Source: a virus. From it: a DNA stretch of 40,609 bases. This document shows positions 1-40,609 of this stretch, piece after piece. Location of the stretch: positions 1 to 40,609 of the IMG/VR virus record IMGVR_UViG_3300036900_000496; one strand, 5' to 3'. Both the position numbers and the translations under genes were made by a program. A model generated the notes under the pieces. That model was given only the letters and a program-made list of their open reading frames with translations, was not told the DNA's origin and did not search any database. Position 1 is the first letter of the stretch. Every line of letters begins with the position of its first letter.

Positions 1-2
1 AT

Positions 3-1310
3 TACTCAGCTCTGGAAACAGAACTGAAGGCGAAGAAAGAAGAATTGGTCGGGATTGATGATTCTCTCATGGATATCACTGCCAACCAGCGGAAAATTCA
101 GGAAGCCTACCTGGATAAGATGAAGCAGATGCAGGGTCATCAGTCCACCCGGACACAGTTGGAGTATAAGGTGAAAAATGAATTCCGTGATAAAAAAATG
201 GCCAGGGAGCAGGTTATTGCGGATAAGAAGCGCAACTACCAGACCGCCCTGCAGGCGATCACCCGGGCAGACTCCTCCATCCTGGTTGACGAAGGCGCCA
301 TCAAGCATATGGAAGAAATGCTGGTTAACCTGCGCGCGCAATTCAAAGGCATCAATGCCGAGGCGCTGGTGTTTAATGAAAACGAATTCCATTGCCCGGC
401 TTGCAAGCGTGCGTTTGACGATGATAATATTGAAGCCCGGAAAAAAACTCTGAGTGACAATTTCAATCTGCAGAAAACTGAACGGCTCAACGATAACCGG
501 TCTAAAGGCGTGAAACTGAATCAGGATATCATTGACCTGAAAAATGATGTGCAGGGCCGTATTGATGCCAAATCTCAGCTGCTGAACGAACACATGGCCC
601 TGAATGAGGAAATCACAAAGCTGGAAGCAGAGCACAGCAATTCTGTTTCCCGGGAAGCATTGGAAGTTGAGAGATCTCTGGCGACCAATCCGGAATACGC
701 TGGACTCACAAAGCAAATTATCGCTCTCCAGGAACAGCTTAATGCACCGACAGACGCAGTATCATCAGAATACAGCACCACACTCATGAGCCGAAAGAGG
801 CTGATTGCGTCAGAGATCGATGAAATCAATAAAAAGCTGGCTTCGAAGGATCAGCGGACCCGCACGCTGGCCAGGATCAAGCAGCTGGAGGATTCTGAAT
901 CTGATCTGGCTAACAGGCTGGCTGGAGATGAAGGAATTGAGTTTGCCATCGATCAGTTCATCAAAGCAAAAATGGATACGCTGGAGGAAAGGATTAACGG
1001 CCGCTTTCGGATCCTCAAGTTTAAACTTTTCGAAACTCAGATCAATGGCGGCGAAGTAGAATGCTGTGAAGCTCTCATAAACGGTGTGCCTTACTCCGAT
1101 GCCAATACAGCCAGTAAGATTAATGCCGGACTGGATGTGATCAATACGCTCTGTGATCACTACCAGGTGTATGCCCCGGTATTTGTTGATAACGCAGAAA
1201 GTGTAAACACGCTTATCCCCGTGAACTCCCAGCTGATCCGGCTGATCGTGTCCAAGGATAAAAAACTGAAGATCGAAAATCCTCAGATGGCCATGGCCGA
1301 AGCTATTTAA
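3..1310 (+). CDS. SbcC/Rad50-like SMC-type ATPase, 5'-truncated by the window edge
   Basis: The reading frame is open from base 3, so only the C-terminal part (about 435 residues) is visible. The N-terminal Walker A half lies upstream. Long charged, coiled-coil-like stretches flank a CPAC motif (bases 393-404), which resembles the CxxC zinc hook of Rad50/SbcC. The end of the protein carries a hydrophobic strand followed by VDNAES (about 1185-1202), resembling a Walker B/D-loop region. Such ATPases sit beside RecT-type annealing genes in many phages and are thought to help process DNA ends. The gene ends 30 bases before recT. The usual SbcC signature (LSGG-type) is not clear; the stretch ASKINAGL just before the Walker B may stand in for it. 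A TTG at 45 could be read as a start, but the frame continues upstream, so I treat the gene as partial. Confidence 0.75.
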   Translation, partial: YSALETELKAKKEELVGIDDSLMDITANQRKIQEAYLDKMKQMQGHQSTRTQLEYKVKNEFRDKKMAREQVIADKKRNYQTALQAITRADSSILVDEGAIKHMEEMLVNLRAQFKGINAEALVFNENEFHCPACKRAFDDDNIEARKKTLSDNFNLQKTERLNDNRSKGVKLNQDIIDLKNDVQGRIDAKSQLLNEHMALNEEITKLEAEHSNSVSREALEVERSLATNPEYAGLTKQIIALQEQLNAPTDAVSSEYSTTLMSRKRLIASEIDEINKKLASKDQRTRTLARIKQLEDSESDLANRLAGDEGIEFAIDQFIKAKMDTLEERINGRFRILKFKLFETQINGGEVECCEALINGVPYSDANTASKINAGLDVINTLCDHYQVYAPVFVDNAESVNTLIPVNSQLIRLIVSKDKKLKIENPQMAMAEAI

Positions 1311-1340
1311 ACCAAATTTTTAAACCTCAATAATTCATTT

Positions 1341-2279
1341 ATGTCTACAGAAACAAAAACACCAACTAACGGCGCCGCTGTCACGCCACCGCCTGCCGGA
1401 ACCATGACGGTCGCAGAGAAGAATATCTCTGACATGGTATTTGAAAAATTGCAAGTGTTCCAGGAAACAGGATCACTTAATATCCCGAAAAACTACAGTG
1501 CTGCCAATGCCATCCGGATTGCCTGGCTGATGGTGCAGGAAATGAAGGTCTCTGGCCGGCCGGTCCTGGAAGTGGTAACAAAGAACAGTGTGGCCAATGC
1601 TTTTTTGAAAATGATTGTCCTTGGACTGAATCCATACAAACGTCAGGGCTCCTTCATCGCTTACGGAAGTGAGCTGCAATTTCAGAAAGAATACCAGGGA
1701 ACGATCGCTATTGCCAAACGGCATGGGGTGAAGTCGGTCACCGGTTGTGCAGTTTTCAAAGGTGATGTATTCGAATATGTCATCGATCCAAAAACCGGGA
1801 TCAAAACAGTTACCAAGCACGAACAGAAGCTGGAAAATATCGAAACCGGTATTGTGATCGCCGCCTATGCCACAAAAGAATATGAAGCAGGTGGCACGAA
1901 GACCGAAGTGATGGCCATGTCACAGATAAAGAAAGCCTGGATGCAGGGGCCAATGAAAGGGAACTCCCCTGCCCATATCAATTTCCCGGATGAAATGGCT
2001 GTAAAGACCGTAATCAACCGGCTCTTAAAGTCTGATGTGAATTCATCCGATGATTCTGATCTGTTTGATGACGAGGACGAAACAGATGTTCCACGCGATG
2101 ATGTGAAGATGGCTGGCGTAAAGCATCAGATTGCCGAAAAAGCAAACAAAACGGCAATTGATTTTCAGGATGCGGAGTCAGAAACGATGCCGGAACAGAA
2201 GAAGTCGGCAGAACCTGCCATTCAGAAGCTGCAGGCGCAACCAGAGCCAGTATTGGAAACAGCTGAACCAGGTTACTAA
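1341..2279 (+). CDS. recT: RecT-family single-strand annealing protein
   Basis: RecT-type proteins anneal complementary single strands during phage recombination and replication. The 312-residue length is usual for the family. The core, about residues 25-230, holds the typical run NAFLKMIVLGLNPYKRQGSF (about 86-105), then ELQFQKEYQGTIAIAKR and, later, a conserved DEMAVKTVINRLL helix. A very acidic stretch follows at residues 232-250, then a low-complexity Glu/Pro/Gln tail, which may be a protein-interaction tail. It lies between the SMC-like ATPase and a nuclease-like hydrolase, a normal recombination-module setting. The AT-rich 30-base leader has no Shine-Dalgarno sequence. The stop overlaps the next start (TAATG), suggesting coupled translation. 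Confidence 0.93.
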   Translation: MSTETKTPTNGAAVTPPPAGTMTVAEKNISDMVFEKLQVFQETGSLNIPKNYSAANAIRIAWLMVQEMKVSGRPVLEVVTKNSVANAFLKMIVLGLNPYKRQGSFIAYGSELQFQKEYQGTIAIAKRHGVKSVTGCAVFKGDVFEYVIDPKTGIKTVTKHEQKLENIETGIVIAAYATKEYEAGGTKTEVMAMSQIKKAWMQGPMKGNSPAHINFPDEMAVKTVINRLLKSDVNSSDDSDLFDDEDETDVPRDDVKMAGVKHQIAEKANKTAIDFQDAESETMPEQKKSAEPAIQKLQAQPEPVLETAEPGY

Positions 2280-2491
2280 TGCGGATTACAAAAAACATAT
2301 CAAAGGGTGACCAGATCACGAGCATGGATATGCTGGTCACCCTTTCCCGCCAGGGGAAATCGGTTGTCATTGCCTTTGGCGCATGGCATAAGGTATTGCC
2401 AGCTGCTTTCGTAATCGGCATGCCACTCAGAACCGTGCTCAACTATTCCATATTCTTTGCAATAAACCATAATGAGGCTCAAAGTAATTAA
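2279..2491 (+). CDS. Small unknown protein of the recombination module
   Basis: This 70-residue protein is not recognised. It begins inside the recT stop codon (TAATG) and overlaps the following hydrolase gene by 20 bases, so it appears translationally coupled to both. The N-terminal half is polar with several Lys, Ser and Thr residues. The C-terminal half (about residues 35-63) is rich in hydrophobic and aromatic residues, but it contains charged residues nearby and is not a convincing membrane helix. The placement suggests an accessory role in recombination, which is inference from neighbours only. Confidence 0.6.
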   Translation: MRITKNISKGDQITSMDMLVTLSRQGKSVVIAFGAWHKVLPAAFVIGMPLRTVLNYSIFFAINHNEAQSN

Positions 2492-3197
2492 TTCGAACAG
2501 TCTTGGAAATTGCTATATCCTGGAAAACGACCAGGAGGCGCTGATCATCGAATGTGGAGTACAATTCCCCCGGATCAAACAGGCGCTGAATTTTAACACA
2601 AAGAAAGTTGTCGGCTGTATACTTACACATTGCCATGGTGATCATGCGTTTGCTGTAAAAGATGTGATAAAGGCAGGCATTAATATCGCCATGAGTAAAG
2701 GCACTGCAGAAGCATTGCATGTTGACGAGGAGCACCGGGTAAAGATAATTTCCAGTCTTAAAGGGGTCACATTCGGCGGATTTACCATCCTCCCATTTGA
2801 TGTAGAGCATGATGTTCCGGAACCCCTTGGATTCCTGATCAGGCATGCTGACACCGGAACAGTTCTTTTCCTGACTGATACATTTTATGTCAAGCATACA
2901 TTCCCGCCTCTGAACAATATAATAATAGAGTGCAATTATGCCCAGGACATCATTGATAAATCATCCCGGAAGTTTTTAAGGGACCGGGTAATCGAATCCC
3001 ATATGAACCTGGAGACCTGTAAGCAGACGCTTATGGCCAATGACTTAACGAAGGTCAATAACATTGTCCTGATCCATCTGAGCGATTCCAACAGTGATGC
3101 CAAACGTTTCAAACGTGAGGTCCAGGAGCAAACAGGTAAGTGTGTAACCGTGGCAGAGCCAGGACTCAACATCCCATTTACAATCAATCCATTTTGA
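2472..3197 (+). CDS. Metallo-beta-lactamase-fold hydrolase, YycJ-like putative exonuclease
   Basis: The 241-residue protein has the metal-binding HCHGDH motif at residues 53-58. Further likely ligands are H113 (in VEHD), D136 (in LFLTD) and a late His in HLSDSN near residue 202, which matches the HLS-x2-N pattern of the YycJ/WalJ group. Members of this fold near RecT are believed to supply the 5'-3' exonuclease that makes single strands for annealing. Here no other exonuclease is visible in the module, which supports that role by elimination. The start ATG at 2472 lies within the preceding gene, and the stop overlaps the next start (TGATG at 3195). The fold assignment is firm; the DNA substrate is inferred. 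Confidence 0.88.
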   Translation: MRLKVINSNSLGNCYILENDQEALIIECGVQFPRIKQALNFNTKKVVGCILTHCHGDHAFAVKDVIKAGINIAMSKGTAEALHVDEEHRVKIISSLKGVTFGGFTILPFDVEHDVPEPLGFLIRHADTGTVLFLTDTFYVKHTFPPLNNIIIECNYAQDIIDKSSRKFLRDRVIESHMNLETCKQTLMANDLTKVNNIVLIHLSDSNSDAKRFKREVQEQTGKCVTVAEPGLNIPFTINPF

Positions 3198-3466
3198 TGC
3201 AATATTTTCTTTCGCAAGATGTCTATTCCGCTTTTAAGAAGACCCTCTACGGTCGCGCCGGCGATCAGGTGACTGTTCTCTCTGAACGTGGTGAAATAGC
3301 AATCGTGGAAGGACATGGAAAAAACCGATATCCTGTTCTGAAATCCGAACTAAGATCTGAATCCGTTCCCCCGAAAACACCAATCCCCCTACCCCTCGAA
3401 GACAAATTAATCCCGACTCTGAAAGAAACAAAAAAAATGAGCAAAGGACAATCGAGTTTATTCTGA
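3197..3466 (+). CDS. Small protein with C-terminal clamp-binding-like motif
   Basis: The 89-residue protein begins at ATG 3197 inside the previous stop codon. An upstream in-frame start would overlap the hydrolase gene by 58 bases and was rejected. The first half (GDQVTVLSERGEIAIVEG) looks like a small beta barrel. A Pro/Lys-rich linker follows, and the protein ends in KGQSSLF. The last five residues fit the beta sliding-clamp binding consensus (Q-L-S/D-L-F and variants), and an extreme C-terminal position is common for such motifs. I infer a protein that may recruit the replication clamp to recombination intermediates. The family is otherwise unknown to me. Confidence 0.65.
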   Translation: MQYFLSQDVYSAFKKTLYGRAGDQVTVLSERGEIAIVEGHGKNRYPVLKSELRSESVPPKTPIPLPLEDKLIPTLKETKKMSKGQSSLF

Positions 3467-3486
3467 CAGCCTAAAATTTTAAGGCC

Positions 3487-3891
3487 GTGGCTTTGAAAGG
3501 TTTTGAAGAAATCACTGATGATCTGAGCGATTACGAGAGATACACTCTCGTCGATGTCTTCGTCCGTGGTTTCCAAAAGAAAATCGGAAAAGAACGAGCG
3601 GTCACCAACAGACAAATTGTGAAGAGTTTAAAAGGCAAATATAAAATTTCAGATACCAGGGTGAGAAAGATCGTGAATTATATACGGACCCATAATCTGC
3701 TTCCTGGGCTTATAGCAACATCCAAAGGGTACTATATATCCCAGGATATAACTGAACTGAAAGATTACATCCAGAGCCTGATGGGAAGAGAAAACGAGAT
3801 CCGGCGAGTGCGTAAATCAATGGTGGACTATTTAAAACAGATCCATCCTCAAATTCAAGGGTATTTAAGTTTCACAGAAGCAGACAGATAA
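3487..3891 (+). CDS. Winged-helix-like DNA-binding protein, unknown role
   Basis: The 134-residue protein starts at GTG 3487; no ATG is available near the 5' end of this frame. Residues about 35-80 (AVTNRQIVKSLKGKYKISDTR followed by VRKIVNYIRTH) read as a helix-turn-helix. The following segment (LPGLIATSKGYYISQ) resembles a beta wing. The pattern is like small phage winged-helix proteins that decide DNA binding in replication or recombination modules. A long basic helix follows. The stop is shared with the next start (TAATG). Whether it is a regulator or a structural accessory cannot be told from the sequence. Confidence 0.65.
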   Translation: MALKGFEEITDDLSDYERYTLVDVFVRGFQKKIGKERAVTNRQIVKSLKGKYKISDTRVRKIVNYIRTHNLLPGLIATSKGYYISQDITELKDYIQSLMGRENEIRRVRKSMVDYLKQIHPQIQGYLSFTEADR

Positions 3892-4127
3892 TGAAATACA
3901 GTTTCCATCAGAAGAAAGAATTCAAGGAGTTCATCGAGAAAAACCATGAAAAGTTGACAATCCAGGAGATCTGTTCACAACTCCGAATCAGTGCACGCTT
4001 GGTTATGGACATCAAAGTTGAACTCGGGTTTATCAGGCGCCGGTTCAAAAAAGCGAAAGTTATACCCATGCATACTGATGTCTTCAATGTTCATGTGATG
4101 AAAAATTGGTTAACAGGAGCCGAGTAA
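3891..4127 (+). CDS. Small helix-turn-helix protein
   Basis: This 78-residue basic protein begins inside the previous gene's stop. Residues 23-50 (LTIQEICSQLRISARLVMDI) fit a helix-turn-helix with a likely recognition helix around RLVMDIKVE. An Arg/Lys cluster (RRRFKK) follows. It directly follows another DNA-binding protein and precedes a ParB-like gene, so this stretch groups three DNA-binding proteins. It could be a transcriptional regulator of the early genes, but no operator is evident next to it. Confidence 0.6.
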   Translation: MKYSFHQKKEFKEFIEKNHEKLTIQEICSQLRISARLVMDIKVELGFIRRRFKKAKVIPMHTDVFNVHVMKNWLTGAE

Positions 4128-4145
4128 AAATTAATATTCAACTAT

Positions 4146-5714
4146 ATGACAGATTTTAAAAATGTACCACTTAGCGAGATCCGTCCGGATCCCAACCAAC
4201 CACGTAAATTCTTTGATCAGGGCGCTCTGGACGAATTAACCAAATCCGTCAGCAAGGATGGCGTTTTGGAGCCAATCATGATCAGGCCTAATGGGAAAGG
4301 ATATATCATTGTTTATGGCGAACGCCGATTCAAAGCTGCTGTTGCGGCGGAATTAAAAGAAATCCCGGCACAGATCCGGGAACTATCCCAGGAAGAAGCT
4401 TTCGAGTTCCAGATAACAGAAAACCTCCACCGGAAGGATGTTCACCCCATGGAAGAGGCAAACTCCTATGATCGCTTACAGAAAAAGGATCCGACAAAAA
4501 ATACGGTAAAGGAGCTGGCCACCAGGTTCGCCAAATCTGAGGGATATGTCATGCAAAGGCTTTCATTCAACAACCTCATTCCCGAATTCCAAAAGGATTT
4601 CTATGAAGGGAAATTCATTACTGGCCATGCCGTCATCCTTTCCAGGTTGACCAAGGATAATCAGCAGATTGTCAAAAAAGACTGCAGAAATGGTTATGGG
4701 ACCCCTGCAGAATTATCGGACTGGATTGATCGGGCAATTGTCCACAGCCTGGCTGAGGCTAAATTCAAACAGGATGATCCGGAACTTCTTCCTTCCGCCG
4801 GCCCATGCACCACTTGCATGAAACGTAGCGGATGTAATCAACTTCTATTCCCTGATATAAAGGCAAAAGACCGTTGTTTTGATAAGCAGTGTTTTGATAA
4901 GAAAACCAGTTTGGCTTTTTCAATAAAGCTGAAGGAGATTATTGAAACAAAACCGGATATCATCCTGGTCCAATCTCCTCACCGGGATTCGAATAAAGAG
5001 GCCGTCGCATTAGCGAAGCAAATGAAAATCAGGGTCCTTGAAGATGGTGAGGATTTCCAGGAGTATAGTTATGGATCATTCAAGAAGAAAGCTCAGGGAT
5101 TTTGGTTAAATAGTTGGTACCAGGGCGAGATTAAAACAATATATCTGAAGGGTGTTACTACTGTAGATAAAAATGGAAAGAAAATAGCATCACCTGAAAA
5201 ACCTGCCGAAGAACAAATTTCGGATATTCAAAGTCGTGAAAAAAGGGCCAAAGAACTTGATGATTCCAAAGTATGGGATGAACTCAAAAAGCATTTCCGG
5301 CCTGAAGTGAATCTTCCTCACATAAAAGGTGAATTCTCGCAAAATGAAAGAGAAGCAATCGCGCAATCTCTCTTTAAAAAACTGGACTACTCCCTTTCAG
5401 ATGCTTTCGAAAAATACTTCAAAATTAAAAATGGAGATTTTTCAAAAGTGGATGCTGCCACACTCAATCAAATGATCAGATATTTTTTCCTTTGCATCCT
5501 TCCTCCCAACGCATTATATGGAGCATTTGATGAAGAGGCATTAGTCTGCATCAAAATCGCAAAGGACTATTTCCCTACTGTAATTAAGGATATCCAGGAT
5601 AAGCAATCCGATATCGCCTCCAAAAGAGCCGAACGTGTTGCTAAACGGATTGCTGATTTAAAGAAAACAATAAAAACTAAGGCCAAACCGCCAATTGCCA
5701 AGATAAAAAAGTAA
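4146..5714 (+). CDS. ParB/Spo0J-like nucleotide- and DNA-binding protein
   Basis: The 522-residue protein opens with a ParB/sulfiredoxin-type domain (about 1-105). It includes PNQPRKFFD, the GERR motif at residues 58-61 (a CTP-binding signature in ParB), and ENLHRKDVHPMEEA at 92-105. A helix-turn-helix region follows at about 119-150 (VKELATRFAKSEGYVMQRLS). A Cys cluster (C221, C224, C229 and two Cys about 15-20 residues further on) suggests a bound metal. The remaining half is not recognised and is lysine-rich at the end. No ParA partner is visible, so segregation is not the obvious role. Phage ParB-like proteins can act in transcription or DNA organisation. The leader is AT-rich without a Shine-Dalgarno sequence. 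Confidence 0.85.
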   Translation: MTDFKNVPLSEIRPDPNQPRKFFDQGALDELTKSVSKDGVLEPIMIRPNGKGYIIVYGERRFKAAVAAELKEIPAQIRELSQEEAFEFQITENLHRKDVHPMEEANSYDRLQKKDPTKNTVKELATRFAKSEGYVMQRLSFNNLIPEFQKDFYEGKFITGHAVILSRLTKDNQQIVKKDCRNGYGTPAELSDWIDRAIVHSLAEAKFKQDDPELLPSAGPCTTCMKRSGCNQLLFPDIKAKDRCFDKQCFDKKTSLAFSIKLKEIIETKPDIILVQSPHRDSNKEAVALAKQMKIRVLEDGEDFQEYSYGSFKKKAQGFWLNSWYQGEIKTIYLKGVTTVDKNGKKIASPEKPAEEQISDIQSREKRAKELDDSKVWDELKKHFRPEVNLPHIKGEFSQNEREAIAQSLFKKLDYSLSDAFEKYFKIKNGDFSKVDAATLNQMIRYFFLCILPPNALYGAFDEEALVCIKIAKDYFPTVIKDIQDKQSDIASKRAERVAKRIADLKKTIKTKAKPPIAKIKK

Positions 5715-5752
5715 GGTCACCCATTTAGTTCATCATAAAAAAAATAACATCA

Positions 5753-6148
5753 ATGAAACTCAATTATTTCTCTTCTCAGACAGTGCCGAAAGGCTATTTC
5801 GGAAACAGCAGTAAGACTGCCAGAGTAGCATTTAATAAAGCGGGAACCATCACGTTCAATCCCTTGGCTCAAAAGGCTTTGGGACTCAAGCAGGGGACAA
5901 AACTTACCCTGGCCCAGGATGAAGACAATCCTCGCGATTGGTATTTCTTCAAGGACGACGAAAATGGATTTGAACTGTCAATGTCATCTGACCAAAAATA
6001 TTTAAAGTTCGGGCACTCAAAACTTATTTCCGCACTCTTCGAAGCCTTTGGTTTTGAGAAGGGAACCAGAGCCTTTGATTTCGATAAAGTGCCTACAGTG
6101 ATGAAGGGGAGCAAAACTGAATACTGGAAAATAATCACAACCGATTAA
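5753..6148 (+). CDS. Unknown conserved-looking phage protein
   Basis: The 131-residue protein is not assigned to a family. A central stretch (TITFNPLAQKALGLKQGTKL) followed by a WYFF segment resembles a small beta-rich domain in which a short helix is followed by a turn of the type seen in AbrB-like or SH3-like folds; this is a weak resemblance. The C-terminal half contains alternating hydrophobic segments ending in YWKIITTD. It has its own 38-base AT-rich leader after parB and shares its stop with the next start (TAATG). Confidence 0.6.
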   Translation: MKLNYFSSQTVPKGYFGNSSKTARVAFNKAGTITFNPLAQKALGLKQGTKLTLAQDEDNPRDWYFFKDDENGFELSMSSDQKYLKFGHSKLISALFEAFGFEKGTRAFDFDKVPTVMKGSKTEYWKIITTD

Positions 6149-6519
6149 TGAGACTCAAAATATTTTCTGCAGAACCAATCCGGGTTAAAGCCATAAAAGT
6201 TAACCCGGTACCGGTTCGGGCTCCGGTGGCTGCAGAAAAGGAAAAGCCAAAGCGAAAAAGGAAGAAGGAGCCTGTAATTCTATCCCGGAAAATTTCGGCT
6301 CCTTCAAGCAAAAACGTTATCAGGGAAAGCGAGAAAAAGCTTCAGACCAGGAAGCTGGATATGACCAAAATGATGTCCGTTAAAATCGATCATAAGACAT
6401 CCATTTTGGTTCCGATCGGTTCAGATCCGGAAGAAGTTAAGAGAAAATATGAACGCCGGACCTCAGTAAATCCACCAGTAAATCATCTTCCATTTCATAA
6501 ACAAATTCCAAAACGATGA
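6148..6519 (+). CDS. Small, very basic unknown protein
   Basis: The 123-residue protein is dominated by Lys, Arg and Pro, with a cluster KPKRKRKKEP at about residues 32-41 and little predicted order in the first half. The second half has a short mixed segment (SVKIDHKTSILVPIGSD) that could form a beta hairpin. The charge suggests nucleic-acid binding, but no motif identifies a family. Its start overlaps the preceding stop, and its end overlaps the next ATG by four bases, so it is embedded in the early operon. Confidence 0.5.
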   Translation: MRLKIFSAEPIRVKAIKVNPVPVRAPVAAEKEKPKRKRKKEPVILSRKISAPSSKNVIRESEKKLQTRKLDMTKMMSVKIDHKTSILVPIGSDPEEVKRKYERRTSVNPPVNHLPFHKQIPKR

Positions 6520-7178
6520 CCAAAAAAGGTTCAAAAGAAAATCCGGTCAGTTCAGAAGAACTCGCCTCTGCAGTTGCAAAAATCAAAACATATCAGCCGT
6601 CTGTTCCTGACAGGTCCTACAGGATCCTGAATGCAACTTTGAAAGATGGATTCGTGAATTACACTTATGAGATCACCGAAGGCGTTGGTCTTGGCGATAT
6701 CCACAGTGTAAAAGGCAAAGGCATTATAAAGGATGACCTGAGCGAAGCCTGGTCCGAAGTAAATATCCATCTGGCTTTGATGGATGACATATTCAAAATC
6801 GGGAAGGTGAAATATTCCAGCATTTCCGAAATCAAGGTCCATGAATATGCCCTTCTTTTCAATCTGACTGGCTTTAAAATATCCGGAGCCTTTGACAGTG
6901 AGTCGATCATTTTAACCGGCACCAAATATATCAAAGGTCTTGGACGGCTGGATATCGAAACCCCGAAGGTTGCCCTGGACAATCTCTCTTCCTATAAGCA
7001 GTTTGCCGACCTGAAATATGTGATCGATTGGGTGCGTGATGAAGTTTCCCTTTACAAGGAAGGCAAATACACACCGGTTGAAACCGAGGACCATGAAGAT
7101 CAGGCTAATCCGAAGCAGATTTCTATGCTGGATGGCATTGGCAACGACAATGATGATTTTGAAAAGGCCAAGGTGTGA
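6516..7178 (+). CDS. Unknown early protein with clamp-motif-like tail
   Basis: The 220-residue protein is not recognised. Residues about 35-190 look like a mixed alpha/beta domain with repeated strand-like segments (for example DGFVNYTYEITEGVGLGDIH). A flexible acidic tail contains KQISMLDG near residue 203, similar to bacterial sliding-clamp binding motifs (Q-x-S-M/L-L/F). It sits directly before the helicase, whose GTG start overlaps its stop. A replication-associated role is plausible from position and tail, but not shown. Confidence 0.6.
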   Translation: MTKKGSKENPVSSEELASAVAKIKTYQPSVPDRSYRILNATLKDGFVNYTYEITEGVGLGDIHSVKGKGIIKDDLSEAWSEVNIHLALMDDIFKIGKVKYSSISEIKVHEYALLFNLTGFKISGAFDSESIILTGTKYIKGLGRLDIETPKVALDNLSSYKQFADLKYVIDWVRDEVSLYKEGKYTPVETEDHEDQANPKQISMLDGIGNDNDDFEKAKV

Positions 7179-8332
7179 GTTTTACTCCTCGACCATATCA
7201 GGCAGAAGCGATCACCAGGGCCGTTGATTTTTTCCAGGAAAAGAAAAAATACAACGCCCTGCAGATCCTGCCGACCGGATCAGGCAAATCTGTCGTAATC
7301 GCAAATATTGCGTCCCGCCTGCAGGGGAAGACAGTCGTATTCCAGCCGTCAAAGGAGATACTGGCACAGAATTTTGCCAAGTTCAGCTCCTATGGTTTCC
7401 GGGCTGGGATATATTCGGCTTCTGCCGGCATGAAGCATATCGATGACGTCACATTTGCAACGATCGGTAGTGTTGCAAAAAAGCATCACCTGTTCAAGCA
7501 ATTTAAATATGGGATCATTGACGAATGTCACCTGGTGAATGCAGATTCTGGAATGTACCGTGATTTCATCGGGGCCATGGATCCATCATTCAAGGTCCTG
7601 GGACTTACGGCGACGCCATACAGGCTGGAATCAAGTTTTGATGGCGCCATGTTGAAATTCCTTAACCGGACCAATCCCAGGATATTCAACAAAGTCAATT
7701 ACTATATTCAAAATGATGTTCTGTTTAATGCCGGGCACCTGGCGAAACTGGAATACTTCAGCTTTGACGTAATCGACCGCGGCCAGCTGGAGATGAACAC
7801 TTCTGGAACTGACTTCACGGACTCCAGCCTTAAGACTTATCTGGCGCAGATTAACATGCCGAAGATCACCGTCGGCTATGCGACCAGGTTACTTCAGAAA
7901 AGGCCAAACCTGTTAATATTCTGTTCCCTGATATCAGAAGCTCAAAAAGTATGTGCCGGCATCCCCGGATCCGTGGTGGTCACCGGTGATACAGAACCCG
8001 GAACCCGGGATCGCATTCTGAGGCAATTTAAAGCCGGTTTAATCAGGTGTGTCATCAACGTGGGTGTTCTTACCACCGGATTCGATTACCCTGAATTAAG
8101 TACGGTCCTGATCGCCAGGTCGACCATGTCTCTTGCATTATACTACCAGATTATTGGCAGATGCATGCGCCCGCATCCAGATAAGCTTTCAGCGTGGGTT
8201 GTAGATCTCGGAGGGAATATCAGATTCTTCGGTAAGATCGAAACCATGAGAATCGAGATCAGCAAAACCGGTCGGTATTCCATATGGAATAATGGCCGGC
8301 AGCTCACAAACGTAAATTTTCAGAAACAATAA
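7175..8332 (+). CDS. Superfamily 2 DEAD/DEAH-type helicase
   Basis: ATP-dependent nucleic-acid translocase or helicase. Motifs are in order: RPYQ (residues 6-9), Walker A PTGSGKS (33-39), DECH (116-119), TATPYR (145-150), a second RecA-like domain with GVLTTGFDYPEL (about 296-307), and motif VI QIIGRCMRP (325-333). At 385 residues it is compact, close to the RecQ-like/UvsW-like minimal core, with no extra domain. The start is GTG at 7175, overlapping the previous stop. It likely acts in phage DNA replication or recombination. Confidence 0.9.
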   Translation: MSFTPRPYQAEAITRAVDFFQEKKKYNALQILPTGSGKSVVIANIASRLQGKTVVFQPSKEILAQNFAKFSSYGFRAGIYSASAGMKHIDDVTFATIGSVAKKHHLFKQFKYGIIDECHLVNADSGMYRDFIGAMDPSFKVLGLTATPYRLESSFDGAMLKFLNRTNPRIFNKVNYYIQNDVLFNAGHLAKLEYFSFDVIDRGQLEMNTSGTDFTDSSLKTYLAQINMPKITVGYATRLLQKRPNLLIFCSLISEAQKVCAGIPGSVVVTGDTEPGTRDRILRQFKAGLIRCVINVGVLTTGFDYPELSTVLIARSTMSLALYYQIIGRCMRPHPDKLSAWVVDLGGNIRFFGKIETMRIEISKTGRYSIWNNGRQLTNVNFQKQ

Positions 8333-8355
8333 AACTCACCCGTTAATTCTAAATC

Positions 8356-8673
8356 ATGGAAAACAAGGAAGTACAATTGTTTAAGGTAGGTCACCTGGTT
8401 AAGCTCAAGCAAAGGCTTGGATTCGAGCCGGCCGGCATCTACTGCTTAGTATATGAAAACTATGATATGCCCGGCAGGACAGGGATCAGCGTGATCACCA
8501 TCAATGGGGTGAACCTGGGTGGATTCTCACTCAGTGAACAACTTCGGATGTTCTCTTTTGTCAGGGACTCCGGTGTGAAATACAATTTCACCAATTCAGC
8601 TCAGCTCCGGATGGACTGGAAAGCCGGATATCTGAAGGAGGCATTCTTAACCCCGAAACATCTGCAAAAATGA
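8356..8673 (+). CDS. Unknown protein, first of a tandem paralogue pair
   Basis: The 105-residue protein is clearly related to the next gene. Both share LVKLKQ or LVRLKQ near the N-terminus, VYENY, an INGVNLGGFS or ENGVDLGGFS block and a following EQ. Sequence alternates short strands and turns, suggesting a small beta barrel (KOW/SH3-like guess). Its 23-base leader is AT-rich. The last bases overlap the next start (ATGA). Function unknown; it lies between the helicase and the replication initiator. Confidence 0.6.
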   Translation: MENKEVQLFKVGHLVKLKQRLGFEPAGIYCLVYENYDMPGRTGISVITINGVNLGGFSLSEQLRMFSFVRDSGVKYNFTNSAQLRMDWKAGYLKEAFLTPKHLQK

Positions 8674-8996
8674 TCCATCAATATTCCCCGATCTCTCAGG
8701 GATCATTGGTAAGGTTAAAACAATCGTTCTGTAAAGAGCCGATCGGCACGCTTGCCTTTGTTTATGAAAATTATTCCCTGGGTGAGGGCCGCTGGAATGG
8801 CGTTAGCCTGATCACGGAGAATGGCGTGGATCTCGGAGGATTCTCCGAACGTGAACAGGTTGACTTTCTTGAAAACGTCACCCAAACAGGATTTCGGTAC
8901 CGGTTTATCAATATGATGCAGCTGGGCGAAGACTTCGAAAATGGAGTATTCAAAGAAGTATTTGAAAACAGAAAATCCACGATGAGAATAGCATGA
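8670..8996 (+). CDS. Unknown protein, second of a tandem paralogue pair
   Basis: The 108-residue protein shares with its upstream neighbour the order LVRLKQ, VYENY, then a GVSLITENGVDLGGFSEREQ block and a C-terminal aromatic/acidic segment ending in an FENGVFKEVF helix. The DNA of the two genes is well diverged, so the duplication is old or the copies were acquired separately. Both starts and stops overlap neighbours (ATGA), so the pair is co-translated with the replication gene that follows. Confidence 0.6.
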   Translation: MIHQYSPISQGSLVRLKQSFCKEPIGTLAFVYENYSLGEGRWNGVSLITENGVDLGGFSEREQVDFLENVTQTGFRYRFINMMQLGEDFENGVFKEVFENRKSTMRIA

Positions 8997-10120
8997 AGAA
9001 TAATCTATCATATGTCCGTCATGACGTGAACAGCCACAACCATTGGAAGTTTAAGACTCTCCGGAAAAAGATGGGTTGGGCTGCCGAAGGAAAGTTTTGG
9101 GCCCTTAATAACATGATAGCTGCTTCCGATGGCGGAATACTGGACCTGAATGATGAAATAAAAAGGGTTTCCATCGCAGTTGATCTTGATTTTGAGCTTC
9201 CTGAATTCGATGAATTCATCCAATTTTTAATCAAATCATGTCGACTGCTGGTCGACGTCGACGGAAAAGTATCCAATGGAATTGTCCAGGAAACACTTGA
9301 AGAAGTTAATAGTAAAAGGGAGCGCCAGCGTAATTGGAAAAAGGAAAAATCCGTGTCGAAATTAGAAGAATCGACGCATAAAATCCAAAAGTCGACGTCG
9401 ACTAATGGAAAGTCGATAGTCGAAAATGAACAAAGTAAATTAAATAAGAATAAAGTAAATAAAAGTAAAGTAGTTATAGGGGCACCTGCGGTGCCAACCG
9501 CCAAAAGAGTTTTTAATGTACCCGAAAAGGATGAGATAAGATCCTATTTCAAAACTTTAATTGGTGATTCAACTAAGCCAGGATCCTGGCCTGAAGATAA
9601 ATGCAACCTGGAAGCAGATAGTCTGCTCGACCATTATACCGCAAACGGCTGGTCACAGGGCCGCGGAAAACCAATCAAAGACTGGAAAGCAGCTTGCCGG
9701 AACTGGATCAGAAATGCATTGAAAGGAAATTTTTCGCCCGTTTCTGGAAATAATTCCGCCATTTCTGGAAATAAAATACAGAAATCTGAAACAATTGTAC
9801 AGAAAATCGATACACCTGTACAGCAAATCGATAAAACGGCACGTGAAATCAATTATCTGTTTTCCAGATATATGGAAAATCCTGAGCACTGTACCACTAT
9901 CAGCGTGGAAACGGTACAGTATGACTACCTGAAACAAAAGGGCATGATAAAATTCAGCCAGGAGAAAACAGAGCAGATCCGGTCAGCTGCTCACACCGCT
10001 ATCGCCGAGAAAGGCATCCAGCTGGATGAAATAAGGGAAAAAATATTCATGAAGAAAATTGCTGTGATTGAATTTTTTAAGGATTTCCAGGCATCGGGTA
10101 AGGAGGCCATATTCTCATGA
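8993..10120 (+). CDS. DUF4373-like replication initiator (Lin1244/Lin1753-like N-terminus)
   Basis: The 375-residue protein starts with a domain (about 1-95) resembling DUF4373, with HDVNSHNHWKFKTLRKKMG, a GILDLNDEIKR segment and IQFLIKSCRLL. It is followed by a polar Ser/Lys/Asn linker (about 110-165), a second helical region with a GRGKPIKDWKAACRNWIRNAL block (about 222-242) and a C-terminal helical tail. This layout is typical of phage replication organisers (lambda O-like in role) from Bacteroidota and Firmicutes phages. The gene contains dense GTCGA motifs and 21-base repeats, described separately, which may form the origin. It overlaps genes on both sides by four bases. Confidence 0.75.
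   Translation: MKNNLSYVRHDVNSHNHWKFKTLRKKMGWAAEGKFWALNNMIAASDGGILDLNDEIKRVSIAVDLDFELPEFDEFIQFLIKSCRLLVDVDGKVSNGIVQETLEEVNSKRERQRNWKKEKSVSKLEESTHKIQKSTSTNGKSIVENEQSKLNKNKVNKSKVVIGAPAVPTAKRVFNVPEKDEIRSYFKTLIGDSTKPGSWPEDKCNLEADSLLDHYTANGWSQGRGKPIKDWKAACRNWIRNALKGNFSPVSGNNSAISGNKIQKSETIVQKIDTPVQQIDKTAREINYLFSRYMENPEHCTTISVETVQYDYLKQKGMIKFSQEKTEQIRSAAHTAIAEKGIQLDEIREKIFMKKIAVIEFFKDFQASGKEAIFS
9240..9424. repeat. Cluster of GTCGA/GTCGAC motifs in the initiator gene
   Basis: Eight GTCGA pentamers begin at 9240, 9251, 9257, 9355, 9391, 9397, 9412 and 9419, plus ATCGAC at 9370. Five are full palindromic GTCGAC. The 12-mer GTCGACGTCGAC occurs twice (9251-9262 and 9391-9402) in two different reading frames (Val-Asp-Val-Asp and Ser-Thr-Ser-Thr), so the encoded protein alone does not explain it. 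An A-rich, C-poor stretch follows (9425-9480). This could be an initiator-binding or strand-opening region, or a site for another DNA-binding protein. Confidence 0.55.
9741..9845 (+). repeat. Degenerate 21-base tandem repeats (iteron-like) in the initiator gene
   Basis: Five units begin at 9741, 9762, 9783, 9804 and 9825. Units 1 and 2 share TTTCTGGAAATAA exactly. At a phase shifted by seven bases, TGTACAG-A/C-AAATCGATA recurs at 9796 and 9817 with one mismatch in 17. In protein the units give a seven-residue repeat (ISGNKIQ, KSETIVQ, KIDTPVQ). Spacing of 21 bases equals two helical turns, and iterons of similar size inside the initiator gene are established for lambda O. Binding by the DUF4373-type protein is inference. 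Confidence 0.55.
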
Positions 10121-10593
10121 AACAGAATACCAGGTTTACACTTAAGGATGCGCAGGTCCTGCTGAATACCGGAAAAATCCGGGGTTATTCAGAACTGGTT
10201 GTAAAGAAAAATGCTCTTCCGGAAGTTGGTGGCCGGAAAGTCGGAAAGCATTTTAGCCGGAAAAGTAAAGGCCTGGATTATATCGCCAAGAATATTTTCT
10301 ACTGGTGTCAGGCCAAGGCCCTGGTCCTGGAAGAGGAATATAAGTTTCACCCGGAAAGGAAATGGCGTTTTGATTTTGCCATCCCTTCTCTGAAATGTGC
10401 TGTTGAGTTTAACGGTGGAGTATTCGATCGGAACGGCAGCCATACCAGTCTGGAAAAAATCGGGAAGGACAATGAGAAGCTGAATGCTGCTTCCGTCCTG
10501 GGATGGAAGGTCTTGAGATATACGGCAGATGATTATGAGAGCCTGGTAGGGGAACTGGATATCGTTTTTAATCTGGCTCAAAATGGAATTTGA
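10117..10593 (+). CDS. PD-(D/E)XK-like endonuclease, possible Holliday-junction/DUF559-type
   Basis: The 158-residue protein has a nuclease-like core: FHPERKWRFDFAIP with D86, then LKCAVEFNGG with E97, then GSHTS and a helix KDNEKLNAASVLGW leading into KVLRYT. The D-x10-E-x-N/G layout and closing W-x-V-L-R strand match restriction-endonuclease-like folds such as Vsr/DUF559 and phage junction resolvases. The first 55 residues are basic and may bind DNA. Placement directly after the replication initiator suggests processing of branched DNA, but substrate cannot be determined. Overlaps: ATGA with the initiator, 11 bases with the next gene. Confidence 0.7.
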   Translation: MKQNTRFTLKDAQVLLNTGKIRGYSELVVKKNALPEVGGRKVGKHFSRKSKGLDYIAKNIFYWCQAKALVLEEEYKFHPERKWRFDFAIPSLKCAVEFNGGVFDRNGSHTSLEKIGKDNEKLNAASVLGWKVLRYTADDYESLVGELDIVFNLAQNGI

Positions 10594-10864
10594 AATACAG
10601 CTGTGGTTGCGAGGTTATTTATTTACGTCAGGGATAGTGTCAGTTCCAGATTTTGATGATCGGATGAGTCATCAGAAAAATCAGGAGTACCGGGAGTCCT
10701 TGGTTAAATCGGAATGCCTGAAGATGAAAGCGATATACAGCCGGCAGATCGATAAGTGTGAAGGGAAATATACCATGTACATCCAGCTGCCGTCCAAAAT
10801 GAGGTTTATACCGGTTGACGAAGGGGATGAAATAATAACATCTAAAATAGATAACGATGAATGA
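10583..10864 (+). CDS. Small unknown protein
   Basis: The 93-residue protein is not recognised. It has a polar, charged central helix (about 28-55) and a C-terminal segment YTMYIQLPSKMRFIPVDEGD that reads as two beta strands. It starts inside the nuclease gene and overlaps the following gene by eight bases, so it belongs to the replication operon. No metal-binding or catalytic motif is seen. Confidence 0.55.
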   Translation: MEFEIQLWLRGYLFTSGIVSVPDFDDRMSHQKNQEYRESLVKSECLKMKAIYSRQIDKCEGKYTMYIQLPSKMRFIPVDEGDEIITSKIDNDE

Positions 10865-11084
10865 TCCGCACAGCTTACTGGTTTTTAAAGTGGACAAAAA
10901 TAGCGCAAATGAAAAGTTCTATACGATTGAGCTGCATGGATGCCCAACCTGCGCTATCCGGGCCATAAAACAGGCGCTTCTTAACCATCCGAGCATTAAG
11001 CTGCTGATCAAGGAAGCGGTCCACCAGGCGAACCTGGAGCTGGCGAAGGATAAACCGAATACACCGAATCCGAATATGAACTGA
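10857..11084 (+). CDS. Small unknown protein, last gene of the replication operon
   Basis: The 75-residue protein has a strand-rich N-terminus (LLVFKVDK, FYTIELHG), a CPTC pair at about residues 29-32 and a helix (IRAIKQALLNHPSIKLLIKE) followed by a Pro/Asn tail. A single CxxC could be a half-site for zinc or a redox pair, but no family is recognised. A 119-base non-coding gap follows, the first clear break after 8355, so the replication operon probably ends here. Confidence 0.55.
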   Translation: MNDPHSLLVFKVDKNSANEKFYTIELHGCPTCAIRAIKQALLNHPSIKLLIKEAVHQANLELAKDKPNTPNPNMN

Positions 11085-11203
11085 GGCGAAAACGACTTGG
11101 GTACCCTTTAACAAGTAAATGAAAAGGGAAACGGCCGGCCTAAAGCAAAGACGTACTTAAAAGCCGGCTGATTTTTAAAATTTCAAATTTTCAATTTATA
11201 ACC
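11085..11203 (+). other. Intergenic region with two potential hairpins
   Basis: No gene is seen. CCCTTT (11104-11109) can pair with AAAGGG (11123-11128) across a 13-base loop. GCCGGC at 11134-11139 can pair with GCCGGC at 11163-11168 across 23 bases; the latter is followed by TGATTTTT, so this second structure could act as a weak terminator. An AT-rich leader (TTTAAAATTTCAAATTTTCA) precedes the next ATG. The gap plausibly separates the replication operon from the accessory genes and may hold a promoter, though no clear TAnnTTTG/TTTG pair is present. Confidence 0.4.
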
Positions 11204-11584
11204 ATGGAAGTATCAATCGCAGCCACGCTCACATTTGGAATAGAGGAATGCTGTGCATGCGGCATCAAATTCGGTATCCCACTGCAAATCCAAAAAAACC
11301 TTCGAGAAAGCCATAAATCATTCTATTGTCCTAACGGTCATGGCCAGTCTTATGCCGGCAAATCCGAGGCTGAAAAGCTCCGCGATGAGCTGAAACGAAA
11401 AGAAGCCGAAATGGCCCAGGTCGTTGAAGAAAAATGGAATGAGCGGGCTCGGGCTGATCAGGCGGAGCGGAAACTGAAAAGGGTTCACAAAGGGACCTGC
11501 CCCTGTTGTAATCGCAGCTTCCAGAATCTGGCCAATCACATGAAAACAAAGCATCCTGAAATTGTCAAACCCGCAAAAAAATAA
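11204..11584 (+). CDS. Zinc-finger protein with coiled-coil centre
   Basis: The 126-residue protein has an N-terminal zinc-ribbon-like part (CCACG near residues 14-18 and YCPNGHG near 44-50), a charged helix of about 40 residues (AEKLRDELKRKEAEMAQVVE and onward) likely to be a coiled coil, and a C-terminal C2H2 finger. In the finger CPCC is followed by NRSFQNLANH and MKTKH, giving C-x2-C-x9-H-x4-H. Such proteins bind nucleic acid or protein. Bacterial C2H2 fingers of this short form occur in phage proteins, but the role here is unknown. Confidence 0.75.
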   Translation: MEVSIAATLTFGIEECCACGIKFGIPLQIQKNLRESHKSFYCPNGHGQSYAGKSEAEKLRDELKRKEAEMAQVVEEKWNERARADQAERKLKRVHKGTCPCCNRSFQNLANHMKTKHPEIVKPAKK

Positions 11585-11600
11585 CCGCTAAAACTCAGTT

Positions 11601-11975
11601 ATGCAATACAGTCCGAAACTTAAAATGGCCATGGAGGAAATCAAGATAATTCTGGCAAAACACGATATCGCGGCTTCCGTGGTCCTGCATACCCCAGGCC
11701 ACTCCGAATTCCTGGTCAAGGTAAATCCCTCCTATTCCTGCGCGAAGTTGGAGAATGACCGGTTTGTCGTAAAGATCAAAGCCTCTCATTACAACGATGA
11801 CAAGATTGCCCGGGATAAAATAGTGGCCGATACGTCCAATATGATGATGCACCTGGCTGGATCCACCGGCAACCTTGCACAGAATCTTTATCAAATGTCC
11901 AATTCGCTGGATCGGGCTGTTAATGCTGAACATACATCCGGAGAAACATCATCTCATACTCAACAAAACAACTGA
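11601..11975 (+). CDS. Unknown accessory protein
   Basis: The 124-residue protein is not recognised. It has an N-terminal helix (KLKMAMEEIKIILAKHDI), two strand-like segments (ASVVLHTP and EFLVKVNPS), a conserved-looking DRFVVKIKASHY block and a Met/Ser/Asn-rich helix followed by a disordered Ser/Thr/Gln tail. It begins 16 bases after the zinc-finger gene and is two bases before the next start. Predicted cytoplasmic; no signal peptide. Confidence 0.55.
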   Translation: MQYSPKLKMAMEEIKIILAKHDIAASVVLHTPGHSEFLVKVNPSYSCAKLENDRFVVKIKASHYNDDKIARDKIVADTSNMMMHLAGSTGNLAQNLYQMSNSLDRAVNAEHTSGETSSHTQQNN

Positions 11976-11977
11976 TC

Positions 11978-12280
11978 ATGAGAGTTCTATGCATAAATGA
12001 AAAAGGCTGGGAAACAAAAGTAAAGGGGATCCCGGGTGAGCCTTTTGTCAAAGTACCTGGTCCTCTCTACGGCGAGGTTTACGAAGTGGTAAATGAAGGG
12101 GTCACCGGTAGCCAGCGATACTACGAGCTCGAGTCCTGGCCAGACATAAAATGGTGCGCAGAATGTTTCATTCCAATATCGGATATCGACGAAACAGAAT
12201 TCGAAAGGTATAAGCAAAAGCAATTTGTTCCCTGGCCAGCCGATAAGGCAATCTCTCACTTTAAAAAATACGCTCAATGA
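11978..12280 (+). CDS. Unknown accessory protein, beta-rich
   Basis: The 100-residue protein carries short strands and turns (GPLYGEVYEVVNEG, RYYELESWPDIKW) suggestive of a small barrel, followed by an IPISDIDETEFERY segment and a basic C-terminal helix. It resembles in style, not in sequence, the paralogue pair at 8356-8996. It overlaps the following lipoprotein-like gene by four bases (ATGA), coupling it to the envelope cassette. Confidence 0.55.
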   Translation: MRVLCINEKGWETKVKGIPGEPFVKVPGPLYGEVYEVVNEGVTGSQRYYELESWPDIKWCAECFIPISDIDETEFERYKQKQFVPWPADKAISHFKKYAQ

Positions 12281-12831
12281 AATCAGAAAAGGTAATTCAG
12301 GTAAGCATTTGCATACTTGCCATTTTAATATTGCTCGGTGTCCTGGCGTCCGGGTGCCGGTCGAAAAAACCCGATGTCCCGCATTTGGAATTAACGGCAT
12401 CCCTTGGCTCTCACCAGCTGGAGCAGGTAAAAGATTCGGCTGAGATTAGGAAAATCGAACATTTTATCGACAGTTGCGAAAGCAGCCCAGGTAAATGCGC
12501 TTCCAAGGATACTTCAATCGCGGTTTGGAAAACTGGATTCACTCTGATTGATGAAAACCGGGTAACAGAAGACTCAGCTGTCCAAGGCAGATATGATTCC
12601 ATCCGATACTGCCTGTATGGGTATCAAAAAGTCCCGGAAAAAGGAATGATCGCCCTCCGGAAGGATTATAAAGATGATTGGGATGATATCAAGGAAACAG
12701 CCGTTTTTATGGATGGTCACATGATACATATGTACCGGGAAATTGTCTGGCACAATCGGAGTGGCACGGGAGGTAGAATTGATTCGTTCACGGACTACAA
12801 ATATTTATCACAGCTAATAAAGAACAAATGA
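12277..12831 (+). CDS. Putative lipoprotein, first of the envelope cassette
   Basis: The 184-residue protein starts with a short basic stretch, a hydrophobic segment (VSICILAILILLGVLA) and SGC at about residue 27, resembling a lipobox, so it is probably a lipoprotein. The mature part is polar with four or more Cys (including SCESSPGKC) and no recognised domain. Such proteins in phages may block superinfection or alter the host surface. It overlaps its neighbours by four bases on each side. The lipobox is not a perfect match (Ala at -3), so a plain anchored protein is possible. Confidence 0.65.
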   Translation: MKSEKVIQVSICILAILILLGVLASGCRSKKPDVPHLELTASLGSHQLEQVKDSAEIRKIEHFIDSCESSPGKCASKDTSIAVWKTGFTLIDENRVTEDSAVQGRYDSIRYCLYGYQKVPEKGMIALRKDYKDDWDDIKETAVFMDGHMIHMYREIVWHNRSGTGGRIDSFTDYKYLSQLIKNK

Positions 12832-13247
12832 AACGAACTACCATCGAAGGAATCATATCAGTAATTTTTGTCTTTGCCCTTCTGTTCTTTTCCAGTCAGT
12901 GTAATGCCCAAACAGATAGCCCGTGGAAAACAATTAACTCAGGCAACGATTCTGCCTGGAAAATTTTAGGCGGGACAAGTGTATCCGGCACGCATCCCTA
13001 TTCAATTTTTGACTATAAGCCTGTTCAGAACATCTGGATCTCCTGGGATACCTGCACGCTGGAATATTTCCGATCGCAAAAGGAGATGGAGGATATTAAA
13101 AAGGCATCTTGGAGAGCTTGGGCGAATGCCGATACCGTCCGGTTTATCGTCCCTCCAAAGCACATGATCATCGGAAATAATTCATATACCTCGATGTTCC
13201 TGAATGGTACTTGGTATTTTTTAATGGATCCAACAAACTTGAAATGA
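12828..13247 (+). CDS. Putative secreted protein with Q-rule signal peptide
   Basis: The 139-residue protein has a hydrophobic N-terminal segment (IISVIFVFALLFF) followed by SSQCNAQ, with probable cleavage between Ala27 and Gln28. Cleavage before glutamine is characteristic of Bacteroidota secreted proteins. The mature part is Trp-rich (seven or more Trp) and contains WISWDTCTLEYFR and TWYFLMD segments, suggesting a compact beta-rich domain. Function unknown. Overlaps with both neighbours (ATGA) indicate one transcript with the rest of the cassette. Confidence 0.65.
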   Translation: MKRTTIEGIISVIFVFALLFFSSQCNAQTDSPWKTINSGNDSAWKILGGTSVSGTHPYSIFDYKPVQNIWISWDTCTLEYFRSQKEMEDIKKASWRAWANADTVRFIVPPKHMIIGNNSYTSMFLNGTWYFLMDPTNLK

Positions 13248-13792
13248 AGTCTTTGCTGCCCCTTTTATTCTTTTTCCAAATCGCCCATGGTCAGGAGGAT
13301 CGGCCATGGGTCAGAAAATCCACTTCCGGATATAATGATACCATTTACCATACCGTGATTGGCGTTTACTCACGCCCGGTGGAGGAAAGGACTTGGATTT
13401 ACCGATACGCTCTGGACAGTGTTCCGCATGAAGTTATTGCGCCGAAAGTGATTCTCCAGATCGATTCTCACCGCCTGGTTTCCAGCTCTCCTGATCTCTT
13501 TACAAGCTCGCCCATTATCGTAGGGATGGGAACCTGGGATAATTCACCACCTAAAATTGGATCCGGCCGGAAAACTCACTTAAGGCATTCAAAAAAACGC
13601 AAGCGCAGGTTTAAGTATACTTGGACCTCGGTCCCGGGAACCTTAAAAAAGCCTCGTATGAGAATAAAAATATTTTGGGGTACAAAAATGCCATCGGGTG
13701 AATTGGTCGAGGTAACCGATTTCAACGGAACATTCAAACAATGGGACAGCATTGGCCGGGAATACATTTTACATAAAAAATACTTTCAATGA
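13244..13792 (+). CDS. Putative secreted basic protein with Q-rule signal peptide
   Basis: The start is ATG 13244, which overlaps the previous stop; the longer in-frame reading from 13211 would put the signal peptide inside the protein. The 182-residue product has MKSLLPLLFFFQIAHG followed by Gln17, a likely signal peptide cut before Gln. The middle (about 108-135) is very basic, with HSKKRKRRFKYTW, an unusual feature for an exported protein. The end contains GTFKQWDSIGREYILHKKYF. No family is recognised. Confidence 0.6.
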   Translation: MKSLLPLLFFFQIAHGQEDRPWVRKSTSGYNDTIYHTVIGVYSRPVEERTWIYRYALDSVPHEVIAPKVILQIDSHRLVSSSPDLFTSSPIIVGMGTWDNSPPKIGSGRKTHLRHSKKRKRRFKYTWTSVPGTLKKPRMRIKIFWGTKMPSGELVEVTDFNGTFKQWDSIGREYILHKKYFQ

Positions 13793-14058
13793 AAAATTTA
13801 ATCATCGGACTGATCACATCGATCACCCTGATTTTCGGATTGTTTTGGCTTTTGTCCTCAGGGATCGGATGTAAGAAATCCAATAAAATGCATGGCTTTT
13901 ATCTGGAATTTGAGCGCTATGCAGATTCATCACACAAGTACTTGTCCATCGATCCGGATTTATCCTACAGGTACTGGGATACAGCAATTATGAAGAGTGA
14001 CAGCTTCGATTATTATTATAACCAGCAGGCTATCAGCAAATTATTCCCCGCGAAATGA
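13789..14058 (+). CDS. Putative small lipoprotein or membrane-anchored protein
   Basis: The 89-residue protein starts with a long hydrophobic segment (LIIGLITSITLIFGLFWLLS) and SGIGCKKS at about residue 28, which may be a poor lipobox or simply the end of a transmembrane helix. The mature part is Tyr- and Asp-rich (YADSSHKYLSIDPDLSYRYW). It overlaps its neighbours by four bases, as do all members of this cassette. Function unknown. Confidence 0.6.
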   Translation: MKNLIIGLITSITLIFGLFWLLSSGIGCKKSNKMHGFYLEFERYADSSHKYLSIDPDLSYRYWDTAIMKSDSFDYYYNQQAISKLFPAK

Positions 14059-14447
14059 AACAATTCAGCCAACCACCAGAGGCCTTGATTCTCACCATGC
14101 CGGTCGCGTTTTTTAAGGACCGTGGAATATTCGAGGATAAGTTTTTCGAATTGTTCGAAAGGTATATGAGGCGTGAGGATGCGTTGTGGAATTTCAGAAA
14201 GACTCAATTGCCTACGCAGGATGTTGCCTGGGTGTATCTTCTTTGGTCCGGACAAATTCAGTTTCGGTTAAATTTTGTTCAATATGAAAGGAATGTCTCC
14301 AAAACTTTTGATGATTCTTGGGATGGGAAAGCCAGGATATTCCCGGTTAGCAACTGGATCATCCTTTCCGGGCCCGCGGTGCCGGCACCATACTGGATGC
14401 CGATGAAAGGATTCCAAGGTCATCGTTACACTCAAAAGCTATTTTAA
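14055..14447 (+). CDS. Unknown phage protein closing the envelope cassette
   Basis: The 130-residue protein lacks a signal peptide. It has an N-terminal helical half (FEDKFFELFERYMRREDALW) and a beta-rich second half with WVYLLWSGQIQFRLNFVQY, then GPAVPAPYWMPMKGFQGHRY. From memory, the closing KGFQG-RYT pattern recurs in Bacteroidota phage proteins of unknown function. It overlaps the lipoprotein gene but is likely cytoplasmic. A 205-base non-coding gap follows. Confidence 0.6.
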   Translation: MKQFSQPPEALILTMPVAFFKDRGIFEDKFFELFERYMRREDALWNFRKTQLPTQDVAWVYLLWSGQIQFRLNFVQYERNVSKTFDDSWDGKARIFPVSNWIILSGPAVPAPYWMPMKGFQGHRYTQKLF

Positions 14448-14652
14448 AAGTTCTGTAATGATTTCCAGTAGGTCAAATAGTAAACGTTGGTTTTCCGCAT
14501 TGCTCAAAAAGAGCAGGATTTTGTTCTTCATACTTGTAGATATCGAAAAGCGGATTTTGTTTCATTTAGGATGTTGGACTTCCGCTTATTTATATACATA
14601 TCAGCACCGGTATAGCAGGATTGAATTTTAAGCATAAAAAAGAAAAATAAAT
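14448..14652. other. Intergenic gap with hairpins and possible broken minus-strand mini-gene
   Basis: No plus-strand gene is seen. TGCTC-AAAAA-GAGCA forms a short hairpin at 14501-14515, and AAGCGGA (14548-14554) pairs with TCCGCTT (14581-14587). On the minus strand two overlapping 30-codon frames exist, 14473-14565 and 14439-14531, both with protein-like composition. The leader just before the next ATG is very AT-rich. The gap likely holds the promoter for the 14653 group, but no confident Bacteroidota promoter motif was found. Confidence 0.35.
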
Positions 14653-15351
14653 ATGAATCAGCGCCCAATTTTATTCAGCACCCCGATGGTTCAGGCCATC
14701 CTCGACGGAAGGAAAACCATGACCAGGCGGATCGTGAATCCTCAGCCGGATGAAAACAAGGCATATCGTGTACCGCGGATATTAGGGCAGGAACAGATTT
14801 GGGATCATTGGTGTTGGGATACAAAAGAGGGTGAAAGGATTATTAAAAAATGTCTTTACGGAGAAATCGGTGATATCCTTTGGGTGAGGGAAACATTCAG
14901 AAAGTACTATGTGACTTTCCCGGACAGTGATAGAATCAACTTTGATCATGAAATAGTTGATTATGCTGCAGATCCAAATACGGCAATACCAATGCAGGAC
15001 GGTGATGGTTTCCAAGTGTTCAATAAGGATGGCAGTGAAAGATATATCCCCTGGAAGCCATCGATTCACATGGAAAAAAAGCATTGCAGGATATATCTGG
15101 AAATCACCGAGCTCCGGGTGGAAAGGCTCAATGAAATCAGCGAAAGTGACGCCGTTTCTGAAGGAATAAGAGATAACCGAGGGCCATTTCAAGACGGAAT
15201 TCAATTTAAAAACTACCTCGGTTCTGGCAGTTGGACATGTTCGCCAGCATATTCCTTCCAAACGCTATGGGCAAAAATTAACGGTCAGGAATCATGGGAT
15301 TTAAACCCATGGGTATGGGTAATTGAATTCAAGAAAATCGATAAGCCGTGA
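14653..15351 (+). CDS. ASCH-domain-like phage protein
   Basis: The 232-residue protein has the typical N-terminus RPILFSTPMVQAILDGRKTM followed by TRRIV, then GDILWVRETF near residue 75, and a terminal AYSFQTLWAKINGQESWDLN segment with NPWVWVIEF. These are hallmarks of a common phage protein related to the ASCH/PUA-like fold, proposed to bind RNA or modified nucleotides. It is usual length. The gene begins after the 205-base gap and overlaps the next gene by four bases (GTGA). Confidence 0.8.
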   Translation: MNQRPILFSTPMVQAILDGRKTMTRRIVNPQPDENKAYRVPRILGQEQIWDHWCWDTKEGERIIKKCLYGEIGDILWVRETFRKYYVTFPDSDRINFDHEIVDYAADPNTAIPMQDGDGFQVFNKDGSERYIPWKPSIHMEKKHCRIYLEITELRVERLNEISESDAVSEGIRDNRGPFQDGIQFKNYLGSGSWTCSPAYSFQTLWAKINGQESWDLNPWVWVIEFKKIDKP

Positions 15352-15620
15352 AGGATCTATTCGGGAATGAGACTGTTGGCCAGGTGATAAAAGTTCCTGG
15401 AGCCAGGAAAGCTGAACACATGCACCGGCAGCTGATCGCGGCTTATGGAATCCAGGAAGGTGAAAAATGCAAGAACTGCATATGTCTGAAGAGGTTTGGA
15501 CGAGGCAAGAAAGTATGGAGCAAATGCGAAAGGGCGACTCTTGATGGTCACCTGGCCACCGACTGGAGAGCGGGATGGCAGGCATGCGGAAAATTTGAAA
15601 CCGAAAATAAAAAACCATGA
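15348..15620 (+). CDS. Cys-rich putative metal-binding phage protein
   Basis: The 90-residue protein starts at GTG 15348, inside the preceding stop. It has CKNC and a further Cys (about residues 40-45), CER near 58, and DWRAGWQACGKFE near 72-84. The order C-x2-C, C, then a D-W-R-x-x-W-x-A-C-G ending is a pattern I recall from small phage proteins found next to ASCH-like genes. The cysteines probably bind zinc or a cluster. No function is established from the sequence. Confidence 0.65.
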   Translation: MKDLFGNETVGQVIKVPGARKAEHMHRQLIAAYGIQEGEKCKNCICLKRFGRGKKVWSKCERATLDGHLATDWRAGWQACGKFETENKKP

Positions 15621-16141
15621 TACGTCCGACCGAGCAGGAAATCAAACAAGCTTACATTAACTGGTTCATAACCGAACCAAAAATCATAGAGAATGTACCG
15701 CCTGAGGCAGTTTGGCGGAATGCTGTTCAATGGCTCCTTTCTTTCCAGGATAAGCAACATCTGCCGGAACACCCTTTGCCTGGTACTCTCCCCGGATTTC
15801 TTTACGTAATGAGCAAACTGATCGGCCTTAATATGGAAGGGTACTGGCGATGGTATCGTGCACATTTTCCGGAAGAATCCAAACAATTGATTGAACAGTC
15901 TGAAAGCAATCAGACCGGCGAGTGGACAAGCGCTTGGAAGTGCCTCCCAATGATATTGAAAGGGAAAGAATTCAGGTATGCAGATTCGGGGATCATTATT
16001 CCATACGAGAGCATTGGACTGGTCCAGGGTGCAAAGGGCGCATTTCTCAATTTTCAGACGATAAAGGATGATTTGATCAGCATAATCGCTGTGTCAACGA
16101 GAAACATTGAATGGTTTGATAAATCCTATGTGAAGTATTAA
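15617..16141 (+). CDS. Unknown protein
   Basis: The 174-residue protein is not recognised. It has an N-terminal helical region (EQEIKQAYINWFITE), a hydrophobic middle (PGFLYVMSKLIGLNMEGYWR) and a C-terminal half with strand-like segments (IIIPYESIGLVQGAKGAFLN). The second half reads like a small beta domain. It is coupled by a four-base overlap to the Cys-rich gene. The leader of the next gene is only 12 bases. Confidence 0.55.
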   Translation: MIRPTEQEIKQAYINWFITEPKIIENVPPEAVWRNAVQWLLSFQDKQHLPEHPLPGTLPGFLYVMSKLIGLNMEGYWRWYRAHFPEESKQLIEQSESNQTGEWTSAWKCLPMILKGKEFRYADSGIIIPYESIGLVQGAKGAFLNFQTIKDDLISIIAVSTRNIEWFDKSYVKY

Positions 16142-16153
16142 AAAACAATAATT

Positions 16154-16441
16154 ATGCGCACAGTCTATTTTGAAGGAGCCAGGGAAATTAAGAAACCGGA
16201 TAGCATGACCGACGAGGAATGCAATTCAGCCTGGGCCAGATCAATTAAAATACCTGCCGGGAAAAATGAAGCTGGTGATGATCTGGTCACCAACGTCTGG
16301 GTTGAGCACTTCATGCCATCCAAAGAAGATCTCGAAGCGATGAACGCTGGCCGGGGCTTCTGGATCCAGATGCATTCCACCGGCCTGGTCCCGATCGCCG
16401 TCTTTACCTTGGATGAAAACGGCAATTCCAACGATCTATAA
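16154..16441 (+). CDS. Unknown small protein
   Basis: The 95-residue protein is acidic, with a Trp-containing N-terminal part (DEECNSAWARSIKIPAG), a NVWVEHFMPSKEDLEAMNAG block and a closing PIAVFTLDENG strand. No domain is recognised. A 33-base AT-rich leader separates it from the XRE-type regulator. It is probably co-transcribed with the preceding genes. Confidence 0.55.
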   Translation: MRTVYFEGAREIKKPDSMTDEECNSAWARSIKIPAGKNEAGDDLVTNVWVEHFMPSKEDLEAMNAGRGFWIQMHSTGLVPIAVFTLDENGNSNDL

Positions 16442-16474
16442 ACCCATCAAATTCATATTTAAGAAAATAGCTTC

Positions 16475-16834
16475 ATGAAAAACGAAAGACCGTACGGCGC
16501 CAATATCAACACATTCGGACTTAACCTGAAGAAAATAAGGAAGGAACTGGGATTTACCCAGGAGCGGTTTGCCATGTACCTGGAAGTAAGCAGGACGTCC
16601 CTTGGAGCCTGGGAAGAAGGCCGGGCACATCCGCACATCTATGTCCTGCTGCAGATTTGCCGTAGATTGAAAATCAGTGATATAGCCGGATTTATTGAGG
16701 ATTCAAACTTCTGTCTGAAAACCGCCAAAGCCGCAAGAACGTTCGAAGGGATCTCGGCAATTGAGAAGAGATATTGCATGCTGGAACCACGGGAAAAGAA
16801 GGCCGTGGATGCTCTGATGGGGATCGAAGGCTGA
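16475..16834 (+). CDS. XRE-family helix-turn-helix regulator
   Basis: The 119-residue protein has a Cro/CI-type helix-turn-helix at about residues 14-70: LKKIRKELGFTQERFAMYLE then VSRTSLGAWEEGRAHPHIYV. The remaining 45 residues are helical and may mediate dimerisation. It is the last gene before the T5orf172-type gene and the terminase group. The palindrome CTAA-N5-TTAG 30 bases after its stop, also found before two later gene starts, is a reasonable candidate target (inference). It could be a late-gene regulator; it lacks a CI-like peptidase domain. Confidence 0.85.
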   Translation: MKNERPYGANINTFGLNLKKIRKELGFTQERFAMYLEVSRTSLGAWEEGRAHPHIYVLLQICRRLKISDIAGFIEDSNFCLKTAKAARTFEGISAIEKRYCMLEPREKKAVDALMGIEG

Positions 16835-16863
16835 CGGATGCCACAAAAGCAGAAGTTGGATAA

Positions 16864-16882
16864 TTACTAAAGTTGTTAGTAA
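16864..16882. promoter_or_regulatory. Palindrome TTACTAA-N5-TTAGTAA, site A
   Basis: TTACTAA (16864-16870) and TTAGTAA (16876-16882) are perfect inverted repeats separated by five bases, ending nine bases before ATG 16892. The same CTAA-N5-TTAG layout occurs at 20110-20126 and 25687-25702. Position over the leader suggests an operator or a promoter element for the terminase-side genes. Confidence 0.55.
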
Positions 16883-16891
16883 ATTGCGTAT

Positions 16892-17416
16892 ATGAGTGAA
16901 AAAGTGGAAAACCCCTTTTTTGCAGAAAGAAGGAGAAAAATAATGTCAGAAATAGAGGAAACAGGCAAATACCCGGCTTCATTCCAGGTCCTGCCGGTGA
17001 ACTTCTTCTCCAGGACCGATAACAATTTCCTCATTGATCAACAGTTTGATTTTGTTGAATCTAAGGATGGACTTCTTCATGTAAGCAAATCGTTTTTAGG
17101 GAAAGTTCGTAGCTCATTGAAAAAGCCCGATTTCCCTTTAGCTTTTGGTGAGATATACATTTTGCATGCAATTGGTACAAGCCTCTATAAGGTTGGGGTA
17201 TCCGGAAACTTTGCCCGTCGTTACAAAGATCTCTGTGCTGCTTCTCCCCTTCCATTGCGAATCATAAAATACGCCAGGTGCGATAATCCAAATATGCTGG
17301 AGGCAGCTATTCAGAATAAATTCACTGAAAAACTTTTCAAAAATGAATGGTTTCAGCTATCAATTGACGATGTATTGATTTGTATATCAATGATTGATGA
17401 AAATTACAACGTCTGA
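16892..17416 (+). CDS. T5orf172/MUG113-type (GIY-YIG-like) protein
   Basis: The 174-residue protein has a C-terminal domain (about 85-160) matching T5orf172/MUG113: GEIYILHAIGTSLYKVGVSG then NFARRYKDL, a LRIIKYARCDN strand, and LEAAIQNKFTEKLF with a conserved Glu, ending in NEWFQLS. This family is a distant relative of GIY-YIG nucleases. Whether it cuts DNA is unknown. The first 80 residues are not recognised. The gene is preceded by palindrome site A and ends two bases before the terminase small subunit. Confidence 0.75.
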   Translation: MSEKVENPFFAERRRKIMSEIEETGKYPASFQVLPVNFFSRTDNNFLIDQQFDFVESKDGLLHVSKSFLGKVRSSLKKPDFPLAFGEIYILHAIGTSLYKVGVSGNFARRYKDLCAASPLPLRIIKYARCDNPNMLEAAIQNKFTEKLFKNEWFQLSIDDVLICISMIDENYNV

Positions 17417-17418
17417 TT

Positions 17419-17928
17419 ATGGCAAAATTTGTAAAAGGGAATCAGTTTTGGAAGCTCAGATCCGAACATGGTCGGGATAAGCTCTTTGCATCTCCGGAAT
17501 TACTTTGGGAAGCTGCTACAGAATATTTTAATTGGGTCGATTCTCATCCCTGGTATAAAGTTGAAGCTGTAAAATCTGGTGATCTGGCTGGAACATTGAT
17601 GAAAATCCCAATGGTCAGGCCTTATACACTATCTGGTTTTCAACTATATATAGGCTCTTCTGAATCTTATTGGAGGGATTTTAAAAAGGCGAACCATGCC
17701 GATTTTTCCTCAGTCATAGCAGAAATAGAAAATGCAATGACCACACAAAAATTTGAAGGTGCGGCGGTTGGGGCTTTCAATGCCAATATTATTTCCCGGG
17801 ATCTCGGTCTCAGAGATAATCTTGGTATCTCCGACCCTCATGGAAAGCCATTAGCCGCAGCTCCATCCATGATCATTGTCCAACCTGGTGACACAAGCGG
17901 TTTTGAAATAAAAGAATCCGAGGGATGA
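17419..17928 (+). CDS. terS: Terminase small subunit
   Basis: The 169-residue protein shows the features of DNA-packaging small subunits: a helical N-terminus with SPELLWEAATEYFNWVD, PMVRPYTLSGFQLYIG and later EGAAVGAFNANIISRDLGL near residues 113-131. The latter pattern is common in small terminase proteins of phages from Bacteroidota and related hosts. It binds the packaging start site and loads the large subunit. The stop overlaps the terL start by four bases, a strong supporting context. Confidence 0.85.
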   Translation: MAKFVKGNQFWKLRSEHGRDKLFASPELLWEAATEYFNWVDSHPWYKVEAVKSGDLAGTLMKIPMVRPYTLSGFQLYIGSSESYWRDFKKANHADFSSVIAEIENAMTTQKFEGAAVGAFNANIISRDLGLRDNLGISDPHGKPLAAAPSMIIVQPGDTSGFEIKESEG

Positions 17929-19271
17929 TTGCCCATTATGCAACTCCAACCAAAGTTCAGATCTTAAAGGAACGGGCGCCGATGCTCACTGGTCCACTCT
18001 TCGTAAAGCTGGAGCAGGCTTTGAGACGTATCATGGTGATCCAGGGAGGTGGAGATGCCGGCAAGACAATTACCATTTTACAATACCTGGCGGTAAAGTG
18101 CATTCAGAATAAGGGTATTCAGTGCACGGTGGTCGGTATCGATATCCCGAATCTTAAGCGGGGTGCCATGCGGGCCTTCCGGAAATATGTTGCCAATAAC
18201 CCACAGATTGAACCGCACATTGCCTATTTTAATAAAAGCGATCGGGAATATCATTTCACGAATGGATCCGTGATATCGTTTACCAGCTTCGAAGACGAAG
18301 AGGATGCCCGGGGATCGGAGCATGATTATGTATTCATGAATGAAGCCAACCTGCAGAGCTATAACCTGTTCTGGGAGCTTCAAAGGAAGTGCAGGAAGCA
18401 GATCATTATCGATTTTAACCCGACGTTTTCTTTCTGGGCCCATGCCAAGCTTGTCAACCAGGGCGAGGCTCAGTTCATTGGACAGGTGCAGCTGTATATT
18501 GTCGATCACCGGCATAATCCGTTCCTTACCGAAGAGGAGCATAAAGCCTATGAGACTATCAGCGATCCGGAAAGGTTCATGGTTTATGCCCGGGGAATGA
18601 CGGGAAAGACTAAGGGCATGATCTTCAATTTCAAAAAGGTCAACAAAATACCGACGCGAAAGGTAATCGCAGAGGATGGAACGGTATCGGAAGAGGAGCT
18701 CCCATTCATCTTTGGGATGGATATCGGTTATACGACCGATAAAACCACGATCGTAAAAACCTGCATGGATGGCAAGAACCATTATTATCAGGAGCTGCTC
18801 TATAAGTCAAACGACGAGATCCAGGATGAAATAAACGCGAGTTTGGATATCAGTCATGAAAAACATACCGGTCCATTGCTGGATATAAAAGGGAACCAGA
18901 TTCTGAACATCGAAAGCTATATCAAGGATATCCTGGTCCGCAATGGACTGACAACCTCCAGCTGGCTCTGGGGTGATCATGACAAAGTGATGTCAGCCAA
19001 ACTACGTAAAGTAGGGGTGCCTTACCGAATGGCAAAGAAGGGACCGAACAGTGAGGTGGCCAGCATCGGATCCGTCAAACGGTATAATGGTTTCTACATC
19101 GATAGTCCGAATCTGGAGAATGAGCAGCGGACATATGTTTGGGACACGGCCGTCGATCAGCTGACGGGAAATGAGGTTTCGATTGGCGTCCCCAAGCCTG
19201 ATGTCCCCGATCACATTATTGCCGCTATCCGGTATTCTGAGCACAGTTATTCAATGCGGTTTGCAGCGTGA
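17925..19271 (+). CDS. terL: Terminase large subunit
   Basis: ATP-driven packaging motor and nuclease. Walker A GGGDAGKT is at residues 41-48, Walker B with catalytic Glu in DYVFMNEAN at 134-142. The RNase H-like nuclease part has D266 (FGMDIGYTTDKT), D351 (WGDHDK) and D429 (DHIIAAIRY). The 448-residue length is normal. The start ATG 17925 overlaps terS. A short leader separates it from two small unknown genes. Confidence 0.95.
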   Translation: MIAHYATPTKVQILKERAPMLTGPLFVKLEQALRRIMVIQGGGDAGKTITILQYLAVKCIQNKGIQCTVVGIDIPNLKRGAMRAFRKYVANNPQIEPHIAYFNKSDREYHFTNGSVISFTSFEDEEDARGSEHDYVFMNEANLQSYNLFWELQRKCRKQIIIDFNPTFSFWAHAKLVNQGEAQFIGQVQLYIVDHRHNPFLTEEEHKAYETISDPERFMVYARGMTGKTKGMIFNFKKVNKIPTRKVIAEDGTVSEEELPFIFGMDIGYTTDKTTIVKTCMDGKNHYYQELLYKSNDEIQDEINASLDISHEKHTGPLLDIKGNQILNIESYIKDILVRNGLTTSSWLWGDHDKVMSAKLRKVGVPYRMAKKGPNSEVASIGSVKRYNGFYIDSPNLENEQRTYVWDTAVDQLTGNEVSIGVPKPDVPDHIIAAIRYSEHSYSMRFAA

Positions 19272-19287
19272 TTTGTAAATTCGGGGC

Positions 19288-19515
19288 ATGATAGTTAATC
19301 CCAATCCAAACGATCCCAACTCCTGGTGGCACCAGCAGATCGTTTTACCTGATGTGGAAGTCGAAACGACACTTGTGCATGATCTTGTTTTCGTGGTTGA
19401 AAATGGGAGAAAGATGCTGGTCGACTCTGAAGGCAATGACCGGTCTGAAAATGTGATCCTCACTTTTCCTGATGGAGCGGTAATGAAAGCGAGTGATTAT
19501 TTTAAACTGTCATAA
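19288..19515 (+). CDS. Small unknown protein after terL
   Basis: The 75-residue acidic protein is not recognised. It has strand-like segments (LPDVEVETTLVHDLVFVVEN and NVILTFPDGAVMKASDYFK). It starts 16 bases after terL and ends one base before the next ATG, so the three genes are likely co-expressed. Position between terminase and portal fits a small packaging or head accessory protein, but this is only positional. Confidence 0.55.
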   Translation: MIVNPNPNDPNSWWHQQIVLPDVEVETTLVHDLVFVVENGRKMLVDSEGNDRSENVILTFPDGAVMKASDYFKLS

Positions 19516-19516
19516 A

Positions 19517-19819
19517 ATGATTGAGAAAATTTATAACCCGGCACTTGGGACCTTTACCAAGCATTTTGTTAACCAGGACTATATACCTGATATGAACGTC
19601 CTCAATGCTTTATGCAATAAGTGGGACCCTGAACAGCTGCAGGTATATATCCAGGTATGTGTGAAAGCAGAGATGTACGAATGTGCTGCCATCGCCAAAA
19701 AGGAAATCGATCGGCGGATCATAAAGAATGCTACGATTATTTCTGTGGATCCGGCATTCGGGGAAAAGGTAGACATCCGGGAACCCTACCAGGTTGAGTT
19801 CAAGTTCAACGAGGATTAA
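19517..19819 (+). CDS. Small unknown protein, convergent with the lone minus-strand gene
   Basis: Start chosen at ATG 19517, directly after the previous stop; an upstream in-frame ATG at 19493 lies within that gene. The 100-residue product has a helical centre (LNALCNKWDPEQLQVYIQVC, CAAIAKKEIDRRII) and a C-terminal EPYQVEFKFNED. No family is recognised. Its last 14 bases overlap the end of the minus-strand gene (tail to tail), so read-through would produce antisense RNA to that gene. Confidence 0.55.
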   Translation: MIEKIYNPALGTFTKHFVNQDYIPDMNVLNALCNKWDPEQLQVYIQVCVKAEMYECAAIAKKEIDRRIIKNATIISVDPAFGEKVDIREPYQVEFKFNED

Positions 19820-20105
19820 GCTTCCGATCACTGGCCATCTTTCCAATACAGAATTTCAGCAACTGCTCGACTTCCGGGGACCAGCCCTCATACCTGATTT
19901 CGGCGCTATCCTGCAGACGGTCAATGAAAATTATCCCGTTTTCTTTAGAGTAGATCTTCTCCATCGGTTGAACAGCGAGCAGAATTTTGAGCTTGAGATT
20001 CTCATACAACAAAACCATAAGCCGGTTTTGCTGGGCGTTATCGCTGTCTGGTATCTGGTAATAAATCTTCAAGGGGTATAAATTTACGCCTAAACTTTTG
20101 CACAT
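19806..20105 (-). CDS. Lone minus-strand unknown protein
   Basis: The 99-residue reading has a natural composition: a mixed N-terminal half (LKIYYQIPDSDNAQQNRLMV), then RLQDSAEIRYEGWSPEVEQL and a basic end. A plus-strand frame over the same bases (19794-20081) lies inside the previous gene's end and has a less protein-like C-terminus. The start codon lies five bases after palindrome site B read on the minus strand, the same arrangement as at sites A and C, which supports this being a real, regulated gene. No family recognised. It is the only convincing minus-strand gene longer than 60 codons in the window. Confidence 0.55.
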   Translation of the reverse strand: MCKSLGVNLYPLKIYYQIPDSDNAQQNRLMVLLYENLKLKILLAVQPMEKIYSKENGIIFIDRLQDSAEIRYEGWSPEVEQLLKFCIGKMASDRKLNPR

Positions 20106-20109
20106 AAAA

Positions 20110-20126
20110 ACTAATTATGTTAGTAA
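20110..20126. promoter_or_regulatory. Palindrome CTAA-N5-TTAG, site B, between divergent genes
   Basis: ACTAA (20110-20114) and TTAGTAA (20120-20126) are separated by TTATG. The site lies between the start of the minus-strand gene (20105) and the Com-like gene (20201). Its spacing equals sites A and C. Read on the minus strand it ends about five bases before the ATG, so it could control both divergent genes. Confidence 0.5.
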
Positions 20127-20135
20127 CCTCCCTGC

Positions 20136-20173
20136 GATTTTGCAAAGTAAACAGCCAAATTCTTTAGTATTTT
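20136..20173 (+). promoter_or_regulatory. Possible Bacteroidota-type promoter for the Com-like gene
   Basis: A TTTTGC at about 20136-20141 is followed after some 22 bases by TAGTATTT, which partly matches the Bacteroidota -33 TTTG and -7 TAnnTTTG elements. The -7 box has one mismatch and the spacing is slightly long, so the call is tentative. The ATG lies about 35 bases further on, after an AT-rich leader. Confidence 0.3.
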
Positions 20174-20200
20174 AAAATTAATTGTACTTTTAATTCCACA

Positions 20201-20416
20201 ATGGTTAACAGCCAACCGAAAATCGATGAAAACAAAAGAATAACATGTGTAGCGTGCGGGAAATTAATCGCCACTGGTGGTATCATCCTCGGTAAGATTA
20301 AGATCGCCTGTAAGTGTGGTGTGATGAACACAATAGGAGCTGAAATGAAACCCGAGGGCCGGAGATTTTTTGAACGCGTTGACTCTGCTTCAACGTCACT
20401 GCTGAGAACAGGTTAG
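20201..20416 (+). CDS. Com-like zinc-binding protein
   Basis: The 71-residue protein has CVACGKLIATG, then GKIKIACKCGVMN, matching the layout of Com-type proteins (two Cys pairs with a short strand between, as in phage Mu Com). In Mu, Com binds the mom mRNA and opens a hairpin blocking translation. The second pair here is CKC instead of CxxC, so zinc geometry may differ. No mom-like gene is visible in the window; the next gene is the portal, with a strong hairpin at its start. The C-terminal part (about 45-71) is not conserved-looking. Confidence 0.7.
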   Translation: MVNSQPKIDENKRITCVACGKLIATGGIILGKIKIACKCGVMNTIGAEMKPEGRRFFERVDSASTSLLRTG

Positions 20417-20463
20417 AGCCCCAGCGTTCGGAACATACAAATAAAGTTGCGCCAAGATAATTG

Positions 20464-20502
20464 AGCGCCATCACTGTCAATCGACAGCGGTGGCGCTTTT
20501 TT
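20464..20502 (+). terminator. Strong hairpin with T-run directly before the portal start
   Basis: AGCGCCA (20464-20470) pairs with TGGCGCT (20491-20497); an inner stem CTGTC (20474-20478) pairs with GACAG (20483-20487) around a four-base loop. Six T follow (20497-20502). It reads as an intrinsic terminator, yet ends only 11 bases before the portal ATG 20514, and its right arm contains an in-frame GTG at 20490. It may terminate the Com-like transcript, act as an attenuator, or hide the portal start. Confidence 0.7.
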
Positions 20503-20513
20503 CATTTACACCG

Positions 20514-21992
20514 ATGAACAAAATCGCAATAGCCGGAAAAGAATTGATGAAGGGTAATTTCGGAAATGCCATCATGAGTTTGGCAACTAAATCGGTCACT
20601 TCAGAACTCATTCAACCTTCCCGTTGGCGCAACGGGAATTTCTTTTTTGGGATAAACGGATCCGACAAAGCTTTTATATGGGGGAATTACAACAGCTCCC
20701 TTATCGCCTATCAGAAAAATCCAATCGTTTCCGGTATCATCAATAAGATGGCTCAGGCCACGGTCAATGGTGTGCAGAAGATCATGACTGATCAGAAAAA
20801 GGAAGCGAACACTACTCAAGCAAAATCTTTAACCAAGCTTCTCCGGAAGCCGAATTATATACAGACTGGCCGGCAGTTCATGGCCCAGGGGAATGTCTAT
20901 AAAAGAATTTATGGTTACTGCCCTATCCTGGTCATAAAGCCGGTTGGATTTGAAACCGACTACAGCCGGTGGAAGCTCTGGAACATTCCACCATGGATGA
21001 TCCAGGTAGAGGACCTGCCTGATATGTTTTTCACAACAACGAATGGCAGTCCGTTCAAACGGATCACGCTCACTTATATGGGTCGCAGCATTAACCTGCC
21101 TCTCGATTCTGTTTTCTTCATAAGGGAGAACCAGGTGAGTACCGGGATGTACATGATGAACAGTGCGATTGAAAACGTTTCTCTATTCCTGCCGGATAGC
21201 AAATTATTCCCGCTTGAAAAACCAATCGATAATTTAATCGCGTCATTGAACAGTCGCGGATCACTCACCCGTAACCGCGGACCACAATGGATCCTCACCA
21301 ATGACAGTAGTGATTCCGGTGAAGCCGGATTATTCCCAATTGATGAAGAGGATAAAAATGAGCTGCATGCAGACTTCCTGCAATACGGAATCATGGATGG
21401 CCAGCGTAAGGCTATTATCACAGATGCCAAACTGAAACTTCAGACGGTCGGCTTCGACGTTCAGCAGCTGAAGCTTCTCGAAGGTGAGCTGCAGGATGCA
21501 AAGATGATCTGTGATGGTCTGAATTATCCACCATACCTGCTCGGCCTGGTCGATGCAAAATTCGATAACCAGGACATCGCTGAACGCGCCCTTTATACAA
21601 ATTCGATTATCCCGGATAAGGCCAGCGATGACGAGCAGTGGGAAGAAATATTCGGGCTTTCTGATTCTGGACTGTCCCTGCAGACGGATTACACTCACCT
21701 GCCGGCACTCCAGGAGAACGTCACTGAGCAGGGCAAAGGTCGGTGGTATATGAACCAGGCTTTGCTGATCGAATTCCAAAATGATCTACTGACGTGGAAT
21801 GAATGGCGGGAAAGACTCGGTGAGGATACGAAGCCAGGAATGGATCTGTATTACAGCGACCTGGTCAAAGCTGGCCGCATAGTTCCGGCGCCAACAGCTC
21901 CAGCTGGAGGACCAAATGTATCCAGCGATTCACAAAGTTCAAGTTCAAATTCTAATAGTAGTTCTAATAGTAACTCTAATAGTAATGGGTAA
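20514..21992 (+). CDS. Portal protein
   Basis: The 492-residue protein is assigned as portal from position between terminase and protease and from its sequence: an N-terminal segment with WGNYNSSLIAYQKNPIVSGI (residues about 48-75), a middle with NRGPQWILTNDSSDSGEAGL, and QQLKLLEGELQDAKMICDGL then NYPPYLLG, which resembles the alpha-helical crown/stem region of HK97-like portals. Start chosen at ATG 20514 rather than GTG 20490, because the latter lies in the terminator-like hairpin. The tail is a Ser/Asn repeat encoded by 12-base DNA repeats. It forms the dodecameric ring for DNA entry. Confidence 0.85.
   Translation: MNKIAIAGKELMKGNFGNAIMSLATKSVTSELIQPSRWRNGNFFFGINGSDKAFIWGNYNSSLIAYQKNPIVSGIINKMAQATVNGVQKIMTDQKKEANTTQAKSLTKLLRKPNYIQTGRQFMAQGNVYKRIYGYCPILVIKPVGFETDYSRWKLWNIPPWMIQVEDLPDMFFTTTNGSPFKRITLTYMGRSINLPLDSVFFIRENQVSTGMYMMNSAIENVSLFLPDSKLFPLEKPIDNLIASLNSRGSLTRNRGPQWILTNDSSDSGEAGLFPIDEEDKNELHADFLQYGIMDGQRKAIITDAKLKLQTVGFDVQQLKLLEGELQDAKMICDGLNYPPYLLGLVDAKFDNQDIAERALYTNSIIPDKASDDEQWEEIFGLSDSGLSLQTDYTHLPALQENVTEQGKGRWYMNQALLIEFQNDLLTWNEWRERLGEDTKPGMDLYYSDLVKAGRIVPAPTAPAGGPNVSSDSQSSSSNSNSSSNSNSNSNG
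21951..21984 (+). repeat. 12-base tandem repeat encoding the portal Ser/Asn tail
   Basis: TCTAATAGTA occurs at 21951, 21963 and 21975 with exact 12-base spacing. It encodes a Ser-Asn-Ser-Asn/Ser tail and runs directly into the ATG of the next gene (21985). Copy-number change would alter the tail by four residues without a frameshift and leave the next start intact. Confidence 0.7.
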
Positions 21993-22281
21993 AAAAAAGA
22001 AACTCAAAGCGATTAAATCACTGGCCAATAAGATGGCCCTGATCAACGGTTTTCATACTGAGTCGCATTGGGTGAAAGGTTCTGAGATCCTTTCCTGGGG
22101 TACGATCAAAGAGATCGCAGGGAAACCGATCGATCCGGATAAAATGTATGATGTCCCTATGCCGGTCATGATGGTTCAGAATAACCAGAGGCGGATGAAG
22201 CGGGCATGTCTGAAATATGGTATCGATGGGATGAAGCACCTGCTCGAAGAGAATCTTAAAAGTGTAGCACACAATATTTAA
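21985..22281 (+). CDS. Small basic unknown protein
   Basis: Start chosen at ATG 21985, which overlaps the portal stop; the longer reading from 21916 would lie inside the repeat tail. The 98-residue protein is basic at the start (GKKKKLKAIKSLANK) and has GSEILSWGTIKEIAGKPIDP and a long terminal helix. A structural or packaging accessory role is possible from position. Not recognised otherwise. Confidence 0.6.
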   Translation: MGKKKKLKAIKSLANKMALINGFHTESHWVKGSEILSWGTIKEIAGKPIDPDKMYDVPMPVMMVQNNQRRMKRACLKYGIDGMKHLLEENLKSVAHNI

Positions 22282-22285
22282 TCAT

Positions 22286-22426
22286 ATGTCAACCGATAAC
22301 AAAAACAAAACTGATCAGCCGGTAAAACCCAAGGAAGAAAAACCAAAGGTGGACCGTGGATCCCTGGAAGCTCAAAAAGCCATCAAGGACCACCAGGTTA
22401 AAACCGGAGAAATCATTCGCAAATAA
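22286..22426 (+). CDS. Very small lysine-rich protein
   Basis: A 46-residue frame begins at ATG 22286, four bases after the preceding stop, and its TAA overlaps the next ATG (TAATG). The product is rich in Lys, Asp and Gln, with repeated KPK/KEEKPK motifs and a C-terminal helix ending HQVKTGEIIRK. The tight packing on both sides supports it as a real gene. Function unknown. Confidence 0.6.
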   Translation: MSTDNKNKTDQPVKPKEEKPKVDRGSLEAQKAIKDHQVKTGEIIRK

Positions 22427-22773
22427 TGCAAAAGCACTGCATATATAATTTTCGGGATGCCAAACGTGGTGACACTTTCAATGATGTTGAGTTTGTCCTA
22501 AAGCTCAATCATACACCGAAGGACCTGACCGGGTGTACCATCCGGATGTGGTTCGTGGATCCGAAGACAAATCAGAAGGCTCAGGAATTCACTACGACCA
22601 ACGGTGGCCTTGTGATCACTGATGCTGTGAATGGTGCATTCAAAACGGCGCTGGGTGTTCTCGTGCTAACACCCAAAAAATACAGTTACGATATCGAATT
22701 CGATTTCATTGATGGCGTGATCAAGACTTATATATCCGGAGAAATAAATATCGTGAACGATTGGACCAAGTAA
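22426..22773 (+). CDS. BppU-like N-terminal-domain protein (tail/baseplate style)
   Basis: The 115-residue protein has the pattern RGDTFNDVEFVLKLN, then DLTGCTIRMWFVDPKTNQKA and a closing YSYDIEFDFIDGVIKTYISG. This layout resembles the N-terminal domain of BppU-type baseplate proteins, a beta sandwich that attaches receptor-binding parts. As a stand-alone domain here it may be a small adaptor for the long repetitive protein downstream. It overlaps its neighbour by one base upstream and the next frame by 13 bases. Confidence 0.6.
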   Translation: MQKHCIYNFRDAKRGDTFNDVEFVLKLNHTPKDLTGCTIRMWFVDPKTNQKAQEFTTTNGGLVITDAVNGAFKTALGVLVLTPKKYSYDIEFDFIDGVIKTYISGEINIVNDWTK

Positions 22774-23135
22774 CAGTAAATATTACAGAGCGGCCTGAAC
22801 TGGTAACCATCCTGGTCAATGAAGTACTGGGCAAAGATGGGCTACCTGGTGGTAATGGAATTCTTCTGCCTGATGCGACTGACGCATCATTCACAATGAC
22901 GCTGAATGCGCAGATACATATTCCAAGAGGAGTTCTCACGCAGGCCCGGCAGATAACTATTCCAGCTGGAGTTGATGGCAATTTCATGGAGATCTATAAT
23001 AACGAGATCGTGTATCCCTGGAACCTGATCGGCACCCCGGTTTATTTCTCGGATGAATCAGTCGTAAGTCAGCTGGATGGGAATTATAACTATCTGATCA
23101 AAAAAATTTCGGGCAAGTGGAGAATATTAAACTAA
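22761..23135 (+). CDS. Unknown structural-like protein
   Basis: The 124-residue protein starts at TTG 22761; no earlier ATG exists in this frame and the first residues (DQVTVNITERPELVTILVNE) are beta-rich. The middle has GKDGLPGGNGILLPDATDAS and the end GNYNYLIKKISGKWRILN. The short Gly-rich run and beta-strand style match phage tail-fibre accessory proteins. It sits between the BppU-like domain and the repetitive protein, so the three may work together. Confidence 0.55.
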   Translation: MDQVTVNITERPELVTILVNEVLGKDGLPGGNGILLPDATDASFTMTLNAQIHIPRGVLTQARQITIPAGVDGNFMEIYNNEIVYPWNLIGTPVYFSDESVVSQLDGNYNYLIKKISGKWRILN

Positions 23136-23139
23136 GAAA

Positions 23140-25665
23140 ATGAAAAAATATTTTTTGCTGATTGTTCCCATGCTGATTGCCCTGGCCTCGTTTGGCCAGG
23201 TGCAACTTGGTAATCAGTTTGAATTAAAAGGGAAAGACAACTCCGGAGTCATTGGCGTGATCATGCGCAGCGGTGGCATGTTGAAAGTCCGGGATTCTGC
23301 TTTTACTGCACAGATTGCTGCCGGAATCAATGCCAGCATTATTAACTGGCCTTCCATCCAGGCTGTCAGTGGAACCGTTGCGGTGAGCAACTTCCCTTCA
23401 TCATTTTCTGTATCGAATTTTCCAGCAACCCAAGCTGTCACACAATCTGGAACATGGAATGTAGGTGTCACTGGATCCGTAGCAGTAACAGGCACATTCT
23501 GGCAGGCAACCCAGCCTGTGAGCGGAACTTTCTGGCAAGCCACGCAGCCAGTAAGCCTTACGGCTCTTCCGGCATTTTCTGCCATCCCGACTTTTAAGAT
23601 AGATCAGACCACACCTGGTACGACGAATAAAGTTGATATCGGCAGCAATGGTTCCGTTACAATTACCGGGACTGTGCCTCTACCAACCAGTGCGGCAACC
23701 TCGACAAAGCAAAGTGATGGTTCGCAGAAAACTCAGTTAGTCGATGGATCCGGGAATGTGGTTGGTGCTACTGCCAATGCGCTCGATGTAAATATCAAAA
23801 GCGGTGGTGCATCCGGAACGCAATACGCTGAAGGTGCTACGGCAGCCACCGGTACCGGTACCCTGGCCATGGCCAAGAGCGGGACCACGATGAAGGCCAA
23901 CCAGGCCGATGCTTCCGGGAATTTGCGTGTAGATCTTTCTCAGACCTCAGCCAATGCAACCGCCATCAAGGTCGACAATAGCGCTGTCACTCAGCCGGTC
24001 AGTGGAACAGTTACTGCCAACGCCGGCACGAACCTGAATACTTCTGCCCTGGCTCTCGAGTCAGGAGGTAACCTGGCTGCCATTAAAATTGACGTTGATA
24101 AAATCCCAGCGCAGGGTCAGGCACTATCCGCGGCATCGATGCCTGTGGTCCTGCCGGCAGCACAGATATCTGCACTGACTCCTCCGACAACCGTAACGGT
24201 TCAGCAGTCCACAGCAGCGAATTTAAAAGTTGATCTCTCCGGAACAGCGGCAAATGCTACTGCGATAAAGGTTGATGCCAGCGCAACCACTCAACCGGTT
24301 TCAGGAACGGTCACCGCAAATGCTGGGACCAATTTAAATACCTCAGCACTCGCCCTGGAGTCCGGCGGTAATCTTGCCAGTATAAATACAAAGCTTCCTG
24401 CCCAGGGGCAAGCTCTCGCAGCTGCTTCCGTTCCGGTTGTATTAACTGCGATCCAGCAAACAGCGCTCACACCTCCTGCAGCAATAACGAACTATGCCAA
24501 TGAAACCGGTGGAAACCTGGCATCGATAAAAACGGATGTTGACAAGCTGCCTTCGCTCGGTCAGCAAACCATGGCCAACAGCCAGCCGGTCGTTTTATCA
24601 TCTGATTTCGTTTCTACAAAAATCACCGGCCAATCTGCGCAAACAGCGACGGTTAATAATATTCTTACCACATCTTCAGGAACCGCGGCTATTGATGTGA
24701 GTAATTTCAAATCCTTTACGGTACAGATGGTAAGTACCGGAACAGGCGGAACTTATGCTTTTGAGGGTAGCAATGACAATGTGAACTTCCAGGCTGTTTA
24801 TGTATGGCCAGAATCAAATTCACCAACGCTGCAGTCTACATTCACTGCATCCGCTTCACAATTCCTTTTTCACGGCGCCTGTTCTTATACCTATTTGCGT
24901 GTACGAATTGTGACCACAATCACCGGCGGTTCCCTGCAGGCATTTACCTCATTGTTTTCGGCCCCAATATCAACGACCATCATGCCGGTCGGTAATGGAT
25001 CCACCGGATTAAGTATCGGAACATTGAATACAATTTCACAGCTTATGGCATCAGCTGCTGATGCTGATGGTACTGCCAATCCAACAACAACTGGGATAAG
25101 ATCTTTTGATCTCCTGTTCAACGGGACCACACATGACAGAAGGCACGGAAACTGGAATACGACAACCGGGGACAATGGTGCAAAGGTCGCTGCAGGAAAC
25201 GGCGCTACTCAAACCAACTACGATTCCAGAGGTGCAGAAATAACTGTTTTATTCAGTGCTACTTCAGGAACATTTACCACGATGCAATTCCAGCTTCAAT
25301 ATTCTTTTGACGCAGGAACTACATGGAAAAACTTCGGACCGGCCACGACCAACAATACAACGCCATCATCAACGGATACCTATACGTTCATGGTTTATCC
25401 GACCAATATTTCCCAGGCAGCGGGAACCAGTCCAGTGGATTTTACAACCAGCTCAACACAGACAGTGAGAATGAATACAGTGTTACCGCGAACGTGGAGG
25501 ATTACCTGGAATATAGCTGGCACATCACCTTCCGTAACGATAACGCAGGTATATGTGAACTATCAAATGTATATGCCATTGTGGATGTTGTTTTTTACTG
25601 TTGTTCCCGTTAAAAAAGGTCGAGTTCGCAAACTCTACCCGAAAAAATTAACGAGAGCAGCTTAG
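23140..25665 (+). CDS. Long repetitive fibre-like protein with signal peptide
   Basis: The 841-residue protein begins with a convincing signal peptide (KKYFLLIVPMLIALASFG, cleavage before Gln20). The mature N-terminal third is beta-rich with repeated VSGTFWQATQPVS-type motifs (about 118-142). Two near-identical 100-residue units lie at about 260-450, sharing a block of 30 identical residues. The C-terminal part (about 500-820) has jelly-roll-like strands typical of fibre or spike domains (VSTGTGGTYAFEGSNDNVNF, VRIVTTITGGSLQAF) and ends basic. Such motifs recur in phage fibre proteins. An exported fibre between portal and protease is unusual; it may be displayed on the host surface or be a virion decoration. 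Confidence 0.7.
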   Translation: MKKYFLLIVPMLIALASFGQVQLGNQFELKGKDNSGVIGVIMRSGGMLKVRDSAFTAQIAAGINASIINWPSIQAVSGTVAVSNFPSSFSVSNFPATQAVTQSGTWNVGVTGSVAVTGTFWQATQPVSGTFWQATQPVSLTALPAFSAIPTFKIDQTTPGTTNKVDIGSNGSVTITGTVPLPTSAATSTKQSDGSQKTQLVDGSGNVVGATANALDVNIKSGGASGTQYAEGATAATGTGTLAMAKSGTTMKANQADASGNLRVDLSQTSANATAIKVDNSAVTQPVSGTVTANAGTNLNTSALALESGGNLAAIKIDVDKIPAQGQALSAASMPVVLPAAQISALTPPTTVTVQQSTAANLKVDLSGTAANATAIKVDASATTQPVSGTVTANAGTNLNTSALALESGGNLASINTKLPAQGQALAAASVPVVLTAIQQTALTPPAAITNYANETGGNLASIKTDVDKLPSLGQQTMANSQPVVLSSDFVSTKITGQSAQTATVNNILTTSSGTAAIDVSNFKSFTVQMVSTGTGGTYAFEGSNDNVNFQAVYVWPESNSPTLQSTFTASASQFLFHGACSYTYLRVRIVTTITGGSLQAFTSLFSAPISTTIMPVGNGSTGLSIGTLNTISQLMASAADADGTANPTTTGIRSFDLLFNGTTHDRRHGNWNTTTGDNGAKVAAGNGATQTNYDSRGAEITVLFSATSGTFTTMQFQLQYSFDAGTTWKNFGPATTNNTTPSSTDTYTFMVYPTNISQAAGTSPVDFTTSSTQTVRMNTVLPRTWRITWNIAGTSPSVTITQVYVNYQMYMPLWMLFFTVVPVKKGRVRKLYPKKLTRAA
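23989..24378 (+). repeat. 100-codon direct repeat, protein-identical core but recoded
   Basis: Codons 23989-24078 and 24289-24378, exactly 300 bases apart, encode the same 30 residues (begins TQPVSGTVTANAG, ends ALESGGNLA). I count 24 of 30 codons changed, 27 of 90 bases, all synonymous. Flanking residues (ANATAIKVD and following LPAQGQAL) are also conserved but recoded. The shorter TFWQATQPVS pair at 23494 and 23527 shows the same recoding. Confidence 0.8.
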
Positions 25666-25686
25666 ATATTTTTTTGAAAATGAGAG

Positions 25687-25702
25687 CTAAAACAATTAGT
25701 AA
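25687..25702. promoter_or_regulatory. Palindrome CTAA-N5-TTAG, site C
   Basis: CTAA (25687-25690), AACAA spacer, TTAGTAA (25696-25702), ending eleven bases before the protease ATG. Same layout as sites A and B. A TTTG lies about 20 bases upstream (25671 region), so a promoter overlap is possible. Confidence 0.5.
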
Positions 25703-25713
25703 ATAAAATTAAA

Positions 25714-26730
25714 ATGAGCAAGGTTTCAATTCCCGAGGATCTCAAAGGCAAAGAGCTTTTCGCTTTCCTGAAAGCAAATAAGCAGTCGCTGATCGCTGAG
25801 AAAAAATCCATGCTGAAGCATACGGAAGCTTTCATTTCCACTCCGTCTGTCGGTCGGATGAAGGTCACCAAGGATGGTTCGATCGTGAAAGTAACCACAG
25901 CTGAAGACGGTGATTCCAATGAAGCCGGCGCCGATGCAGATACCATGATCCCGGATGCTGAATCCGTTCACGTCACCGTCGTGGCCAATGCTGCAAACTG
26001 GTGTGACTCCCAGATGGACGTGCTAATCCCGGACTGCTGGAAAGCTTCCATCAAAGCCAGGAAGGGAATGATCCCGCATCTCCATGATCATATTCACCAG
26101 ATCGAAGCCAAAATCGGGGAGGTAGATAAGATCTACAGTAAGGATATGAAACTGGCCGACCTGGGATTGAAGCAGGAAGGATCCACCCAGGTCCTCATTT
26201 TCGAGACGGACGTGATGAAATCTTACAACGAAAAAGTTTACAATCAGTATAAGCTGGGTAAAATAAACCAGCACTCCATCGGCCTGCAGTATGTCAAAAT
26301 CTCACTCTGCATTAACGATGAGGAAAGTGAAAAGGAATTTGATTTCTGGAATAAATACATCGACCAGGTGATCAACCGGGATGTTGTGGAAGCCCGCGGT
26401 TATTTCTGGGTGGTATCCGAAATCAAATTACTGGAAAACTCCTGCGTACTGTTTGGAGCAAACGAGCTGACACCAACACTTGACGTAAAAGTCGACACTC
26501 ATTCGGAGCCGTCTTCGGACACTAACAAGGATGAGCCGCCGCCGTTCGATCTGCTGGGTCATTTAAAATCAATGGTCATGTGCCCAACGTGTGTGCAGTC
26601 TTTCTCTGCTCCTGCGTCCGGGCCCGTCAGCTGTCCAAATTGCGGGCAGTTTGTTTCACCGAATTCCAATTCGGCTGAGACAGGAACTTTTGATCTGTTA
26701 CAAGCAATTACGGAAACAAAATTTATTTAA
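25714..26730 (+). CDS. Prohead protease (HK97-like), with C-terminal zinc ribbon
   Basis: The 338-residue protein has features of HK97-type prohead proteases: a His in IPHLHDHIHQ near residue 128, a Ser in GKINQHSIGLQYVKI near 188, and a closing EIKLLENSCVLFGANELTPT strand (about 236-255) resembling the usual family ending (S-E-V-x-L-x-E-x-S-x-V-x-x-P-A-N). The N-terminal 90 residues are charged and may be a scaffold-like or propeptide part. Beyond the domain, C290, C293, C307 and C310 form a zinc ribbon (CPTC...CPNC), not usual in the family. It cuts scaffold or capsid delta domains during maturation. Its leader carries palindrome site C. Confidence 0.8.
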   Translation: MSKVSIPEDLKGKELFAFLKANKQSLIAEKKSMLKHTEAFISTPSVGRMKVTKDGSIVKVTTAEDGDSNEAGADADTMIPDAESVHVTVVANAANWCDSQMDVLIPDCWKASIKARKGMIPHLHDHIHQIEAKIGEVDKIYSKDMKLADLGLKQEGSTQVLIFETDVMKSYNEKVYNQYKLGKINQHSIGLQYVKISLCINDEESEKEFDFWNKYIDQVINRDVVEARGYFWVVSEIKLLENSCVLFGANELTPTLDVKVDTHSEPSSDTNKDEPPPFDLLGHLKSMVMCPTCVQSFSAPASGPVSCPNCGQFVSPNSNSAETGTFDLLQAITETKFI

Positions 26731-26748
26731 TCATTCAATCTTAAAAAG

Positions 26749-28062
26749 ATGACAAAGGAAGAATTAGAAGCATTGCAAAAGACCCTGGGAAAACAGGCCT
26801 CGGAAGCAATGAAACTCGAGCTCGAAGCATACGAGACGAAAATGAAATCCTTCGCCACAGAAGTTGCCAAAAACAATGGCGGTGTGACCAAGGAAGCCTT
26901 CGATGAATACAAGAAAGCTGCAGAAAAAGCAGTTGAGACTGTAAAGGAAATTGCTGAAAAACAGGGTACCACTCTCTCTGAGCTGGCCATCAAGATGAAC
27001 TCTGCTGAAATCGGTACCAAATCCATCGGTGACACCCTGAAGGATGACTTCGATGAGCTTCGAAAGGTCTATGAGCAGGGCTCCGGAAGCAAACAGTATA
27101 TGCTCAATGTGAACGAAAAGGGTCAGTTTGTTATGAAACCTCATAACCAGGCTGGCCAGAAAACAGTTGGACCGGTTGCTTCCGTTTCTGGAATCAATGG
27201 TGGTACAGCTGCTTCCATTTTCCAGTCCATTGATGCCGCTTCTCTGCTCCGTTTGGGTGGTGATTCGTCTATCATAAGCCAGTACCGCAACAGCGCATGG
27301 GTTTTCGATCTGTGCAATATTGTGAATGCCAGCTATGAAACCCTGATGGCAATGTGGTATGAAGAAGTTGCAAAAACCGGCGCCTCTACGACCGTTGCTG
27401 AAGGTGTGTCAAAACCACTTTCTCAGTATGCGTATACGCTGAAGACTGCGACTTACAAGAAAGAAGCCACTCTGATCGGTTTTACCGAAGAGTTTTCTCT
27501 TGACTTCGCCCGCCTGCAGTCTGATATCCTGGGTAAAGGCCGTACCGATGTGATCAACCGCATCAATACCGCTGTCCTGGCAAATATCATCGCTGCCGCT
27601 ACTGCTTACAATACCGGTACCTCTTATAAGAACGGAGCTGTTGTTTCTCCTTATAATGACTATATCGCTATCGATGCAGCTGCTGCCCAGGTGGATAATG
27701 CCACATTCGGCCAGAAAGCCAATGCCGCTGTGATGAGCACTTTTAAAAATCATCGTGTAAATACTCAGATGGATACTCAGGGCCGCTTCATCGATCCTCC
27801 TCAAGCACTGAAGGATATCGCAATGGTCGGTAACCCTGCCATGGCTACGGATGATCTTCTGGTTGGCGATTTCAAACAGTACAATATCATCCTGCGTGGT
27901 GGTCTGATTGTGCGTGTTGGTTATAACGGTACCGATTTCGCTCAGAATATGTTCTCAACTGTTCTCGAACAGTATTACTACGATTACATATCTGCTGTGC
28001 GTGCGGTGGCCATCGTGAAGGGCCAGACCTTCGCTGCCATCAAAACCGCTGTTACTACTTAA
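26749..28062 (+). CDS. Major capsid protein, HK97 fold
   Basis: The 437-residue protein has a coiled-coil-like, Glu/Lys-rich N-terminus (about 1-105), probably the delta domain removed by the protease. A capsid core follows: SIFQSIDAASLLRLG, then GFTEEFSLDFARLQSDILG, DDLLVGDFKQYNIILRGGLI near 386-405 and a closing EQYYYDYISAVRAVAIVKGQ. These match HK97-fold capsid proteins. Codons are strongly regular and the gene is single, with its own leader and a hairpin after it, in line with high expression. Confidence 0.92.
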   Translation: MTKEELEALQKTLGKQASEAMKLELEAYETKMKSFATEVAKNNGGVTKEAFDEYKKAAEKAVETVKEIAEKQGTTLSELAIKMNSAEIGTKSIGDTLKDDFDELRKVYEQGSGSKQYMLNVNEKGQFVMKPHNQAGQKTVGPVASVSGINGGTAASIFQSIDAASLLRLGGDSSIISQYRNSAWVFDLCNIVNASYETLMAMWYEEVAKTGASTTVAEGVSKPLSQYAYTLKTATYKKEATLIGFTEEFSLDFARLQSDILGKGRTDVINRINTAVLANIIAAATAYNTGTSYKNGAVVSPYNDYIAIDAAAAQVDNATFGQKANAAVMSTFKNHRVNTQMDTQGRFIDPPQALKDIAMVGNPAMATDDLLVGDFKQYNIILRGGLIVRVGYNGTDFAQNMFSTVLEQYYYDYISAVRAVAIVKGQTFAAIKTAVTT

Positions 28063-28097
28063 TTGATTGAGGCAGGAAACTGACGAATCAATTTTTT
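28061..28097 (+). terminator. AT-rich hairpin after the capsid gene, possible partial terminator
   Basis: AATTGATT (28061-28068) pairs with AATCAATT (28086-28093), followed by TTTT. An alternative stem CTTAATT (28059-28065) with AATTAAG (28098-28104) is exclusive with the first. Being AT-rich, it is probably leaky and could lower downstream expression relative to the capsid gene. Confidence 0.4.
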
Positions 28098-28117
28098 AAT
28101 TAAGTAAAAGCGTTTTT

Positions 28118-28447
28118 ATGGAAGTAAATAAAGGAGAAGTAAATCAGGATTCTGAGCAATCAGAACCTGTGATTTCGACAGCAGCTGCCACAAACAGCCC
28201 GGCTGTTGAGCCTGATGGGGAAACTGCTGAAGATGTGGATCCACTGGAAATCGGGACTGTTACGGTTGAGAATTTTTCCACCACAGAAGAGCCAAGGACT
28301 ACACATCCGAACGATGTGCGGTTCAAGGTTTCCTATCCCAAAAACTGGGAAGGTGAAAAACCTTTGCCTGAAGGTTCTATCCAGATCGTTTCCAAAGAAT
28401 CAGCAGAACATTTCACGTCATTAAAATTTGGGAGGGTCATTAAATAA
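28118..28447 (+). CDS. Unknown head-associated protein
   Basis: The 109-residue protein has an acidic, disordered first half (Glu/Ser/Ala/Thr/Pro-rich) and a compact second half (NDVRFKVSYPKNWEGEKPLP then EGSIQIVSKESAEHF). Position directly after the capsid suggests a head accessory or decoration protein. The ordered part is not recognised. Its stop overlaps the next start by one base. Confidence 0.55.
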   Translation: MEVNKGEVNQDSEQSEPVISTAAATNSPAVEPDGETAEDVDPLEIGTVTVENFSTTEEPRTTHPNDVRFKVSYPKNWEGEKPLPEGSIQIVSKESAEHFTSLKFGRVIK

Positions 28448-29058
28448 TGTCACTCATCGATGTATCATATTTCGTTGGTGAACCTACTATACCGAATACG
28501 GACAACCCGGCTGTGGCTGAAAGGGTAATTTATTTCATACAGAAGTATGAACCGATTTTCCTTCAAAAGTTGCTGGGTTATCCGCTATTCAAAGCGTTCA
28601 CGGCAGGGATCAGTGTAGCCTCTCCGGCCACCCCTGATCAGAGGTATTTAAATATCCTTACCGGTATTGAGTACACTGATTCCAGTGGGATCCTCCAGAA
28701 ATGGAAAGGCCTGGTGGTTAAAACTGAATCTGCTGATGCTCCGAACGATTATAATAACCCAACATTTTGCCAGAAAGAAAGCTGCATTGCAGACTACATA
28801 TACTGGCAGATGCTGAAGGACCGGGCAACCAGTACTTCAGGTTTTGGGGAAGTAAGTCCTGTTTCGGAAGACGCCGTTAGTAAGTCAAGCTGGAAGAAAG
28901 CAGCTGGTCGGTGGAATCAAATGCACCGGTCGGTCTGTGAACTGATGGCCTATTTGGTTTACGCCAATACCGGTCCTACACCGCTTTATCCGGAGTGGAC
29001 CAACACGAACGAAATAGAGGCATTGCGGTCTTTCAAATTCATGAACCCTTATTTCTGA
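28447..29058 (+). CDS. Head-tail connector-like protein (adaptor position)
   Basis: The 203-residue protein resembles head-tail adaptors of Bacteroidota phages: an N-terminal helical bundle with AERVIYFIQKYEPIFLQKLL then GYPLFKAF, a KWKGLVV segment, YIYWQMLKDRATSTSGFGEV and a C-terminal helix in YPEWTNTNEIEALRSF. Gene order just after the capsid supports an adaptor role. Its stop overlaps the next start (TGATG). Confidence 0.65.
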   Translation: MSLIDVSYFVGEPTIPNTDNPAVAERVIYFIQKYEPIFLQKLLGYPLFKAFTAGISVASPATPDQRYLNILTGIEYTDSSGILQKWKGLVVKTESADAPNDYNNPTFCQKESCIADYIYWQMLKDRATSTSGFGEVSPVSEDAVSKSSWKKAAGRWNQMHRSVCELMAYLVYANTGPTPLYPEWTNTNEIEALRSFKFMNPYF

Positions 29059-29597
29059 TGCAAACAGATCCGTTATATATAGTCGAAGTCATTGAGGATG
29101 TTGTAAAGGCGACTGATGTCGCTCTTTACAGCACTCTCAACAAGCACATCTTCTATCAGTATGGCCGGTCTATTCAAATACTGACTCAGCTCCAGTATTT
29201 AAACGGAAGCATTCAATCGAAAGGAAATAAGTATCCGCTCTTCGCCCTGTTCCAGGACTTCCCGGAAACCAATGGGGGGAACGGATATTATGCGACGGTA
29301 CGATTTCCGAAGATCATTATCGCCACTCTTACACAGAGTACTGATTCTGTTCCAAAGAGATATGCCGAAACCTTCAAACCTATTCTTTATCCAATTTATA
29401 CGGAGTTCCTCCGGCAGCTGGTGAAGCATAAGAATGTTGTCGCAAATGATCCAGGCGCCATCCCGCATATCAAGTGGGACCGACCAGGATCAATGCCTGC
29501 AGCCGATAAAAAGGAAGCTGGCAATTTCACCGATTACGTGGATGCGATCGAGTTACAAAATCTGGAACTGACTTTCAAACAAATTAAAAGTTGTTAA
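29058..29597 (+). CDS. Head-tail joining/tail completion-like protein
   Basis: Start chosen at ATG 29058, overlapping the adaptor stop; the in-frame start at 28995 lies inside that gene. The 179-residue product has an N-terminal helical region (YIVEVIEDVVKATDVALYS), a beta-rich middle with LFALFQDFPE and TVRFPKIIIATLTQSTD, and a long helix YPIYTEFLRQLVKHKNV. Order and style match tail-terminator-like proteins. Assignment is positional. Confidence 0.6.
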   Translation: MQTDPLYIVEVIEDVVKATDVALYSTLNKHIFYQYGRSIQILTQLQYLNGSIQSKGNKYPLFALFQDFPETNGGNGYYATVRFPKIIIATLTQSTDSVPKRYAETFKPILYPIYTEFLRQLVKHKNVVANDPGAIPHIKWDRPGSMPAADKKEAGNFTDYVDAIELQNLELTFKQIKSC

Positions 29598-29615
29598 CAA
29601 TTTAAATTATTCAAA

Positions 29616-30551
29616 ATGAGTGGTGCATTAATAAAAGCTTGTAACAAAAGTGCAAGCATTGCAAACACCGGATCGGAGTGTAACGATTCGATGGGCCCAA
29701 CATCAATGATGTATGCGGTCCCTAAAGGCCTGAAATGGACGGCCACAGATCTCCTGACGTTCGGCACTTATCTGGAAACACACATCCACGCCGACAAAAC
29801 CACGAGGATCTATCCTCTGTTCGGTCCTTCCGTTCCTATCCGGAAAATTACCACCAGCAAAGAAGCTGATGTAATTCCGGTGATGGACGATGGTACCCCG
29901 ATCTTCGTGCGGTACGGTTCTCTTACCCGTGCTTTTTCCACCACTGAAGGTGGTATCTGCTTTGCCCAGGCCCTGCAGTCATTGAATAAATCCGGTTATT
30001 CCATCCTGGAAGTGGATAACGCCAATCAGATCCTGATGCGTCAGAATGATGATGGTACGTACTCTGCCCTGGGTACAACCTTCATGTATTCTCCTTCTCC
30101 TGATCTGGCGGATCTGAAGAATCCGGGATTCACGAATTTCCAGGTGTCCTACCGTCCGGAAGAATATGTCGGACATGGTGTGATCTTCCAGGGAGATTCA
30201 AGCATCTCTGATCTGATCGGGCTTTACGATACTGATGTGATTGATGCCGGCGCCTCCACTACTACCAAACTGAAGATTAACGTGAAGACTGAGTGTGGAT
30301 TGACTGACCTGGTCGCTCTTCTTGGAGCACCTCTGGCAGTCATTGGAAACTTCCTGGTTGTTGACCAGGCTACTCCAGGAACTCCCGTCACGATTACTGC
30401 AGCCGGTATCGTAGGTGGCCATATCGAATTAACCGGAACATTTACCAGCACGCATAAATACATAGTGAGTCTGAACACTCCTGCTGTATTGCTGGCTGCG
30501 AATATCGCCGGTTATGAAGGTATTGTGTCAGCTGTGATCACCATTCCTTAA
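29616..30551 (+). CDS. Probable major tail (tube) protein
   Basis: The 311-residue protein is beta-rich throughout, with GSECNDSMGPTSMMYAVPKG near the start, IRKITTSKEADVIPVMDDGT and a VSYRPEEYVGHGVIFQGDSS block, and a final Ig-like part (PVTITAAGIVGGHIELTGTF). Position before the tape measure and the single, well-separated gene with its own leader fit a tail-tube protein. No direct family motif is recognised, so the call is moderate. Confidence 0.6.
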   Translation: MSGALIKACNKSASIANTGSECNDSMGPTSMMYAVPKGLKWTATDLLTFGTYLETHIHADKTTRIYPLFGPSVPIRKITTSKEADVIPVMDDGTPIFVRYGSLTRAFSTTEGGICFAQALQSLNKSGYSILEVDNANQILMRQNDDGTYSALGTTFMYSPSPDLADLKNPGFTNFQVSYRPEEYVGHGVIFQGDSSISDLIGLYDTDVIDAGASTTTKLKINVKTECGLTDLVALLGAPLAVIGNFLVVDQATPGTPVTITAAGIVGGHIELTGTFTSTHKYIVSLNTPAVLLAANIAGYEGIVSAVITIP

Positions 30552-30610
30552 TAGGTCAGTGATCATAGAGGTAGAGTAAACCATTTTCGTCGATTCGTCA
30601 ATTTGTATTT

Positions 30611-30823
30611 ATGAGTGATAAAAAACCGGGAAGGATCCACGAAGTGGATATCAGCCGGGCCGCACTGAAAGGAATCACCTCTCTGGAGGATCTGAAGAAG
30701 ACTGAGATTTTCAGTCACCTTCCGGCCGACAAACAGGAATCCGGATATGCACAGCTCTGGGCAGAATTAAAACCTGCTCCTGCAGCCGCTGCAAATGGTG
30801 CCGCTTCAGCAAAAGTGGTTTAA
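30611..30823 (+). CDS. Small unknown protein
   Basis: The 70-residue protein has a helical centre (ISRAALKGITSLEDLKKTEI) and an Ala-rich tail (PAPAAAANGAASAKVV). It follows the tail-tube gene after 59 bases and precedes a strong terminator. It may be the last gene of the head/tail-tube operon. Function unknown. Confidence 0.55.
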   Translation: MSDKKPGRIHEVDISRAALKGITSLEDLKKTEIFSHLPADKQESGYAQLWAELKPAPAAAANGAASAKVV

Positions 30824-30826
30824 TCT

Positions 30827-30867
30827 AAAGGGGTGGCGAAAGTCACCCCTTTCTTAAATTTTTTTCA
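30827..30867 (+). terminator. Intrinsic terminator with GAAA tetraloop
   Basis: AAAGGGGTG (30827-30835) pairs perfectly with CACCCCTTT (30844-30852). The stem extends through a G-T and C-G pair to a GAAA tetraloop (30838-30841). A T-rich run follows (30859-30865). It begins three bases after the 30611 stop codon and marks an operon boundary before the tape-measure group. Confidence 0.85.
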
Positions 30868-31101
30868 ATGGCTTTCCTGAGATTCTCCCATGAGCAAATC
30901 AATTACTGCCAGGCCTCAGTGGTCATGGTCCTGAATTGGTTCCGGAGGGAATATCAGGCTTCCATTGAAGTGTATGAGCAAAAGAAACTCGGTGATTGCG
31001 TTTACCGGGTAACTGGGAATGGATTATCCGAGAATAAGATAAATGTAGTCTGTCAGGAATTGGTATCAGGTGTGGTAGTCATAAATCTACAAGATGCTTG
31101 A
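30868..31101 (+). CDS. Small unknown protein
   Basis: The 77-residue protein starts directly after the terminator, with the ATG only two bases after the T-run, so its leader is unusually short if a promoter lies further upstream. It has INYCQASVVMVLNWFRREYQ and strand-like ends (VVVINLQDA). It overlaps the next gene by eight bases. Not recognised. Confidence 0.55.
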   Translation: MAFLRFSHEQINYCQASVVMVLNWFRREYQASIEVYEQKKLGDCVYRVTGNGLSENKINVVCQELVSGVVVINLQDA

Positions 31102-31561
31102 TGATTTCCAAAATAGAATAGAAAAGCTCCGTGCTTTTGACTTCGGTCAGGAGATGCAGACGATCGTCGAAAACAATTCGGATAAGCTTGCAGGGTATAT
31201 CCGGGAACAGCTTTCTCAAGGGATCGATGGTGACGGGAAACCAGTTCAGATTTTTGACCGACTTGAATATAGACCGCTGACCATTGAGATAAAACAAAGG
31301 GAAGGTATTGGCCTCGGAGCAGTTACCGATCGGATCACAAACTATATGTCCGGTGCTTTTTACGAATCGTTGAAGGTGCAGACTGAAGGTCAGGTTTTCG
31401 AGGCGGATAGTGATGTCTCATATTTTGGCGATATCAGGTTAAGGAGTTCGGATTCTCTCCTGGAAATCGATGAGGCCAACAGAAAAGAGTTCGCAGAAAA
31501 TGTCACGCTTCCCGGTATAAAGGAGGCTTTGCTTACAAAAACAGGATTGACAATTAACTGA
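31094..31561 (+). CDS. Unknown tail-region protein
   Basis: The 155-residue protein begins in the preceding gene's end and has a long N-terminal helical half (LAGYIREQLSQGIDGDGKPV) and a second half with QVFEADSDVSYFGDIRLRSS. Its size and position just before the tape-measure gene fit tail completion or tail assembly proteins. No motif confirms this. Its stop overlaps the next start. Confidence 0.55.
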   Translation: MLDDFQNRIEKLRAFDFGQEMQTIVENNSDKLAGYIREQLSQGIDGDGKPVQIFDRLEYRPLTIEIKQREGIGLGAVTDRITNYMSGAFYESLKVQTEGQVFEADSDVSYFGDIRLRSSDSLLEIDEANRKEFAENVTLPGIKEALLTKTGLTIN

Positions 31562-32214
31562 TGGTTGAAGAAATTATTCCGGAATATGTAAAGGATGCAT
31601 CGGATTGTACGATAAAACAATTCATGAGGGCTGCATTTGAATCCAAATTCAAAGTGCTAATCATTAGCGGTGAACCAACGGAAAAACAGCTGAAGGATGC
31701 ATTTGAATATATATATGCCCAGTACGTTGATCTCTCCGGACTTTACCTATCCCAGGAATTTGAGATTGTAGCCTACATCTCCTCCCTGGACCATAGGATC
31801 CAGACCATGAAACGTTTCGTGGAGCTGCAGAAGACATTTATCGGTCATTTCGATATGCCCTTCCTGCCTGGGCTTAAAATCGCTGAGCGTTATGGCCATA
31901 AGCTTTACTGGGATCCCAATAATCCGGATGTTTTTATGTCGAAGCTGAATGCCATTGCCGGAAAAGAGGCGAAGTATTCAATCAGGGTCACCGAGAAAGT
32001 AAATGAATTGATTGCCCTGCGTAAGAAAAAAGTTACAAAGGAACATTCGATCCTGGAAAACCGGAAAGATTTCATCACGATGCTTAACCGGTTACAACAG
32101 CAAAAATTCGTGATCAACAAAAGTGAAACCACTGTCGAAGAACTGGCATTGATGATTAAAGACCATCGCGACCAGGTAGAGACTGATAATATAAATCGCA
32201 AGTATAAAAAATGA
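31561..32214 (+). CDS. Unknown protein directly before the tape measure (tail assembly position)
   Basis: The 217-residue protein is largely helical (QLKDAFEYIYAQYVDLSGLY; IRVTEKVNELIALRKKKVTK) and ends in a charged coiled-coil-like segment. Genes at this position usually encode tail-assembly chaperones. I see no classical -1 slippery sequence within it. The stop TGA overlaps an ATG at 32211 that begins a short frame out of phase with the tape measure. Confidence 0.55.
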   Translation: MVEEIIPEYVKDASDCTIKQFMRAAFESKFKVLIISGEPTEKQLKDAFEYIYAQYVDLSGLYLSQEFEIVAYISSLDHRIQTMKRFVELQKTFIGHFDMPFLPGLKIAERYGHKLYWDPNNPDVFMSKLNAIAGKEAKYSIRVTEKVNELIALRKKKVTKEHSILENRKDFITMLNRLQQQKFVINKSETTVEELALMIKDHRDQVETDNINRKYKK

Positions 32215-32238
32215 GTGCCCAAAATATTATAGAAGCAG

Positions 32239-35200
32239 GTGCTGGATCTCTTCGTGGACCTGTTCGGCCAGCTCAAGCAATATGATGGGACAAAGTTTAA
32301 TCCACTCGGTGAAGGCGGTCTGGCTGATCTGAAAAAGTCAATGACGGAAAGTGCCGCGGTAATGGAATCCTTTAAAGAAAAAGCAACTGAATTCAATAAG
32401 GTCGTTATTGACCAGGCTTCCAAGCAGGCTCAAAACAAAAAGAGCACTGACGAAACCACGCTCGCCGTTCAGCAATATGGACGGATCCTGGACCAGACAG
32501 CTCAGACCCAGGCAAAGAATAATGCCCTAAGCAGTAATGCTGCTGAGAACCTGGCCATTGAAAAGGAACAATTGAAACAGCGCAATGCCGAGCTGGCCAA
32601 TTCCGTGAGGTACCTGGTTGCCGAAACCGGATCCATCAATGAAGCAAAAGCAGCTGTGGCCCAGCTGATCCAGCAAAGGAATAGTTTGAATGCTGCAGAT
32701 GAGGCCAATTCCGAAACCATTAAAAACATCAATGCCGCTATTGACCGGAACAATGAATTCATTCGGTTGAATTCTTCCCTTCTGGAAAAACAAAAAATCA
32801 ATATTGGTAATTATAATGGAGCTGTTACCATCCTGCAAGAAGGCCTGGCCGGGATTGGTGCGAAGCTGGCTGCATTCGCGGCCAGCGGTGACCAGGCCAG
32901 TGAAGCCTTCCAGAAACTGACGCTTGAACAGGAGGTCCTCCGGGTCCTGCTGGAAAAACAGACTGCCGGCTTTACTTCGGTTACTCAGGAAGTACGGGCC
33001 ACTAAAAACGCACTGGATACCCTGGCCGTCGCCGGGTTAAAAAATACTGAAACCTTCGAACAGCTGAATGCTGTATATGAAACTTCCCGGCAGAAAATAA
33101 ATGAGCTTCATACTGAGCAAAAGATCCTGACTTCTGAAACTCCGACATTAACGGCACTCACCAGTGCTGCCCGGGGGCTCGGTGGCGCATATGCTCTGGG
33201 AGCAGGTGCCTCTGCCCTCTTTGCTGAAGGAAATGAGAAGGTCGAAAAAGAATTGAATAAGCTGGTGGCCATCATGACTTTCCTGCAGGGATTGGAAGAA
33301 GCTGTCCGTGCAGTTAAGGAACGCGGCGCCATTGCTACAGCCCTGGAGGCCGCTGCAAGTAAAGCACTGGTTGCTGCCAGACAAATTGAGGTTGCCATAT
33401 TTGGAGAATCCATTGCCGCTACTGAAGCCGAGACCGTTGCCAAAAATGTCAATACGGAAGCTGCTGTTGTTAATACCGAAGCCGTTGAAGCCAACGCCGC
33501 TGGTGTAGAGATAAATACCGTGGCCATGGAAGGAACAGTGGCCGCAACGGAAGGTGCAACTGCTGCCACGATCGGTTTCAGAACCGCTCTCATTTCCACC
33601 GGTATTGGTGCCCTGATTATCGGGATCATTTACGGAATTACCAAGCTTGTTGGCGTGATCAGTGACTGGATAGGTGAAGATGAACGTGCGGAAAAAGCTC
33701 AGAAGGCCGTCACCGCATCAACAGCCGAACTCCTGGGAACGATTAAAGAGCTGAATGAAGCCTACAAGGAATTTGGTAAAGAGCGAATCGATGACCTGGT
33801 CCGACAAGGGAATCTTCAGAAGGCAGCCGGCCAGAATCAGTTTATCCAGCTGGAAAACGAAAGAAAGGTTAACGAAGCCCGGTTGGCTCTCGCAAAGAAA
33901 CTGGTGGACCAGAAAAAATTTGATCAGACCACGCTGGATACCCTGAATGCAAAACAGATCGATGCTCTGGAAATCACCAAAGGATATGAGGAAGACCTTC
34001 GCCAGGCGAAAAAGGAGCTCGGGGAAGAAGATAGCAAGCAGAATAAGAAACGAGTGGAAGCTCTGGAAAAGCTCGTTGAGCAATCAAAAGCCGATACTAA
34101 AAATATTATTACCGAATATAATATTGTAAAGGACGCTTTAAAGGATGTTGCGGATTCAGAAAGTGCGGTAAATGACAACCGGGCCCAGACTGCGAAGGCT
34201 GCAGCTGACGAGCTGGCCAGGATCCAGGCTGACGCGGCTCAGCGGAGATATGAGAACGCGACTGCATCAAATGCCAGGATCCTGGATCTGGAAACCAGTA
34301 CTGAAAAAGAAAGAATCGGTGCAATAAAATCCAATTATGCGGCCGAAGTTTCACTGGCCGGATCCCAGGTGGCCGCTATTCAAAAGCTGGTTGAATCCGG
34401 TGTCCTCACTGAGCAGGACGGAGCAGATCAGATTGCCAATATTCAGAATGCACTGAATCTTAAGTATAAGACTTCACTGGATGAGCAGGTTAAAATTCGC
34501 CTCGACTATAATGACCGGTTGCTGAATGCACAAAATGCCATCAATAAAAACCAGAACGAAGGTCAGGCAGCCATTGAAGAAGCGATTACGAAAGATGTTC
34601 AGCAGGAGCTGGACACCCGGCTTATTGCTCTGAAGTCCAGCATTGCGGACAAAACCAAGATAATCGTCGATGACTATTATTTACAGCTGAAACTTGCCCA
34701 GGAACATGGTAAGACGCAGGAGGAAATAGACCTGCTGGCCAGCGATCGGGATAAGGCCCTGGTTGAATTGACAGCCAGCACCCAAAAAGAAATCTATGAT
34801 ATCACTGTCAGCTACGGTGATCGCCGGTTAAAAGCAATTCAGGACCAGAATAAAACAGTCGACAGTTCCGGGAAAATTACTGAAGGGTATAACGCCCAGA
34901 CTGAGGCGCTGAATGCTGCCCTGGTTTCGCAATCGATTTCCTATACCAAGTACGTCAATGAAAAACGGAAGCTGGATGAAAAATATATTGCCGACAAGGA
35001 TGCCGCTGATGTAGCTGATGATCAGAAGAGGCTGGAAAATCTCCGGGATTATGAGTTCAAGCAGCTGAATATTAAATTATTCTTTGCTGAAAAAGAGCTT
35101 GATGCTGCCAAGGCCGGCGGTGATGATAAAGAAATCTCCAATGCCCAGGCCAAGGTTAATGCGCTGCGAGATGCGAAAATCAAAGCAGCTGGTGAGGATG

Positions 35201-36105
35201 TCGCTCTGAATAAGAAATTAAATGATGACAAGTATAAGCAGGATGCCGATGCTGCAAAAAAATCTCTTGATGCCGAAAAAACTCTGTATTCCCTCAAAAA
35301 GGAACTGGAGCATAAATCCTTTGACCTTGCTGTCGAATTTGTAGATGCCGCATATGAAAACCGGATAAATCAGATCCAGTCTGAAATTGACCTGAATGAT
35401 AAAAAATCCCAAAAGGAAATTGAAGCCGTTCAGCGGTCCACACTCAGCCAGCGTGATCAGGCTGCTGAAATAATTATTCTCCAGGCAAACCAACAGGCGA
35501 AGGATACCGAGCTTAAAAATCAGCAGAAGCAGGAGAAAATCAAAGAGGCCAAATTTGACCGTGATGTTGCTGCTGCAAAAGCCATTTGGGCTGGTGCCGA
35601 AGCCGAGATCGCTGCTATTGGAGAATATGCCGGCACGCCTTACGCCTTTGCCATTGCTGCTGTGATCGCCGCAATAACGGCCGTGAATGTGGCTTCCATT
35701 TATGCCAGGCCTATTCCTACCTATGCCATGGGTACCGAGGATCATCCGGGTGGTTTTGGTATCGTAGGTGAAGGCAAGCATAAGGAATTGGTATCAATCC
35801 CTGGTCAGGCTCCTTTCGTTGTTGATAGCGCAACGCTCCTGGATATGCCCGCACATACCAGGGTACTACCATTAACGTCTGAAAATATGGTCATGGATCT
35901 TGGTGGTACCGCCATGAGCCGTGGAGCAGCCATGGCCGCCGCATGGCCGGATCCATCACGCAATGATTGGGAAATAGCAAAATGGACGACTGGCCAGATG
36001 GTGAGGGCGCTTAAAAAATCTCAAAGGAAAATAACCAATTCGATTCATATACACCTGCAGGATGACAGCGAGTGGATCAGTAAAAAAATTACCGGGAAAC
36101 GATGA
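32239..36105 (+). CDS. Tail tape measure protein (start uncertain)
   Basis: The 1288-residue product has a long alpha-helical body with many Lys/Gln/Glu heptad-like stretches, a hydrophobic segment (TALISTGIGALIIGIIYGIT, about residues 450-470), a second near the end (FAIAAVIAAITAVNVASIY, about 1138-1156) and a Gly-rich ending with GFGIVGEGKHKELVSIPGQA, like the closing part of other tape-measure proteins. It sets tail length and is ejected with DNA. The frame is open only from GTG 32239; the expected ATG 32211 (overlapping the previous stop) is in another frame, so the N-terminus may begin there through a frameshift or an error. Another in-frame ATG is at 32341. Confidence 0.85.
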   Translation: MLDLFVDLFGQLKQYDGTKFNPLGEGGLADLKKSMTESAAVMESFKEKATEFNKVVIDQASKQAQNKKSTDETTLAVQQYGRILDQTAQTQAKNNALSSNAAENLAIEKEQLKQRNAELANSVRYLVAETGSINEAKAAVAQLIQQRNSLNAADEANSETIKNINAAIDRNNEFIRLNSSLLEKQKINIGNYNGAVTILQEGLAGIGAKLAAFAASGDQASEAFQKLTLEQEVLRVLLEKQTAGFTSVTQEVRATKNALDTLAVAGLKNTETFEQLNAVYETSRQKINELHTEQKILTSETPTLTALTSAARGLGGAYALGAGASALFAEGNEKVEKELNKLVAIMTFLQGLEEAVRAVKERGAIATALEAAASKALVAARQIEVAIFGESIAATEAETVAKNVNTEAAVVNTEAVEANAAGVEINTVAMEGTVAATEGATAATIGFRTALISTGIGALIIGIIYGITKLVGVISDWIGEDERAEKAQKAVTASTAELLGTIKELNEAYKEFGKERIDDLVRQGNLQKAAGQNQFIQLENERKVNEARLALAKKLVDQKKFDQTTLDTLNAKQIDALEITKGYEEDLRQAKKELGEEDSKQNKKRVEALEKLVEQSKADTKNIITEYNIVKDALKDVADSESAVNDNRAQTAKAAADELARIQADAAQRRYENATASNARILDLETSTEKERIGAIKSNYAAEVSLAGSQVAAIQKLVESGVLTEQDGADQIANIQNALNLKYKTSLDEQVKIRLDYNDRLLNAQNAINKNQNEGQAAIEEAITKDVQQELDTRLIALKSSIADKTKIIVDDYYLQLKLAQEHGKTQEEIDLLASDRDKALVELTASTQKEIYDITVSYGDRRLKAIQDQNKTVDSSGKITEGYNAQTEALNAALVSQSISYTKYVNEKRKLDEKYIADKDAADVADDQKRLENLRDYEFKQLNIKLFFAEKELDAAKAGGDDKEISNAQAKVNALRDAKIKAAGEDVALNKKLNDDKYKQDADAAKKSLDAEKTLYSLKKELEHKSFDLAVEFVDAAYENRINQIQSEIDLNDKKSQKEIEAVQRSTLSQRDQAAEIIILQANQQAKDTELKNQQKQEKIKEAKFDRDVAAAKAIWAGAEAEIAAIGEYAGTPYAFAIAAVIAAITAVNVASIYARPIPTYAMGTEDHPGGFGIVGEGKHKELVSIPGQAPFVVDSATLLDMPAHTRVLPLTSENMVMDLGGTAMSRGAAMAAAWPDPSRNDWEIAKWTTGQMVRALKKSQRKITNSIHIHLQDDSEWISKKITGKR

Positions 36106-39100
36106 GTGCAGTTTCAACCAAGAAGCTTCTTTGGATACTTGCTGATGAGCAAAATCGGTGTTATTATGTCGAAGGTGGCGTTGTTAAAAAGAGCTCTTCA
36201 CCTGTTTGGCTGGACGAAAGTCCTGAAGGATGGAAGGATATAAACCTTCAATTTGCAACCAATGTAAAATACTTTTCCACGCTCAGGTCCTTTTCGAATG
36301 CCGTTAAATTCATCGGGGATGCCAAACAGATAATTGCAGAGCGGGCCATCAAAGGTGCCGGCACTGAGGAATTCATGTACCTGATCATTTTACGCAATGA
36401 TCCTTCCCAGGGATTGAATTATTATGAGCTGGAATACAAGTCCAGGTTGGATTTCTCCAAGTTTGATGGTGATGTCAGGACCGGTATAGGTATGAATACC
36501 CTGCAGGATGACGTTTTTTCCATGGTCCAGGCAAATGAGAACATAAAATATTCCCTGAATTGTAACTCCTCCAATCCGTTAGCTATCAAAGTTCTCTTCG
36601 ACGGGATCCTGCTGCAGGACAAAGTGAATTATAAAATACTAAATGCTCCGATTACCGGGACCTCCACTGCGATCAAGTATTTCACCATCCCGATGTTCTT
36701 TTTCAGCAATGAAGGCGATAGCGCTGGTGTGATCCACAATGATCCAGGATTCGACAATTTCTCTGACCCGGTGGCTTATGTTTCTGATCCAGCAAATGTG
36801 AATTATGCGATTTCTTTTACCAGTCCGACAAAGGTGACTATAAGGGGTACAATGCCTTTTAAAGCGCTTACGATTCCCGTAGTCATTCCGGATATGGAGG
36901 TTTTTTTTATGACCAGCCTGAATCCTTATCCAGTCCCAGCTGGGCAGGTCGTATTCAGTCAGTCCTTTTTGGATAATACTGTTACTTATACCGTAAATAT
37001 CAATTTGGAGATTAACCTGGATGCCAACGAACGACTATTCTTTTTGGCATCTTACAAAGGGTTCAGCTTCACTCCTGTTGGATCGGACCTCGCCTTTATT
37101 TTCAGCACCAAAGTAGACTCCTCAGTTCACTATGGTCTCCGTCCCCTGGATGCATTAAAAGATCTGGTTTCTCAAATCACCAAAGGAAGATATACTGCTG
37201 ATAGTAAATTCCTGGCCAGGAACAATAGAAAAATATTGATATCCGGAAGTTCGCTCAGGAGTTTTCCGGATGCGAAAATCCTCATCAATTTTTCGGATCT
37301 GTTCAAAGGATATAGCGTTCCCTATAACATGGGGATTACGGTCCGGAATGGCGTTCTATTTTTTGAACCGATATCAGATATCTATAATGCTGATGCAGAA
37401 CTCATGAACCTGGGAGAAGTTGCCGAAGCAAAACTGGCTTTTGCAACTGAGTTCATTTTCACTTCTGCCAAGGTTGGCTATTTAAAGCAGAATTATAATA
37501 AGCGGAACGGAAGATTCGAATTCAATGGCCAGCATACCTATAAGTTTGCAGTCCAGAATGTATTAAACGAACTGGATCTTACCTCTCCGATCCGGACGGA
37601 TCCATTCGGGGCAGAATTTATCAGGACCGGTTATCCGAATCTGGATTCCACAGATGATAAAGGGGATGCGGATGTCTGGGCAATAATGATCTCTGATGCA
37701 ATTGGCCAAACGAGCGGTAAGGTCAGTACGGCACTCACATTTACAGTTGAAACGCTCATCCTCGCGGCGCCAGTAATTAAAACACCTTTTTCCAATACCA
37801 CTATTTATTTTGAAAACCCTACGATTACCGGTATTGCGCAGGCCGGGAAACTGATCACTGTTTATGTGGATGGAGAAATTGATGGGACCACCACTTCCGA
37901 TTCAGATGGCAATTGGACATATCAGATTGTAAGCCCTCTTACAAGCCTTTCAGATATCAATAGTGGAGTGCATGTCATCGCGGCAAATGCACAGACGGAT
38001 CCAGATAATATCAGCTCATTCAGTAAGGCTTTGACCATAACGATCAATACCACTTCTGAATCTCCATTTCTATTCACTGCTCCCACGAATAATGATTTTC
38101 TCTATAATAACCTGCCGTTAATTACCGGTATTGCGCCGGTGAGTAAAACCATCACGCTTACATTGGATGGCGTCTTCCTGGCCACCGTTGTTTCTGATAC
38201 ATCCGGGTTATGGTCATATCAGATTTTGGCTCCTATTTCTGATGGTGCACATATCATTGCCGCATCCGCTGCAGGTCTGACTGATGCGCCACCCATCACC
38301 ATCAATGTAAATAAAAATGTGATCGAGCCACTGATCACCTCGATCAGCTACGGCGATATCATATACAATAACCTCCCTTTGATCAAAGGAGTTGGTATTC
38401 CAGGAGTAGTTGTTCCGGTTTATCTGGATGGCGGTGGAGGACCGGTTGTTTCAGGTGTCCCTGGCCCGCTGGGTACTGCCACTATTGATGCGAATGGAGA
38501 CTGGAGCTTCCAGGTCACCAGCGTTATTGATTCCAACGGTATAACAACCGCTTATATCCCCGACGGTCTGCATGTACTCAGTACAACCCAGCTGCCTGAA
38601 AATGTCCCGGCAACGATATCCGGATTCCGGCTTATGCGCGGAGCCAACAAGGGCCCGGTGATGGATTACGATGGAATAAAACTGGATGATCAGTTTATCC
38701 CGACTGGAGTGGATCCATCGACATTACCTCCGACGCTCGGCCAGTTTATTCATCCGGAGACGCTTTATAATATCGAAGAAACTACACCTCTGAGAATCCT
38801 GATGGCTCACGGAAGTATATTAAAACCATTTCTCCAGCAGCAACCGGATAGTATTATTGAATTCAATGGATCAGAAGTGAATCCGAACCTGGTGACAATG
38901 AAAGATGGGATCATTTTCAATGAAGGGGCGGATGTAAATACGAGCGACCTGCCGGCACCCCTCTTCCATCCTTTCTATCTCAAATTCAAAGCTCAGGTCC
39001 CTACAACTTTTAATGATATCATGACCAGCGTTAACAACGACGGTTATATCACCACTATCGTAAATGATACCACGGTTTACTGCCTGCCGTTGGGAAGTAT

Positions 39101-40148
39101 GAATATGAAACTGGCAACAGATGAAGCGCAGGAATGGAAGCTTCTGGTGAGTGTAAAAACACCGCTATTCGACTTACTTAAACTTTTTACTAATGGAACC
39201 AGCTTTAAAATTGGCAAGAATATGGTACACTTTTCGGATTTAAATCCACTTCATTTTGTCAAATATAATTTTACCCCGGATCCAAAATATCACTTCCAGG
39301 ATATTTACGACAACTGGGCAAAAAATCGTTTTCCTCGCTGGGGAATGAAACCGGATTACGCTCAGCCGTTTCAAAAGACGGACAGTATTTACCTGCAGGC
39401 CTTCACCAGCAATGTTGGAACCATTCAGATCCATATGATCGACCTGGTCACCGCGAATATTGTAGAGATTTTCCCGTTCACACCGGTTCCCGGGTCTCTG
39501 GTCACACTTCCAAATGTTTTGCAGGATGTCACTATTGATTTATCCGTATATCCTGCCGGCCAATATTGGTTTGCACTTTTTATCGATGGCGCATATGTGA
39601 GCATCGCTGAAAAGATCTCCCTGCAGGATGATTTCCCGGATACCATGCTGATCGAATATGGCGGATCAGCAAACCGGCCAGATTTCTTTTTTACCAATGG
39701 ATGCAAACCAATGATCCGGGTGGAATCAGAATTCCTGCCATGGACGCCTTCTTCCGAGGTTGACAATTTTGAAGATGAAATGGGTGATTTTAATATCACC
39801 AGGGGCATAGCACTTAAATCAAGGATCCTCCAGCTGGGCAGTGAGAGAAGTCTGATTCCCGACTGGATGGCAATTAAAATAAATCAGATTACTCTTCTCA
39901 CCAATTACTTAATGGATGGGACCAAATACACCCGGAATAATGATTCAAAACTGTCAAATGAAGACTTTGGACCAGGTGTAAATGAATTCATGTACAAAAT
40001 TGTAATGACCCTGGCTGATAATCAGTCCGGAATGAGATTCGATACACCAGGCGATACCGGTGTCCACACTACAGCTTATGTTCTGGATGCTACTGCATTC
40101 GGTCAAAATGCTGGAGTTATCAACGTAACAGCCGAAGAAACACCATAA
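36102..40148 (+). CDS. Tail tip/baseplate protein with inserted Ig-like domains
   Basis: The 1348-residue protein begins inside the tape-measure stop. The first 500 residues (for example KVLFDGILLQDKVNYKILN, RPLDALKDLVSQITKGRYTA, LINFSDLFKGYSVPYNMGI) and the last 500 (LGQFIHPETLYNIEETTPLR then ILMAHG) match the style of large tail proteins of Bacteroidota phages. Between them, at about residues 555-845, three Ig-like beta domains are inserted: they repeat P-x-I-T/K-G, YNNLPLIT/KG, and a D-x-x-G-x-W-S/T-Y/F-Q strand. The tail tip is likely the place of receptor contact. Confidence 0.75.
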   Translation: MSAVSTKKLLWILADEQNRCYYVEGGVVKKSSSPVWLDESPEGWKDINLQFATNVKYFSTLRSFSNAVKFIGDAKQIIAERAIKGAGTEEFMYLIILRNDPSQGLNYYELEYKSRLDFSKFDGDVRTGIGMNTLQDDVFSMVQANENIKYSLNCNSSNPLAIKVLFDGILLQDKVNYKILNAPITGTSTAIKYFTIPMFFFSNEGDSAGVIHNDPGFDNFSDPVAYVSDPANVNYAISFTSPTKVTIRGTMPFKALTIPVVIPDMEVFFMTSLNPYPVPAGQVVFSQSFLDNTVTYTVNINLEINLDANERLFFLASYKGFSFTPVGSDLAFIFSTKVDSSVHYGLRPLDALKDLVSQITKGRYTADSKFLARNNRKILISGSSLRSFPDAKILINFSDLFKGYSVPYNMGITVRNGVLFFEPISDIYNADAELMNLGEVAEAKLAFATEFIFTSAKVGYLKQNYNKRNGRFEFNGQHTYKFAVQNVLNELDLTSPIRTDPFGAEFIRTGYPNLDSTDDKGDADVWAIMISDAIGQTSGKVSTALTFTVETLILAAPVIKTPFSNTTIYFENPTITGIAQAGKLITVYVDGEIDGTTTSDSDGNWTYQIVSPLTSLSDINSGVHVIAANAQTDPDNISSFSKALTITINTTSESPFLFTAPTNNDFLYNNLPLITGIAPVSKTITLTLDGVFLATVVSDTSGLWSYQILAPISDGAHIIAASAAGLTDAPPITINVNKNVIEPLITSISYGDIIYNNLPLIKGVGIPGVVVPVYLDGGGGPVVSGVPGPLGTATIDANGDWSFQVTSVIDSNGITTAYIPDGLHVLSTTQLPENVPATISGFRLMRGANKGPVMDYDGIKLDDQFIPTGVDPSTLPPTLGQFIHPETLYNIEETTPLRILMAHGSILKPFLQQQPDSIIEFNGSEVNPNLVTMKDGIIFNEGADVNTSDLPAPLFHPFYLKFKAQVPTTFNDIMTSVNNDGYITTIVNDTTVYCLPLGSMNMKLATDEAQEWKLLVSVKTPLFDLLKLFTNGTSFKIGKNMVHFSDLNPLHFVKYNFTPDPKYHFQDIYDNWAKNRFPRWGMKPDYAQPFQKTDSIYLQAFTSNVGTIQIHMIDLVTANIVEIFPFTPVPGSLVTLPNVLQDVTIDLSVYPAGQYWFALFIDGAYVSIAEKISLQDDFPDTMLIEYGGSANRPDFFFTNGCKPMIRVESEFLPWTPSSEVDNFEDEMGDFNITRGIALKSRILQLGSERSLIPDWMAIKINQITLLTNYLMDGTKYTRNNDSKLSNEDFGPGVNEFMYKIVMTLADNQSGMRFDTPGDTGVHTTAYVLDATAFGQNAGVINVTAEETP

Positions 40149-40151
40149 ACT

Positions 40152-40609
40152 ATGAGCACTGTAGCCTTAAATATTTATACTTCTGCTTATCCTTCCATCA
40201 CCAATAGGATAACCTGCAGAATTTACGCGCAGAGCGATCCCCTGGCCGTCGTGGCATCGGATATCCATAATGCTCCGCATGGTTTGGATACATGGAGCTT
40301 TCCTGGCCTGGTCCGAACCAACTACCTGTTTCGTTTTTTTGAAATCGACGGTACCGGTGCTATAGTCCAGCAGCTGGGGGACGACATGGATGTGGTTCCA
40401 GGTTCTGCCGGTGGCGTGAATTATAAGGCGAGCCGTCAGATAGAGTCTGATATCACTCCGGGTTTTACAAGTGGTGTTAACACTTTCAAATTCGATGGCA
40501 CCGGTGGAACGGAAGATTGGCGGGGATGGAATATCGATACTGCAGATAGAATTGGAACAGGACCAATGAAAAAAGGTGTGGATTATACCTGGGTAAGCGG
40601 GACCGGAAT
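40152..40609 (+). CDS. Tail protein, 3'-truncated by the window edge
   Basis: A frame opens at ATG 40152, three bases after the tail-tip stop, and stays open to the edge (152 residues visible). The sequence is beta-rich, with LNIYTSAYPSITNRITCRIY, DTWSFPGLVRTNYLFRFFEI and a later GVNYKASRQIESDITPGFTS. This looks like a tail-tip or fibre protein. Only the N-terminal part is seen and no family is recognised. Confidence 0.7.
   Translation, partial: MSTVALNIYTSAYPSITNRITCRIYAQSDPLAVVASDIHNAPHGLDTWSFPGLVRTNYLFRFFEIDGTGAIVQQLGDDMDVVPGSAGGVNYKASRQIESDITPGFTSGVNTFKFDGTGGTEDWRGWNIDTADRIGTGPMKKGVDYTWVSGTG

Follow-up and report, generated by a model that had tools for sequence, protein, structure and literature searches.

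Four coupled genes for exported proteins in a variable slot of a Bacteroidota phage, with a possible role in modifying the host envelope from inside

Results

Layout of the phage record

The window, i.e., the whole stretch of DNA analysed, coincides with a whole viral record, linear and 40,609 bases long, and this record is a tailed phage of Bacteroidota. It has genes for a ParB-like protein (at 4146), a helicase (7175), a replication-initiation-like protein (8993), TerL (17925), a portal protein (20490) and a maturation protease (25714; weak match), and tail proteins are also recognisable. TerL has its relatives mostly among phages and prophages of Bacteroidota. By comparison with the related phage G003, the left end of the record cuts an SbcC-like gene; its right end lies within the tail module.

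Other features of the record and its relatives were noted. The MBL-fold hydrolase encoded at 2472-3197 is 60% identical to its counterpart in G003 and, in Pfam, matches the anti-Pycsar protein Apyc1 weakly and below threshold (19.3 bits for a cut-off of 50). Two adjacent ORFs of 105 and 108 aa (8356-8996) look like diverged tandem duplicates, with YENY and LGGFS stretches in both. Between the portal and protease genes, an 841-aa repeat-rich protein (23140-25665) carries a Sec signal peptide whose cleavage would leave Gln as the +1 residue, and large fibre-like proteins with Sec signals are encoded in the related phages G002 (21196-23022) and G003 (5273-7207, 7517-10834 and 10845-13259). In five loci of Mucilaginibacter and other Bacteroidetes (L095, L105, L109, L124 and L127), a recurring gene that lies a few kb past the match to TerL, on its downstream side, encodes an exported protein of some 340 aa containing a stretch like PTSIRGLSVVDD; this gene may belong to the host DNA or be cargo conserved among prophages. 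Finally, L003 (PP511318.1), a tailed phage whose genome of 35.8 kb contains terminase, portal and tail sheath genes, is recorded as Microviridae, which looks like a taxonomy error.

Four overlapping genes encode exported proteins

Four consecutive genes of the + strand encode proteins with export signals. lip1 (12277..12831) encodes a lipoprotein of 184 aa, with a hydrophobic N terminus, a LASGC lipobox and a mature part of 158 aa starting at CRSKKP. sec2 (12828..13247) and sec3 (13244..13792) encode exported soluble proteins of 139 and 182 aa, whose predicted SPI sites (NA|QTDSPW and HG|QEDRPW) both expose a Gln at +1 and leave mature parts of 112 and 166 aa, that of sec3 being basic (pI about 10). 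lip4 (13789..14058) encodes a small lipoprotein of 89 aa, with an SGIGC lipobox and a mature part of 62 aa starting at CKKSNK. The next gene, 14055 (14055..14447, +), encodes a cytoplasmic protein of a small phage family. Lipoboxes and SPI sites were called with a simple script and by eye, not with SignalP, and these calls are heuristic. For sec3, the longest ORF starts from a TTG at 13211, and it is with the ATG at 13244 as start that a clean signal peptide is obtained.

For all five ORFs from 12277 to 14055, their own frame scores best when the codon model is trained, leave-one-out, on the remaining genes. The four overlapping exported genes reported in the initial annotation are thus recovered, with their ORFs, export signals and coding in frame. 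Its ATGA start/stop overlaps are also all present, at every junction from 12277 to 14055 as well as between the 11978-12280 ORF and lip1, but they are not distinctive, as four-base overlaps account for 14 of the window's 42 junctions. Among the four proteins (hereafter the quartet), no homology is detectable beyond a short N-terminal resemblance of sec2 and sec3 (blastp E 0.001, in a comparison of seven sequences). A scan for promoters and terminators gave matches at shuffle level only, the single match to a Bacteroidota-type promoter pattern is at chance level, and no match to Rfam or to tRNAs was found.

The proteins exposing Gln are in line with the Q-rule of Bacteroidetes, whereby SPI cleavage exposes this residue (PMC5837995). 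As both SPI substrates of the quartet fit this rule, the host is placed in Bacteroidota. Elsewhere in the window, such an export signal is carried by the 23140 protein only. In Bacteroidota, surface export of lipoproteins needs an overall negative charge just after the Cys, the LES (PMC5080379). The residues following the lipidated Cys are basic in both lip1 (CRSKKP) and lip4 (CKKSNK), so that a periplasm-facing position is the better prediction for both. On these residues, lip1 and lip4 should sit on the periplasmic face, which argues against a surface shield.

The run of four is unusual. With 5 of the 52 ORFs of the window scored as exported, a run of at least four arises in 0.09% of label permutations (p about 0.001, in a post hoc test). 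Across 167 related loci, export was called for 6% of the ORFs, and never for more than two in succession. Exported orphans are a common kind of gene in the accessory slots of phages, although four in a row are unusual.

The quartet occupies a variable slot and 14055 is its neighbour

Two landmarks flank this region. On the left, the 10117..10593 gene (+) belongs to a Vsr/HNH-like nuclease family (phrog_503) and has homologues in L013, L015, L172 and L173; on the right, the 14653..15351 gene (+) encodes an ASCH-like protein (phrog_874, E 2.7e-69) with homologues in L013, L172 and others. In L172 and L173, as in the window, the 10117-like nuclease gene is followed by variable genes and then by 14055 or its homologue, and in L172 the ASCH-like gene comes next, again as in the window. 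These two homologues, the only relatives of 14055, are 56% (L172) and 52% (L173, truncated) identical to the window protein, and the quartet is absent from both phages. Between nuclease and 14055 homologue, L172 has HNH genes and one unrelated secreted protein following the Q-rule, and L173 has methylase and HNH genes. L013, which has the nuclease and ASCH landmarks, contains no exported gene between them. Since the genes between the landmarks differ among relatives, the slot is variable; what fills it in this phage is the quartet, next to which 14055 lies without being a member.

On this comparison, the quartet is a lineage-specific insert in a variable slot, and 14055 is an independent phage gene, translationally linked to the exported set and lying outside it. 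The earlier description of an envelope-targeted accessory cassette between replication and packaging genes is supported, but the cytoplasmic 14055 protein, proposed to close it, has to be removed from it because its relatives occur without the quartet. Searches with 14055 gave no PDB relative (with the 14055 alignment) and no match in 395 genomes. Weak 14055 matches in Mucilaginibacter loci were rejected, as they belong to another family with only about 25 residues in common.

Searches for relatives of the quartet

Searches of Pfam, PHROGs, PADLOC and NCBIfam gave no homologue for any of the four proteins. No PADLOC model of known anti-phage defence matches the cassette proteins, and lip1 and sec3 have no relative among PDB sequences. 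No believable relative of the quartet was found in viral contigs, phages, plasmids and sampled Bacteroidia genomes, and no homologue of sec3 in a genome-contig scan or in the genomes of one family. The scans of single-protein collections used six exact 8-residue patterns, so that distant relatives would be missed by them. Nor does the cassette occur in any of the 44 related viral records, which were searched over their full length.

Some weak matches were obtained. lip4 gives a sub-threshold match to Pfam DUF1374 (19.6 bits for a cut-off of 21). Its match in phage NatCom_35866 was rejected, being inside a 2.9-kb gene for a large unrelated protein with no cassette around, and quartet matches with an E of about 1e-3 per genome among the 395 genomes were taken as chance. 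Structure prediction was of no help, the AlphaFold2 models made without an alignment being unusable (pLDDT of 40 for lip1 and 32 for sec3).

Lysis genes of two relatives lie after the tail genes

In lambdoid phages, lysis genes are kept between replication and packaging genes. The position of the quartet is the same, two of its members are lipoproteins and no endolysin or holin is recognised elsewhere in the window, all of which would suit the idea, put forward in the initial annotation, of an unrecognised lysis or spanin set fitted to the Bacteroidota envelope. However, neither holin nor endolysin is found in the cassette itself, and no lysis family is recognised in the window. As the window ends before the lysis region of the relatives, the missing lysis genes are uninformative as such. 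In two relatives, recognisable lysis genes are found after the tail genes. G002, the record of L010, whose TerL is 42% identical to that of the window phage and which has portal and tail genes in common with it, encodes an Amidase_2 endolysin (5e-10; phrog_822, 3e-34) just after the tail and fibre genes; the endolysin gene itself is preceded by two small genes. Similarly, G444, the record of L172, which has tail genes in common with the window phage, has a weak Rz-like spanin match (3.5e-4) and several small membrane proteins after the fibre gene.

The topology of the quartet proteins also argues against a spanin set. An i-spanin has an uncleaved N-terminal TM segment and a periplasmic domain, often a coiled coil, an o-spanin is a short, often proline-rich lipoprotein, and a unimolecular spanin combines a lipobox with a C-terminal TM segment (PMC6139136). 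sec2 and sec3 are predicted to be cleaved by SPI and have neither an uncleaved anchor nor a further hydrophobic segment, and C-terminal TM segments are absent from the whole quartet, the maximum 19-residue hydropathy being 0.32 in mature lip1 and -0.36 in mature lip4. lip4 is short and contains 2 Pro in its 62 mature residues. T4-type o-spanins are likewise without proline-rich regions (PMC6139136), so that proline content alone is not decisive. With no second hydrophobic segment and two prolines in lip4, the quartet nonetheless falls mostly outside the definitions of spanins. Given the place of the relatives' lysis genes and the absence of a clear spanin topology, we do not favour the lysis idea, which is unlikely, with perhaps a slim chance of being right.

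Discussion

Gene order, export signals, coding and slot variability are read directly from the sequence. Our tentative interpretation, to which we would give somewhat less than an even chance, is that 12277-14058 is a lineage-specific operon whose four exported proteins modify the envelope from inside, superinfection exclusion being the favoured form. The accessory operon would have been inserted in the slot between the Vsr/HNH-like nuclease gene and the 14055 and ASCH genes. Its four proteins would be made together via coupled translation and all be exported by the host Sec pathway; sec2 and sec3 would become soluble periplasmic proteins with an N-terminal Gln or pyroglutamate, and lip1 and lip4, in which the acidic export signal is missing, would be lipoproteins kept facing the periplasm. 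In the favoured form, a small periplasmic lipoprotein would bind a receptor of the outer membrane, in the way that T5 Llp binds FhuA; alternatively, the operon could have a broader periplasmic role in host takeover or counter-defence. The periplasmic facing, joint action and exclusion function are what we infer here. As the quartet has no homologue and no usable structure, none of its proteins can be tied to a receptor or a pathway. Moreover, exclusion usually takes one gene, and four are a point against this model. The earlier proposal of surface exclusion or host modification is thus kept in part: exclusion is plausible, whereas the surface part is at odds with the lack of an acidic signal in lip1 and lip4.

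A stronger version, which we consider rather improbable, is that the quartet forms one new periplasmic complex, with two lipid-anchored and two soluble subunits, remodelling the Bacteroidota envelope. Such a complex would, for example, jam SusC/TonB-type transporters or block an envelope-based defence.

The four genes could also be unrelated exported morons lying side by side, each acting alone in host fitness, periplasmic stress or defence inhibition. The lack of homology within the set, apart from the short sec2/sec3 stretch, is in keeping with this, and relatives carry other small lipoproteins or secreted proteins singly or in pairs, as L172 does in the same slot; four in a row with strict coupling nevertheless exceed this single or paired background. 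This explanation is about as likely as our favoured interpretation, and we would stop a little short of rating it an even bet. It is, finally, very improbable that the quartet encodes parts of the virion, or proteins needed to build it, that are exported because assembly takes place in the envelope. As precedents one could cite the large fibre-like proteins that carry Sec signals in the window (23140) and in relatives (G002, G003), but the quartet lies outside the structural module, its proteins are small orphans, and it is absent from relatives with the same tail and head genes.

Accessory genes directed at the envelope have been little studied in Bacteroidota phages, and the quartet is without relatives in the libraries and collections searched. 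The present analysis gives the set a clear boundary, namely four genes, with 14055 excluded and lysis set aside. If the favoured operon were indeed to hit outer-membrane receptors from inside, Llp-type exclusion would be extended to a phylum in which TonB-dependent transporters abound.

The quartet can be compared with three known systems. It resembles two-component and unimolecular spanins (Rz/Rz1, T1 gp11) in having lipoproteins whose genes overlap neighbouring exported genes, and differs from them in having no uncleaved inner-membrane partner, proline-rich region or C-terminal TM segment. Like the moron genes of Bacteroidota phages, it has a variable slot, a restricted distribution and exported products, the difference being that four exported genes form one coupled run. 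The third is that of the Llp/Cor-type superinfection-exclusion lipoproteins. T5 Llp, a phage lipoprotein with about 61 residues in its mature form, binds the periplasmic face of FhuA and locks this TonB-dependent receptor (PMC9586334), a precedent with which a periplasm-facing quartet is compatible as regards exclusion from inside. lip4 is, like Llp and Cor, small, endowed with a lipobox and predicted to face the periplasm, with 62 mature residues as against about 61 in Llp; it differs in having no family match in PHROGs or Pfam (DUF1374 being sub-threshold). Llp is furthermore encoded by a single gene adjoining that of the receptor-binding protein, whereas the quartet comprises four genes, and it has a Cys11-Cys58 disulfide, of a type impossible in lip4, whose only Cys is the lipid-bearing one. 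The likeness of lip4 to Llp is thus, by analogy, one of predicted location and size, not of homology.
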